Positions 1 through 64,000 of a DNA stretch of 64,000 bases are shown here, one piece after another; position 1 is the first letter of the stretch; every line of letters starts with the position of its first letter. The DNA is from Tricholoma matsutake. Its lineage: Eukaryota; Basidiomycota; Agaricomycetes; Agaricales; Tricholomataceae. The stretch is from the NCBI GenBank assembly GCA_026075535.2, contig AP026545.1, forward strand, positions 2,790,001 through 2,854,000, in the 5' to 3' direction. Both the position numbers and the translations under genes were made by a program. The notes beneath the pieces were generated by a model. It searched no databases, was not told the origin of the DNA, and saw only the letters and a list, made by a program, of their open reading frames with translations.

Positions 1-320
1 TGCGGCTGTACATTGCGTTGCTGAGCATTGTTGAGGAAGTGTGACTCAACATGACAGTTTCCTTTTTTGTTCAAAATCCGCATGTTGGTAAAACCTGCTG
101 AATGTGAAAATATGTAAGGGGCTGAGTTTGACTGACTTCAAAATATAAGCCTGCATTCAGAAAGACTTGAAACTCTGAAGCCTGCTGAGCAGCCATCAGA
201 CTTAACGTATCACTTTTGCTGGGTGGTTGGTCGAGTTAAAAAGACAAGTCCTTGTACCTCAGACTCGTAATTGTATGGTCAGCCTATATTTATGAATGAG
301 ATCTGATGAGCATTCCCAAT

Positions 321-2981
321 CACTGGGTGCAGGGCACAATACCCCTGGTGGGGTATTATGTAAGTATCTTGGAAGTATTCCTAATACTGTCAAGATACTA
401 GCCCAGAAGTATGTTGCAAGTATGCTGATTGTTGATTACCATACCTCTACATTAGTAACTTGTACATATTGTAACTGTATTCTGAATGTCTTGGCTGAAA
501 AATAATACAATATTTCCTCCCTACTATCACAATAATATTAAGATACTTCTAATGGAGGATTGAAGTTAAAGATCAAAATATTTTTCAAGTACTGAGAAGG
601 CAGTAACTTGGTGGTATTGAGGTAATTTCTTCAGTACTACCAAGATACTATCTACAATACTATCAAGATGATATCACAATACTTTGCTTGGGATATGTTA
701 GCAATATGATGGAAAAGATCTAGAAAACCTCTGTGTCAGTATGCTTGAAATATCATGGAAGTACACAAACAAAAAGAGTAGTCATGCACCCCATACCTTC
801 ACCATACTAAAGCCAGGGAATATTGGAAGTATTGAAGTGTTGTTTATTCAATACTGTCAAACTACTCTATGGGAAGTACATAAGAAGAAATTTGATAAAT
901 TGGGAAAGTATTATTAGCAGATGTCTGCACATGCAGGTCTGCTGTTGCAAGTATCTAATTCCATGTCTGAGTACCTACATGTCCACTGGCAGGTATCTAC
1001 TCGGGTACTCACTTGCACATCCAAGTTGTATGTCCAAGTACTTACTCAAGTACCTACTTGCACCTATTTGAGTACTTACTTGCATATCCAAATACCTACT
1101 TTATATCTACCTGCATGTTCAGGTATCTACTCAAGTACTCACTTGCACATCCAAGTACTTACTCAAGTACCTACTGTTACCCTTACTCAAGTACCTACTG
1201 TTACCATATCCAAGTACTTACTCAAGTACCTGCTGGTACCTATTTCAGTACTTATTTGTATATCCAAGTACCTACCAGTGGTTATTTGAGTATTTACTTG
1301 TATATCCAAGCAGTGCCTACTAGTATCTATTTGAGTACTTACTTGTATATCCAAGTACCTACTTGATATCTACTTGTGTGTCCAGGTATGTACTCAAGTA
1401 CCACTTGCACATCCAAGTTGTACATCCAAGTACTTACTCAGGTACCTAGTACTGGCACCTATTGGAGTACTCACCTGCACATCCTGGTACTTACTCAAGT
1501 ACCTACTGTTACCTATTTGAGTCCTTACTTGTATATCAAAGTACCTACTTGATATATACTTGTGTGTACAGGTATCTACTCAAGTACTTACTTGCACATC
1601 CAAGTTGTACATTCAAGCACTTCCTGAAGTACCTATTTGAGTACCATCTTGACCTACTTGCATATCTGAGTACTAGTACCTTCTTCCATGACCAGGTATT
1701 TACTTGAGTACTTACTTGAATGTCTGAGTACATATCTGAGTACTAGTACCTACATCCATGACAAAGTACCTATTTAAGTACCTATCTTGGATATCCAGAT
1801 ACCTAATTAATAGGTACTTTAGGAAGTACTTGGACATACAACTTGAACATGAAAGTAAGTACCCAAATATGTACCAGTAGGTACTTGAGTAAGTACTTGG
1901 ATAAGGTGCCAGTACTAGGTACCTGAGTAAGTACTTGAATGTACAACTTGTGTGTGCAAGTAAGTACTCAAATAGATACTAGTAGGCACTGCTTGGATAT
2001 ACAAGTAAATACTCAAATAACCACTGGTAGGTACTTGGATATACAAATAAGTACTGAAATAGGTACCAGCAGGTACTTGAGTAAGTACTTGGATATGGTA
2101 ACAGTAGGTACTTGAGTAAGGGTAACAGTAGGTACTTGAGTAAGTACTTGGATGTGCAAGTGAGTACTTGAGTAGATACCTGAACATGCAGGTAGATATA
2201 AAGTAGGTATTTGGATATGCAAGTAAGTACTCAAATAGGTGCAAGTAGGTACTTGAGTAAGTACTTGGACATACAACTTGGATGTGCAAGTGAGTACCCG
2301 AGTAGATACCTGCCAGTGGACATGTAGGTACTCAGACATGGAATTAGATACTTGCAACAGCAGACCTGCATGTGCAGACATCTGCTAATAATACTTTCCC
2401 AATTTATCAAATTTCTTCTTATGTACTTCCCATAGAGTAGTTTGACAGTATTGAATAAACAACACTTCAATACTTCCAATATTCCCTGGCTTTAGTATGG
2501 TGAAGGTATGGGGTGCATGACTACTCTTTTTGTTTGTGTACTTCCATGATATTTCAAGCATACTGACACAGAGGTTTTCTAGATCTTTTCCATCATATTG
2601 CTAACATATCCCAAGCAAAGTATTGTGATATCATCTTGATAGTATTGTAGATAGTATCTTGGTAGTACTGAAGAAATTACCTCAATACCACCAAGTTACT
2701 GCCTTCTCAGTACTTGAAAAATATTTTGATCTTTAACTTCAATCCTCCATTAGAAGTATCTTAATATTATTGTGATAGTAGGGAGGAAATATTGTATTAT
2801 TTTTCAGCCAAGACATTCAGAATACAGTTACAATATGTACAAGTTACTAATGTAGAGGTATGGTAATCAACAATCAGCATACTTGCAACATACTTCTGGG
2901 CTAGTATCTTGACAGTATTAGGAATACTTCCAAGATACTTACATAATACCCCACCAGGGGTATTGTGCCCTGCACCCAGTG
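321..2981. mobile_element. Fold-back, non-autonomous CACTA (EnSpm)-like element
   Basis: The element is an almost complete palindrome centred at about 1651, with arms of about 1.3 kb. It begins CACTGGGTGCAGGG and ends with the reverse complement CCCTGCACCCAGTG, and is flanked on both sides by AAT (318-320 and 2982-2984). CACTA/CACTG termini with a 3-bp target duplication define CACTA (EnSpm) transposons, so the class call rests on both ends. The inner halves of the arms, about 930-2340, consist of short degenerate repeats built on CAAGTACTTACT and CAAGTACCTACT, like the subterminal transposase-binding arrays of CACTA elements but far longer. No transposase is encoded. The apparent open frames are mirror copies of one another and are low in complexity. 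It lies 280 bp beyond the stop of the next gene. Confidence 0.85.
930..2340. repeat. Subterminal CAAGTAC-type repeat array
   Basis: Dozens of short units such as CAAGTACTTACTCAAGTACC run through both arms of the palindrome, in opposite orientations on either side of the centre. The core CAAGTACTTG is itself palindromic. The array changes smoothly from ordered to degenerate towards the centre near 1651, where the two arms no longer match perfectly (about 1340-1960). Confidence 0.75.
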
Positions 2982-3260
2982 AATGGTACCGTTTCTTTTG
3001 GAACCACGTGAGTGGGCGGAAAGTTGCACGTCTACCAAGTTTTCACGAATTCGACTAGTTGCTTGCAGTGGATTTGGACCAATCAACAAGAAGTTGGAGT
3101 TAGACAGTTAGAGTACAGGAACTCAAAAGGTATTCGACATCTGTCAGTATACGATGCTACAAGCTCACGAGATATCACTCTTATCGTAACACTAGAAACC
3201 CCAGTCGTAGAGATAAAATGAATAATGGACGATTGCAAGTGCAAGCATAAAAAGGTAAAA

Positions 3261-5375
3261 TCAGGAAGTGAACGGATACTCATGATCACCAGTCTTCAAG
3301 TATATCAGCGCCGTTTTCGGACCATCCCCCATTATCGGGGAACCCTTGGAAATGACCTGCAAATGGGGCTCGGGCGCAGCCTCCCATGCAACCAAGGTGT
3401 CCTGGTCTGGGGCACCCGGACAGACTGCGCCCTTATAAGGACCCATCCCCCCATACGCAAGCTGTAGCGGAGTGGACCCGAGCAACGACGAGCGAACCAA
3501 CAAAATGCATGACCAGACGATGACCAGGAGGGCAGCAAACACGAGTGGGAGGAATCCTAATGCATATCGTGGCTTGTAGCACGATCCCGTTCGTCCGCCG
3601 GTGCTCACTACCTGAATTGGCGCGCTTGTACGTGCGGCCCAGCCGTTGTATCCACTGCTTGCAGAAATGAATGAGGCACCAAGCTGTGCAGACCACGTTG
3701 TAACATCACCGGGGCCCGTAACGAACTGATTGAACCCCTGCGGAAGTAAGGTAATGCCCACGTAGTCAAGGCTGGTCAAGGAGCTCAAAGCGAAGTCGCT
3801 AGCCAGCATCAGATCCCCGATGCGGCTAAATGGGGTACCGCCACTGCCGGGGCCAAGTGCGTTTGTTGAAACCAACACCGTTTGGTGAGGGATGAAATGG
3901 GTGGTGGGCGAATTAAGATTGTAGCTTAGTGTGTATCGCTCATAAGGGACAAAGTTAGCGTAGGTCTTGTTGGCGAAGTCCCAGTAATCAGCACGCAGGT
4001 AATTAAGATCACTAGGAAGGCGGGTAATATCTAGTGAAACCTGACTTTCTGCATCGACCGCGACGGTGGCAGCAACCATGTTGACCTGCGTGGCAGTTGC
4101 GCAGACCATCCTCGAAACACCCTTGAACAGGGTCCCGTTAGTCGCTGCTGATCCACCAATCTGAAGCAACCCACACATCCTACCATTCGCCTGCTGCGAA
4201 ATCGGAATACCTAGCTGGTTTTGCAAAGCCACAGTGCAGTTGCCGAGAATGTAGTCATCAGGCCCCGTCTGGAACCCTGATGTCGGCAGCAAAAAGCTGG
4301 AGACACTAGCTGCCGCTGATAACACAGCGCTCGTCTGGTTAATGCTAGTCAGGAGGCCATTAGAATCCATGGAAGAGGTGTTGAAGAAGGGGCGGTAGTA
4401 TTCGCGAATGATATCTGTCGTGTTCGACAGGACATTCCGCAAATAATCTGGACCAATGAACTTGCGCCAATTCCCCTGGGTAGCGAAAATATCAAAGCCA
4501 CCTGAACTACCCCCCTGAGCAGTCTCCTCGCTATACACTCCCAGTGACATGCACCCCACGTCAACTTCCAAAGCCATGGTTTTGGTTAAGGCAACCTTGT
4601 GTTGTGGGGCAAGTTGAGGTACCCCGAGCACAACCGTGAGACCGGTATCGTGCGGAACGAGTGCGATGCCATCATGGATAGTGGCGTTTGTGACTCGCTC
4701 ATTGCTGGGACCGATATTGTACGAGTTGAGGCTAATGAATTTTTCCCTAGGAAAATTACTGTAACGGGATAGTCGACGTGGCATGAGGACATCAGTGTCA
4801 GTCGAATTGATACCGGTAAATAGGTTGGTGTCAGCGTAAGTCGAATTTCGCCATGAAGTGCAATTGTTTTCAGTGACATTTACGTCGAAATTCACAACCT
4901 GAACAGCGTCGCATCGGTAGGCCTTGACAGAGCTAGGATCAGTGCCGTTGACTAAATTCCCAAGAACGAGTGCTCGAGCTGCATTGTCCGATGATACGGA
5001 TGCAGGAAAATCGATGAGACTCGGTCCTGGAACAGAGCAGGAGTAAAATCCCAGAAATCCTATATCGCTGACCGCGACAAAGGCTGTATATGAGATAAAC
5101 AGAAAGACCGCGATAAGAAGGTTTGTGGAAGGAATGGGATCTTTACGTCCTCCCCTTAGTAGGCGGTTGAATACCCATTTAGCGGAAACCGAGGTCGAGC
5201 TTGACTTTCCGATAACGTAGCTGACCACATTGTGGGTATCGATAGGTGCGACACGAGGTGCGTTCCCAATGATGATAAGGGTGATGAGAGCGAGTCCACC
5301 ATACGAGAGGATTTGAATAGCGACACGGAGAACGAAAGTGAGTTGGCCAATGGTGATCGCACTGGAAAGGATCAT
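3261..5375 (-). CDS. Predicted membrane glycoprotein, 704 residues, function unknown
   Basis: One uninterrupted reading frame. The N-terminus has two hydrophobic segments at about residues 10-36 and 86-112. A long polar region follows with many N-x-S/T sequons (for example near residues 170-215), and there is a third membrane segment near residues 610-635 before a short polar tail. This layout predicts a protein anchored at both ends with a large glycosylated extracellular or lumenal domain. It resembles uncharacterised basidiomycete membrane proteins I have seen, but I recognise no catalytic motif. No intron is needed, which is unusual next to the intron-rich genes elsewhere in this window. 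The CACTA insertion ends 280 bp past the stop codon, so the 3' flank may have been altered. The frame is intact, so I treat it as a functional host gene. Confidence 0.8.
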   Translation of the reverse strand: MILSSAITIGQLTFVLRVAIQILSYGGLALITLIIIGNAPRVAPIDTHNVVSYVIGKSSSTSVSAKWVFNRLLRGGRKDPIPSTNLLIAVFLFISYTAFVAVSDIGFLGFYSCSVPGPSLIDFPASVSSDNAARALVLGNLVNGTDPSSVKAYRCDAVQVVNFDVNVTENNCTSWRNSTYADTNLFTGINSTDTDVLMPRRLSRYSNFPREKFISLNSYNIGPSNERVTNATIHDGIALVPHDTGLTVVLGVPQLAPQHKVALTKTMALEVDVGCMSLGVYSEETAQGGSSGGFDIFATQGNWRKFIGPDYLRNVLSNTTDIIREYYRPFFNTSSMDSNGLLTSINQTSAVLSAAASVSSFLLPTSGFQTGPDDYILGNCTVALQNQLGIPISQQANGRMCGLLQIGGSAATNGTLFKGVSRMVCATATQVNMVAATVAVDAESQVSLDITRLPSDLNYLRADYWDFANKTYANFVPYERYTLSYNLNSPTTHFIPHQTVLVSTNALGPGSGGTPFSRIGDLMLASDFALSSLTSLDYVGITLLPQGFNQFVTGPGDVTTWSAQLGASFISASSGYNGWAARTSAPIQVVSTGGRTGSCYKPRYALGFLPLVFAALLVIVWSCILLVRSSLLGSTPLQLAYGGMGPYKGAVCPGAPDQDTLVAWEAAPEPHLQVISKGSPIMGDGPKTALIYLKTGDHEYPFTS

Positions 5376-7298
5376 TGTGAATCACAAGCAAAGGACTTGC
5401 AGAAAAGAGCGTGTTAGAGGATGAAAAATCCTACGATGTAGTATACCTATAAGAAGAAACTTGTGCCAAGAGAACGATAGCCCACGAGTTCTTAACGGTT
5501 CTTAAGCGCATCTGAGTTGTCGCGAATTAGGATAAATTTTTAGTGAGATGTGTATCACCTGCCTTCTCCAGAGGAACTCGATCCAGGCACACGACTCCCA
5601 CGCAACTACAAGATTAAATTACGGTCAAACTCATATCGATAGGCCTCTTCTGAAAAAATACACACCTAGCTGAATCCCAACTTCTTGATTGCCGAGGCTT
5701 TTATGATAAAACTTTAAACGTCTGTCGGACGTCGAAAAACAATCGAAACTAGGCCCGAATAGTACACCGCCCATCAAACGTATTTTTTCAAGAGGGGCCT
5801 ATCAATTAAAAAGCTCTTTCTCAATAATTTCAAGTTGGAAAGCCAAGTCGATCAATAATTAATTGTTTTGATGAGCGCCCATCTACCCCATTTTGGCATG
5901 GAGCATCAATCTTGTCATAAACTGAGCTTCTTGCACAACCGTGACCGAGCAAGGCGTGGCGCAGAGGATCCTGTAGGCCCACTACACGGAGACGGTTCTA
6001 AAATAATGAAGGCGAGTCGACTCGAGTCGTACTGCACGGCAGCCTAATCGCCAGCCGCAGTCAAGTCAGATGAGGTCACATCTCATTTGAAGCTTGAAGC
6101 TTCAACCTTGAGAGTCAAGTTGCGAATTGTTTGAGAACAATCGTCACCACTTTAGGCGCGGTAACCGTGTTTGTGGTCTCGATAGCCGGTATCGAGTTCC
6201 CACGCCAGTATCGAGGCCACATTTGGCCTCATTAGCCTAGTACCACTGCAATGTTCAGTATTCTGGTGTTAAATGTATGATTCACCATCTCTCTATTTTA
6301 CTTCTATCCTACTTCTATTCCATGTCCTATCACTTGTAGTTACACTCATGGGCACTTAGAGTAGTTTCCACCTTGTGTTTATCACTGTTTGTTTCACAGT
6401 ATGTAGACTGCAGGAGTCCAGAGTTTTGCACTCTTCAGTTGCTCACTCTGGACTCCAGGTACTGTACACCTTATTGTCTCATATAATATATAGTTGCTCA
6501 CTCTGGACTCCAGCTGTTCAGTCTATCTGAGTCTCCCTTCACAGTTGCTAGGTTAAACTCCACTAAAGGCAACCTCAGACTTTAGCATCTGGGTCTGCCA
6601 CCATGCTTCAAATACCACTATAGTGTCAGCTGTGATCATCCCTTTTATTGCCACACTGAGGTCACCTCGATATGTTGTCTTTTGCTGTTGGTGCATCAGC
6701 AACATCATGACCAAACCTTGCTTGACTTTTAAGGGCTTGTTTGCTTGAGGCACAATATACCCTTACTCTCCCATACTGACATCCAAAAAGGAATGTTCAT
6801 AAAGTCCAAATTTTAATTTGAGTGCTAAGAGCAATTAACTTCTGCTTGAGCTAGCACTCAGGCATGGGCATTGTATATTAGCAATCTGAACTCAAATGAA
6901 TAAAAAAATTTAACTCATGCAAATGCACCCATAATTTAATCAAAAAAAGATAATTAACCTCCCCAAGTTGCAGGTACTACACAATTATATACATAAAAAA
7001 ACTAACCCCCACCTCACACAAATGCAAGGGGGGCAGGGCAACAGTATTAATCAACTGAAAAAAGAAAAAGAAAAAGCCCCACATTTTGCAGTTCATAGGA
7101 TTGATCTTACATTGAATATTTAGTAATGTTAGGATTATCCTATGCAGAACACAGAGAGAGCTATCCAATCACCCTTGCAGAATCCCATCCCACTCCTGTG
7201 TTTAATCCTATTGTTCCTATCCTGGTATGACAAGGCAACAAGAAAAGACATGGGATAATCCTACTGCAGTGATTGTGAACTACCATGTGCCATAATTC
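5376..7298. other. Non-coding stretch upstream of the membrane-protein gene
   Basis: I see no supported gene. The first 850 bases are mixed-composition host-like DNA that would hold the promoter of the minus-strand gene starting at 5375. From about 6240 the sequence becomes repeat-like: the phrase GTTGCTCACTCTGGACTCCA occurs twice (about 6437 and 6493), and GGATTATCC-type motifs near 7133 and 7250 recur beyond the hAT element at about 15.8-17.05 kb. These suggest an older, unresolved transposon remnant. Confidence 0.5.
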
Positions 7299-7319
7299 TA
7301 GTGTTCAAGGGTCCAGTCC

Positions 7320-8030
7320 TGTTAAGAACTGATCCTAGAGGGCTCGTCGGAATCTGATCGGACACTGTGGGTGATAATAGTGGGGGTTGTCGGGTCGATG
7401 TGGATTCTGCAGGAGGGGAAACAGAAAGGACTTGGCTTCAGCTTGTAAGAAGCTGCGCCCTTCACCTCATCTGGTGTCCTAATTTCAAGTCAAAGGTCTG
7501 GAGGTAGGAGCAGGAAAGTGCGGGTAAATGTGGGGAGGAGGAGTACAGGGGGACTTAGGTTAAGTTCAGATGAGATTAGAACTTCAGAGGGAGACTAGAG
7601 GTCAAGTCAAATGGAGTTCAGACTCTTAGAGGACAGAGGTAGGAGTAGAATGAGATTTAGATTGACAAGTTAAAGTCGAGTCTATGTCGATATACGAACT
7701 GAGGAATACAAGGCAAAACTAACTAAACTTAAATACTAGAGTCCAGAATAAAAGTGGGACAGAAACGGGAACTGCGGCAGTGTCTCAACTGCGTAGATAA
7801 ATTACCTAGCGGAGGCTGCACAGGAATCCGTAGTTGAATTTGCAAAACTAGACAGCAGCCTTGGGAAGGCAGCCATGGATGCTGTACAAGGCGGCCTGGT
7901 GCACAGCAGTGTGGGCAGTGCAAGGCAGCTGGGAATGAAATTGGAAGGAGTAGACAAATGTTGGGTTAGACATGTGGGAAAGAGTCAGATGGAATGCGGG
8001 TTCCGATCTGGCGAGGAACAGTTCTTGACA
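7320..8030 (-). repeat. 3' LTR of the gypsy element
   Basis: The 711-bp LTR reads TGTTAAGAACTG at the left end and CAGTTCTTGACA at the right on the plus strand, forming the usual short inverted LTR termini. It is a direct repeat of 14342-15041 with scattered substitutions. It is the 3' LTR because gag and pol run on the minus strand. Confidence 0.92.
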
Positions 8031-8165
8031 GTATTTCCCCCTTAGTGCTGAGCCTATGAGGCACGTGAGGGTTTGAGTCTGAATGAGGAAGTTGGTTGAA
8101 TTTCCAAATGCAGCAATTGGTTGAAAATTTTTCACATCGTTTCCTACTCCCATCACATATCAGAA

Positions 8166-9175
8166 ATGTCCACCCCAGCAGTCTCCGCGCAGATCAAAAT
8201 GGCTGCAATGAAGGCCCAACATGAACAGAGGGAGCGGGCACTGAGGGAGCAGATGGAAAGGGAGATGAAGGAGCTAGAGGAAGCGGCAAGGGAGGAGGAA
8301 CGCCGGGCGCAGGAGGAGCAAAAGGCAGCAGAGGAGGCTGCAAAGGTTGAGGAGGCGCGCCAGGCAGAGGTGTGGAAAAAAGAGGCAGTGGCTGCAAGAC
8401 GTGTGGAGAAGAAGCGGGCAGCTGCGGCTGTGGGTTTGGAAGATGAGGCCGAGGGGAGCAAGTCCCCTAAGAAAAAGAAAGTCGCCAAGTCAAAGGTGCA
8501 AGGGGGGTCGGAGGAGTTGGAGAGTCCGGTGCGGGTGCAGGCCGCGTTGCCTTGCAAAAGGTGCATACTGGTTTTCTTTCTCAGTCTTCTCTTACTGACA
8601 AGTGGCCCAGATGCAAATATCAAAAGGTCTCATGTTTCAAGATGGGTGCGAAGGGACACGTGTGTGACAATTGCACGCGCGTCAAACATAAGTGTGAGGA
8701 GGTAGTGTGGGAGGGGCAGGAGGCCCCTGCAGCAAAGGAGGCGAGACCCATAGCGGGGATGACGGGCCTGGCAGAAAACAGCGGGGAGGTGGCGGAGCTG
8801 CTGCGGCAGCTGGTGAAAACAGTGAGGAAGGGGTTTGGAGAGGTGGCAATTGTGGTGCGGGAGTTGATGGAGGAGATCCGGGATGCTTTGGACCCTGAGT
8901 GGGTGGAGGAAGAAAGCGCCAAGGAGGAGAGCAACAAGGGTGATGAAGAGGTGGAGCGAGCGGTGGACGAGTCCCAGTGGGAAAGACGCGGGATCCGCAA
9001 GTCTGGAGATGACTGGGCAGCCTTCCAGAGGTATCTGGAGAAAAGGCGGGCGGATGATGGGGAGGAGAGTGAGAGTGGAGGTGAGGAGGGTGAAGAGAAG
9101 GATGAGGGTGGAGAAGAGGGCGAAGTTGGGGGAGAGGGTAATGAAGATGGAGAGGGAGAAGCAGAGGTAGAGTAG
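8166..9175 (+). CDS. Antisense accessory protein of the gypsy element: coiled coil plus Zn2Cys6-like cluster (319 aa, one intron)
   Basis: The model is join(8166-8560, 8611-9175). The 50-nt intron starts GTGCAT, has CTGAC near its end and closes with CCCAG. Splicing joins two half-clusters into C-x2-C-x6-C followed by C-x2-C-x6-C, the spacing of fungal binuclear zinc clusters. Before the cluster lies a long Glu/Lys/Arg-rich coiled coil (about residues 10-85) and a KKKK-type basic patch. After it comes a helical region and a very acidic Glu/Gly tail. The frame is intact on both sides of the intron, although the gag-pol genes on the other strand are broken. It lies between the end of pol and the 3' LTR and is transcribed against gag-pol. 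Its function is unknown; DNA or RNA binding for element control is an inference. I chose the ATG at 8166 because the coiled coil begins there. Confidence 0.7.
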
Positions 9176-9255
9176 GGATCCAGTCGGATCCAAAAACTTT
9201 TCAATGAATTTTGTTTCTGAGTTCAGACTGAGAGAATAAGTAACATGAATAGACT

Positions 9256-9425
9256 TTAAGCAGGTAATGGTCCGGGTTTTTGTGGGTAGCGGTTGTGAAA
9301 ATCCGCAAGGAGTTCTTGGGCATGGTCGAGTTCCATAGCAGGTAGCCAGGAGGTTTCCTCATCGGTTCCCTGGTAGCCTTCCCATCAGATGAGGTAGAGA
9401 ATCTTGCATCATCGTCTATTATCAA
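9256..9425 (-). pseudogene. Chromodomain at the end of gypsy pol, with two stops
   Basis: Continuing the integrase frame past its stop gives a chromodomain-like segment ending at TAA (9256-9258), with the signature W-E-G-Y, then T-D-E-E-T-S-W and L-x-x-A-x-E-L. Two in-frame TGA codons interrupt it. One stands where related elements have Arg before W-E-G-Y, consistent with CGA to TGA. Chromodomains of this type direct insertion to modified chromatin. Confidence 0.75.
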
Positions 9426-10704
9426 CCTTGGAGTTGAGGATTTTGGCAATCTCATACTCAAGCTCATCATTGATAGTGATGGGAGGAGGTGGAGGTTGTG
9501 TCTGATTCAGAATGGTGTTCAGGGAGTGTTTCTCTAGTTGAGAGACATGGAAGACAGGGTGGATGGCCCACATGTGGTCCAGGAGCCGCAGGGTGACTGA
9601 GTGAGTGCCTGGGCGGGCAATGATTTTAAAAGGACTGTGGTTCTTTTCAGAGAGTTTCTTGGAGGGACGGGTGGTGCAAATATTTTCCACAGTGACATAA
9701 GCGAAATCTCCAGTGTTGAAGTTGGGTGCGGGTGCCCAATGTTTGTCTGCAGGACCTTGATAATGTTCTTGAGCAGCCGCAAGTTGTTTCCAAAGTTCCT
9801 GGTGAAGGTCGTCTAAATTGATGACAAACTTGTGGGTGCGCTGTGAGGCTAAGTCGCATTTGGGGAAGACAGAAATGTTTGGGTGATAGCCTTTGTTGGC
9901 AAAGAAAGGGGATACGCCTGTAGAGGTGGCAGGTGCATTGTTGTAGGCAAATTTGCCTAAGGGAAGGAGGTGAGACCAGTTGTCTTGCTGATAGTTACAG
10001 AAGATCCAGAGGTACTGTTCCAAGGTCTGGTTAAGTCGTTCTGTCTGACCATCACCTTGCGAGTGATAACTGGAAGTGAAGTGGATCCGCATGTCGAGCA
10101 CTTTTCCGAGGGAGCAGAAGAAATGGGAGACGAACTCGGATCCCTGGTCGCGAGTGACGTGCAATGGAATGCCATGCTTGGAGAAGACATGGAGGACAAA
10201 CAGGTTGGCTAGTTCTTGGGCTGTGATTTCATTGACAGTTGGAATGAAGATGCCTTGCTTGGTGAGGCGGTCAACAATGACCAGGATAGCGGTGCCCGTC
10301 GGAGTCGGGTAGTTGTTCAAGTCCATGGAGATGGAATTCCAAGGTCATTCCGGAACTGGAAGTTGCTTTAGGAACCCATAGGGCTTGTGTCGAGGCAATT
10401 TGGATCACTTGCAAATTGTACAGGATTTGCAGAACTCCTGCACAAAGGTGCGGAGGTTTGGCCAGACATATTCCCGGCAGACAAGCTGCTGGGTTTTGTT
10501 TTGTCCGAAGTGGCCAGACAGAATATGATCATGTTTGTATTGGAGGACCTTGAGGTGGAGATCTGCAATGTCCAGAACATAAATCCCGTCAAAGTGGTGG
10601 AGAAGACCTGCCTCGTCTATTGTCCAGTTGGGGTCGACAGGTGTCGGAAGATGTGCAGATGATAAGGGGTCAAGGGGTAGGGAGGTTGTGAAGTTTCTCA
10701 ACAT
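9409..10704 (-). pseudogene. gypsy integrase: HHCC zinc domain and catalytic core
   Basis: On the minus strand the upstream part (10405-10704) has the H-x-H and C-x2-C pattern of the integrase zinc finger (HDHILSGH and CKSCTIC). The core (9409-10326) has Asp in V-I-V-D-R-L, Asp in T-R-D-Q-G and the downstream Glu in G-Q-T-E-R, so the D,D35E triad is present. A frame break near 10327-10404 separates the two blocks. The C-terminus leads into the chromodomain. It acts on cDNA ends in the nucleus, but this copy cannot be translated in one piece. Confidence 0.88.
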
Positions 10705-10881
10705 CCATGATTACTGCTTGTTGAAGGATGGGTGTGGCAAAATAGGTGGCTCGAAGGAAAGAGGTGAGCTGTTCTTGTGTGAATACAGGTCAGAAGTTGG
10801 TTGGGTTTACAGAGGCGAAGTCGCTATTTCCCCCTTTGCGGTAGATGTCCCAATGTCTAGTGAGCGCGTCTGGCTTGGCCC

Positions 10882-11853
10882 CTAATTTTCCGGGCAGAAT
10901 CGGATGACGAGATTGAACTGGGAAAGGTATTCAGACCAATGGGCCTGGCAGCGGGTGAGCAACTTGGTAGTGCTGAAGTACTCAAGATTTTTGTGGTCGG
11001 TCACCACATCAACCGGGTTTGAGGAACCCTTGAAATACTGCTGCCAGTGTTTGAAGGCTTCGAAAATGGCCAAGAGTTCCTTATCATGGGTGTCGTAATT
11101 TAGTTCAGCGGGATTGAAAGAGTGGGAATGAAAAGTGACTAGATGGATTTCTCCATCTGCAGTGTAAACCGAAAGGATAGCCACTAAGGCATAGTCAGAA
11201 GCATCGGTTTCAAGTACCATCTGTGAGTCAGGTACCCATTGCATTAAGATGGGGGCATGAGTGAATTCTTGTTTGAGCTTTTCAAAAGCATTGCAGCATT
11301 TCTTGTTGAAGTCCCAGGGTGCGGATTTCCACGTCAAGTGGGTGAGTGGGATGACAATGTCTGAATAGCTGTTAATGAAGCAGCGGTAAAAATTGCAGAA
11401 GCCTAAGAAGAATTGGATGTCCTTAACTTTCCTAGGCTTGGGCCAGTTGAGAACAGTTTTGACTTTATCCTTGGACATCCGCAGCCCATCCGGTGAAAGG
11501 ATGAAACCTAAATATTCAATGGTGTCTTTGTGGAACTCACATTTCTGTGGAGAGGCATAAAGTCCATTTTTCCAGAGACAGTGGAGGACTTCTTTGACAT
11601 GAGCCCCATGCTGGGACTTGTCATCTGAATAGATCAGGATGTTGTCGAGGTACACAATGACACAAACATCCAGCATGTCACTGAAGATGTTGTTCATAAA
11701 CTGCTGGAAGGCTGTGGGTGCATTAGTGAGTCCAAAGGGAACCACCAACCACTCGAAGGATCCATAGCGGGTGCGGAAAGTAGTTTTCCATTTGTCACCA
11801 TCCACAATGCAGACCAGGTGGTAAGCATGCCACAAGTCTATTTTAGTGAACAA
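10882..11853 (-). pseudogene. gypsy reverse transcriptase and RNase H, catalytic Asp lost
   Basis: The frame contains F-T-K-I-D-L, the palm, thumb and connection regions, and an RNase H start with E-T-D-A-S-D. The invariant polymerase motif Y-x-D-D reads YLDN: the second catalytic Asp is Asn. The codon change is GAC to AAC after a C, that is, a CpG transition. The upstream fingers continue at 11838-12047 but are cut by two TGA codons standing where Arg is expected (around D-Y-R-G-L and before K-A-H-L). The enzyme would be inactive even if translated. Confidence 0.9.
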
Positions 11854-12865
11854 GTGGGCTTTTCAGGGAGAGTCAAGGAGGTCAGAAATGAGAGGAAGGG
11901 GATAGCAGTCTTTCTTTGTAAGACAGTTGAGTCCTCGGTAGTCAACGCAAAGTCATAGGCTACCGTCCTTCTTCTTAACAAAGAGAATTGGAGTGCCATG
12001 CAGAGACTTAGAAGGGCAGATGAAACCTGAGTGAACATTTTCATCAATGAAGACTTGTAAGGCTTCTAATTCAGAGGGAGAGAGAATACATGCAGCCCAG
12101 AGGCAGAGGAGTGTTGTCTTCTGTCTCTATCTTGAGGTCATAAGACCGGTGCAGAGGAAGGGTGTCTGCTTTAGTCTTATTAAAGACATCAGCAAATTCA
12201 TGATACTTGGGTGGAATATCGGAAAGGTTGGATGAGTTAGCGGATTGGGCAGAGCGGGCAGATAACCCTTCTGGAGCGAAGGCCATCTGAAAAGCTACTG
12301 CCCCAGGAAGTTTGCTAGCATGCACATAAGCGGCAGCGTTGATGAAAGAGATGTCGGGGGGTGTAAACTTGGGAGGCATGGTGGGTTCGGAAAGTGTAGA
12401 GGAGTCAAGGATTTCTACCGGAAGGTTCGGGGGCAAAGGTGACATCAGGGGTGCTGGACCTCTATGATCTGCAGAGCGGAAAGCAAGTTGGCTTGAAGAC
12501 CAGTCAATCAACGGATTGTATTGCTTCAGCCAGTTATGACCAAGTACGGCGGAACAGGAAGAGTCGAGCAAGGTTACATAGAATGACAAATTGAACACTT
12601 CACCGGCAGGAAAGGTGATTGGAAGTTTGACGACCTGAGTTATGGTGGAGTTGCAAGATCCATCAAAGAGTCGTAAGCCAATCGGGTTAATGGATTCCAT
12701 GCTGAGTTGGTTATTCAACACAAAAGAGGAGTCAAGGAAGCAATGGGAGGAGCCAGAGTTGATAAGGGTTCGGAAAGGGGCAGAAGAGTCAGGAAAGGTT
12801 AAAAGAATGGTTAGGGAGTCAGGGTCAGAAAGAGCGGACGCATTGAGACAAACGTAGGCAGCCAA
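11838..12865 (-). pseudogene. gypsy aspartic protease and N-terminal RT region, catalytic Asp lost
   Basis: The 264-residue frame 12071-12865 holds a retropepsin-like domain. The active-site triplet D-S/T-G appears as N-S-G (in LINSGSS) and is followed by the usual hydrophobic strands and V-L-G-H-N-W-L. The change is again GAC to AAC at a CpG. The frame then enters the RT leader (Y-H-E-F-A-D-V-F, typical of gypsy RT) before reaching stops at about 11840-12070. In gypsy elements the protease cleaves Gag-Pol; here it is dead. Confidence 0.85.
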
Positions 12866-12921
12866 GTGGGTAAGGTCAATGCAACCCCCAGCCCCAATGG
12901 CTGTTTCCTGAGGGTTGCGGA

Positions 12922-14109
12922 CTATTTTTCCGAGTCCACAGATTCAGGAATCACAGCAGATGTGTGGGCTTTTGCGGCTTTAGATTTCAGGCAGTTTCCT
13001 GCTACATGCCCTTCTTCACCGCAGTAGAGACAAAGTCTTTCCCTCATGTAACGTTCTCGTTCTTCCGCAGTAAGTTTGCCGTTCTTCCCCAATTTATCAG
13101 AGATGGACAACTTGGAAGTGTTCTTTGTCGCGGAAGACTGCTGGTTGGAGGAGTTACCCCGAGCGGAGTTCGAAGAGGATTGATTGGTAGACTGGGAGGA
13201 ACTTTTGGGGGTGTCCTTCTTGACAGGGGTAGAAGAGTTTTTGGAATTCTTAGTTTCGAATTGGGTTTCATCCTCCTGCATCCACTAGATATTGTCACAG
13301 TCCTGCGCTTTCAAGTGCAGTTCTGCAAGGGTGTCGGGTTTACCACCCCAAAGGACTTCTATGCAAAGTTGGAGCGGAAGACCGTGGAAATAGTGGTCAC
13401 AGAGGGCTGCCTCATTCCAGTTGACCCTAGAAGCTAACTCCCAGAAGTCAACATTATACTTTGTAATGTGACCACCTTTTTTCATTGTTAAGTCGGAAAG
13501 GGCTTTTTCCGCATCCCCAACTGGGTCGTGCAGGCCAAAGTTGCTCTCTAGCTTGGCAAGGAAAGCTTCATAATCCCACATCCAGTGTGCAGAATCAGTT
13601 GGGTCATTAAGACCAGGTTCAAACCAACTGAGAGCTGATCCCTTGAGATAAGAAAGGATAAATATGATCTTTTTCTCATCAGAAGAAAATATGTGTGGAC
13701 AGTTGTGGAAATGAAGATTACACGAGACTAGGAAGTCTCTAAGTTTCTTTGGGTTGGAGCCATCGAAGGTGTCAGGGTCACGAACTTTGATTTTCTTGGT
13801 CTTGGGTGTGTTGTTTTGTTGGAGGGTGTGGATACTCTCTGAGAGGTTGTAAAGAACATCTATAAACCTATCCCCTGGATCAGGGTTTCCCCCTGCGGGA
13901 GGTTGATCATCAGGATCATTGGGATCAGGGTTGCCCCCAGGGCTGTCAGGACCACTAGGGTCATCGGGTCCGCCGGGAGGTCCGTCCTCTAGACCACAAT
14001 CTTCCAACCCATAGGGTTCAAACTGGTTGATGCCCCCTACGTACTCAAGGGGAGTTGTGGGTTGGGGTTCTTCTGGATTCGTCGGAGGTTGTTGGGCTTG
14101 AGTAGACAT
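12922..14109 (-). pseudogene. gypsy gag with CCHC zinc knuckle, one in-frame stop
   Basis: The ATG is at 14109. The acidic, Pro/Asp-rich N-terminus is followed by a retrotransposon gag domain (F-D-G-S, F-L-x-S-C, then W-F-E-P). The frame meets a TAG just before W-M-Q-E-D (about 13282-13284) and then continues to a nucleocapsid knuckle C-x2-C-x4-H-x4-C (CLYCGEEGHVAGNC), ending at 12922. The second gypsy copy (62756-63942) has Tyr at the stop position. Compared with that copy, this gag has several Arg to His, Gln, Cys or Trp changes, all at CpG sites. Confidence 0.9.
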
Positions 14110-14341
14110 GAGGCTTGCACTGATTGATGGGGCTCTGGAGCCAATTTGTCAGAAAATATTGGAAGGTCTGGAAGATACTCTGAATGTTGTGGTGGGTCGT
14201 GGGCTAGGAAGTGTAGATCGCTGAATTGCAGAGATCCCTGGAATGGTACCAGCACGCTGAGAGTTTCTAGTTGTGCGCTGGTGAGTTTCGGTTGGGATCA
14301 TAGGAGGAAAAGAGACAAGTGAAGTGTGAGTTCATATATAC

Positions 14342-15041
14342 TGTTAAGAACTGATCCTAGAGGGCTCGTCAGAATCTGATCGGACACTGTGGGTGATAAT
14401 AGCGGGGGTTGTTGGGTCGATGTGGATTCTGTGGGAGGGGAAACAGAAAGGACTTGGCTTCAGCTTGTAAGAAGCTGTGCCCTTCACCTCGTCTGGTGTC
14501 CTAATTTCAAGTCAAAGGTCTGGAGGTAGGAGCAGAAAAGTGTGGGTAAATGCGGGGAGGAGGAGTACAGGGGGACTTAGGTTAAGTTCAGATGAGATTA
14601 GAACTTCAGAGGGAGACTAGAGGTCAAGTCAAATGGAGTTCAGACTCTTAGAGGACAGAGGTAGGAGTAGAATGAGATTTAGATTGACAAGTTAAAGTCG
14701 AGTCTATGTCGATATATGAACTGAGGAATACAAGGCAAAACTAACTAAACTTAAATACTAGAGTCCGGAATAAAAGTGGGACAGAAACAGGAACTGCAGC
14801 AGTGTCTCAACTGCATAGATAAATTACCTAGCGGAGGCTGCACAGGAATCCATAGTTGAATTTGCAAAACTAGACGGCAGCCTTGGGAAGGCAGCCGTGG
14901 GTGCTGTACAAGGCGGCCTGGTGCACAGCAGTGTGGGCAGTGTGAGGCGGCTGGCAACGAAATCAGAAGGAGTAGACAAATGTTGGGTTAGACGTGCGGG
15001 AAAGAGTTGGACAGAATGCGGGTTCCGATCAGGCAAGGAAC
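14342..15041 (-). repeat. 5' LTR of the gypsy element, end-truncated
   Basis: A direct repeat of 7320-8030. It begins TGTTAAGAACTG but stops after GGAAC, directly followed by AGTCC and hAT sequence. The expected last 11 bases (AGTTCTTGACA) are missing. The shared AGT at the LTR end and in the target duplication would explain a microhomology deletion. Confidence 0.9.
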
Positions 15042-15768
15042 AGTCCATAGGACTGAAAAAAAGACCAAAATTGAACTGAATTGGACTGGAAAAGACTGGA
15101 CCAGTCTTTTTCAGTCCAGTTAGCAGTCTTTCCATTTTGAAAAATATTGTAAAACTGAAGAAAACTGGCCTCTGGTTCATGAAAAATGGTTAAGAACTGA
15201 GCAAGATATAACCAAATCCATTTTGGCATGAGTATTTTGTCATATCAGATTGACTTTCATTGCATCTTACTCATATGTTGATCATTTCCTTGATTACATT
15301 GATGAGCATAGGGCTAACATGTATTATAATACTCCTACCATCTGCCAATGCATGGTAGAAATCACATCATTTATGGTTGTCACATTACATTTCTTAGTGT
15401 TTGGCACGAGTCATTCATTAGATGTGATTTTATAGTGATCATATCCAAGTCAAATTTTGATGAAATCTCTTAAAAGCTAGACCAGACAATGGGGAATTAC
15501 AATGTCTATCCATCAGTGCAATGATTGTAAGGTCTGTATAATAGTTGCTAATATACATATGGGTTATATTGGTACAACAAATTTCACAACAAAATATTGG
15601 TCTGGACCAGTCTTAACTGGTTTTTTCAGGTCCATTAACCAGAAAGGACTGGTCCTAGGTGGTCCAGTTCAGTCCTCATGGTATCTGGGTCAGTTCTGGA
15701 CTGCTTTAGGTTGCAGTCTTTCCATTTTTGGGTCAAAAAACCAAACTGGACTGGACCCTCAAACACTA

Positions 15769-17773
15769 TATAATCCTACATAGATCTTATCCAAACTTTA
15801 CAGGATAATCCTACAAAAATCCTAGCCAATTATCATTTTCAGTTCTGATTACAAAGATAGCAAACAAATGTCAATACTATCAAAATGCCTCTATCAGGAC
15901 TTCTGCCCTCTAAAACCATTATATTATGGCCTCAAATTGTTTCATTTTATATCATAGCCATTTTTGGTCAGTAAGAATAGTCAGATTGGCAGGTGAGAAT
16001 AAGCAAATGATGAACTGCAATGAACATGTGATACCTGCAGCTGACTAAGTTTGATGACTAAGTCATCACATTGAGGATCAGAAGGTTGGATGGGAGACTG
16101 GGATGGGGAGGACATCTCAATATTGGAATTTCCAAACATCCAAACATCTGAGTGTTCAAGTGTCCAAACCCACCAAACTGGCATATAAGCATGCCTCCTG
16201 GCTCCTCATCAGCCCATATCTCCACAGCTGGTCTATGTACTATGCTGTAGGATCCTAATTATTGATGGTAAGTTTTTATAATACCTCCTTCAAGGTATCA
16301 CCACCCTGTGGCTGCACCCACTCACCTGCAACACACTGCCCAGCCACACCATCTCCCTCACTGTGCCCATTCATTCTGCACCATATGCTACATGCATGCA
16401 ATACATTGTACTAAGAGTGGGAAGGGAGATATGATGGAGTGAGGAACATGATGCAGTAAAGCTGCATTTTCCCTGCCTATGCCCTGTGCACACCTGCTGC
16501 AGTTAGTTTCTCCTGCTTGAACAGTGTGCCCATCCATGCTTTTCATTTATGTCCCCCCCCCCTCCTCCTTGAGCTCTGTAGATGGGCAGTAAGAATTCAG
16601 AATTCCATGCATTGTCAGCTGCTCAGTGCTTGCTATCGCCCTTGGTTATTACAATTTGTATTTCTATAATTGACATGGTTCAAAAGTGTGGTAGAGCATA
16701 AAGATACCCTCCCCAATGCCCCTGTAGCATTGAATAACCTGTGCCACCATCATGGCGAGCTGTGAGCAGACCATGAGCAGCTCACTCAGACGCTTGGAGG
16801 GTCCAGACATCCCCAGAGGTTTGGAAATTCCAATATTGAGATTTTCTGGAGATGGGATGGGATTCAGACAAGATGGGATTTAGATGAGATGGGATGGGAT
16901 TGGGATGGGATGGGATTGAGAAAGGACATGGATAATTATGATATAACTACTGTACATGGGATTATATATAATCAGAATGGGATTGGATTGGATTGGATTA
17001 CTTTAGGTGTTTATGTATCAACTCAAGAAAGAATTAATCCTATCTTCATTCAATATTGAGGTTAGGATCATCCTCCCAACTTTGGTCTCTGAAGCCCCCC
17101 CCCCCCCCCCCCCCCTCATGCAAAATGAGGGAGGGAGTCAATTTAGAATTGTCAGCTAGGGAAGTGTTGCCTCATATAGAAATGTCAGTGGGGGGTCAGC
17201 TAGGCTCAGCCTTCAGCTGCAATTGGGGGCTTGGCAGTTGCAGGCTTCCATGATAATCACTTTCCCATTCTTCTGTGAATTTTTTCATCATCCCAATCAC
17301 AACATAGTATTTTTGCAGAATTGTGTTTGGTTCTCAGTTCGAACACCCCTTGAACCTGAACTGAACCTAAAGTTCAGTTCTAGGTTCACAAAAAACCTTG
17401 GAGAACTGGACTGAACTGAACTGCAGCAACACTAAACCTGAGGGAATGCAGGACCATCCAGGTCATACCATTGAAAAGCATTGCGAGAGGGGCTCATCTA
17501 CTGCCTAAATATGGTGTCAGTCTATTGCCAAACTCCATTACATACATTAATGCTCTCGACACATTCCAGATATACTTTGTGAACCAGTATATAGACCACT
17601 GTTGTCACAAATTTCTAACAGATTAGTCACTTGATTACATTTTTTTGATGGATAGATAGCTTTTTGACTTTTTGACTTTTTGACTTTTTGACTTATCGCA
17701 AACTCGCCACAAGCTAAAAAGTGCAAAGAATAAGGTAAAGTGTGAGATTGCTGATGAGTATGAATCAATTACT
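15769..17773. repeat. Repeat-rich non-coding stretch
   Basis: No gene is visible. A phrase CTCAATATTGGAATTTCCAA occurs at about 16112 and in inverted form near 16818-16840, suggesting the arms of an old element. GGGATTGGATTGG-type runs lie at 16850-17010. A C homopolymer of about 20 bases is at 17095-17116. Tandem CTTTTTGA units (four to five copies) lie at 17655-17695. A segment at 17335-17445 has AGTTCAGTTC-type arms and ends CAACACTA, like a degraded hAT end. Confidence 0.5.
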
Positions 17774-19001
17774 TTATCCATGAACAGATCTGAGTGTTAT
17801 TACAAGTCCCCAAACTGATGTGAGTGTCTGGATGACAGAACAGATTCCGAAAAATATGGCGGCCAAAGCACCATAGAAAATGAATGGCTGGGTGTTCCTC
17901 TGTCTTCGAATGTCATGAAACAGTACATTCCACCACCTACTTCTAGAATGAATCAGATCCTGGATTGCATGTACTCTTGACGCCAACAACTGAGAGGATG
18001 TCCCATAAGCAAATCAAGAGATCATGATCACACCAGCCAATTGATAACTTACCTCAGGGGGCCGTCAATTTTTGATTGTATGCATTACCAGGAACAATGC
18101 GGTACAATTAATAGGGTCCATATCAGCAATTTTTGGAAGAAGTCCAGCAGTGGTACCCTCCACATAGACTTCCGTGGCATCTTTTCCGTAAAGTACGCTC
18201 AGGGAAGCCAGAATCTCGCCACCTAGGGTGTGCAATCCAAGTGCACTAGAGGTTGACATAGTTGAGATCAACGGCAAAATGCTGTAAAACTTTACTTACT
18301 GTGTTAATTTATTGTATTTGAAGTGGCCCAAATAACCAGGAACATTCCCTCTCAGGATCAGTATCTTGACTTTACCGCCCTCCAGTTTTAAATGCTCTTC
18401 CATCAATTTGGTAGGCAAGATGGAAATTTTGAGTCTGCGAAAATCCTCAAGTGTGAAGTTGAAGGTTGTAGTTTTGGTTCGAGATGGAAACTGAATAGCC
18501 TTTATTTCATCGAAAAAGGTATATTGAACTTTGACGTAGTCTTTGTAAGCAGCAAATCTGATTGCATGATGTAAAACCTCCCACGTATGCGAGAACTGTA
18601 TGAGGTTTGGTGACCAATGAGCACAGATGAGCCAAACATACACCCACTTCATCGTCCTCCGCTAGCCCACCCCGATTCTCATCTCCTACCAGGCGCACAT
18701 ATGCCAAGAAATCAGCGGCAGATTTTCTTGTCATTGATGGATTGTTCAGGAAATTAACCAAACATTCAACTGTGCAGATTGCCCTCGCTGTAGCGCCGGG
18801 GTATCGGTAGGTGTTTATGAACAAATTCCCATCAATTGTGTTAGGGAGAGTAGTGAAAGAAGGATAGAGAGCTTGGTGCAGCCTATGCGCATCTAGGGGA
18901 GGCAGCATGGTGTCTCCGGCACGCGTACGCTCCAAACCAGCCTTCCAAAGTTCTTCTGTATTCACATACTGCTCTCGATCACTGAAGGCTTGGACACACA
19001 T
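17774..19001 (-). CDS. Conserved fungal membrane-associated protein with one frameshift; four exons
   Basis: Minus-strand exons are 19001-18648, 18595-18300, 18245-18089 and 17989-17774, with GT-AG introns (first donor GTGGGT, second GTAAGT, third GTAATG). Together they give 340 residues. The product is basic and mixed, with one clear membrane segment near the C-terminus (phrase FYGALAAIFFGICSVI) after a basic RRQR stretch. It looks like a conserved agaricomycete protein family without assigned function. The reading continues upstream in another frame: the phrase LNDVLMAHVC would join smoothly to QAFSDRE if the short GT/CA run at about 18993-19000 had two more bases. The gene is therefore either frameshifted or affected by a sequence error, and the true start lies before about 19115, where a possible intron (GTAAGT at about 19155, ending CTCCAG at about 19116) is seen. 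Confidence 0.6.
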
Positions 19002-19115
19002 GAGCCATCAATACATCGTTGAGAGGATGCAATACTGACTCGCCGAAGACTCTGTGTGTTAATAGCCTTGACTCAGAGGTGTCCAATTCATGTCTAATAT
19101 CGGTCATTGAATGAC

Positions 19116-19945
19116 CTGGAGTTGGATGTAAACACAACAGGATCATACTTACGGTGAAGTTGCAATAGATCCAGCTCTAAGGTAGAAGACATCCATAACC
19201 CGCCAACATCACGTGGACAGTGTGACAACTGCCAAATTGGTAAATTTCGCACCAAAATGGGAAAAATGCTCCTCAGAACTTCACATATGCAGTTTATACA
19301 AAATATAGTCAATAGGAATTGGTCTAAATATGTACTAGATGGTTCCCAGAAGGTCAATTTTATGTAAAATGATGTACCCAAATTGGAATTCAAAAGTTTA
19401 TAGATAACATGTCATATTTGGCAATTCCGCCTGTGCGACACCTCCTGCATGCACCGGCCGCATGGGGACAAAGTGCAAAGGCAGCTTAGCACAGCTATCA
19501 AATTTCACACATAGTTTAGACAATTGTCGTAGGTGTATTGACAGTTGATCAATCAGTACATAGTTATAATCATTTATTGTTGAATTCCTCACTCAATACT
19601 TATTCCTACATGATGCGGTTTGGAATACAATGCCTCTACATGTATCCAAAGGGTTCGTATTGAACAAAACTGGAAGAATCTTGTCTCAACATGTTCTAGA
19701 GCTGTTTCGAAGAATTTTCGCCTTTTTTGGCGTGTTACCATCACAAAGGTAATGACACGTGACGTTGGCGGGTTATGGATGTCTTCTACCTTACTGGTTG
19801 TCTGTTCATCTTCGTCATGCTGCAATTCATGACCAGTGCCACTGAGAATCTCTGGTGTAACAAGAGTTGACAAAATAGCATCAGCCATATCGAATAGTGA
19901 CCGTGTTATGGTCTGATAGTTCGGGTCTGATAGTTCGATGGACAA
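19116..19945. repeat. Inverted duplicate of a short coding segment
   Basis: A segment of about 37 bases at 19179-19215 returns in inverted form at 19756-19793. Both copies contain GTTGGCGGGTTATGGATG or its complement. Read on opposite strands, both can encode KVEDIHNPPTSR. The region between is AT-rich without a supported gene. The minus-strand frame 19589-19945 (118 aa) contains this peptide and may be an exon of a broken gene. I cannot say which copy is original. Confidence 0.45.
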
Positions 19946-20477
19946 CTGGTCGATTGTGAAACAGCTGTGTTATATGGCGGTAAAGTCATAGCCTGTGGAT
20001 ACAGCCACAGAGGCTGTTAAAAGTAAACATTCCATCAGTAATTTCCCACATTTGACATCTCCATGATAAGGTGTCGCCGTTGCCAGCTTTTTATGGAACA
20101 AAAAAAGGTATGTGCACGGTGCACCGGAAACTTAAATCAAAAACCTCTATACTGGCATGCGCCTGTCATATACCCAGTCGTCGAGTCGAACGGGGCACTC
20201 CGGATCCAGCGGATTGCTGGCATGTTGACTGTTACCGCTACGCTACCTGGTCATTTGTAAGTTTGGTTTTTATTTACAGGAAGAGGGGATGAAAAATTGA
20301 ATAACATACCTGGGCCCACATTCAAACTTCAAGTAAGCCGCCCATTCTTCTCCCCCGACAACCAGCAAGCCTGAGAACGAAGAGGGACTGTGTGATGGTC
20401 TGGTACCACACCCTGCCGCACCGCAAAATTGCTTGCATGTGTTTGTTACTAAGGCCTCTGAGTTGACACCCTCCACC
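19946..20477. other. Non-coding stretch
   Basis: No supported gene. The phrase GTCTGATAGTTCG is duplicated near 19911-19935. The rest shows no domain-like reading in any frame. Confidence 0.4.
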
Positions 20478-21040
20478 ATGTCGTCCCCATCCCCTTCGAG
20501 TGATGCACCCACTCCTCACTCCGTCTTGATCAATGCAAAACTCGTCGTTGTTGAAACCGTCACTGCCAACAAGAAGAGTAAGAAGGCCTCGATGAAGAAG
20601 AACATCAAGAACAAGCAATTCACACACACATTCGAAGGATAACTACTACGTTGAGCTCTTGAACACATTCCAGGCTGAAGACCTACCACATACAAAAATA
20701 CCAAGTGACTGCCAACCATACCTTCGTTTTCAAGATCCAAGTTCCCCCCTGCGAAGTACGATGAATAGCAAGTCAGCAGTCTGTAAGCTCTTACTCATTG
20801 TCACCACTTGGTTGTGGAGGCTTGTGATATTGAGGACTACGACGAATACAAGACTGTTGTGCAGCTCCCTTCCAAACAAATTCGGCCACTTGTCATACAT
20901 ATTTCTCTTCTCACATGCTATCAACGGCCTCGGTCCGCAGTGGGATAGGAAACTCTGGAGGCAAGATGCGCAGGCGCAGGGGACCTCGACCAGCCACTTT
21001 CCCCTCCGAAGGTTCTTAATGACTGTAATCCCTTGATGCC
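20478..21040 (+). pseudogene. Decayed lysine-rich transposon-associated reading frame
   Basis: The plus strand opens with a Ser/Pro-rich start (MSSPSPSSDAPTPHS), then a Lys-rich basic stretch (NKKSKKASMKKN) and the phrase FTHTFEG. After a break it resumes in other frames with DNYYVELL, then a patch reading FSRSKFPPAKYDE, and an acidic DIEDYDEYKTVVQL. This resembles repeat-borne basidiomycete proteins of unknown function that read 'K-D-N-Y-V-E-L-L ... V-P-P-A-K'. At least three frame changes and several stops are needed, so it is a pseudogene. The family assignment is tentative. Confidence 0.35.
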
Positions 21041-21171
21041 CGAACTCACAACGAATTTCACCATGGAGTTTCCAATCAAAGTGCATGTAAATCCCGTTCT
21101 CCCTGTGTTCGATAACCAACCCGACTGCTGTTACAACTGTTGCCTCGCTCACGTTGTTCTCACTGGTGTAC

Positions 21172-22089
21172 ATACAGATGCGGTTGGTAGAGATCATTGA
21201 GATGGTACATACAGCTTTCGCTTCTTCATGATGACGGCCTTCTGCGACGATGGTTTCCTTCTGCGCCAGCTGCATTTGGACGCAAGTTCGCCCTCCTTTG
21301 CGAAACCTTTGTGCTAGGGCGCGCCATAACTGCTCTGTCGAGACTCGGGTCCTACGGGGGGGGATGGAACTAGTTTCAGAGGCAGTATCGGATTTAGTGG
21401 AAGGAGAGCTGTTGCAGATCAAAGAGTCAAAATTTGAGCAGGGGGATGAAGCTAACAGATGGTACCAGGCGTCAAGAAAGGATGCCTTGGGTGTGTATTT
21501 GCAGAAGACGTATATGAAGACTGCAAGTCTGATAGCAAAGAGTGCGAGGGATGCTACTATACCCGGGGGTTGCGAGGAAGATGATGATGTGGCAGGAAAT
21601 TGCCTATGCCTACGGTACAAATTTTGTGTATGGCATTCCATGTATGTTCTCTTCCTTATACTTTAAATATTTCTATATATTTGTTCGACTTGAACCAGAG
21701 TTTCCAATGAATTACAGCTATACGAATCCGCCTCTATAGAGCTCGGCAAACCCAGCGGAGCCGACCTCCAGCTGGGACTTGTGACATGTGTACCCCTGAG
21801 AAGAACACCCTGAGAAGAACACCCTGAAATGGGTGTGCAAGTTTCAGAAGCAGGGTGATGTCGAACTCGTAAGGCCGTCAGTTAGTGAGGTTTGACAATT
21901 GAGCCAATTCGTTCTCTAGGCAAAAAAGACTATGTCGCTCGATGATCTGCCTTGCAGCGCTCACGGGCCCTTGCGCAAACGTATGCAGTTGAAGCAAAAG
22001 AGGTGTTAGATCAGCTGCCGGCGCCGAAGAGCGATGCAAAGATGGCATTGGAAGAATTGACGGAAACTATTATTAGGTGCAAGAATTAA
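21172..22089 (+). pseudogene. Polyprenyl diphosphate synthase (COQ1-type) pseudogene
   Basis: Pieces in the right order of a long-chain trans-prenyl diphosphate synthase are readable across frames: RLVEIIEMVHTA, then LLHDD (about 21222), FPSAPAAFG, FVLGRAITALSRLGS, MELVSEAV with LVEGELLQ, YLQKTYMKTASLIAKSAR, GGCEED, AYAYG, ELGKPSGADLQLGL, a QGDVELV block and a final exon with ALAQTYAVEAKEVL, ending TAA at 22087-22089. The first Asp-rich motif (DDxxD) is destroyed: HDD is followed directly by unrelated residues and then the conserved downstream PSAP. A run of eight G (21356-21363) shifts the frame, another shift follows GGCEED, and the second Asp-rich motif is missing. In fungi this enzyme makes the ubiquinone side chain in mitochondria, so an intact copy must exist elsewhere. 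The 303-residue open frame on the opposite strand is a shadow of this. Confidence 0.85.
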
Positions 22090-22122
22090 TCCCATGTCGA
22101 AGGTACTGCTTATTATGGGCAG

Positions 22123-22348
22123 CTAGAGGTTTCCTTTTCGGATGACATCGTGAAGCCGTGAGTGAAACGTATCTGCAAATCCAAAATGGAGCTCTCTCAG
22201 CATTGCAATCATAATAAAATTCCTTTCATATTCGTGAAAAGAGTTGCAGATATGCTCTAGTGCCTCCCAGTCATACATAGCGTAAGGTGCATTCTGACAG
22301 AGATTTTCCTTCACAAAGAACCGTGTGTTCAGAAGCTGCTAAACATAC
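22123..22348 (-). CDS. Possible terminal exon of an unrecognised gene
   Basis: The minus strand reads LLNTRFFVKENL through HDVIRKGNL without interruption and ends at 22123. Its composition is protein-like, rich in aromatic and charged residues. The 3' half of a possible upstream exon (FKMFSRGAQIVEHT, about 22440) is in another frame. I recognise no family and no clean splice pair. It could be the end of a broken host gene between the synthase pseudogene and the EBP gene. Confidence 0.3.
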
Positions 22349-22736
22349 TCTCATAGTAGAAACCACCAGGGCCATCGTTGCCTTGAAGGATGCGATTGTG
22401 TGTTCAACAATCTGCGCTCCACGTGAGAACATCTTGAACATTGGAGGTGTCTGGTAAGTACACGGAAATACAGAAGGTAGTGTCAGGGTATGTAGCCGCT
22501 GTCAAACTGCGAAAATAGCTGATCATGATCGGCCAGACTAAAGGAAGAATCAGGTTGCAAGGGTCAAGTCGCATCCTGATCTAGCAGATCGACAATAACA
22601 GAAACCCCTAACTGGAGAAATCAAGAAGCCCACAGTTTTTTACATTGATAAGAAATAGAATTTATATAGTAAAAAGCATTCAAGCATTGCATACGGCATT
22701 GCACACGTCCATACGATTTTCGTGGGAAGAAATGAT

Positions 22737-23665
<929 letters not shown>

Positions 23666-25062
23666 GGTCGTTCGTTGTTGCTCTTAACTTGCTCAACTAC
23701 TATAACTCATCGGAACTTATGGGGATAGTAGCCCCGCGAGCCAAAATCAAATGGCATATCACCGATTGGTCACCGTGCTGAACAGTGTGGGCGTTACTTA
23801 ACATTGAACATTGAAAGCTGAGCGCTGAACGCTGAAGCACTCAAGTGGCTCAAAGTCCAATCGATTTGCCGGTGTCTATATACATATGAGCAAGGGTACT
23901 GGGTTGCATAGGATCGAGTGAAGAGCGCTTCATCTATATATATAGACCATACTGAGAACCTGGTTGAAGGTATGGCCATATGGATATCGGTGTTAAGATG
24001 TCGACTTTGTATTCTCGGAGACCATCAGCTGCCAACAAAACATGCCGGTCCGCTCTAACATCGAACATGGGATCTTGCCGCATTTCTACTTACGTCTGAC
24101 CCACATTGAAAATGATTGTGAATGGGAAGTGAGTCACTGAGTGGTAGTGATAGGCTAAGGCTAGTGGTTCGGAATGGCATATAACCATGAAAGCATATGC
24201 CTGTGCACCACGTTCAAGTATTTGAAGACCAGCTACGCAGGTCCGTGACATACTTTTGATTCAGCCATGACCTTAAAGGCTAGTGTTAAAATGACGTCCA
24301 AAGCTGGCGGTGCGAGAAGTTCGGAATAGTGCGAAGAATGCAGTATCCACAGGTGTTCCTTGAGCCAAGCGTCTAGGCGACATGACAGCAGTGGTGACTT
24401 CATCGTGGCTACAAAGTCATTCCGGTGGTACTATAGCAAGTAAAGCACGTCCGGAAGAGAATGCCGCAGGCGAGGATCGGCCATAAAAAAGTTGTAATCC
24501 GAAATGTGAATGAAAATTGAACATGCACGGTTGTAAATTAAAAGACGGTAAACGGTGGAGAAGCCTGTTAACCCCGTATAGCTAATTCCTGTCGACCTCA
24601 GATGGATTTGTGAATGGGCAAGCAACCCTTGAACCCAAAACGAAGTGGTTGCGATGGGTGGCGTGGCAATTCATTGGAAGAGTTCGGAGACCGGTAGGAC
24701 GCGATCAAAAGATACACGGTGCTACATCCAGTTTCGCATGTTACATCCATATGGAAATCTCGCAGTTGGTATTCCAAGTTGTCCTAGTCCTCATCCGAGT
24801 CATCGCACCGCATAAAGGTGCTTTGGACAATGAAGCAAACTGTCCAGTTCAGGCGACACGCAGCGGCAACTTTCGCAGAATCACTTGCGAACGGCCGAGG
24901 GGATGTCTTTTTGTCGTACGGTGACAGTTTAATCAGCACAGATGTCACGAGCGTATTGAGAAACGGCATCGCCGTAAGTATATGTGCCTTTAAGGTTCTT
25001 GATCTCCGCCCCATACCATTCGCCTACCTTCAGCCTCTCCGAATTCCACGCACCAACAAGCT
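23666..25062. other. Intergenic region between the EBP gene and the first regulator
   Basis: No supported gene. Divergent transcription starts on both sides, so this interval should hold both promoters. Short direct duplications lie near 23800-23835 (TGAACATTGAA, GAGCGCTGAACGCTGAAG). The open frames at 24610-25138 overlap each other on both strands and show no domain. Part of this may be the 5' leader of the gene starting at 25063. Confidence 0.5.
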
Positions 25063-28000
25063 ATGGTCCTGCCGGTGGCAGTTCCCGTTATGCACGACGT
25101 TCAAGATGCTCGTCCACTCAAGAGGCCTCGAAAATTAGGCGTTGCACCTAAGCCACGGGTCTCCGAGGATAGCAAATACGTCCCTAATGTACCTGTGGAT
25201 CACATCTTTATCTCTGAGGGCAACGTTATGAAAAAAGCTGGGGGCAAGAAGGTCTGTCAGGAACTGGATCCCAATATCGGATTGACTGACGAAGCATCCT
25301 TCCAAGGCGCCTCTTTCATGTTGCGAATGTAGAAGGTATGTAGCTTTTTTTCCTTTTCAATGCCGGCAACGTTTCATCGACGACCTGCATTGTATCTAGG
25401 CTGAAGTTACGGGTAGGTCGCTTATTGTCACGCATCGTGAGCGTATTTATTAATCAGCGGAATTAGTGCGACCGTAGTTTTCCATGCGCGTCATGCAAGG
25501 TAAGGAAAAATAATAGTCGTCACCGCAAGCCTATGCGTTGCTTGGATTTCTAATTCTATCCGTTCTACAGAAGCGAGGGTGCGCAGAAATATGTCCGGAT
25601 GGTACGCTACAATCGATCACATTACACACTTCAAATGTGACCGGTAATGTTATTCAAGGTGTCTTAGTGTCTGGAAAGGGCACTCGATTCATTCTTGCCA
25701 ACACTGAGCAATTACACACCAAGATACATGAAATGAGTGAACGGATTCGTCATCTCGAAGAAGCCCTCGAAGCCCTTCATTCACAACACTCAACCGAGAC
25801 CCATCCCCTGTTGCGTTCAGAGTATATGGGCATCAAGAGCACTATGGGCCTGTATGGTGGCATACAAGCAGGCACAGATACCTCCTCAACTCCTTCAGAG
25901 AATGGACATGATTATGAGTCAAAATCTGGACAGATGGAAATGGATATCCGCGGCCCAAACCAAGAAATTCGAAAAACCATTCAGCAGGTTCGCCCCATCC
26001 TTGCTTCTCATCATGCTGTACTTATGTCTTCGGTCCTGCCAGTTCAAGGTGCAGCCGGAGAGTCCAGATGCACTATATAACGAAGTTATACGATTGAGCC
26101 ATAGCTATCCTCTCCCGGATAACGTATCTCCCGAACCTAATTTGCCCTTGCGCGAATATATTCATGGGATGCTCCCCGATCGATCAGAAGCTGAATACCT
26201 TTGGGAACAAGCTCGCCAAAATGCATTGTGGCAGTAAGCAAATATTCTAACAATACCACATCCGTTCCTTGAAACTGATTTGACGCATGAAAGGTACAAC
26301 CCTCACCCAAGTGAGACCTTCTTTCCGAACCTTGCGCACCACTGTTACACCTCCTCGACCGAAGACCTATGTCCCCGGCGCCTCGCACTGCTGTTCATGA
26401 TCCTGTCCGTGGGGTGTTTGGTGGACCTTCATAAACGCGGTGCCGACTCCCCTGATGCCGAGCGGTACCACCAGCTTGCGCGTGCATCGCTGTGCGAAAT
26501 TCCCGTCATGGAGGAGACCAACGTCGAGACTATCACAGCCCTCTTTTACGAGATATGGTATCTACTGGTGTTTTCTGATAAAAAGAAGGCCGCGGGATAC
26601 GCGTGGGGCTTGATGGGGCTTACGGCCAAACTTGCACAAAGCGTGAGCAATTTTTCCCTTCATCGCATTTCTCGAGCGTGGGTGTCTTACGACCAGTGCT
26701 TTTAGATCGGACTTCGTACGTCCTTTCTGTTGCTTTGAAAAGAGACGAACTTACTATTTCTGGTGGGTGTTGCTATAGATCGCAATCACGGGGGATCCAA
26801 AGTCATCCCGGAAGAAGTCGAGAAAAGGAGGTCGCTGTTTTGGGAACTTCTTTACTTGGACGCTAGACTTGTGAGTTTTTGAGAAGGCCATTCTCGCATC
26901 TCCATTAACGTCATGCCATTTCAGTCTCTTTCTCTTGGTCGTCCTCCTTCCCTATGTATCAAGTACATGGATTGCCAGCGGCCCTCGTATAGCCCTGATT
27001 TTGGCCGCGATCCATCGGAAAGCTTACACTATTGTTCGTGTACACCCGTACCCTTGTTTCATAGAACTGTCACTAATGGCACTTTGTGTTTCACGTCAGA
27101 TCAAGAATGGAAACACTCTTGCTACAGGGAATGCCTTGCCCCTGTCCTGGAAATCATCTCCCAGCCATCATTACTGGAGTACAATGTGGTTATCGAACTG
27201 GACAAGAAAATACGTGACTTCTCAATTCCGGACCCTTTCCGAAGTGGAGCTCTACAGTCGCGTTCACTAATCATGCAGAAGGCATCCCTTTCGACCGCAT
27301 TGGAAGCTGGTAGGTCGTTCGGATAATCAAAAAGTAACAAGCTGATCTATATAATGAAAGTTCTCCTGCAACTGCACCGTACGTTCTTCACGCGTGCCCT
27401 CAGCGGACCTGAGGAAGCCTTCAATCGGCGACATAAGTACGCACCTTCTGTAGTTGCTGTGTTCCTGAGTGCTTCTCGCATGATTGCCACTGTGCAAGAT
27501 CTGTACCAGCGGGAACCTCAACTGACCGCGCGGATCTTGGGGTACTGGTCAAATGCTTTTTCGGCAGCGGTCAATATCTACCTTATTGTTATTTGAAATA
27601 GTTTCTAATACTTAGTGCAGGTTGCCTTATGCTTGCTTGTTTCTCGCGCACCGTTCACTTGTTTATCACCGGCCGCCCTTCAAGAGTTGGAGCGGGCCTG
27701 GACGTTGTTTAACTCCGCAAAAGACACGTGCCCCCGCGCGATGCAAGTGGTAGTGAGTTAGCTACTGATCGATGTCACTCGTGTTGTTCACCATTTGCCG
27801 ATATTAGCCAATCTTGGAAACTATGGTGAAGAAAGCGAATGATATCTATAATCGGTGGGAGAGCGGGAAAGAGATTCAGACTGTACTTCAGCATGTAGTC
27901 ACCGACGAAGCCGAAGTAGGTGTAAACTTACTCTCATCGTCAGCGAGAAGCTTTGTACCCCGAGCCGAACGGCACCAGCAGGTAACCCATGATCCCTTCG

Positions 28001-28353
28001 CATATACGCACCACAGCCTTGCGCAGTGTATCGTCGAGGTCCATCAGAGGGCGAAAGCACTGTACCCTCAGCGCAAACCATGCAGGTGTTCAGGATCAGT
28101 CAGTCCGCCCTGTCCGCCGTCCCATTTCTGGGCTCCCCCGCCGAATATCCCACAGACGTCGCCCGTGCTTCCAGATTTGTATTCGAATGCCTTCCAAAGA
28201 GATGTCTTCTCGCCCAATGGTCCTCCCACTCCTTCCCCACAACCCCAGTCCCCGCTTTCGCCAGCGTCGAGGCTGGCCGTGGTCGACACACTCAACTTTG
28301 AGCTGGGAGCTCTAAATTCGAATAGTGATCAGAGCTGGATGTCGTTTTTCTAG
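25063..28353 (+). CDS. Zn2Cys6 transcription factor, paralogue 1 (825 aa, 15 exons)
   Basis: Exons: 25063-25251, 25295-25335, 25399-25411, 25467-25499, 25571-25601, 25659-25987, 26049-26233, 26294-26642, 26706-26715, 26779-26870, 26925-27033, 27100-27309, 27361-27569, 27621-27752, 27808-28353. The phases close perfectly. The N-terminus is basic (KRPRK). The zinc cluster spans five tiny exons: C72, C75, C82, C88, C91 and C100, spaced C-x2-C-x6-C-x5-C-x2-C-x8-C, with RRLKLRC between the second and third Cys. A coiled-coil linker (ILANTEQLHTKI, RIRHLEEAL) follows. Then comes the fungal-specific regulatory domain with FFPNLAHHCY, CPRRLALLF, YAWGLMGLTAKLAQ and the hallmark SLSLGRPPS. The tail is Pro/Ser-rich and ends in SWMSFF. 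It should be a nuclear DNA-binding activator or repressor; the target is unknown. It is tandem to 28897-32200. The first donor (GTCTGT) is weak, so the first exon is the least certain part. Confidence 0.88.
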
Positions 28354-28896
28354 GGTTTGTTGCGGTCCTGAAATCTGCCGACATTCGGCAAGGGCGAATA
28401 TGTCCCCCGCCTGTGCCCATCATTTCACCGAGTCCCTGGACCCTGTTGTCTGTTTCGGATCCGGCAGATCTTTGTTAGATCTCTGATCTCCTTCCATCTC
28501 GGCATATTGTTTGAATGTTATTTATTTCACATGCATGCAAAAGTCTCTCTCCTTGTATTCTGGTAGTGTTTTTTTTTTTTTGGTTACCTCTTATGTAGGT
28601 TTTGTGTAAAGAATTTTGTCCATAAAATACACATGTCAAGCATAACGACCGGCGTGATTGATGAGGAGTCCGAGAATATCGCAGAGATGATGACTCGAGG
28701 GGGGGGGGGGGGGACAAATTGAACTTGCGATCACAAGGACCGTAATTTTAACAATTGCAAGCGTCTAGCTTGAAAAGATATTTGAACGTACACTGACGCT
28801 CACCACGGAGTCACGGGTTGATAGCTGGGCTTCGAAAAGGTTTTTGGAATCTTTACAGCTCTCATCTTGACTTCATACCACATCTATCTCTTTCAG
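28354..28896. other. Intergenic region between the tandem regulators
   Basis: Contains a T run (about 28568-28580) and a G run of about 15 bases (28698-28713). No gene is visible. It would carry the 3' end of paralogue 1 and the promoter of paralogue 2. TTTCAG directly precedes the ATG at 28897, so an upstream non-coding exon is possible. Confidence 0.5.
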
Positions 28897-31800
28897 ATGC
28901 TCGAGGCAACCTCCGACTACAGATATCCACATCCTTACGACGAGGAACGTAGGCGTCCCAGTAAGAGAGCCCGCGGTGGTCCCGCCGGGAATAGCTATCA
29001 CGATCCCGCGACTCCGCTCGGTGATTCCGAAGAACCTGCACCATCAAGCGAGAAAGCAAACTTGAAAGTGCCTGTAGTCCAACGGGTCCAGGAAAAAGAC
29101 AAGAATCGCAAGCTGTCCTGCAAGGAATGTCGTCGGCGAGTAGACAACTTGACACGTTGCCTCGTTATCTGGTCTTCTAATCGATACCCGCTTTCCGTTC
29201 CGCAGGTTGAAGTTGAAGGCAAGGCCACGCCTGTTCTATTGTAGTTGGTATATAATATTGACGAGCCTATTGTCAATTTTCCGAAGTGTGATCGCGTTTT
29301 CCCATGCCAGGTATGTTCTTCAGATTTCATCGGGCTCTATGACTAAATTTACAACGGAACTACAAGTCTTGCGTCAAGCGAGGATGCGGTAGCCTTTGTC
29401 CGGAAGGTGTGTAGTTTTGTCTTATCTTTCCATCCTTCGCCGTGTTGACTGAAGCTCCAAGGTGCTTTGACCTCTGGACGGGGGAGTCGGTATGTGATTT
29501 TAAATTGGGATACTTTATCAGGGTCTATTCAATGCAAGACAAAAAGGTTTATACTAGCTAACACGGAACAGCTCCATGAGAAGATAATACAGTTGGGTGA
29601 CCGTGTTCGGCAGCTTGAAGAAGCACTCGAAGCGGCACAATCAAGCAGCTCAAACCAACCCCATCCTCTGCTGTCTCCAGACCTCCTCCGGATCAAGACA
29701 TCACAGGATTTGTATACTGTCTCTCATGTTTCGAAAAGTGCGGCACCTCCGCTAGATCCTCCTCCATCCCTTAAAGGCGATTATCCCCGAGATGCCACTG
29801 GATCACCCTCTTTAACCCATCCCTCCAATTGCAATACCCACGCAGTGGAGGAGCCAGAGAATGAAACTCCTCCGCCGGAGATTCCTCCCGATATTCTCCA
29901 GCTCAGCGCTACCTTCCCATTCCCTTGGTCGGTCGATCTTAGGATCCGAAAGCGCATACGGGAGGCACTACCTTCTCGACACGAAGCACGAGCCATCTGC
30001 GAAGAAGCACAACGGAATGCTCTTTGGCAGTAAGTTGTGTTATGTTAGCCTATTCCTTTTCATGCTATATCCAGAAAATCTCAGATATAACATGGATGCC
30101 TCCGAGACCTTCCTCCAGAATCTGCTTCATCACTGCTACACTACCTCCATCGAGGACCTCAGTCCGCGACGCCTTGCTTTGTTACTCATGATTCTTTCAA
30201 TTGGATGCCTGGTAGACCTCAAGCGACCTCTTGGGAATCTTCATGGAGAAGCATATCACCATCTTGCCCGAGCTTCAGTTTGTGAGATACCCCTTATGGA
30301 GGAGCCGGATTTTGATGTATTACACGCCCTTGTACGCGAAACTGTTTATGTCACAAACGGAAGCTGACAACGCAATGATTAGTTTTTTATGATTTGGTTT
30401 CACTTGATCTTCTCCGACAATAGGAAAGCCGTGGGTTATGCTTGGAATTTAATGGGGTTCGTTGCGAAACTTGCGCAAGGAGTACGAGATGACATTCTCT
30501 TTCTTTTTTTGTGACACCTAATTATTATTTATATTCTCACAGCTTGGACTTCGTGAGTCAAGCAATTTTGTCTCTGCTTCTCCCTTGGCCGTAATGCCCT
30601 TCAACAGACCGCGACAATTCCCGGTTGAAAGGCATTCCAGAAGAGGACGAAAAGCGGAGAGCGGTCTTTTGGGAGCTATTGAACCTCGATTGCAGAATGG
30701 TGATTCTTGTTATCTTGTCTTCTCCCTGCGTAGGATCAAATAGCTTACACTCGGATCTAGAGCTTGTCACTCGGACGTCCGCCTTCAATTTGTCTCTCGC
30801 ATGTCGATACAAAGCCCCCGTCATATAATGGTACCGGCCTGTACGTGCCAAAGGAGGAAGTGGTCTGTACGTGTCGATATCTCTCCATACTCCATACTCT
30901 CGTAATCGGATTAATTGATATCCTGCAAGATCACGAGTGGAAGAATGCATTCTTCATCCAGATCCTCACACCTGTCCTCGAGGCGATTGTGGCAGTTGAT
31001 TTCCCCAATTATTCGTACATTATCAACCTGGACAAGATGGTTCGGGACTTTGAGATACCTGCTGTACTCGACGAACAGTATAACCACGACGTTCGGCCTC
31101 GGTTTCTAGTCATGCAACGAGCTCTCGTGTCCATGGGACGTGACATAGGTATTATATCTCTCTTGCTGAAGGCAAAGGTATCCTCACCGGCGACGCATCT
31201 ACAGCCCTATTGCAGCTCCACCGCCGCTTCTTCACCGAAGCAATGAGTGGTCCGGAACCTTTTGATCTTCACCACCAGTACGCACCTTCTGTCCTGGCAA
31301 CATATCTCGGCGCAGCCTCCGTAATATCGGCAGTTGAGACTCTTTTCGATCAAGAACAGCAACTAAGCGTGCGCTTCCTTCATTTCTGGTTTAATTCGTT
31401 CTCAGCGGCTGTAAGCTCAATTTCCCTTGAAACCCCTTCCCCCTCTTGTATTAAGTACGATGGAATTTCCCAGGTGACTCTTTCATTATTCATATCTCGT
31501 GCTCCGTCCACTCCTCTGGCTCCGTATGCCTTACAAGATCTGGACCGCATTTGTCAGCTTTTTCGGAGAGCTGCTAAAATCCTACCGTTCAGTGGAAAAT
31601 CTCTCGTGAGTCCTTTCGCAGGATTGTTTATACTGATGGAGTGCATGGTATGAAATCAACTTACAGCCTGTCATGGAAAAATTGTCTGGCAGAGCTCGTC
31701 GACTTTTTCTACAATCCCGCTCCACAAACTCTCCATCGGGTTCCTCTGTACATACCAGCAAACCTGCCTATCAGAGCAATACTGCAGACCATCCTACAGT

Positions 31801-32200
31801 GCAGCCGTTATCGAATGAACTCCCCGAGTCGTTCTCGAACGTCCATCCTTATCTTGTCAGATATGCAGAACAGATCAAGTTCACAGCCGCGCCAAATCCG
31901 TACCAACACCACCACGAAACAACCGCGCAACGCAGCCTTCTTCTACACCCACAACCAAGGGGTCCATCACCATCGTCATCTCCCACAGACCCCAGAGCGG
32001 CCGGGGAGTCATGGATGCCAGATATTTACCAGTACGCCAGTGTAGGTGTCGGCGTAGAGGAGCGGTATACGCGTGCGCAGGCGCAGGTGACACCATTCAT
32101 CCCATCCTCGCCTAGGATAGATCAAAACGACGCGTTCAATTTTGACCATGGAGCGCTGATGGTTGACTTGGAGGAAACGAGTTATATGGCCTGGTTTTAG
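28897..32200 (+). CDS. Zn2Cys6 transcription factor, paralogue 2 (823 aa, 15 exons, two GC-AG introns)
   Basis: Exons: 28897-29135, 29206-29218, 29287-29310, 29367-29406, 29462-29489, 29547-30029, 30085-30331, 30383-30481, 30543-30552, 30608-30699, 30761-30866, 30930-31148, 31205-31410, 31474-31605, 31667-32200. The zinc cluster Cys are residues 75, 78, 85, 91, 94 and 103, with spacing identical to paralogue 1 and the linking sequence RRLKLKC. Two successive introns around the 13-nt exon appear to start with GC (GCGAGT at 29136, GCAAGG at 29219). Reading them as GC-AG introns is what restores the canonical cluster. The regulatory domain shows the same blocks as paralogue 1 (LHHCYTTS, SPRRLALLL, YAWNLMGFVAKLAQ, SLSLGRPPS, MQRALVSMGRDI). 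The Pro/Ser/His-rich tail ends in SYMAWF. Most intron positions are shared with paralogue 1. Each gene has one intron the other lacks (25988-26048 in 1, 30332-30382 in 2). Confidence 0.92.
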
Positions 32201-32437
32201 CGTCAAGTTTTGGATGTTTGGATATTTGGTATAGAGGAAAATTGGTGTCTCCCATATTTTCTGCATGTTGTATAGCACGTACTTGCGTGATGTATATACT
32301 TACCGTGAGCTCATTTCAACATGTATTTAGACTTGAGTGTACATAAATGGCTAACTGCAAACAGAAATTACGTAACCCAATCCTGTTGCTTTACTTGTGC
32401 TCCTTCAATACGGCCGTCGTACGATTCTGAAGCTAAC

Positions 32438-33752
32438 ATGGCTCGAATACGAGAGGTTTGGGCACCAAATCTTGATATGGAGATGCGCAATATCCGTGAT
32501 ATTATCGAAAATTATCCATATGTCGCAATGGTCCAAGTCTCGCGCTCTCTTTGCCCCGCACTTGTCGGCTTACACCAAGTCTAGGATACGGAATTCCCTG
32601 GAGTTGTGGCTCGCCCAATAGGAACTTTCAAGACATCCTCCGATTACCACTACCAAACGATGCGATGTAATGTTGATTTGCTCAAGATCATTCAGGTCGG
32701 CATCACGCTCGCAGACGAGGAGGGAAACTTTCCGGAAGAGTGTTCTACTTGGCAGTTCAACTTCAAATTCAGTGTCAAGTGAGTTCGTCATAAGCTCTAA
32801 ATGACAGCGTATGAGATCTTCATACACTTTCCAGCGATGACATGTATGCCCCGGAGTCTATAGAACTTCTGCAAAAGTCTGGATTTGACTTTCAACGGCA
32901 CGAGGAGATCGGGATTTTACCGAACGACTTTGCAGAGTTGATGATAACATCGGGAATGGTACTGGCCCCCGAAACGAAATGGATTTCGTTTCATAGGTTA
33001 GTGGCTTTCATCCCACTCTCGTCATTCGATGTTCTATGAATGCGCACATGATTATATGTCTCTTAAACTCATCTTGTTCATTGTTTGTGTGGCAGTGGAC
33101 GTACTCATACTTTATAGTGGTTATGATTTTGGCTACTTCGTAAAACTTTTGACCGCCGAGTCATTGCCTACAACAGAGGACAAGTTTTTTGCTATCCTCC
33201 GAATATGGTTCCCCACCGTATACGACCTCAAATTCCTGATGCGCGCTACCAAAGTCTTGAAGGGAGGTCTGCAAGAGGTCGCTGATGATTTGGGCGTGCG
33301 TCTGTCATGCATTACTATTGTCTATGTTGCTTAGTGCCAAGCCATATATTCAGGTCGTGCGAATTGGCTCATCTCATCAAGCCGGATCAGATTCCCTCCT
33401 GACGGCTTCCACCCTTTTCAAAATGCGAGAGCTATACTTCAACGGTCAAGTTGACGACGCAGAGTTCTCTGGGAAGCTGTATGGACTGGGCCAAACGTTC
33501 ACGGTCTCAAACGGTCTCGCAGATCCAGGGCGAGGTGGTGCGACGATTGCTGAGAGGGAAGACCGTGGCTCATCAGCCAGAGAAGCCCACAATCAACCAC
33601 AAAACGCGAATTCAACATCACAGACTCAGATGGGTATGGGACCTATGCAGTCTGGTACTCTGCCCAACGCGTTACAGTCGTCAGTTTCGTATGGGCCGAT
33701 GGGTAACAACGGTGGATATCTACGAACATCATTAGTCGGTGGTGGCCGGTAG
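32438..33752 (+). CDS. CAF1/POP2 deadenylase of the CCR4-NOT complex (341 aa, five exons)
   Basis: Exons: 32438-32530, 32585-32778, 32835-32996, 33118-33295, 33354-33752, all with GT-AG introns. The product starts with the family signature [13 protein letters not shown] and carries all DEDDh exonuclease residues: D32 and E34 in MDTEFPG, D153 in SGYDFGY, H217 and D222 in GSSHQAGSD. It shortens mRNA poly(A) tails in the cytoplasm as part of CCR4-NOT, bound to NOT1 and CCR4. The core ends near residue 260. The remaining Gln/Asn/Gly-rich tail is typical of fungal CAF1. The gene begins only 237 bp after the stop of the second regulator, so the promoter is short or overlaps that gene's 3' region. 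It is the best-conserved gene in the window. Confidence 0.97.
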
Positions 33753-34049
33753 TCTACATCTGTATGTATGTACGATTTGTCGTGTATTGCTGCGGTTTCT
33801 TGAGCAGAGCTGGGGCTGTGCTTGGTTTGTTTTGGGTATGTGGCAGATGGTCTGCAATGGTGCTGGCAAGTAAATCAATCAATGTTGTTTCCTCCCATCG
33901 CGCTCAGTGACGAGTCCGAGGACTCGTCTTTATAACCCGATGAACATGCCATCAAAATACAGGTTTAAGTGCGGTGCCAAATAAGCTTTCTTTTGAAAGT
34001 CAGCCCCTACAGATTTTCAAGGTCAGCGGGATCTTCCGACATGCGGATT
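33753..34049. other. 3' flank of CAF1
   Basis: No gene. ATG- and T-rich sequence suitable for polyadenylation directly after the CAF1 stop, then the edge of the repeat family that begins near 34050. Confidence 0.4.
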
Positions 34050-34900
34050 TTGGACCCAAAGGGAAACTAAGTCTCACGGTTCACTCCAACTACCAGCAAC
34101 CACCACTCCGTCTCCACCTGCCACCACTCTCATGCACACTGCTACAACAGCACCCTAGGGTAAGTTTTTTTTCCTTCGTTTTTTACTCAACTAATTAATT
34201 GTTTTTCTGCGTTATTTAGAAACCAAACTCCATCTCACGAAGGGTCTCGACGTGAACCAAGCTACCACACCAACGGTCGCCAAATCTCCCCTCCCTGTGC
34301 AAGTGGGATATGAGGGTGTTGATAAGGGTCGGGAGTGAGCAGGGGGATGCTGGGAGACCCCACAAGGGGATACCCACCCGGTGAGCACCCACGATACAAC
34401 ATCAGACTCAAACAAGCACCATGTACCCAGGATGATGAGGAATAGACCCAGGACCCCATGACAATGACAAAACAAAGAAGCCAGCACCAACGCCAGCAAA
34501 GGCACCAGCACCAGTACACCCAAACAACTGGAATCGACCCTGCAGGCCCCAGTGACACCCAAACAAGGCACCAAGGTCCAACCACAGCGACGAACAACAC
34601 ACCACCTGCCTCCAGCCCCATGAGCAACTGCTCATTGGGTGGATCGCGGGTGGAATGACAAGACAATGGGGCTGCCACAACATCGCGGGCGAATGGAGGA
34701 GGTGACAGATGATACCTACCAATGACACCAACGCCAACACACAACCCTGACATACAACTCCACGACGACGATGAATAGGGTGTAGCACAGGTATGGGTAA
34801 ACCTGCGGTAAATGGCCCACAGGTTTGATGGGTATGGGTACGGTTGCCGAAATGCCGGACCTGTGACATACCATACCTGTTTTGGTGGTGTCACAGGTAT
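34050..34900. mobile_element. Remnant of the hairpin-intron TIR family
   Basis: Shares three features with the elements at 56666-58695 and 60321-61829: a (CCACCA)-type CA-rich stretch, an intron-like unit at 34160-34219, and the phrase GAGCAACTGCTC followed by a GGGTGGA box (34622-34640, with GGTGGAATGAC). No terminal inverted repeats or tRNA-like ends are seen, so it is a fragment. A small set of GGTATGGGTA and ACCTGTG-type inverted motifs lies at 34790-34885. Confidence 0.6.
34160..34219 (+). other. Intron-like unit
   Basis: 60 nt: donor GTAAGT followed by eight T, CTAAT-type branch sequence, acceptor TTATTTAG. It matches the units in the other family copies. No coding sequence flanks it. 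Confidence 0.6.
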
Positions 34901-35064
34901 CAATGGTTATTTAGGTCATCAGCTGCGGAAGATGCTGGACATCGATCATCAGGAGAAACAACGGCAAAATCATCGTTTGTAAGTATTTCAACTTTCTTAT
35001 TTCACAACTAATGTTACGATTTGTTATCTGGACCCGCAAGACCAGGCACTTCATTTTTCCTTTC

Positions 35065-35707
35065 TGACACGACACGACTCACTTCCAATGGAGACACCCC
35101 CTGACCTGACTCCTATCAATCAACATGCTGCACCACAGTATTCCGTGATGTCGGACTCCTTGACATCGGACCCTTGATATCGGATCCGCGACATCGGACG
35201 CCTCATGCTTGGCATGAGGGTTATTTGCTATTGTTCTTCGACATGCTGCGCCACAGCACTCCATGACATCGGACGCCTCATGCTAGGCATGAGGCTTACT
35301 GTTCTATTGTTCCTTCTATATTTACTTGACAAGGATCTTGTATTCCGATTGGACGATAGACATTCTCTGAACCGTATATAAGCTACAGTAATACTGCCTG
35401 TATTCCTTAGCTTGACCTAATTCAAATAACGGTCTTAGACTCAACCAGAACACTCGACAGCTTAGGAAGCCCCTAGCTGTGATAACTCAAACTCAACAGT
35501 TGGAAGGCCTCCAACTGTGATACACAAACCGACGGTCTACTCAGAAAGCCTCTGAGTATGGATAGCCGTATCGACTTAGGAAGCACCAAGTCCCGAACAG
35601 AACCCGATACAGTAAGAAAGCCTCTTACTGCAAGAACCAATACAGTTGGAAAGCCTCCAACTGCAACATACAAAGACTAGGCTGAGTTGAGACCTATAGT
35701 CTTAACA
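35065..35707 (+). repeat. LTR of a second gypsy family
   Basis: Starts TGACACGACACGAC and ends CTTAACA. It aligns along its length with 48642-49291: TGAC(N)GAC start, twice-repeated GACATCGGACGCCTCATGC hairpin, CCGATTGGAC box, an AAGCC-hairpin series and the CTTAACA end. A gag-like sequence follows downstream, so this is the 5' LTR of a truncated element on the plus strand. Confidence 0.75.
35457..35663 (+). repeat. Series of six hairpins with an AAGCC-type loop
   Basis: Hairpins at 35457-35480, 35496-35518, 35538-35558, 35573-35592, 35610-35630 and 35643-35663. The stems differ (ACAGTTGGA, TACTCAGA, CAGTAAGA, CAGTTGGA and others), but the loop is AAGCC in three, AGGCC in one, AAGCA in one and AAGC-C in the first. 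Four stems of 8-9 bp are perfect; two have a one-base bulge. The spacing is about 35-45 bases. A further, longer hairpin with AAGACTA/TAGTCTT arms is at 35671-35703. Confidence 0.85.
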
Positions 35708-35990
35708 AAAGGTCAAGCTGATCTACAAAGTCCACCTACCTAGGTGCAGACACAACATCTTTCAGACAAAGCCCAGACAGACCTCCAACCGGAGCATCAT
35801 CATCAGGAAGAACCCCGTGGTATAGATACCAGGGTCAACTAGTACGATACTCGGAACCAGCACAGAAGTGGTTCTCAAGAAGAACCAGTGATGAAGAACC
35901 CCAATACCTCGACAAAGAAGACTTTAGATCTTCTGATAAAGAAGAAACCCCAGAACGAGATCCATTCTCCCTATCTAATGACAACACCAA

Positions 35991-36240
35991 CATGTCTACT
36001 GAACCCACTGTGTCGACCAAAGAAATCAGAATATGAACCCCCTCAGACTTCACAGGGGACTGAACCAGAACTGCAAAGTTCTTACAAGAAGTAAAACTCT
36101 ATCTGAGAGTGAACCATGGAATCTATGACACCGATGAGAAAAAGATCATCTTTGCGCTGTCATTCATGAACAGAGGAACCGCTGCGCGCTGGGCACAGAC
36201 ATGGGCAGAGAAGGAAGACCTAGGAATTGCAGCTGTGTAA
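35991..36240 (+). pseudogene. Truncated gag of the second gypsy family
   Basis: From ATG at 35991 the frame reads MSTEPTVSTKEIRI, then a gag capsid domain (FLQEVKLYL, DEKKIIFALSF, AARWAQTWAE). Two in-frame TGA codons stand where Arg would fit (before TPSDFTGD and before TRTAKFL), consistent with CGA to TGA. The frame ends at TAA in a small inverted repeat at 36236-36293. Nothing downstream continues the element. Confidence 0.8.
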
Positions 36241-36293
36241 TAGCCGTCCGACCAACAACACTGAGGTTGTGGCCAGAAGGCATGGCTATTACA
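36236..36293. repeat. Small inverted repeat cutting the gag fragment
   Basis: TGTAATAGCC at 36236-36245 and GGCTATTACA at 36284-36293 form a 10-bp stem. The gag similarity stops exactly here, so it may mark an insertion or a deletion junction. Confidence 0.5.
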
Positions 36294-36803
36294 GCGATCT
36301 GAAAGTTACCTTGATACATGGTTGATCTAGGGTTGATTTCAAGTTCTCCAGTATTATGATGGTCTGTCTGACCTTCCAGGTGTCCGATTCTATGTGTCCG
36401 ATCTTATACATCATCCTCGGCAATTAATCTTGATAGTTGCCGGATATAACATCATAGTCAATGCCTAGCTGGACGATTGGATGACTCCAGCCCTATTCTC
36501 CACCCCCATGCCCAGGTTGGTCCCTCCCCTATTCCTCTCATCTACTTCCATTCTGCTAAGCTTGGTTCTAGCCTCTGCCTCTTGTTCGTCTTTTTAGACT
36601 TGCTGCTGGTTTTGCCAGTTGAACGCGGCCAGAAGATTTAAATGGCACCAGTGTCAGTTTGAAAAGAAAAATTGGTGATGTAACTGTCAATGAAAAGTTG
36701 ACTGTTAAACAGCCACATAAAAGATTGAGAGTTAGCAGTAATAAAAGTTCTGATACAACGTAATGAAGTTTACCATATCTCAGTCCCTCTTGGTATAATA
36801 TGG
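36294..36803. other. Non-coding stretch before the cysteine-protease pseudogene
   Basis: Without a supported gene. The last part (about 36690-36780) has a basic reading, KPHKRLRVSSNKS, that may be a decayed N-terminus of the following pseudogene. Confidence 0.35.
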
Positions 36804-37581
36804 AGCAATTACAGTTGTGCATATGACTCTGTCTTTTCTATCCTTTATGCAGTGTGGAAGACTAATCCAGAGTATTGGAGTCATACCTTTGGTTCTATAA
36901 ATGATGATATACTTGAGGATATATGAAATGGATTTCAAAGTCATTTAGATGGTCAGACTTTATTAGAAAATGTGAGGGACATATTTAGACATAAACTGGA
37001 TGACTTAAGAATTGCTGGCTTGTGGTGGGGTAGGCATACATCAGTGGTTAGATTATTACAGCTTATGTTTACAACACCCACTCAAATTGTGTCCTCACAA
37101 CTTACATGTTCTCAAGAACATACATTGACTCAGGCTCAAACTTGTCAACATTCTGTTTGGTCTTGCATTTTGTCTTCTGGAACAAGTCCTTATGTATCAA
37201 TACAAGATTGGATTCAGAATCATCAGGAAGGTTCAATGTCTAGATGTTCTGAATGCAATCAACATCTCATATGTTCATACATATCCTTTTGTGTTGGTTC
37301 CAGCTATACTTATATTTGAATTTGAAGGAAAAAATTTAAAAATAGACCCAGAAGTGACAATTTTTAGCAGAAATAATCAGCCTTTTACAATAAAGCTAAA
37401 GGGTATTATCTATCATGGAGAAGCACATTATATATCACACATTGTTGTTAATGAGCAACTATGGTTCCACAATGGTATTACAACTGGTGCTAACATGGTA
37501 TATGAGGGACTATTGCAATCTACAACAGATCTAATGCATTGCAGAGGGAAAGAAGCAGTTGTGGCAATATATGCAAAGTGA
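36804..37581 (+). pseudogene. Transposon-associated cysteine-protease (ubiquitin-protease-like) pseudogene
   Basis: The reading starts with SNYSCAYDSVFSILYAVW, where Cys followed by A-Y-D-S matches the nucleophile region of a USP-like (C19) fold. It continues with YWSHTF, VRDIFRHKLDDL and LQLMFTTPTQIV. After a frame change at about 37300 it ends with the block carrying the catalytic-type His: LKGIIYHGEAHYISHIV, then LWFHNGITTG and VVAIYAK. A stop (TGA near 36927) and the frameshift inactivate it. I recall this arrangement in many repeat-borne proteins of mushroom-forming fungi; the role, possibly removing ubiquitin or SUMO-like tags, is an inference. Further pieces of the same gene seem to lie at 37780-38040 and 39516-40013. 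Confidence 0.65.
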
Positions 37582-38067
37582 TGGTGAAATGCAAACTGTG
37601 CATTACATTATGGATTATGAACTTCTGTGATCCTGTTTCCATATCTAGTCCTCACCTAGTAACAATTATAATGATAACTTCTTATAGGAATAACTTGAAC
37701 TGTAATATGTTCCATACTGACTGGCTGTAAATTTTTCTGTTTGTATGACTCATTACTTTAGAATGGAGGACTCGTTCATGCCAGGCTTTAGCCATGGCCC
37801 AATTGGACAAGTCTCTTCAGGGAAACATGGTATTTGATCTTAAACTGGTAGTCGTATCATGTGATCTACCATAAATGAGGCCTCATCAATTCATCTTCAA
37901 TCTATACTGATCTTGTGCAGGATGCACTTCAAGGTCTAGTTGATGAGCTTCTGGCAAAAAACCAGCATGTCCTATAGGTACACATTCCTGCTGCAGTGTA
38001 TGGCATACTTATTCATATTCAGGGCACTGATGCGAATCAATATGCTTCAAGACGGCGAGCATTGCAC
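37582..38067 (+). pseudogene. Probable downstream exons of the cysteine-protease gene
   Basis: After 37760 the plus strand reads ALAMAQLDKSLQGNM, then across a possible intron (GTATTTG to GTGCAG, about 37831-37920) DALQGLVDELLAKNQHVL, an in-frame TAG, and VHIPAAVYGILIHIQGTDANQ up to a TGA near 38068. The reading then meets the palindromic MITE. The remainder of this stretch shows nothing. Confidence 0.45.
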
Positions 38068-39489
38068 TGACACAACAGATAGAACAAGGTTTTAACCAAG
38101 GGGGTGTCAGCACACAAATGCCAGACATCATGTGGGGGGCAGGGGGGTATCATGTAGGTTGTTAAAAAAAATTGACGTCAAATTATATAAGTGTAAATTG
38201 AGTGGTATAGCATGTAAAGGAAGTAAAATTACATTGTCATATATCTTTGAAGCAACCTAGACAAAGATGAAGAGCAAAACCATTGAACTTTGATGGCAAA
38301 CTCAACTCCACACTGATGGCTCAAATATAATAATATTGAACTCATAACAAGGATTGTGCAATTGCAAAGTTGATGCAGTTCTATGCTTGTCTGGACTCAG
38401 TGTAATTCCAAGGTAGACAAAGCCCCTCACAGACCACTGGCCTTCAAGCAACTTGTCACACAAGCAATGTGTAGGTAGGCATAATAATTTTAACTACTCA
38501 CAGTATGGGGTTCATCGGTCCATATACATGGAAGAACTCATGGTGGTAGAAATGAGGTAGAAAATAATCACAACCTAGCCCACTTATATACCTCCACAGA
38601 AGCTGATGAGGTTCAAGACCTTGAGGCTGAGGAGACTCTGAAGGAATGCTCACTTAGCCTTGGCCCTTGACACTTGTTCTCACTTGAAGAATACTTACCT
38701 GAGTACTTGGCTGAGTGAGAGTCAGTAGATGCATTTTGCTACTCCAACAAGGTTTGTACAATGTATGTGAACAGACCATGACTGCAATTCTAGGTCAAGG
38801 AGAGTGGTTCACTGTTTCACAATAATTTAGTAAAATTAACAAATTGGTTGACATCAAATTAGTAAGCACAACATACCATATATGGGAATAACATACCCAA
38901 TATGGCAGGAGGGGGGTGGGGAGGGGGATCTGAGAGGTGGCTTAAAAAAAAACTGAGTGGATATATGAATTTTGGGTCCTGACACCCCTTGGTTTTAACA
39001 CAGGTAAAATGATGAGAAAATGATGTCAAAATGATCCTTTTTATCAATGTAAAGTCTAGTATAAAATAAGGAAAAAAAGAATATTTTTAAGTCAGAGGAA
39101 AAGAGTCTTTTTCTCCAGGTGAAAACATAGTCAAAATACATCTAAAATGTGTCTGAAATGATGCTGAAATGATGAAGAAATAATTCATTTTCAATATATT
39201 TGTACTTGTTTTTCTCCACATTTCTTCCTGGAGAAAAGGTTAGTGAAAGCAAGTACAAATATAGTAAAAATGAATCATTTCTTCATCATTTCAGCATCAT
39301 TTCAGACACATTTTAGATGCCCTTTGACCATGTTTTCACCTGGAGAAAAAGAATATTTTCCTCTGACTTAAAAGTACTCTTTTTTTCCTTATTTTATACT
39401 GGACTTTACATTGATAAAAAGGATCATTTTGACATTGTTTTCTCATCATTTTACCTGTGTCAAAACCTTGTTCTGTTTGTTGTGTGAGT
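38068..39489. mobile_element. Palindromic (fold-back) MITE, split by a hAT-like insertion
   Basis: The outer arms ACACAACAGATAGAACAAGG (38070 on) and their inverted partner (CCTTGTTCTGTTTGTTGTGT, to 39485) continue through the inner arms 39000-39210 and 39240-39460 (ACAGGTAAAATGATG and CATCATTTTACCTGT). Only about 25 bases of spacer lie at the centre near 39222. Without the 895-bp insert it is about 520 bp. It interrupts the transposon-associated gene between 38067 and 39516. Confidence 0.8.
38097..38991. mobile_element. hAT-like non-autonomous element with exact 8-bp target duplication
   Basis: Ends CAAGGGGGTGTCAG and CTGACACCCCTTG (one-base length difference), flanked on both sides by GTTTTAAC (38089-38096 and 38992-38999). 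An 8-bp duplication with short TIRs indicates the hAT superfamily. The interior is AT-rich with no coding frame. Removing it restores the outer palindrome arm. Confidence 0.88.
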
Positions 39490-39515
39490 TAATACAACAA
39501 ATTCTGCATATATCA

Positions 39516-40013
39516 ATGACCACTGGCAAAACACACACTGATGTCTCCCAGTGGATGGCAGAGCTGGCATTGTATGGTGCAGGACATCCTCCCCAGGCTC
39601 AGGTAAGCCAGGTTTGTTCCTTTTGTTTGGCCCATACCTTGTATTAACACTTACAAAGAACAGGTTGATTTGTGAATGCAGCCACCTAGCGGCTCATCTG
39701 CAGATCCACTGAACATCATTAGCCTGGGCCCAGGTCCCATGGCTAGCAGAAGTGGGGTTGGAGGCAGGGGCAGGGGCAGGGGTGGGGATGGGGAGGTGGG
39801 GCTGGAGATGGAGATGGAGATGGAGATGGAGATGGAGATGGGGAGGGAGATGGAGATGGGGAGGGAGATGAGAATGAGCATGAGGATGAAGATGAGGAGG
39901 GGGATGAGGATATTGGTGACACTGAGGATACCAAAACTGACTCACATTTGGCCAACCCTGATTGGACCCTGTCCACAGCCAGCGATGCAGCCAGTGACAC
40001 CACAGATGCCTGA
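39516..40013 (+). pseudogene. C-terminal exons with Gly-Asp repeat tail
   Basis: Exon 39516-39602 (from ATG; VSQWMAELALYG) joins by a GT-AG intron (39603-39681) to PPSGSSADPLNII at 39682. The second exon runs into GGAGAT tandem repeats (39800-39860). In the spliced frame this reads as Met-Glu repeats; in another frame it gives an acidic Gly-Asp repeat tail followed by EDEDEEGDEDIGD and TASDAASDTTDA, ending TGA at 40011-40013. The acidic version looks like the original C-terminus, so repeat slippage has probably shifted the frame. Confidence 0.5.
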
Positions 40014-40790
40014 TTCCCTGCCCCAATGCAACTTCAGATGACCCTTTGTAACTTTAGATGATTGTTTTGTACCTTTAGATAACCCTTTTTGTAACTTTGT
40101 ATAATTTGTAATAGGAAAAAAAGTAGTTGTCAGTAGTGTTTAGCTAGCTTTTGCAGTTGGTAGAATTGTCTGGTACATTGAGATATGCAAGTGTCTTTAC
40201 AAAACTAATCTAAGTTCACATGCTAAAGGATCTGGGAGCAAACACAACAGGCTGGAATCCGAGAGATGGGATCTGTGATCTAAATGAGTGAGAAGTAAAA
40301 CTGAATTCCAACCTATCGAGCCAAGGGTGAGCTGAGGAATGACTTCCCCTGGTAGCTGCGGAGGGGCACTGCTGGTAATCGTCAGTAATGTGCCCCCCAT
40401 GCCCAACGCAGCTGCGATCATGGCCACAAGCTCTGCATTCACTGTTGGCCTGGTTGATGATGGGCAACTGGGCTGGGAAGACCATATGAGACTGTAATTG
40501 GACGTCTTGGGCTGGTTGTGTCGCCTCTGCAGAATTCTGAGTTGATGCATGTGGTGCATATATGTGGGCTCGCATGGCTGTATGCAGATTTTCACGATTG
40601 TCTGCTGCTACAGTGAAGTAAGGGCATGCTGTCATATGATGTGCCAACAAGCTGACCTAGGTATTCGCGCTTGTGAGCTGCAGTGGCTATGTGTTCATGT
40701 GTGCGAGCTGCAATGGCTACATGTGGGTCTGCGCCCGTAATTGCTGCTGCAATATCATGAGGGCGTGCTGCCATGCAACTACTGAGTGAG
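40014..40790 (-). other. Possible 3' continuation of the minus-strand gene, with short tandem repeats
   Basis: The minus strand holds two overlapping open frames (132 and 144 codons) without domains, one of which reads AELVAMIAAALGMGG. Between about 40660 and 40840 a unit of about 30 bases containing GAGCTGCA(A/G)TGGCTA(C/T) recurs imperfectly. It may be the decayed end of the gene at 40791-42011. Confidence 0.35.
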
Positions 40791-42011
40791 CTAACCTAGC
40801 TGTTCGTGCATGTGAGCCACTGTGGCGGTGTGGGGACTATGCAGTCCTGAGTCCCTGCGAGCGCTTGCTGCTATGGCAATGTTCGGACTATGCTGCCCTG
40901 ACTTTATGCATGCCCAAGTAGCATTAGACGATGTGCATGGTGTATGCAAGGTGCCCTGTGGGCCTCCCAGATATTCAGAAAATAGTCTCTTGCCCCTACT
41001 TGAACCCATAATGTTGGTGTTCTGTGTCTTGGGAGAATGGACCTTGTAGGTAATGCCACCCACTAACTGAACGGGAGTGAAGCCCACAGGCTGGTACCCC
41101 TCTCCTGGCGGTACCAGGCCCTGTGCTGCCAGCCAGGCTGCATCTGCATCACGCATGCAAAAATTGTCCGGGCTATGGGGGAGGGGATTGTCAGCTACCG
41201 GGCTCAAAACTGGAGTCGTGACCGCTTTCATTTTCCCTTTATCTACCCATGTCAGTGTCCTACATCCAACCACTGTTTGTGAAGGAAGCTTTTTCCCAAC
41301 CACTGTATCCTGCGACCTGGCACACTGGGAGCCCTGCACCACTGCCTCTTGCCATGGAATGAGCAGGCCGTCACTCTGTGGTTCATCAAAATGAGTAGGC
41401 AAAAAATCTGCTGCAGAGGCGTGGTGAGGGGGAGGGTGTATGCATCCCAAAGCCCCTGGTGCCTTGCTGGTTGCCGACCGCTTCTGACCTGTCTTTGCTA
41501 GCGGGGCGGTTCTTGAACCTGCCTGGATTACATTGATGTCCCAAGAGCCAACAACCTTTCCAGCCACATCCATCAAACCATCAAGTCGCGTTGACACCGT
41601 CTCAGCCTGTTCCACTACTGTTGATAGAAGTTCGTATTGATATCTGACTGATGGCTTCACCCCTGGTGGTGCCTTGACAAGCTGTGGCCCTGATACAACT
41701 GCCTGGGCAGACTTTGCTCTTGCTGAGGCTACTCGAGTTGAGCGTCGAACTTCAAAATTTGACGACCCATCAGGGGCTCTGACCCTATGTCCCTTGACTC
41801 TCCTCGAACCTTCTTCCACCCCGACAGCAACATAGGCATCAGACAAAGACACGTAGCCTTGTCTACTATCGGGGCTATCTGCTGTCATCCCTGAACGTGT
41901 GATTTTGCTGATACTGTCTGCTCTCAGCTGTGCTGAACCACTTGTCATGGGTGCAATATTGAAAATCTTGGATGAAAGAGACAGATTAGGAACAGCGAGA
42001 GAACAGAACAC
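40791..42011 (-). CDS. Hypothetical basic/Ser-rich protein, 406 aa, probably transposon-associated
   Basis: One open frame of 406 codons; a better start may be the Met at about 41948 (MTSGSAQL). The sequence is low in complexity, rich in Ser, Ala, Arg and Pro, with a basic patch (RRSTRVASARAKS) and a helical segment (YQYELLSTVVEQAETVSTRLDGL shortened: YELLSTVVEQAETV). The C-terminus contains an imperfect internal duplication (HSPNIAIAA and HSPHTATVA), matching the DNA repeats that go on past the stop. I recognise no family. It lies in a block of mobile DNA, so it may belong to the same element as the cysteine-protease pseudogene, transcribed from the other side. Confidence 0.5.
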   Translation of the reverse strand: MFCSLAVPNLSLSSKIFNIAPMTSGSAQLRADSISKITRSGMTADSPDSRQGYVSLSDAYVAVGVEEGSRRVKGHRVRAPDGSSNFEVRRSTRVASARAKSAQAVVSGPQLVKAPPGVKPSVRYQYELLSTVVEQAETVSTRLDGLMDVAGKVVGSWDINVIQAGSRTAPLAKTGQKRSATSKAPGALGCIHPPPHHASAADFLPTHFDEPQSDGLLIPWQEAVVQGSQCARSQDTVVGKKLPSQTVVGCRTLTWVDKGKMKAVTTPVLSPVADNPLPHSPDNFCMRDADAAWLAAQGLVPPGEGYQPVGFTPVQLVGGITYKVHSPKTQNTNIMGSSRGKRLFSEYLGGPQGTLHTPCTSSNATWACIKSGQHSPNIAIAASARRDSGLHSPHTATVAHMHEQLG

Positions 42012-42609
42012 TAGCTATTGTGCACAGCGGGTGGAGGTTGAGAAAAACTCGAAGCACCAATCACATGACTCAACCACATCAGAATTCTACTCTGCAAAAC
42101 GTCTGTACACTACGCTTGCACCTCTCTTGTCTACCTCCACAAACTTGCAATGTGTAGTGTTGGGTCAGTTCCCCATGAAGGCCAAGCCAATCATAGCTCC
42201 CCTGGTAGGGGCCTAGGGCAGAGGCCTGGGGAGTTGTGGAGCACAGATCATGAGGTCTTTGTCCTCCCCCACGTATTCCTGGAGGAATCCTGGAGGATTA
42301 TTGGGAACCAATGTTCCAGCCATTTGTGACCCAAGTATATATTCCTGGCTCTTCCCATTCCAGGGGGATTCCTGGTTGATTCCTGGTAAATTACACTCTT
42401 CCAGGAGGAATTCCTGGAATTCCACAGGACTCTGGTACCAGGAATCCACCAGGACTCTCAGAACTCTACCAGGACTCTAACAGGAATCCAGTAGGACTCA
42501 CCAGGAATCCACCAGGACTCTACCAGGACTCTACCAGGAAGCCACTGGGACTCCACTGGGATTTAACCAGGAGTCTTTATTACTACTAAGTAATAAAATA
42601 AATGTCATG

Positions 42610-42680
42610 AGCCAGAATTGAACCCTCAGCATTAGATGACAACATCATAGCACAGCAAATATAACCACTACACCACATAG
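42610..42680 (-). other. tRNA-like sequence, facing outward (left)
   Basis: On the minus strand an A-box-like GTGTAGTGGTTA is followed about 45 bases later by a B-box-like GGTTCAATTCTG. No acceptor-stem pairing or CCA context makes a functional tRNA credible, so I call it tRNA-like. Confidence 0.6.
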
Positions 42681-43056
42681 ATTTCCAATGCATATCCACT
42701 AACTGCTCTAGGTACCATTGGGGCAGCTGTGCATGACAAAGCACACAGCCGTGTCACCAACACTGCTCATCAACCATCACCACCACTCTCAATGATGCCA
42801 CTGCCTCACCCTCCTCTCCACTCTACCACCACCACCACTGCATGGACACCCACTGCCACCACTCCCATGCCCATGCCGCCATCACCACCACCTGCAAACA
42901 AGCCGACTGGACGGAATGCAGGCCCAAACGCCTCACATGAGACACAAGCAATGTAGTTAATAAATTTTGTTTGATCTTAATTGTGAGCTTCAAGAGAGAA
43001 ATACCTGGGTTTGGATTTGAGTGCATAAATACACTTTATATTAGTAACTAATAATT

Positions 43057-43142
43057 CTCCTGTGGCTCAACTGGTTGAGCACACTTGTTTGGTTTGTCAT
43101 GTGATCCATGATCATGAGGTCTAGAGCTCAATCCCTGCTCTG
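43057..43142 (+). other. tRNA-like sequence, facing outward (right)
   Basis: Plus strand: CTCCTGTGGCTCAACTGGTT (A box and D-arm-like) and, about 65 bases on, AGCTCAATCCCTG (B-box-like). Its counterpart at 58346-58430 has the better B box GGTTCAATCCC. Confidence 0.6.
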
Positions 43143-43577
43143 AACATATCTGTTTTGTAGGCACTTTGTGAAATTCATGAAGTCCGAAGCACTTGAAACT
43201 TGTAAGATATCAAATTGACTTTCCATTATAGTTTGACTTTAGGGTACTACAATGTACTAGGAATCCTGGTGAGTCCCACTGAATTCCTGGTGAGTCCCAT
43301 TGGATTCCTCCAGGACTCTGTGGGGGAGTGTAAAGTTCTGTCCCCTGGCCATCTCGCTCTCCTGTCCCCATTCTTCTCCCTCCCGAACCACCCCACAAGC
43401 AGATGCTCATAGGCATGGGGTGGGTGTCATTGTGGGTGTCCCCACTCTTGTTGTCATCTCCCTTCCCTCTCATCTCCCTTCCCCCTCGTCTCTTCCCCCT
43501 CACCTTCCACCCTGCAAGCAGGGGCTCGCAGCAGTGGTGGTGGTGGTGTCATCGTCATTCCCAGTAGTAGTTTGTAC

Positions 43578-43633
43578 CTATAAAAAGTTAGTTAGCATCA
43601 AAAAATGAAATGAGAAAAGAAAAAAAAACTTAC
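43578..43633 (-). other. Intron-like unit with adjacent 12-bp hairpin
   Basis: 56 nt on the minus strand: GTAAGT plus poly-T, GCTAACTAAC, ending TTTTTATAG. Five bases before the donor lies a perfect hairpin, GACCCAAGAGAC with GTCTCTTGGGTC (43638-43667). Confidence 0.7.
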
Positions 43634-43928
43634 CTAGGACCCAAGAGACATTGACGTCTCTTGGGTCTCCCCTAATCATCATCGTTCCACCCATCATCAT
43701 TCCCTGCCATTGTCGTCATTCCACCCACCATCCACCCCACAAGCAGTTGCTTGTGAGGCTAGAGGCGGGTGGTGTGTCCTGCGTGGTGGGCATGAGGGCT
43801 GGGGGTGGGGGCTTGTTCTGTTGGGGTAGCCATTCTTGTTGTTTCAAAGCACCCATTCCCACCCTGCAAGCAGCTGCTCACGGCAGTGATTCTGAGTGCT
43901 CCTTGTTGTCAGCAGTACTAGATAATAC

Positions 43929-43972
43929 CTAAAAAAGTTTGTTAGTAACAAAAACAAGAAAAAAAAACTTAC
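43929..43972 (-). other. Intron-like unit
   Basis: 44 nt on the minus strand: GTAAGT plus nine T, TTACTAACAA, ending TTTTTTAG. The upstream side holds AGCCCAAGAGACG only once, so the hairpin is half lost. Confidence 0.6.
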
Positions 43973-44261
43973 CAACAGCCCAAGAGACGCCTTTTCTTCA
44001 TTTGCTTTGCCTTCCTTTCATTGTTTCCCACTCGTCCCCTCGTCATTCCATCTCCCAGTCCCAGTCGTCTCCAGTTGCCTCGTTGCGTTGTTGTTCCATT
44101 TGGCCAAGTCGGCGTCGCCATTGTCCTGCCATTTTGCAGTTGTACCCATTCCCACCCTTTGAGCAGTTGCTTGTGGTGGTGGTTCTGGGTCCTAGGGTGG
44201 TGGCTGTGTCAACTGTTGTCGTGGTTTTGAGGCTGCAGCATCATTATAACATAGATAAAAC

Positions 44262-44325
44262 CTATCATTAAGGAAAATTCAGTTAGTTAAACAAAACAAC
44301 AAAAATCATGTAAAAAAACACTTAC
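44262..44325 (-). other. Intron-like unit with adjacent hairpin
   Basis: 64 nt on the minus strand: GTAAGT, poly-T, TTAACTAACTG, ending AATGATAG. A perfect hairpin of GAGCCCAAACAA with TTGTTTGGGCTC (about 44330-44361) lies just upstream of the donor. Confidence 0.68.
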
Positions 44326-44502
44326 AAGTGAGCCCAAACAACAATGCCATTGTTTGGGCTCATTCCCATTGTTGGTTATTGGGGTAGGAGGTAAGGAGGA
44401 GGCAGCACCATTGCCAGCATTGTTGATGACATGGCTGTGTTGATTTGTCATCACAGCCGGGGCGGTACATAGAGAGATATAACTACTTATCTGTAATGAT
44501 GC

Positions 44503-44578
44503 TTTAGTCTAACTGTTATATCACTGCCTTAATTGTACTTTATCATGTGACTATGAGGGTTCAATCCCTGTGGTAGCC
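44503..44578 (+). other. tRNA-like sequence, facing outward
   Basis: Plus strand: A-box-like TTTAGTCTAACTGTTA and B-box-like GGGTTCAATCCCTG (44557-44570). It lies about 105 bases inside the terminus at 44682. Confidence 0.62.
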
Positions 44579-44682
44579 ACTGATTTTTCAGTCAATTATA
44601 TAAGCAACTCAGACAGTCCTAGGACTGTCTGAGTGTCTGAGCAGAGTCTGCTCGGATTGGAGGGGGGGAGTGTAAAGACCTC

Positions 44683-46603
44683 ACCAGGGGCATGGTTCAC
44701 ATAGTCCAAAAGCATGACTCTTACTTATATCAAATTTCCCACTTAGGCCGATGATAGGTTGTCTTCTTGGCTCAAGGACTGATGCAACACTTTAGCATCA
44801 CTCTAATCACATTGGCTAACTCCTACGATGTCCCAGACGCAGTGCGACACACTCTATCGATCGCGATATCATATCGACTGCATCGAAACATCACCAGTGA
44901 CATTGATAGTATCAAAAGACCACATCGCACAACCTTAGGACTACCCTGAAAGTCCCTAAGATTCCCCTACACGACCACTGAACATCCCCGACCAACTTCA
45001 AACAAGCCACAACCACAATCGAGCATCGTTGACCATCGTCGAGTGTCATCGATCGATATTGAGAAACTACGAGCGACATCAGGTGCCACCTTCATTATCT
45101 AAATGGTGGAAGACCATGCACTAAGACATATTCCAACTCGTGCTCAAACCTGCTGATCATAGGTCAGCCTCGTTCCAAGTCCCTATCATGCACAGAACCC
45201 GCTGGATGCATTATTGTGAGACTTAGCACAGTTTATACACAAAGGACAGTCTCTTTTAGTTCTTTCCTTTTATTACTCTTTCATCATATGATATATATAT
45301 CTTTCTTGTTCGGATTCCAGTCTCCTTTATGGCCTTGTGCCTTAACTCATATCTTTTGCCTCATGTTCTGCACATGTTTCTCATTCCATTTTAGGAAGTT
45401 TCTTTAAAACATATAAAACTCTGTAGTATCTACTTGGAAATAACAAGAAATCATCTTCACATATCGTCTCGTATACAGTTCTAAGCATCTGATCAGCTTT
45501 CTAAAACAATCTAAGTCTTTGTGGGTTTTCTCGATTGACAAGAAACCTCTGCAATCGTCGCATCCTCGATCCTCCCTCGATCCTCTTGTCATAGTTCTAG
45601 CAACCCTTCCAACACTTCATAGCAGTTGGCCACACCCTTCGTATACCATCAACCTATCGAAAGGTCTCCATAATTCACATATCGACCATCGATGATAAAA
45701 CTCGTTTGCCGTCGATCTCGTTGATCGCCCTCGATATCGATCGATACTCGATCGGACCACAACAAACGCCTTCGTCTCTCATAACACTACCTTCACGACT
45801 AGTGTTAACTTGTAATCTTCTCAGAGGTTTGACCACAAACTTTCGGAACGTCTCGCAACCCTCCTCTGACTCGTCGCAAACATCATCGATTGCCTCATCG
45901 GCAGTTCTGGTGGTTTTCCCGGGTTGAGCATCATCACTGACCTCATATAAAGCATCCAAGATCATGGTATTTGTAAAAGGTACATTATCTGCCACCTATT
46001 CCAATTCATGAACATGTCAGTTTGCAAGAGCTTGAAGCCAGTAATAAATATTTTCTTACTGCTCCAAGGTTGGAACCCATATACCATAAGAATGTACCGG
46101 TTCCTAGTGCATTCCTAATTTTCCCATCAGTCCCATATCTCTGGCTGTCAGCTTGCAACAAAGTGTCTAGAGTAGCATTGATTGCTTCAGCCTGGCATTG
46201 TTGATAATTTGAAACTAACTGTAATTAACTTGAAAATCCAATCATAAAGCTTTATTTGTTGCTGGTTTGAAGTCGAAAGTGAAGTCATTTACCTCTGCTG
46301 TAGCAGGAGCAGGTGGTAACTCTTTCCTCATAACTACTGCCCTGTTTGTTGCTTTGCCTGTAGCAAGATCTCTGCAGCACCACTTTGATTGACCTTACAC
46401 TCCATGATCACAATACCATCCAATCATGTAAACTTTGAAAGCCACCCTAAGGAGTAGTTTAATGATGTAAGATCATAGCTGGGTGATGGGGGAGCATCAA
46501 ACATCTGGATGGTCATCATGATGATTGGTTACCCCTCTGAGTCCCTTCTTATATTTGACTTTCTTGTAAATGTGCAAGTTAAACCCACTAGTTCACCTCA
46601 GCT
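44683..46603. other. Repeat-like non-coding stretch
   Basis: No supported gene. TCGAT/ATCGA motifs are strikingly clustered at 44850-45070 and 45660-45760 (for example TCGATATCGATCGATACTCG). The open frames here are short, on both strands, and show no domain. Part of 46020-46500 may be a decayed 5' end of the following gene. Confidence 0.4.
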
Positions 46604-47795
46604 ATGTTGGAGTCAGATGGGACTGAGGAGCCACTGGGCTCTATTGGACCCATTGACCACTGCCCACAGTACACCTCTTCTGGTATTGCTTTCCTTTACT
46701 CTCTCCTTCCAAATTTCTTTGTTGCCTCAGCAAGAGCCAGAGCAGCTAGGGCACTCCTCTGTGGGTGGGTCTTTCAAGATGAAGCTCACTTTCTCATACG
46801 AAATGAAGGTGGTTTGCATCCAGCTTACCTAGCACTTCATGGGATAGGAGGGAGAACTACAAAGCAGGAACAAAGAGAAAGAAGCAATCTGCTGGATGAG
46901 TCCCTAACTGATGCCTACAATGCAGTAAGTTATCAAATTGTGGCTTATTAGTCCTCATGTTCAACCTTTGCAGATTGCAATGCTTGATTGTATTGATGGG
47001 GGCATTAGTTTGTTGCTTCGTAGTCCAGGTTACCAACCATCCAGCAGAACTTGTCTGAATGACACCACTGTCGAGGTCTACATGTCCCCTCATGAACTTG
47101 CTGAGGGTGGGATTGAGTTGCGATCCACCATTGCCAGTTTCATCCAGGCTTTTGGAAGGGATGTGGTGCATCCCCTTCTCCAACATTTCACAAATCATTG
47201 TCATATTGAGGGCATGAGGCTTCCTAAGCATCCTAGTAAGTTACTTTCCCACAGTGTAAGGGCGATTATTTAAAAACTTCTATAATGCTTAGACCCTGGC
47301 ATGCAGATTTGTGGTGAAAGACTATTGACATTGCCCAAAGACACACTGCAAGGAATTTTGCACTTTCAATGCCAGTGTTGGTGTTCTCCCCAATGCCATA
47401 GGTGGGCCCTCTGTAGAGCTGAGGTAGAATTTCAGGCTCCTCCACTGCTTGGGCTTAGGAACAGCGAACCACCTTCGACATCTCCACCGCCTTTCACCAT
47501 GGTGCCCATTGCAGATCAAATGCCTCATCCAACACCCATGCCAGCTGCTGCAATGGTTCCAATCATTAGTATTGGTCCAAACACTGACTCAGTACTAGAC
47601 CGCTTTGAGCTCAAGGATACAATGATTCCATGGCTTCATAAACTTACAACAATGGTATGAAGTAGCAAATGGGAAGGTATGCTGAGGACTGCAGATTATG
47701 GCACCCTTAGTTTTGAACAAGCAAACACCCTATCAAATGCTCTACTGGCTGATACCCATGTATTGAAAGCTTTGGCTCAGGTGCAGGTGCACATT
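46604..47795 (+). pseudogene. Spliced transposon-associated gene of unknown function, probably decayed
   Basis: Exon 46604-46924 (107 codons, with VASARARAARALLCG and LHGIGGRTTKQEQRE) is followed by a GT-AG intron, 46925-46973, and by a second frame from 46974 (IAMLDCIDGGISLLLRSPGY, VEVYMSPHELAEGG) up to a donor at 47236. A third block (47307-47660, with ICGERLLTLPKDTLQG, a Pro-rich linker and SVLDRFELKD) is out of phase with the second by one base. A fourth reads WEGMLRTADYGTLSFEQA, NALLADTHVLKALAQ. The last block matches in style the short C-terminal segments of repeat-borne fungal proteins. I cannot name the family. Confidence 0.45.
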
Positions 47796-48130
47796 ACAAT
47801 CTATAGCTGCAGTCAACTTATCTAACCCTGACCATCTTACCTAGTACCACTGCTACCGCATTATCAATAGCATTGCTGCCCTAATTTTAGCACTTCTGCT
47901 TATCCTCATGGTGATCTATTTAGGGTTAGCATACTGGTGAAAACTATATGGATTTTGTAAAAATGCATAAGATATGTACTTGGTCGGCATCTCTTTAGCA
48001 ATCACATAGGTGGGGGCCACAATGTAGTAATAGTGCTTACATAGTAAAATGGAAATGGATAAAATTGACAGTATACTGGTGTGACATATGTCACTCAATT
48101 CTGCTTTTTGACCAGGCTGTCGCTATGGTA
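47796..48130. other. Non-coding stretch
   Basis: AT-rich, no gene visible. It ends at the TA target of the small MITE. Confidence 0.4.
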
Positions 48131-48356
48131 CAGCTGATATCATGTCGATGGTCCCCTTCACAACAGCCTCTATTTAGTTGTTGTTTGGTTCTATCAGCAA
48201 TAGAACTCTATATGCCGATGAGCCAAGTACGTGGCAAAGTTGCACCTGTATCTTGCTTCATAGGGGCTCGGCATGGGGTTCATCACTGATATGTAGAACC
48301 AAACAAACAACTAAACAGAGGTGTTGTGCAGGGGCCTATTGACATGATATCAGCTG
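48131..48356. mobile_element. Tc1/mariner-like MITE (226 bp)
   Basis: Starts CAGCTGATATCATGTC and ends with its inverted partner GACATGATATCAGCTG. The arms remain complementary for about 65 bases. It is flanked by TA on both sides (48129-48130 and 48357-48358). TA-flanked elements with long inverted repeats are typical of Tc1/mariner MITEs. Confidence 0.75.
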
Positions 48357-48641
48357 TAATCATTCCCAGAGCTCAGCCCCAGTAAGGAACCCATGTATTA
48401 GCAAACATTTTCAATCATTGATTCACATTAAAACTATTTCCTCCCATTCACACCTATTAATGTCTCTTTAATCATAATGATTGTTCCATCAAACCTTCGC
48501 TCAATGGCCAATTTTCATCTCAATGAATGAAGTTCATTCCAACTCATTACATAACACAACTTTTCAAAACTTCAACACCACTGAGTATCTGATCCATGCT
48601 ACCACATGTTACAATTTTCCTTGTAACTCATGGAACCCAAT

Positions 48642-49291
48642 TGACCTGACCGACCCGACGATCCCCTCCAGACAGGAGGCACCCCTTGATTCATGCCTAG
48701 GGCATGTCCTTGACATCAGACACACACATGATGCATGCCAACTGCATGCATTCAATCCCCTTCCCGTGGAAGGCACCCTTGACGCATGGTGACTCCATGC
48801 ACCCAAACCCACTCCCACACATGCTGTGATATGACAGCCCCCTGACATGAGGTCCGTGACATTGGACGCCTCATGCTAGGCATGAGGCTTATCTGTTATT
48901 GTTTCCTGACATGCTGCGCCGCAGCACTCTGTGACATCGGACGCCTCATGCAAGGCATGAGGCCTATTGTTTCTATTATTACTTGATACACATCTACCTT
49001 TCCGATTGGACAATAAGGACCTCCCTTCTAGTATAAGTATTGCGACTTGTAGTAGGGATGTCCTTAGTTTAGATCTAGGTAATTAACAGCCTTAACGCGA
49101 ACTTACTCGAAACCACTAAGGAAGCCCCTTAGTGTGTGAACCTGAACGACTCTATGCAGAAGCCCTGCTAGAGTGCACTACCTATCTTATGTCGGACGCT
49201 CCGAGTAAGACTAGTGCCGAACGACTCGTTGAGGAAGCACCTCATCAAATGACATCGACTAGATCGAGTGGTTGAGGCTTCACCCTTAACA
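48642..49291 (+). repeat. Solo LTR of the second gypsy family
   Basis: TGACCTGACCGACCCGACG at the start and CTTAACA at the end, 650 bp, aligning with 35065-35707. No internal retrotransposon sequence follows; the transposase reading begins six bases later. The flanks CCAAT and CCATG are similar but not identical. Two copies of the GCCTCATGC/GCATGAGGC hairpin lie at 48868-48888 and 48942-48962. Confidence 0.7.
49114..49244 (+). repeat. Series of three hairpins with an AAGCC/AAGCA loop
   Basis: CACTAAGG-AAGCC-CCTTAGTG (49114-49134, perfect 8 bp), an ACTCTA-GCAG stem around AAGCC (49149-49174, one bulge) and TGAGG-AAGCA-CCTCA (49230-49244). These are homologous in position and loop to the series at 35457-35663, with different stems. 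Confidence 0.8.
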
Positions 49292-49297
49292 CCATGC

Positions 49298-52200
49298 GCA
49301 GAATCTGCTGCTCAGCGCGCTCTCCGCAAGCAACATGAACAGATAGCTCAAGATGAATCTTTTGCTGATTTCCTTGCCAGCCACAACCAAGAAGTACCCT
49401 GGACTCAAGCATTCAAATCCTGACACAAATGTCAAGCAACAGCACGTAAGACCAAGGCATAATCCGGGGACTGTGCAGGATGGTGTATCAGTGAGCTACC
49501 ACTGCGGTGGATCAGATCCAATCTTGTATAAAACTTGAACCCTGCAGTCAAATGGTGACCAAGTTAATCTCAGCGGACTTGGAGAACCTCTTCTACGAGG
49601 GCCGGGTCAACCCACTGGTGGCAATCAGATTCCACCAAATGATCCTGGCCAACGTTCTCCTGATACTGGCAACCTGTTCCCACCTGAGCAAAACACGAAC
49701 CATGATGATCAGGCTCCAACACCTGGACTAGATGCCCATATAGATGAACTGCAAATTACAGCCCAATTCATTGAGGGTCTCCAGACTGCAACACTTGAGA
49801 ACAGTAACATGCACGAGGAAGATATTCAATGTTTGCATGATCCACCGTCCGACTTCCCAGAAGAGATTACAGATCGACACTTCCTTAAAGCATTAAGAAT
49901 GTTCATCTTGACCACGAATGCTTCAGAGGCAATGTACAATGGTGTTTGGGCAGCTTCTCAGGCCTGTTACCTGGATGACCCTTTCCTTTCGTTTGATCAA
50001 GTGAAACACAAGCTTGAAATGCTTACTGGAGTAGTGCCAATAATGCACAACATGTGTATCGACACGTGTGCTGCATTCACAGGCCCATTCACGCCACTCA
50101 ATGCCTGCCCCAAATGTTCAAAGTCTCAATATCATCCTGGAATGAGGAAACCTCAGCGGCAATTCCTGACCATCCCCATCAGCCCAGTCCTTCAGGCGCT
50201 TTATCATTCGGAAGAAACCGCTGAACAAATGCACTATTTGGAGTGCATCACTGAACAGATCCTCAAGGACATCGAGAAGAATGGGGGGATAGTTGAGGAA
50301 TACAATGACACTGCATGTGGCATGCACAACCTGAATGCTTGGCATACGGGGCAGATCAAGAAAGGTGATGTATTACTACAATTGTCTCAATGGCGCACAG
50401 CTTTACTGCGACAAGGAGTCCGACTGTTGGATCTTCATCTATGTTATCCACAATCTTTCTCCTGATCTGCAATACAAAAAATGATTTGTTATTCCAGGTG
50501 GATTCATATCTGGACCGAACAAGCCAAAACATGGTGACTTGTATATCTATCCATCGCTCTATCACATTTCGGCTCTACAACAAGAAGGCTTACAGATTTG
50601 GGATGCCTCAACTTGCTCATATGTTACAAACTCGACTCCTTTTATCATGCTAGCTACTGTAGATGGGCCTGCGATGGTGAGCATGACAGGGATGGTTGGT
50701 CATAGTGGAAAATATGGATGCCACCTATACTGTGGACTTTCAGGGCGTTGTCGAGAAGGGGACTGCCACTATTATCCACTTATGCAAAAACCCAATAACT
50801 ACAGCATTGCAGGTTGCGACCACCCAGATATCACTTTCAGGCAGCTTCAGCATTTTCGTCAAGAATCAGAAACTTGTTATAATGACAACCTCAAGTACCT
50901 TCTTGCATCCCAAAATCTATCCCAATACAATGCTCGGCGACTGTCTACTGGCTTGTGCAAGCAAACAATCTTCAGTGGACTCCGTTGTAGCCTTGGTGTA
51001 CCAAATATATTTGTCATGGACTTGATGCATCTCATGGTGCTCAACGACCCTGATCTTTTACTTGGCTTGTGGTGTGGCACAGTAAAGTGTTACCTACCCG
51101 ACACCAAGGCTAGTTGGGACTGGAACATTTTAGTTGGGAAGATATGGGATACTCATGGGAAGACTGTCGCAATGGCCAAGCAATTTCTTCCATCCTCATT
51201 CAGGCAAGTTCCTCGCAACCCCGCTGAAAAGATGAACTCTGGCTACAAAGCATGGGAGTACTTGCTGTATCTGTTCAGCTTGGGGCCTGCATTGCTTCGT
51301 CATATTCTTCCTGAGAAATATTGGCAAAATTTCTGCAAGATCGCTCAGGGAATTCAGTTATTGTACCAGTGCAAGCTTTCTCCGGAGCACATCAAAGATG
51401 GAAATCAGTTGCTTTGTGAGTTTCATAAAGAGTTTGAGGAGCTTTACATCCAACGACGTCCAGACCGAATTCACTTCCTTCGACACAGCATCCACCTACT
51501 CACCCACATTGCGCCGGAGACAATTCATGCAGGACCTCTGGGGTGTTATGCTCAATGGACCATGGAGACAGCAATTGGCAATCTGGGAGAGGAGATACAT
51601 CAGGATAAAGATCCATATGCTAATATTTCTCAACAGGGGCTTCTCCATGCACAAATCAACTCACTTGTTGCCATGATGCCTGATGTCCTGCTCTCGGAAG
51701 ACAAATCAGGCGCAATACCTTGTGGCAGCAGGGACCTGGGGGATGGCTATGTGCTGTTAAGGGCATGTCAGCCTACTGCCATCAACATTTCGGAACCAGA
51801 AGTGACCGCGATCATGAAGCTGTGGGATGCAAAAGGTTGGCCAAATAGAGATTGCTGGCCTCGAGCAGTACGGCGATGGGCACGTCTCCAACTTCCTAAT
51901 GGGCAAATTGTGCATTCATATTGGATGGAATCTCGATCACTGCAGGAACTCCAAAGGACTACAGTAGTAAAGGTACATATCTTTGCCGCTTAATATCTGA
52001 TGACACCTGCTTGAACTTGCATTTTGCAGTTTTGTCTCAGTGGCCACTCCAAAATTGCTGAAGTCCGATACTTCTTTCGCTTGAAGTTTGGGGAACTCAT
52101 CCAGACACTGGCAGTTGCCTCTGTGTTGTCACCTCCTGATCAGGAGCTACTTGACCTTTCTCATCAAGCTGTGTATGCAAGTCACTATCGAGGAGATGAC

Positions 52201-52416
52201 ATGTTAATTGCAATTGATGTCAAATGCCTGGAATCTGTCATTTCAATGGTACCTTACTACAAGATTACTCTGGAGGGTGAGATTGAGATACCAGATACTG
52301 AACATTTCCTTGTCGAAAAGATGGGTCTGGACATTACAGCTCTCTTTGGAGAACAGGAGCATGGGGATGATGATGATGAGCAAGATATGATTACACCTGG
52401 GGATGATGGTTGTTGA
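49298..52416 (+). pseudogene. Tnp2-family (EnSpm/CACTA) transposase pseudogene
   Basis: The reading begins with an Arg/Gln-rich segment (AESAAQRALRKQHEQIA) and continues through FPEEITDRHFLKAL and the zinc-type CPKCSKSQY (ORF 49809-50465). The 484-codon frame from 50539 has LYIYPSLYH-type ISALQQEGLQIWDAS, GHSGKYGCHLYCG, NSGYKAWEYLLYLFSLGPAL, QWTMETAIGNLGEEI and KDLGDGY-like RDLGDGYVLLRA. An intron (about 51973-52029) leads to the last exon, which ends in an acidic Asp/Glu tail at 52416. These blocks are diagnostic of fungal Tnp2 transposases. Inactivating changes are a frame break near 50395, where about five bases seem lost, and a TGA (50482-50484) before VIPGGF, where Arg is usual (CGA to TGA). 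Confidence 0.9.
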
Positions 52417-53187
52417 ACTAAAAGTACATTGTTTTTGCTACAAATTACAATTGAGAAAAATGTCATCAAACATCACAACAAGCAGTGGAATGATTCAAGG
52501 AAGTGTCAAAGCCCAAGTATACAAGCCAAAGGTCAAGATTGCTTCCAGAAGTGCGCTTCAGTCTCTGGTCCTTGTTGGCTATCAGGTGTGTTGTCCACAA
52601 GCATCCAATCTCCATCCAGTGAAACATCGTGATGGACAACCTATCCAAGGTGGTCAGTTAGTGACATAGAAATTAAAAGTGTAACAATACCGTTGGTCCT
52701 GTAACATGATGAACTAATCGTCGGCCTGCAGAGTACTGGATGTGTCTGATCGGGCTCATACAGTTCAAGTCTTCTGTGTTAGAGCCCATGTTTTCAACCG
52801 AGTCTTTTGAATGTAGTATTTCACTGAGATCCATTGAAGTGACAGTTAGACCAATGATCATAATAATTACCGCAGCATCTTGAGTTCTGCTAGTAGTTGT
52901 GCATAGGATTGATTACCACTGTCCAGGAGGGTCTGATGATCCAGATCTTTGACATGAGTCAACGCAATAGACATAGGTAGGAAGATCTGTCAAGTGTAGA
53001 GGAAAAGAGCAGGTGAAGGCCAGTGCAAGTTGTGAGTGTCACGTCTGTGGCTCTTGCATCACATCCACCACTATCGCTTTCACTCGTTGCCCAACACATT
53101 CATCGCAGCATACAATACACTCATTTTTGCACTTAAGATTGGTTTCATTCATTTGCTTGTTGCTCTGTGATACTGTGTTCCTAGGTT
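52417..53187. other. Spacer between the two transposon genes
   Basis: No supported gene. Frames of 60-88 codons on both strands lack any domain. It probably holds the 3' end of the transposase gene and the promoter of the next one. Confidence 0.4.
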
Positions 53188-54960
53188 ATGTCTTCATCTT
53201 TGTCTCCTTTGCAGCAACCGTTCGAGCTTCAGTCGCTCTCATCATCCAAGCCTAGATGTGCTCCAGAACACTTGGGTTTCTCTCCTATTGCAACACCTAG
53301 CACTGGTGGTCCATCCCATGCAACGACAGAGTTCCACTTGCAGCACAGTCATCAATCTCAAGTAAGTCACCCCTTGAACCATAAAGCATTTGATTGTACA
53401 TTAACCATCAAATCGTCCAGGTCTTGCCTTATTTTGGATCCAATAATGCTTATCAGGATCATTTTTCAGGCACTCAGAATGCATACACCCACCCTAATGC
53501 AATGCTCATGCAAATTGAGACACTACAACATGAGAATTCATGTCTTACAAGGGAGGTTTTTAGATTAGAAGCTCAGTTAGAGGCACATAAGTGAGTAGGA
53601 TTGTCTTAGGGTTCTTCGGGATGAAATTGATGTGGTTTATTAAAGACAAAATTACCATGACTTGCTCGAGCAGCTGGATTGTGTTCCCGAGGGGTCTAGC
53701 CAACTTCTGCGTGCCAAGCTTATGCCTGTTGCTCTTCTGCGCCAAGAATACCCAAATGTCAGATACTGGATGGAGAAAGCGTACAATGAATACCTGAAGG
53801 CTGAGGATGGTGACACCAATGGTCTAGCAACCAGGAAAGCAAAGCGTGGATGGCCTTCCAAGAATGATAAAGATGACGACGACAAACATCTGTACCTCGA
53901 GGACCATGAGGGAATACCAGTGAACTGACAATGACTTTCCAAGTTTGGCGATAGGGCACGCAAAGTTTTCAACATGCTAAAACATGCCAGTGTCACTCCA
54001 CCATCTTGGGGTCAACTGGGGCTGAATGCATATGAATATTTTAAGAACGAGATGATGTCTGAATTTCAGGAGTTTCATTTTGCGATGGCACATGGAAGTT
54101 AGATTGGTGGGCCACCTGTGCTTATGGGTCATGGAGGCAAAATATCTGAAGACAGGAGGGCAATCGCATGAAGAAGAAATGGAAGTCGTCATTGTCACCA
54201 CAGCTGCCTGCGTTGGATGACTCTGGCCTGATCAAGATGGATGATCTTGAGGTGGATAAGCTGGACATAACAACACCACCTACAGATGTGCCCACCAGCA
54301 ATGTGCCGGCAATCACAATACCAAGATCAGTTGCAACTGCTATAGCCGAATCACCAGTACAACAAACCACCACCGTATGATCCCGCATTTCTCTGTTACA
54401 TTGTTACTGACTAGCTGTTGTTCTTGTACTTGAAAGGCACCGGCTGTGGCAATCTTTGATCTTCTGTGAGTCAATGGCTTTGTCTCGCACAAAAATTGAT
54501 ATATGTGTCTTCGCCTAGTGACAATGACTCCATCTATAGTAGCCTTGACTCCATCTTGAAATCAACTACCTCGATGATTCTGCCCCTAATTGCAGTGCCC
54601 AATTCAGTTCCCATAGGAACGACTCAAAGTCCTGCGTCCATTTCCTCAACCCCAGCTCCTGTCACTGGTGTCAATGTAGATGTCTCAGAAACCCTGGTCC
54701 CCACAGCTACTGCAGCCTCCCAGCCATTGGGCCAAATCCAAAATGTGCCTGTAGAATCAACGTGACCCTTGAAGAAAGTGAAAACAGTGGTGGCAGCGGT
54801 GGTCGGCACTGGGTTTACATCAAAGTATGGTTCCATGTGTGATGCCAGACGAAGCTGATTATTTCGCAATAAGAAATTTTGCTATGAGGGATTGGCTCCA
54901 GAGTAACCCAGGTGGGTTGAAGATGGATTTTGAGTCGTATTTCAAGACATGCTCAGGAGA
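53188..54960 (+). pseudogene. Second protein of the Tnp2 transposon (coiled coil / accessory), decayed
   Basis: The model starts MSSSLSPLQQPFELQ (53188-53361), splices by GT-AG to 53421 (VLPYFGSNNAYQDHF, then a coiled coil LQHENSCLTREVFRLEAQL), and splices again (GTGAGT at 53586) to NYHDLLEQLDCVPEGSSQLL and QEYPNVRYWMEKAYNEY. The basic linker RKAKRGWPSKNDKDDDDK follows. Two TGA codons near 53926 and 53932 fall where Arg fits (N-R-Q-R-L), after which the reading resumes with FGDRARKVFNMLKHASVTPPSWG. Later pieces are Ser/Thr/Pro-rich, and one reads RDWLQSNPGG near 54890. The order matches the second gene of fungal Tnp2 elements. A role in binding transposon ends is an inference. Confidence 0.7.
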
Positions 54961-55642
54961 ACAAAAGAAAGTAGGTCTGTCACACCTATGTCTGGGGCTT
55001 TGCTGTCCTAAAGACTTGCATAGGCTTTCAAGGATCAGGCCAAGGCGGCAGTAAGCACCATGCACTCTTGAGATTTTTGGTCAAGTCTGATGGCTTCTTC
55101 AATCCAGAAAAAGGCTGTTAAGGGGAATAAGAATTAATCAAGGTGCGAGCATTGCGATGTGCACATGTAAACTGACATTCATTTTCTAGGTTGATTATTT
55201 TTGTTACAGGAAGCTTGGGCGCAGGCGTAATGGGTGGAGAGATTCAGGGAAATCAGTCGATTGGGTGCCGGAGCACAGGAACAGATATGGATGCAGGTGG
55301 GAATGTGGGCATGGGCAAGCGGTGGATGTGGTGACATTTGTGGATGTGGCTGGGATGTGGTTGCGGGTGGGCATGCATGGATGCGATCAATATTGTGTGT
55401 AGTAGCAGGCATTCCAGTAAGGATGTCATACTATTTAATGCAATGTTATGTCTGTCAATGGAATTGAATAGGTTGCTGTGCATTATCAGTCATTTACAAA
55501 CATTTGCTGTGTAGCAATGTAGGATAATAGGTATTAATGTGTCAGGATCTATTAATCTGCTGTGTATGCATTATCTCACATTAGGAGACAGCAAATGCGA
55601 GATAATAGGAGAAAATGTTAGATAATACATGGGTTTCTTACT
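54961..55642. other. 3' subterminal region of the Tnp2 transposon
   Basis: GTGGGCATGCATGG- and GGATGTGG-type short repeats lie at 55280-55390, and GATAATAGG repeats at 55525-55625. These resemble subterminal binding arrays. No gene is seen. Confidence 0.45.
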
Positions 55643-55646
55643 GGGG

Positions 55647-56616
55647 CTCAGCACTCAGCACTCAGATCTCTTGTGGCCCTCAACTCGGAGTCCTGACTAG
55701 TCAGCTTCTGGACTGAAGCTTGGACTATATAAAGGCTATGGCTGGGACCTAGCCACCCTTCACCAGCTTGACACTTGATAATGCCCATCAACGATGAAAA
55801 CCAACAAACTTCCTCTGCCATGCATCATCAACAGCAGGACAATGCACTTCATTTGGGACTGCATAAAAGGTCATAAGCATTGTTACCATCTTTAATCTCA
55901 CTAAAGTTCTCAAAACTCCTTGTGAATAACTAGCTGTATCAGTGACCCTCTCATACACTATGGGCATCACTTTGGCCACACTGTGCATGCCTTGTGTAAC
56001 ATTCATGCATTAATTACTAGCAGGCTTCTGTGCAATGGTGAATGCACAGATAACCCAGAAGAATCCTTTACCACAGAGTAAGTGCTTCTCCCAGCCTCAT
56101 ATCCCTGCTGATGATTCCCACCAGACAAAGGCTGGAGTATCGCATCTACAGGACCCTTCTAAACATGGTTCCAGGTTTAGAGGAGCACTTAGTTAACAGC
56201 TCGGATGAAGAAACGTGAATGATTGCAGATCTGGTCTGTAACAAACTTCTGATAGGCTGTGCTGAGAATCACATCTGAAGGTGCAGAAAGGTGCATCAAG
56301 TGCATGATCAGATGATACTAAAGGCCTGAAAAGTGCTGTTCTTGACTGGATCATCCCTCAGAGAGATTCACTTACTCCCCCTATGTCAAGTCAAGTCGCG
56401 GGTTTAATCATGACAAGACTGGCCAACTATTGTGCCCAGTGGAGTTTGACTGGTCTGATGAAGAGTAAATAGTCTCTCGCCTGCTGCACAGTTGACATCT
56501 AATGCACTTTGGTCAGGGTCAAGGCACAGCTGCGTAGGGGTGATATCACAGTGTCCGGTGATCAATGGCCAATCCTCTTATACAAGGAACATAAGTATGA
56601 CCCAGAGGATCCTTGG
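55647..56616. other. Non-coding stretch between transposons
   Basis: Contains a TATATAA box near 55724 but no convincing reading frame. Nothing else is recognised. Confidence 0.4.
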
Positions 56617-56984
56617 TAGTGTTTGAAGGTCCGGTACATAGGACTGAAAAAAAGACTGAAACTGGGAGGTCTTTACACTCCCCCCCATATTCCTATAGGA
56701 ATCCAATGATTCCGATGATTCCAATTGGAGTCCGATTGGAATCCAACCATATTCCGATGTCATTTTCACCAGCCAAATTGACATGAAATGGCAGGTTCAG
56801 TCCTAGTCCAGTCCAATGCAGTCTGATCAGAATCCAATTGGACCATCGGAATTTCCTAGGAATTTCTGACCATTGGAATCACATAGGAATATTCCGAGGT
56901 TATGCAGAGACATCGGACAACATAGGATTCTGATAGGAATGATAGCAGCATTGCTTAGTAATAGTAGAAAAAGTAGAAACACAT

Positions 56985-57058
56985 GACAGAATTGAACCCC
57001 AGAGCTCTAATATGATTACATAAACTTACAGTAACAACAAGACCACTACACTAAGTGG
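56985..57058 (-). other. tRNA-like sequence, facing outward (left)
   Basis: Minus strand: TTAGTGTAGTGGTC (A-box-like) and GGGGTTCAATTCTG (B-box-like), about 50 bases apart. It is close to the sequences at 42610-42680 and 60647-60714. Confidence 0.62.
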
Positions 57059-57295
57059 TCATTGCAGGTATGTGCTTGTACTGCACTACATACCATTCCC
57101 GTGGGTGTGATGACAAAGCACAAAGCCATGTCACCACACCTGCCAGCTCATCATTCTCCCACCACCACCACCACCAACGACGACGACAATGACGACAGCC
57201 GCCTCCCCACCTCAACCACCACCACCACCACCATGCCCACTCCCACTCCCACTCCCATGCCGTCAAGAGGGGCCAATGGCCATCAACGGACACAA

Positions 57296-57329
57296 GCAGC
57301 CCAAACGACGGAATCGTCGTTTGGGCTGC
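57296..57329. repeat. 15-bp perfect hairpin next to a splice donor
   Basis: GCAGCCCAAACGACG, loop GAAT, then CGTCGTTTGGGCTGC. One base later a GTAAGT donor begins. Confidence 0.9.
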
Positions 57330-57330
57330 G

Positions 57331-57399
57331 GTAAGTTTTTTTTTTTTCCCTTCGTTTCTTGTTTTCTAAACTAACTAACATCTTTCTTTTGTTTTTTAG
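57331..57399 (+). other. Intron-like unit
   Basis: 69 nt: GTAAGT plus poly-T, CTAACTAACA, ending GTTTTTTAG. Confidence 0.7.
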
Positions 57400-57476
57400 G
57401 TCCTAAACTACAGGGTAACAATGGACGGACAGACGGACTCGCCCAAATGACGCAATCTGCATCGTTTGGGCCCTAG

Positions 57477-57538
57477 GCAAGTTTTTTTTTTCCCTTTGAT
57501 TTTGAGTTTACACTAACTGTTTTTCTTTCATCTTCTAG
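57477..57538 (+). other. Intron-like unit with GC donor
   Basis: 62 nt: GCAAGT plus poly-T, CACTAACTG, ending ATCTTCTAG. It is preceded by CCCAAATGACG and CATCGTTTGGGCC, an imperfect form of the hairpin. Confidence 0.62.
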
Positions 57539-57639
57539 GTTCTAAGCTGTTGGTAACAGCAGAGGGACGCAAGATGACCCTGACAATGCCGCCAGGGCCC
57601 CACCATGAACACCCATGGAGACAAAGAGGGACGGGGAGG

Positions 57640-57780
57640 GAGACAAGGAAGTGATGATGACAACGACAACAACAGGGAGGGGGAGACGAGAAGGTGGAGG
57701 GGGAGACGAGAAGGTGGAGGGGGAGACAAGAGGGTGGAGGGTGGAGGGGGAGATGAGGGGAAGGCGACGGGCACCAGCAC
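57640..57780. repeat. GGAGGGGGAGAC tandem repeats
   Basis: GAAGGTGGAGGGGGAGACGA-type units repeat three to four times with variation. The open frames on both strands here are products of the repeat and not genes. Confidence 0.75.
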
Positions 57781-58345
57781 TGGACAAGATGAGGGTGGCA
57801 AGGGACGACAAGGGGGGGACGACAAGGGGGTGGGGATGACAAGACACCCCAAATGACACACCACTCACCACCAGCCTCGCGAGCAACTGCTCGTGGGGTG
57901 GACAGTGGGTGGAATGACGACAAGGAGGGGGAGACAAGGGAGGAGGAGATGAGGGACACACAGGGGACACCACGCCACCACCATGAGCATCTGCTTATGG
58001 GGTGGATTGTGGGGTCTACGAGAAGGAGACGGCGCCCCAACACCCGAACCCCACTGCTGCGAGCTTTGCTCGTAGGGTGGAACGGGTGCTAATGGCCATG
58101 TCACCACCTCCCGCAAAATGGGGGGGGTGGTTTTTGTTTTTGTAGAATTTTAAATAGTATAATTAATTGTCTCCCCCCTGCGTTTGCGTTGGGGGGTATT
58201 TTTTCAATCTATATTAGTTATATTAGTTCCTCGCATCTTCACGAGGGCTAATCAATTTTCTTTTGAGCTCTTGTGAGGGAGGTTAAAAATATGTGAACTA
58301 TCCCTAAGTGCATTAAATGGACTTTGTATTACATGTTTAATAATT

Positions 58346-58430
58346 CTCCTGTGGCTCAACTGGTTGAGTGCTTGTTTAGTCATCATGTGACTTACATCCC
58401 ATGGTCCATGGTTCAATCCCTGCTTTACCC
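58346..58430 (+). other. tRNA-like sequence, facing outward (right)
   Basis: Plus strand: CTCCTGTGGCTCAACTGGTT, then GGTTCAATCCCTGC, about 65 bases apart. The B box matches the GGTTCNANYCC consensus. It is close to 43057-43142. Confidence 0.66.
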
Positions 58431-59639
58431 ACTTATTTTGTAAGCACTTGGGGAAAGTTTAAGTCTTCCAAAATGTGGTAGTCTGACTTCATGTTGGAAT
58501 TGCATAGGACTTTACTAGGAATTTACTAGGAATTTCTTGGAAACAACAGTACATGGTCATCAAGATACATTCCGATCGGACTACTAGGACTAGTGTCAGA
58601 CTAGTAGGACTCCTATCGGATTCCGATTGGACTCTTATCAGAAAACTCGGACTCCTAGGACTCTGATAAGAATACGGGGGGGAGTGCAAAGTTTATGAAA
58701 CTGGACTGAACTGGACCGATTAGGACCGGACCAGCAGTCTATTTATGGACTGGTCTTTTGCAGTCCAGTTGCAGGTCTTTCATTTTGAGAAATAATGTAG
58801 GACCACAAAAAGACTGGTTTAAACCCGTTGCAACCGGTTAAGCGTCACGTGCGCTACATGACCATGTAAACATGATTATTACCTTTAATTTGACCTTTGG
58901 TTCATCAAAAACGGTCAAGAATTGAGAAAGATATGACCAAATTCATTTTGGTACAAGTTTTTTTTTTTGTTCAACTTGTATCAGAATCACTTTGATTCTA
59001 ACTCACTCATATTTTGATCATTTTGCTTCATTATATTTTTTGGATATGGAGATTTTATGTAGGTAAATATGCTCACCATCCATCAATGTAAGATATGCCT
59101 CACATAACTGATGGTTGTCACATTCCATTTTGCCCACATCTTTAGCAGAGGTAATTCGGTTTCAGTCATAGCTACATCAAATCTTCATTAAATCTCTTAA
59201 AAATTGGATCAAAAGCCGGGTATTTACAAGCTCTATCATGTTAAATTATCCTTTAAAGGTTCCGAGTACTGATTGTTGAGATACAGATGGCCTATATTAG
59301 CATGACAAATTTTACATCAAAAAACCGGTCCAAACCAGTCTTTTTCCAGTCCATTAACCGAAAAAGACCGGTCCTAGGTGGTCCAGTTCAGTCCCCCCAA
59401 TATCTGGGTCGGTCCTGGACCGGTTGCAGTTGCGGTTGCCCTATTTGGAAGTCAAAAAACCGGACTGGACCGGACTTTTGAACACTAATCCTTGGGATGG
59501 GCTCCTGCAAAGTGCCATCTTGGTCTTGGTGAGTTCTCAAGCCCTAAACATGTGACCTACTAATTTTTACCTTCCTGAAGGCCTATAAATACATATTCAC
59601 ATCACTGAGTTCAGTTGAAAAGGAACCCAAGGCCACACG

Positions 59640-60069
59640 CTCCGGAAATGCCCATATACATGGAATGACCCAGGTCACTATGGCATTGATCACTTACATT
59701 GCAACTCAGGAACAGCGCTGTGCTGTCTTCATCAGCTTCTTGTTGTGATTAGAGCTCTCACAGGTCAGATTTGCACTATCATCTTCTGTGATGTTTACTT
59801 GGTCTGATACGATCAAGGATTCTGAGCGCTTTTACAACAGGATCCTTCAATTTCTTGAGGATGCAGATGAGAACAATGAGGTGGATGCTTTGCTAATCTG
59901 GTGGAACCGGTGAGTGGCCAGCCAATCAAGCTCTAACTTTTCCTCACTGTCACCTAGCCAGATATTTCCCACCTACTCTTCTGCTCGACGTCCTGTCATC
60001 AAAAATAGTGCATTAGCAAAACTAAAGGAGAAAAGGGCTGCACTTAAGGCACAAAACCATGAGTTATAG
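59640..60069 (+). pseudogene. C-terminal part of a repeat-borne basidiomycete protein (DUF6698-like)
   Basis: The reading has HGMTQVTMALITYIATQ, then VRFALSSS and DTIKDSERFYNRILQFLED, then across a 47-nt GT-AG intron (59910-59956) ALLIWWNRQIFPTYSSA and ending NSALAKLKEKRAAL, stop TAG 60067-60069. The WWNRQIFP and ALAKLKEKR blocks are, as far as I recall, the end of a protein family common in repeats of mushroom genomes. I use DUF6698 as a tentative name. The N-terminal two-thirds are absent and an upstream splice donor seems mutated, so it is a fragment. Confidence 0.55.
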
Positions 60070-60646
60070 TTATCCAATGTTTTGGACATGTATGCCAATG
60101 AGATAATATTTCCCATCATAAATTTGCTCCCTTTGCTCCCTTTGCATCATGAGCAAGTGTTGTTACTTTCCCAGTGTCATCTGCCTGTATTATAGTTCTT
60201 CTGCCAGAGACAGTGTCTCCAATACTTCACAGGATATCTCTGTCTGAATACCACATATCCAGGTCATCCAGGAACTCAATAAAAGTGCAACCCTTGCTAT
60301 TTTTCTGCTTGGTGATCTTGGAGGTCTTTGTCCTCCCCCACGTATTCCTGGAGGAATCCTGGAGGATTATTGGGAACCAATGTTCCAGCCATTTGTGACT
60401 CAAGTATATATTCCTGGCTCTTCCCATTCCAGGGGGATTCCTGGTTGATTCCTGGTAAATTACACTCTTCCAGGAGGAATTCCTGGAATTCCCCAGGACT
60501 CTGGTACCAGGAATCCACCAGGACTCTCAGGACTCTACCAGGACTCTACCAGGAATCCAGTGGGACTTGCCAGGAATCCACTGGGACTCCACTGGGATTT
60601 AACCAGGAGTCTTTATCACTACTAAGTAATAAAATAAATGTCATGA

Positions 60647-60714
60647 GCCAGAATTGAACCCTCAGCATTAGATGACAACATTATAGCACAGCCAATATGA
60701 CCACTACACCACAT
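60647..60714 (-). other. tRNA-like sequence, facing outward (left)
   Basis: Nearly identical to 42610-42680: minus-strand A-box-like GTGTAGTGGTCA and B-box-like GGTTCAATTCTG. Confidence 0.6.
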
Positions 60715-60959
60715 AGATTTACAATGTATATCCACTAACTGCTCTAGGTACCATTGGGGTGGCTGTGCATGACAAAGCACACAGCCACGTCATCAACACT
60801 GCCAGCTCATCAACCATCACCACCAGTCTCAATGACGCTGCTGCCTCTCCCTCCTCTCCACTCTACCACCACCACCACTGTGTGGACACCCACTGCCACC
60901 ACTCCCATGCCCATGCCGCCATCACCACCACCTGCAAATGAGCCGACTGGATGGAATGC

Positions 60960-61646
60960 GGGCCCAAACAATGCAGATCGCATTGTTTGGGGCCTAAGTA
61001 TGTTTTTTTTTGTTTGCTCTTTGTTTTTTTATACTAACTAACTTGTTTCATTTGTTTTATGGGTTCTACTCTACTGCCAGACAGAACATGGGCCCAAATG
61101 ACGTGATTGGACAGAACACAGGCCCAAATGATGCAGATCATGTCGTTTGGGCCTAAGTAAGTTTTTTTTGTTTGCTTTTTGTTTTTATATACTAACTAAC
61201 TTGTTTCTTTTGTTTTATAGGTTCCCAGATGGAACAGGGGCCCAAACGACGTGATTGGACGGAACACAGGCCCAAATGATGCAGATCGCGTCATTTGGGC
61301 CCTAAGTAAGTTTTTTTTTGTTTGCTTTTTGTTTTTATAAACTAACTAACTTGTTTCTTTTGTTTTATAGGTTCTACTCTACTGCCAGATGGAACATGGG
61401 CCCAAATGACGTGATTGGATGGAGCGCAGGCTCAAACGATGCAGATCACGTCATTTGGGCCCTAAGTAAGTTTTTTTTTGTTTGCTTTTTGTTTTTATAA
61501 ACTAACTAACTCATTTCTTTTGTTTTATAGGTTCTACTCTACTGGTAACGATGGCAAACGAGCCGACTGGATGGGCCCTACATAATTTTTTTTTTGTTTG
61601 CTTTTTGTTTTTATAAACTAAGTAACTCGTTTCTTTTGTTTTATAG
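60960..61646 (+). repeat. Tandem array of hairpin plus intron-like units
   Basis: Five units. Introns: 60998-61062 (acceptor changed to TATGG), 61157-61220, 61306-61370, 61466-61530 and a last one with a broken donor ending at 61646. The three intact ones are 64-65 nt with GTAAGT, poly-T, ACTAACTAAC and TTTTATAG. Each spacer carries GGCCCAAA(C/T)GA(C/T)G and its inverted partner C(G/A)TC(A/G)TTTGGGCC directly before the donor, and starts GTTCTACTCTACTG after the acceptor. Unit length is about 95-160 bases. Confidence 0.88.
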
Positions 61647-61829
61647 GTTCTACTCTACTGGCAATGACGGCCGGACACAAGACAACCCAACACACCCACC
61701 CCACACCTGCAAGCCTCTGCTCGTAGGGTGGATCGTGAGTGTGTGCAGTTGACAACAATGACGATGCCACTGCCTACCAGCACCAGAACCCCAAGAACGC
61801 GAAGCATGGCTGCCAACCATGACAGATGA

Positions 61830-62526
61830 TGTCACGATCCATTCCTTGCCTGCTCGGAACCCGCAACCTTCCGATCTTTTCCACTGTTCCTAACTCAACT
61901 CCTACCACCTTCGTTCCGGCCCCCTTGCACTGCCCACACTGCTGTGCACCAGGCTGCCGTGTACAGCAACCACGGCTGCCTTCCAAGGCTGCCGTCTAGT
62001 TTTGCAAATTCGACTACGGATTCCTGTGCGGCCTCCGCTAGGCAATTTATCTATGCAGTTGAGACACTGCTGCAGTTTCCGTTTCCATTCTGCTCTTGTT
62101 CCGGACTCTAGTATTTAAGCTTAGTTAGTTTTGCTTTGTATTCCTCAGTTCGTATATCGACATAGACTCGACTTTACCCTGTCAATCTAAAACCTCCTTC
62201 TACTCCAACTCCTGACCTCTAAGAGTCTGAACTCCATTCGACTCAACCTCTAGTTCCCCTCTGAAGTTCTAGTCTCATCTGAACTTAACCTAAGTCCCTC
62301 CGTACTCCTTCCCACATTTACCCGCACTCTCCCGCCCCTATCTCTAAAACCTCTACTCGAAATTAGGACACCAGACGAGGTGAAGGGTGCAGCTTCTTAC
62401 AAGCTGAAGCCAAGTCCTTTTCGTTACCCATCCACATAATCTGCTATGACCCGACAATCTTCTGCTCTCAAAGACCCGCCGGGTCCGACCGGATTCCAAC
62501 GAACCCTTTCGGATCAGTTCTTAACA
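61830..62526 (+). repeat. 5' LTR of a second copy of the first gypsy family
   Basis: 697 bp, starting TGTCACGATCC and ending CAGTTCTTAACA; the reverse-complement counterpart of the LTRs at 7320 and 14342. The leader that follows (GTATATATGAACTCACAC) is shared with the first copy. Gag follows on the plus strand. Confidence 0.88.
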
Positions 62527-62755
62527 GTATATATGAACTCACACTTCACTCATCTCTTCTCCTATGACCCCAACCGAAACTCACCAGTGCACAACCAGAA
62601 ACTCTCAGCGCACCGGTACCATTCCAGGGATCTCAGCAATTCAGCGATCCACACTTCCTAGCCCATGACCCACCTCAACATTCGGAGTAACTTCCAGACC
62701 TTCCAACATTTTCTGACAAATCGGTTTCGGAGCCCCATCAGTCAGTGCAAACCTC

Positions 62756-63942
62756 ATGTCTACTCAAGCTCAACAATCTCCCACAAATCCGGAAGAACCC
62801 CAACCCATGACTCCCCTTGAGTATGTAGGGGGCATCAACCAGCCTGAACCCTATGGGTTGGAAGATCATGGTCTAGAGGATGGACCTCCCGGCGGACCCG
62901 ACGACCCTAGTGGTCCGGACGGCCCTGGGGGTGACCCCGATCCCAATGATCCTGATGATCAACCTCCTGCGGGGGAAAACCCTGATCCAGGGGATAGGTT
63001 CATAGATGTTCTTTACAACCTCTTGGAGAGTATCCGCACCCTCCAACAAAATAACGCACCCAAGACCAAGAAGATCAAAGTTCGCGACCCTGACACCTTT
63101 GATGGCTCCAACCCAAAGAAACTTAGAGACTTCCTAGTCTCGTGTAACCTTCATTTCTGTGACCATCCACATGTATTTTCTTCTGATGAGAAAAAGATCA
63201 TATTTATCCTTTCTTATCTCAAGGGATCAGCTCTCAGCTGGTTTGAGCCCAGTCTTAACGACCCAACTGATTCCGCACACTGGATGTGGGATTATGGGGC
63301 CTTCTCGCTGAACTAGAGAGTAACTTTGGCCTGCATGACCCGCTCAGGGATGCAGAAAAAGCTCTTTCTGATTTAGCAATGAAGAAAAGTGGTCGCATCA
63401 CAAAGTATAACGTTGACTTTTGGGAATTAGCTTCTAGGGTCAACTGGAATGAGGCAGCCCTCCATGATCGCTATTTCCGCGGTCTTCCACTCCGACTTCG
63501 TATAGAAGTCCTTCGGGGTGGTAAACCCGACACCCTTGCAGGACTGTGCTTGAAGGCGCAGGACTGTGACAATATCTACTGGATGCAGGAAGATGAAACC
63601 CGGTTCGAAACTAAGAATTCCAGGAACTCTTCTAACCCTGTCAAGAAGGACAACCCCAAAGGTTCCTCCCAGTCCACCAATCAATCCTTGTCAAGCTCCC
63701 CTGGGGGAAACTCCTCCAACCAGCAGCCCTCCACGACAAAGAACACTTCCAAGTCGTCCATCTCTGACAAGTTGGGGAAGAATGGCAAACTTACTGCGGA
63801 TGAACGAGAACATTGCATGCGGGAAAGACTTTGCCTCTACTGCAGTGAAGAAGGGCACATAGCAGGAAACTGCCCGAAGTCTAAAGCCGCAAAGGCCTGC
63901 ACATCCACTGTAATTCCCGATTCTGCGGACTCGGAAAAATAG
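62756..63942 (+). pseudogene. gag of the second gypsy copy, one frameshift
   Basis: ATG at 62756, the same Pro/Asp-rich start and capsid domain as 12922-14109. A short deletion at about 63292-63305 (GGGGCCTTCTCGCTGAACTAG) shifts the frame. The second frame continues to the CCHC knuckle CLYCSEEGHIAGNC and ends TAG at 63942. It keeps Arg at many sites where the first copy has His, Gln, Cys or Trp. The element continues past the end of the window, so pol is not visible. Confidence 0.9.
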
Positions 63943-64000
63943 TCCGCAACCCTCAGGATACAGCCATTGGGGCTGAGGGTTGTGTTGACCTTACCCACTT

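Follow-up and report, generated by a model that had tools for sequence, protein, structure and literature searches.

We propose that a family of KDZ (Kyakuja-Dileera-Zisupton) satellites, a word that we use here for non-autonomous DNA transposons, carries a predicted gene for a spliced and structured non-coding RNA, and on balance this seems the probable reading. Conserved splice signals, a fixed gap between hairpin and donor and the same-strand order of two structured motifs together point to a spliced transcript. The evidence was drawn from a 64,000-nucleotide window of the matsutake genome (the whole stretch of DNA that was analysed), from sampled loci outside it and from searches over the assembly.

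Hairpin-intron units in the window

A scan of the window revealed a tandem repeat at 60961-61544, with a period of 160 and 3.7 copies, inside an element designated C. Searching the window for the hairpin arm, donor and T-run with no more than three mismatches returned seven matches, against 0.05 expected. The array of element C comprises the following units:

60960-61062, forward strand: unit 1; hairpin followed by donor GTATGT at 60998; the acceptor has mutated to TGG (61060-61062)
61121-61220, forward strand: unit 2; hairpin 61121-61153, intron 61157-61220, all signals present
61269-61370, forward strand: unit 3; hairpin 61269-61301, intron 61306-61370, all signals present
61429-61530, forward strand: unit 4; hairpin 61429-61461 (one arm GGCTC), intron 61466-61530, all signals present
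61582-61646, forward strand: unit 5; donor and palindrome both lost

An earlier, sequence-only reading of this DNA had described five repeats, three of them with every splicing signal. Five units are indeed there, but not all are full, given the losses in unit 5 and the TGG in place of the unit 1 acceptor. The three complete introns stand as described, with GTAAGT, ACTAACTAAC and TATAG all present in units 2-4. Further units were located in elements B and A2:

57296-57399, forward strand: element B unit 1; 15-bp perfect stem (57296-57329), intron 57331-57399
57441-57538, forward strand: element B unit 2; palindrome 57441-57472, donor GCAAGT at 57477, acceptor TAG
44262-44362, reverse strand: A2 unit; 15-bp stem, intron 44325-44262
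43578-43667, reverse strand: A2 unit; stem GACCCAAGAGACG/TGTCTCTTGGGTC, intron 43633-43578
43929-43972, reverse strand: A2 intron-like sequence without hairpin, read 43972-43929

Here too the earlier description was accurate, both for the two minus-strand units, with their introns, and for the 57296-57329 stem, which is perfect over 15 bp and ends one base ahead of the donor at 57331.

Copy number and sampling

Genome-wide counts were exact matches over the assembly (161,040,721 bases in 13 contigs), with the reversed pattern as control. This yielded 5,101 matches to GGCCCAAAYGAYG (control 4), 4,080 palindromes of the form GGCCCAAA-N8-30-TTTGGGCC (control 0) and 1,460 instances of arm followed by donor, TTTGGGCC-N0-12-GTAAGTNNTTTT (control 0). 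Reversed-pattern controls for the words counted in this study gave 4, 0, 0, 0, 0 and 0 matches, and chance or low complexity was accordingly rejected.

The sample consisted of 20 loci of 10 kb (picked by a 13-mer) and 20 of 0.7 kb (picked by palindrome), all from contig 1, together with the window, amounting to 276,040 bases from 41 sources. It contained 64 palindromes, which were taken without use of splice motifs and oriented by T-richness. Loci L001-L008, which overlap L009-L013, were left out of the counts, as were outer palindromes enclosing an inner one. The same hairpins were seen on contig C1 at ~860923, 957472 and 1052065 and at 878301, 974900 and 1066125, in steps of ~91 to 97 kb such as tandem segmental duplication would give.

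Conservation of the splice signals

Donor, branch point and acceptor were all intact on the T-rich side of 40 of the 64 palindromes, compared with 1/64 on the opposite side, and the gap from GGGC to the donor was 5 nt in 30 of the 40 intact units. Individual copies thus decay. In eight of the remaining palindromes the donor position reads CATAAGT, the change expected from CpG decay of CGTAAGT. GATAAGT was found in the donor place of seven units at six loci (L009 3766, L013 4262, L025 5002, L032 344, L035 323, L045 196 and 348), and these perhaps form one subfamily that multiplied after loss of the donor GT; provided that they share a common founder, the spread of such donor-less units over six loci suggests that splicing is not strictly needed for spread. 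By eye, intron-like sequence adjoins 63 of the 64 palindromes, after correction of L034_203, for which T-richness gave the wrong orientation and the donor lies on the other side. The exception, L048 303, has GGGCC arms, a GC-rich loop and the same outer arms, with no adjoining intron.

Conservation was measured on 37 palindromes in 21 clusters, as mean pairwise identity between the 21 representatives over hand-set column ranges. Identity was highest in the hairpin arms (0.94 and 0.96), followed by the acceptor at 0.90, the donor at 0.85, the T-run at 0.79 and the branch point at 0.77; values were 0.67 for the first three exon bases, 0.55 for the intron body, 0.54 from branch point to acceptor, 0.35 for the spacer, and 0.32 and 0.31 for the upstream and downstream exons. 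The sequence-only reading had named, as an outcome that would count against it, splice motifs no better conserved than their flanks; across diverged copies the signals exceed both the intron body and the flanks. Donor, branch point and acceptor accordingly stand in the order of a spliceosomal intron and are conserved above their surroundings.

Introns were also picked by their signals alone (55, reduced to 31 representatives). A strong stem near the donor was present in 18/31, compared with 0/31 after shuffling, a share that is not genome-wide because the loci were picked by left arm. The hairpin that had been claimed at the 5' splice site is supported.

Among 21 internal exons, length modulo 3 left a remainder of 2 for ten, 1 for seven and 0 for four, with one stop-free frame in 16 exons and none in 5; the earliest acceptor was taken, and some exons are 8 or 17 nt too long. 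With lengths mixed and 5/21 lacking an open frame, a protein-coding interior was rejected and the interior read as non-coding, albeit not by a strong test.

A second structured motif

A second motif folds into three stems (outer, middle and inner), the inner one capped by a loop of four bases. Its core, GAGCAACTGCTCRTGGGGTGG, has 2,393 exact copies genome-wide (control 0), and the following matches lie in the elements of the window:

61711-61731, forward strand: element C, variant AAGCCTCTGCTCGTAGGGTGG
57881-57901, forward strand: element B, core
57985-58005, forward strand: element B, core
58061-58080, forward strand: element B, core
43859-43879, reverse strand: A2, core
43507-43527, reverse strand: A2, core
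43388-43408, reverse strand: A2, core

Among 38 copies from the ten-kb loci and the window, 37 lie on the same strand as the nearest unit (34 downstream, 3 upstream), none on the opposite strand and one without a unit nearby; for 8 unit entries, no second motif was found within 2.5 kb. An intron-like sequence without a hairpin at 34160-34219 of the window, 0.4 kb ahead of a second-motif copy (34622-34642), is probably a worn relative.

The predicted structure appears to covary on most measures, judging from the aligned copies. The covariation score over the 38 copies was 0.258, versus 0.180 in shuffled sets (0 of 500 as high) and 0.06-0.12 in slid structures, and cells changed on both sides numbered 45 versus 19.8 shuffled (0 of 500). 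The number of pair types was 30 versus 26.6 (31 of 500), and pairs with a two-sided change showed no excess (9 versus 8.2 shuffled, 220 of 500). Of the 11 pairs returned by RNAalifold, 2 have two-sided changes. Part of the inner stem was set by the search expression itself and is thus forced, so that support comes from the outer helix and from the pairs left free, chiefly 31-48 and 32-47.

Pairing in RNA or in DNA

Stem differences between subfamilies are two-sided: AGCCC/GGGCT or GACCC/GGGTC replaces GGCCC/GGGCC, AAGAGA/TCTCTT replaces AAACGA/TCGTTT, and the outer pairs GCA/TGC and TGA/TCA alternate. Within the commonest stem type, the inner positions vary in a CpG-like manner and without covariation; pair 7 was doubly changed six times, about what the margins predict. 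The earlier statement that stems change while pairing is kept therefore holds between subfamilies but not for the inner changes within the commonest type, where single copies decay. G-U outnumbers A-C by 40 to 19 in the unit stem (our sum over four pairs in 34 palindromes), an excess that sits in the left arm, can come from strand-biased CpG change and is not decisive. In the second motif the excess is weak: ten pairs give 40 to 20, which falls to 22 to 17 once the CpG pair is left out.

These observations bear on a DNA-level alternative, in which the palindromes and the second motif are transposase or host-factor sites and the intron part is a co-multiplied, unspliced relic. The top rank of the arms among all columns, the symmetry of the palindromes in DNA, the weak excess of G-U over A-C and the donor-less variant at several loci would all suit such cargo. 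It does not, however, predict a donor, branch point and acceptor kept beside a drifting intron body, nor the one-sided placement of the intron (40/64 versus 1/64), and we regard it as possible, albeit unlikely.

The transposon

Nine elements were found with correctly oriented ends on both sides, namely GAGGTCTTTACACTCCCCC on the left and CAGTACTTTACAGTCCCCC on the right (in the inward direction), or variants of these. An 8-bp target duplication flanks eight of the nine, perfect in five and matching at 7 of 8 positions in three; A1 is the one element without a matching duplication. The eight measure 1,750-4,418 bp, and the longest stop-to-stop frame in any of them is 276 codons. Genome-wide, the left-end word has 1,011 copies and the right-end word 348 (controls 0). 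Features of the family in the window are listed below:

60321-61829, forward strand: element C, a non-autonomous TIR element that contains the five-unit array and lacks its right part, being interrupted by another repeat from 61830 onward
60321-60339, forward strand: GAGGTCTTTGTCCTCCCCC, the left TIR of element C, with 3 mismatches relative to the commonest form
60651-60711, reverse strand: A-box/B-box-like pair of element C, pointing outward (motif match)
56666-58696, forward strand: element B, complete non-autonomous element of 2,031 bp
56658-56665, forward strand: left copy of the element B target duplication, GAAACTGG
58697-58704, forward strand: right copy of the element B target duplication, GAAACTGG
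58352-58420, forward strand: A-box/B-box-like pair of element B, pointing outward (motif match)
43341-44682, reverse strand: element A2, left end 44664-44682; right end not identified
42252-43340, forward strand: element A1, both ends, without a matching target duplication or a complete unit

Inverted ends and target duplications agree with the earlier assignment of the units to a TIR transposon family. They speak against its further suggestion of a mobile, introner-like cassette, what inserts being the whole TIR element. Nor does the anatomy fit an element that is spliced out of host transcripts, as had also been suggested: single introns would be removed and the hairpins and intervening exons would stay in the RNA, so that the element would not be cleared.

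For the left end of element C, 39 other copies were 92-99% identical (40 of 410 candidates scored), which suggests recent movement. Twenty further copies of this subfamily, next in score order, contained 0 to 5 detected units each and 56 in all, with a donor in 41, a hairpin in 41 and all three signals in 40. A donor was present in 36/41 units with a hairpin versus 5/15 without one, an association that is only suggestive because of shared ancestry. An exact-match search of the genome with one pattern for the intron-less joint gave no match; the copies have therefore probably spread as DNA, and retroposition via spliced RNA was rejected on the result of this single pattern.

A KDZ-coding partner

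An element of 6.3 kb (L049 543-6814) has the same two ends as the satellites and is flanked by TTTAAAGT/TTTAAAGC, a 7-of-8 target duplication. It codes for CxC5 (E=1.8e-30), with a CxC6 match just under the cut-off (26.9 versus 27.5 bits); in L051, CxC6 is above the cut-off (E=3.7e-10). Both domains are named by Pfam as associated with KDZ transposases, and CxC5 has at least 163 matches genome-wide, 150 out of 405 candidates having been scored. For L051 no left end was found; L052 and L053 have both ends by motif, with no matching flanks. No KDZ catalytic domain was detected in 4 of 11 frames of L049 or 4 of 8 of L051; one (PF18758, E=2.8e-34) lies at L018 3363-4031 on the reverse strand, directly beyond the left TIR of an element that carries units. 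According to an excerpt of PMC12730594, target duplications are 8 bp in Zisupton and Dileera and 7 bp in Kyakuja, which is without TIRs. With TIRs and an 8-bp duplication, the satellites fit Zisupton or Dileera rather than Kyakuja.

Neither the unit nor the second motif was found in the four KDZ loci (L049, L051, L052, L053), and detected similarity between L049 and the satellites is limited to the ends. The four loci do have a T-rich intron in the 5' leader, after CCCAAGCTTCTGGG or a close variant, and this intron, along with the variation in unit number among the 20 copies of one left-end subfamily, would be in keeping with a unit that began as a KDZ-gene leader intron and was tandemly duplicated, its signals kept by recent ancestry instead of selection. 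We consider such an origin very unlikely, as L049 resembles the satellites at its ends only, the leader intron has no GGCCCAAA palindrome, and drift leaves unexplained why signals exceed intron bodies in conservation across diverged subfamilies. That each hairpin-intron unit moves alone and makes new host-gene introns, as arrays of near-identical units that keep every splice signal might suggest and as introners elsewhere often have target duplications or TIRs (excerpt of PMC9860276), is highly improbable, given that TIRs and target duplication belong to the whole element, that the units are in tandem inside it and that none lay in a recognisable host gene among 16 scanned of 96 long frames from the 20 ten-kb loci, a small test.

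Known RNA families and other features of the window

A-box/B-box-like pairs also lie near both ends of L049, pointing outward (~800-890, reverse strand; 6390-6470, forward strand). ARAGORN found no tRNA in the window, and Rfam gave no tRNA there at gathering score, nor on L024, L026 and L028 (E up to 5) or L049 (E up to 1). A tRNA-derived (SINE-like) element was rejected, as the matches are limited to A/B-box-like pairs without a tRNA gene model. No known RNA family matched the window at the Rfam gathering score; below it, three unrelated matches were obtained in L024, L026 and L028 and two microRNA models in L049. At the right end of the KDZ-coding element (L049 6669-6768, forward strand), mir-998 scored 33 of 52 bits (E=0.0013), below threshold.

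Elsewhere in the window, 316-1474 and 1855-2986 form a large inverted repeat, with arms of ~1.16 kb that are 95% identical and contain repeats, and 38991-39467 and 48129-48358 match their own reverse complements (90% and 74%). A match to Transposase_21 (tnp2) at 50485-51993 on the forward strand is weak and falls short of its cut-off (E=0.00015). One long repeat has copies at 7319-8030, 12864-15044 and 61830-64000, the last of which cuts element C; to our eye, its frames look retroelement-like.

Proposed mechanism

Under the preferred reading of a spliced non-coding RNA, the unit strand would be transcribed and spliced into a structured RNA, and the satellite would be moved in trans by the KDZ transposase. 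In Cryptococcus, introns have a cumulative positive effect on expression, and transposon RNAs that are poorly spliced are fed into an RNAi pathway (excerpts of PMC5851062 and PMC3744415); splicing is also reported there to increase RNA accumulation and export. By analogy, splicing may raise the accumulation and export of the satellite RNA, allowing near-consensus introns to persist in active lineages, and good splicing may avoid the RNAi that poorly spliced transposon RNAs trigger in that basidiomycete; having several near-consensus introns would benefit a satellite dependent on its RNA. The stem, ending a few bases short of the donor, could leave the U1-pairing exon bases free and so present the 5' splice site.

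A fuller version, which we offer tentatively and hold to be rather doubtful, is that of a selfish non-coding RNA gene in which stem-marked tandem introns boost expression and escape splicing-coupled RNAi, and in which the mature RNA, with two conserved kinds of stem-loop, aids spread, e.g. by binding the transposase or a host factor.

Significance

Non-autonomous DNA transposons are usually viewed as shells between two ends. A non-coding interior in which splice signals and stem-loops are retained amid otherwise drifting sequence suggests an RNA under selection. The system bears on part of the 25.4% unclassified repeats of the matsutake genome (excerpt of PMC10211490) and on whether transposons evade splicing-coupled RNAi by adjusting their introns. 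With thousands of copies damaged to different degrees in donor, stem, branch point or acceptor, the family amounts to a natural mutation series on how splicing responds to a structure next to the 5' splice site, and a donor-marking stem present in thousands of copies in one genome would, if true, be a new form of 5' splice-site definition.

Comparison with known systems

MITEs and other non-autonomous TIR elements have no coding capacity, TIRs, a target duplication of fixed length and a high copy number. The satellites share all of these traits, but are larger (1,750-4,418 bp in the eight measured), have short and imperfect TIRs, and differ in an interior that is ordered, strand-specific and equipped with splice signals. 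No such element was described in the part of the open-licence literature consulted on introners, intron-bearing non-autonomous elements, megB1 and KDZ MITEs. The megB1 element is dimeric and Alu-like and, in an excerpt of PMC10627285, is described with a copy outside rRNA genes in this section of the genus; it is therefore not this high-copy family.

With KDZ elements the satellites have in common TIRs and 8-bp target duplications (excerpt of PMC12730594), as well as the ends of an element coding for CxC5/CxC6; unlike them, they are without a transposase, and their interior consists of hairpin-intron units and the second structured motif. Introners likewise are repeated spliceosomal introns linked to transposons (excerpt of PMC9860276; see also PMC4457414), whereas the satellite intron lies inside the transposon between hairpin exons, and the ends are TIRs, not splice sites. 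A parallel may also be drawn with Cryptococcus, another case of basidiomycete transposon introns, where splicing may decide silencing (excerpt of PMC5851062); the transposon transcripts described there are poorly spliced, whereas the satellites are non-coding and combine near-consensus introns with a stem at the donor.
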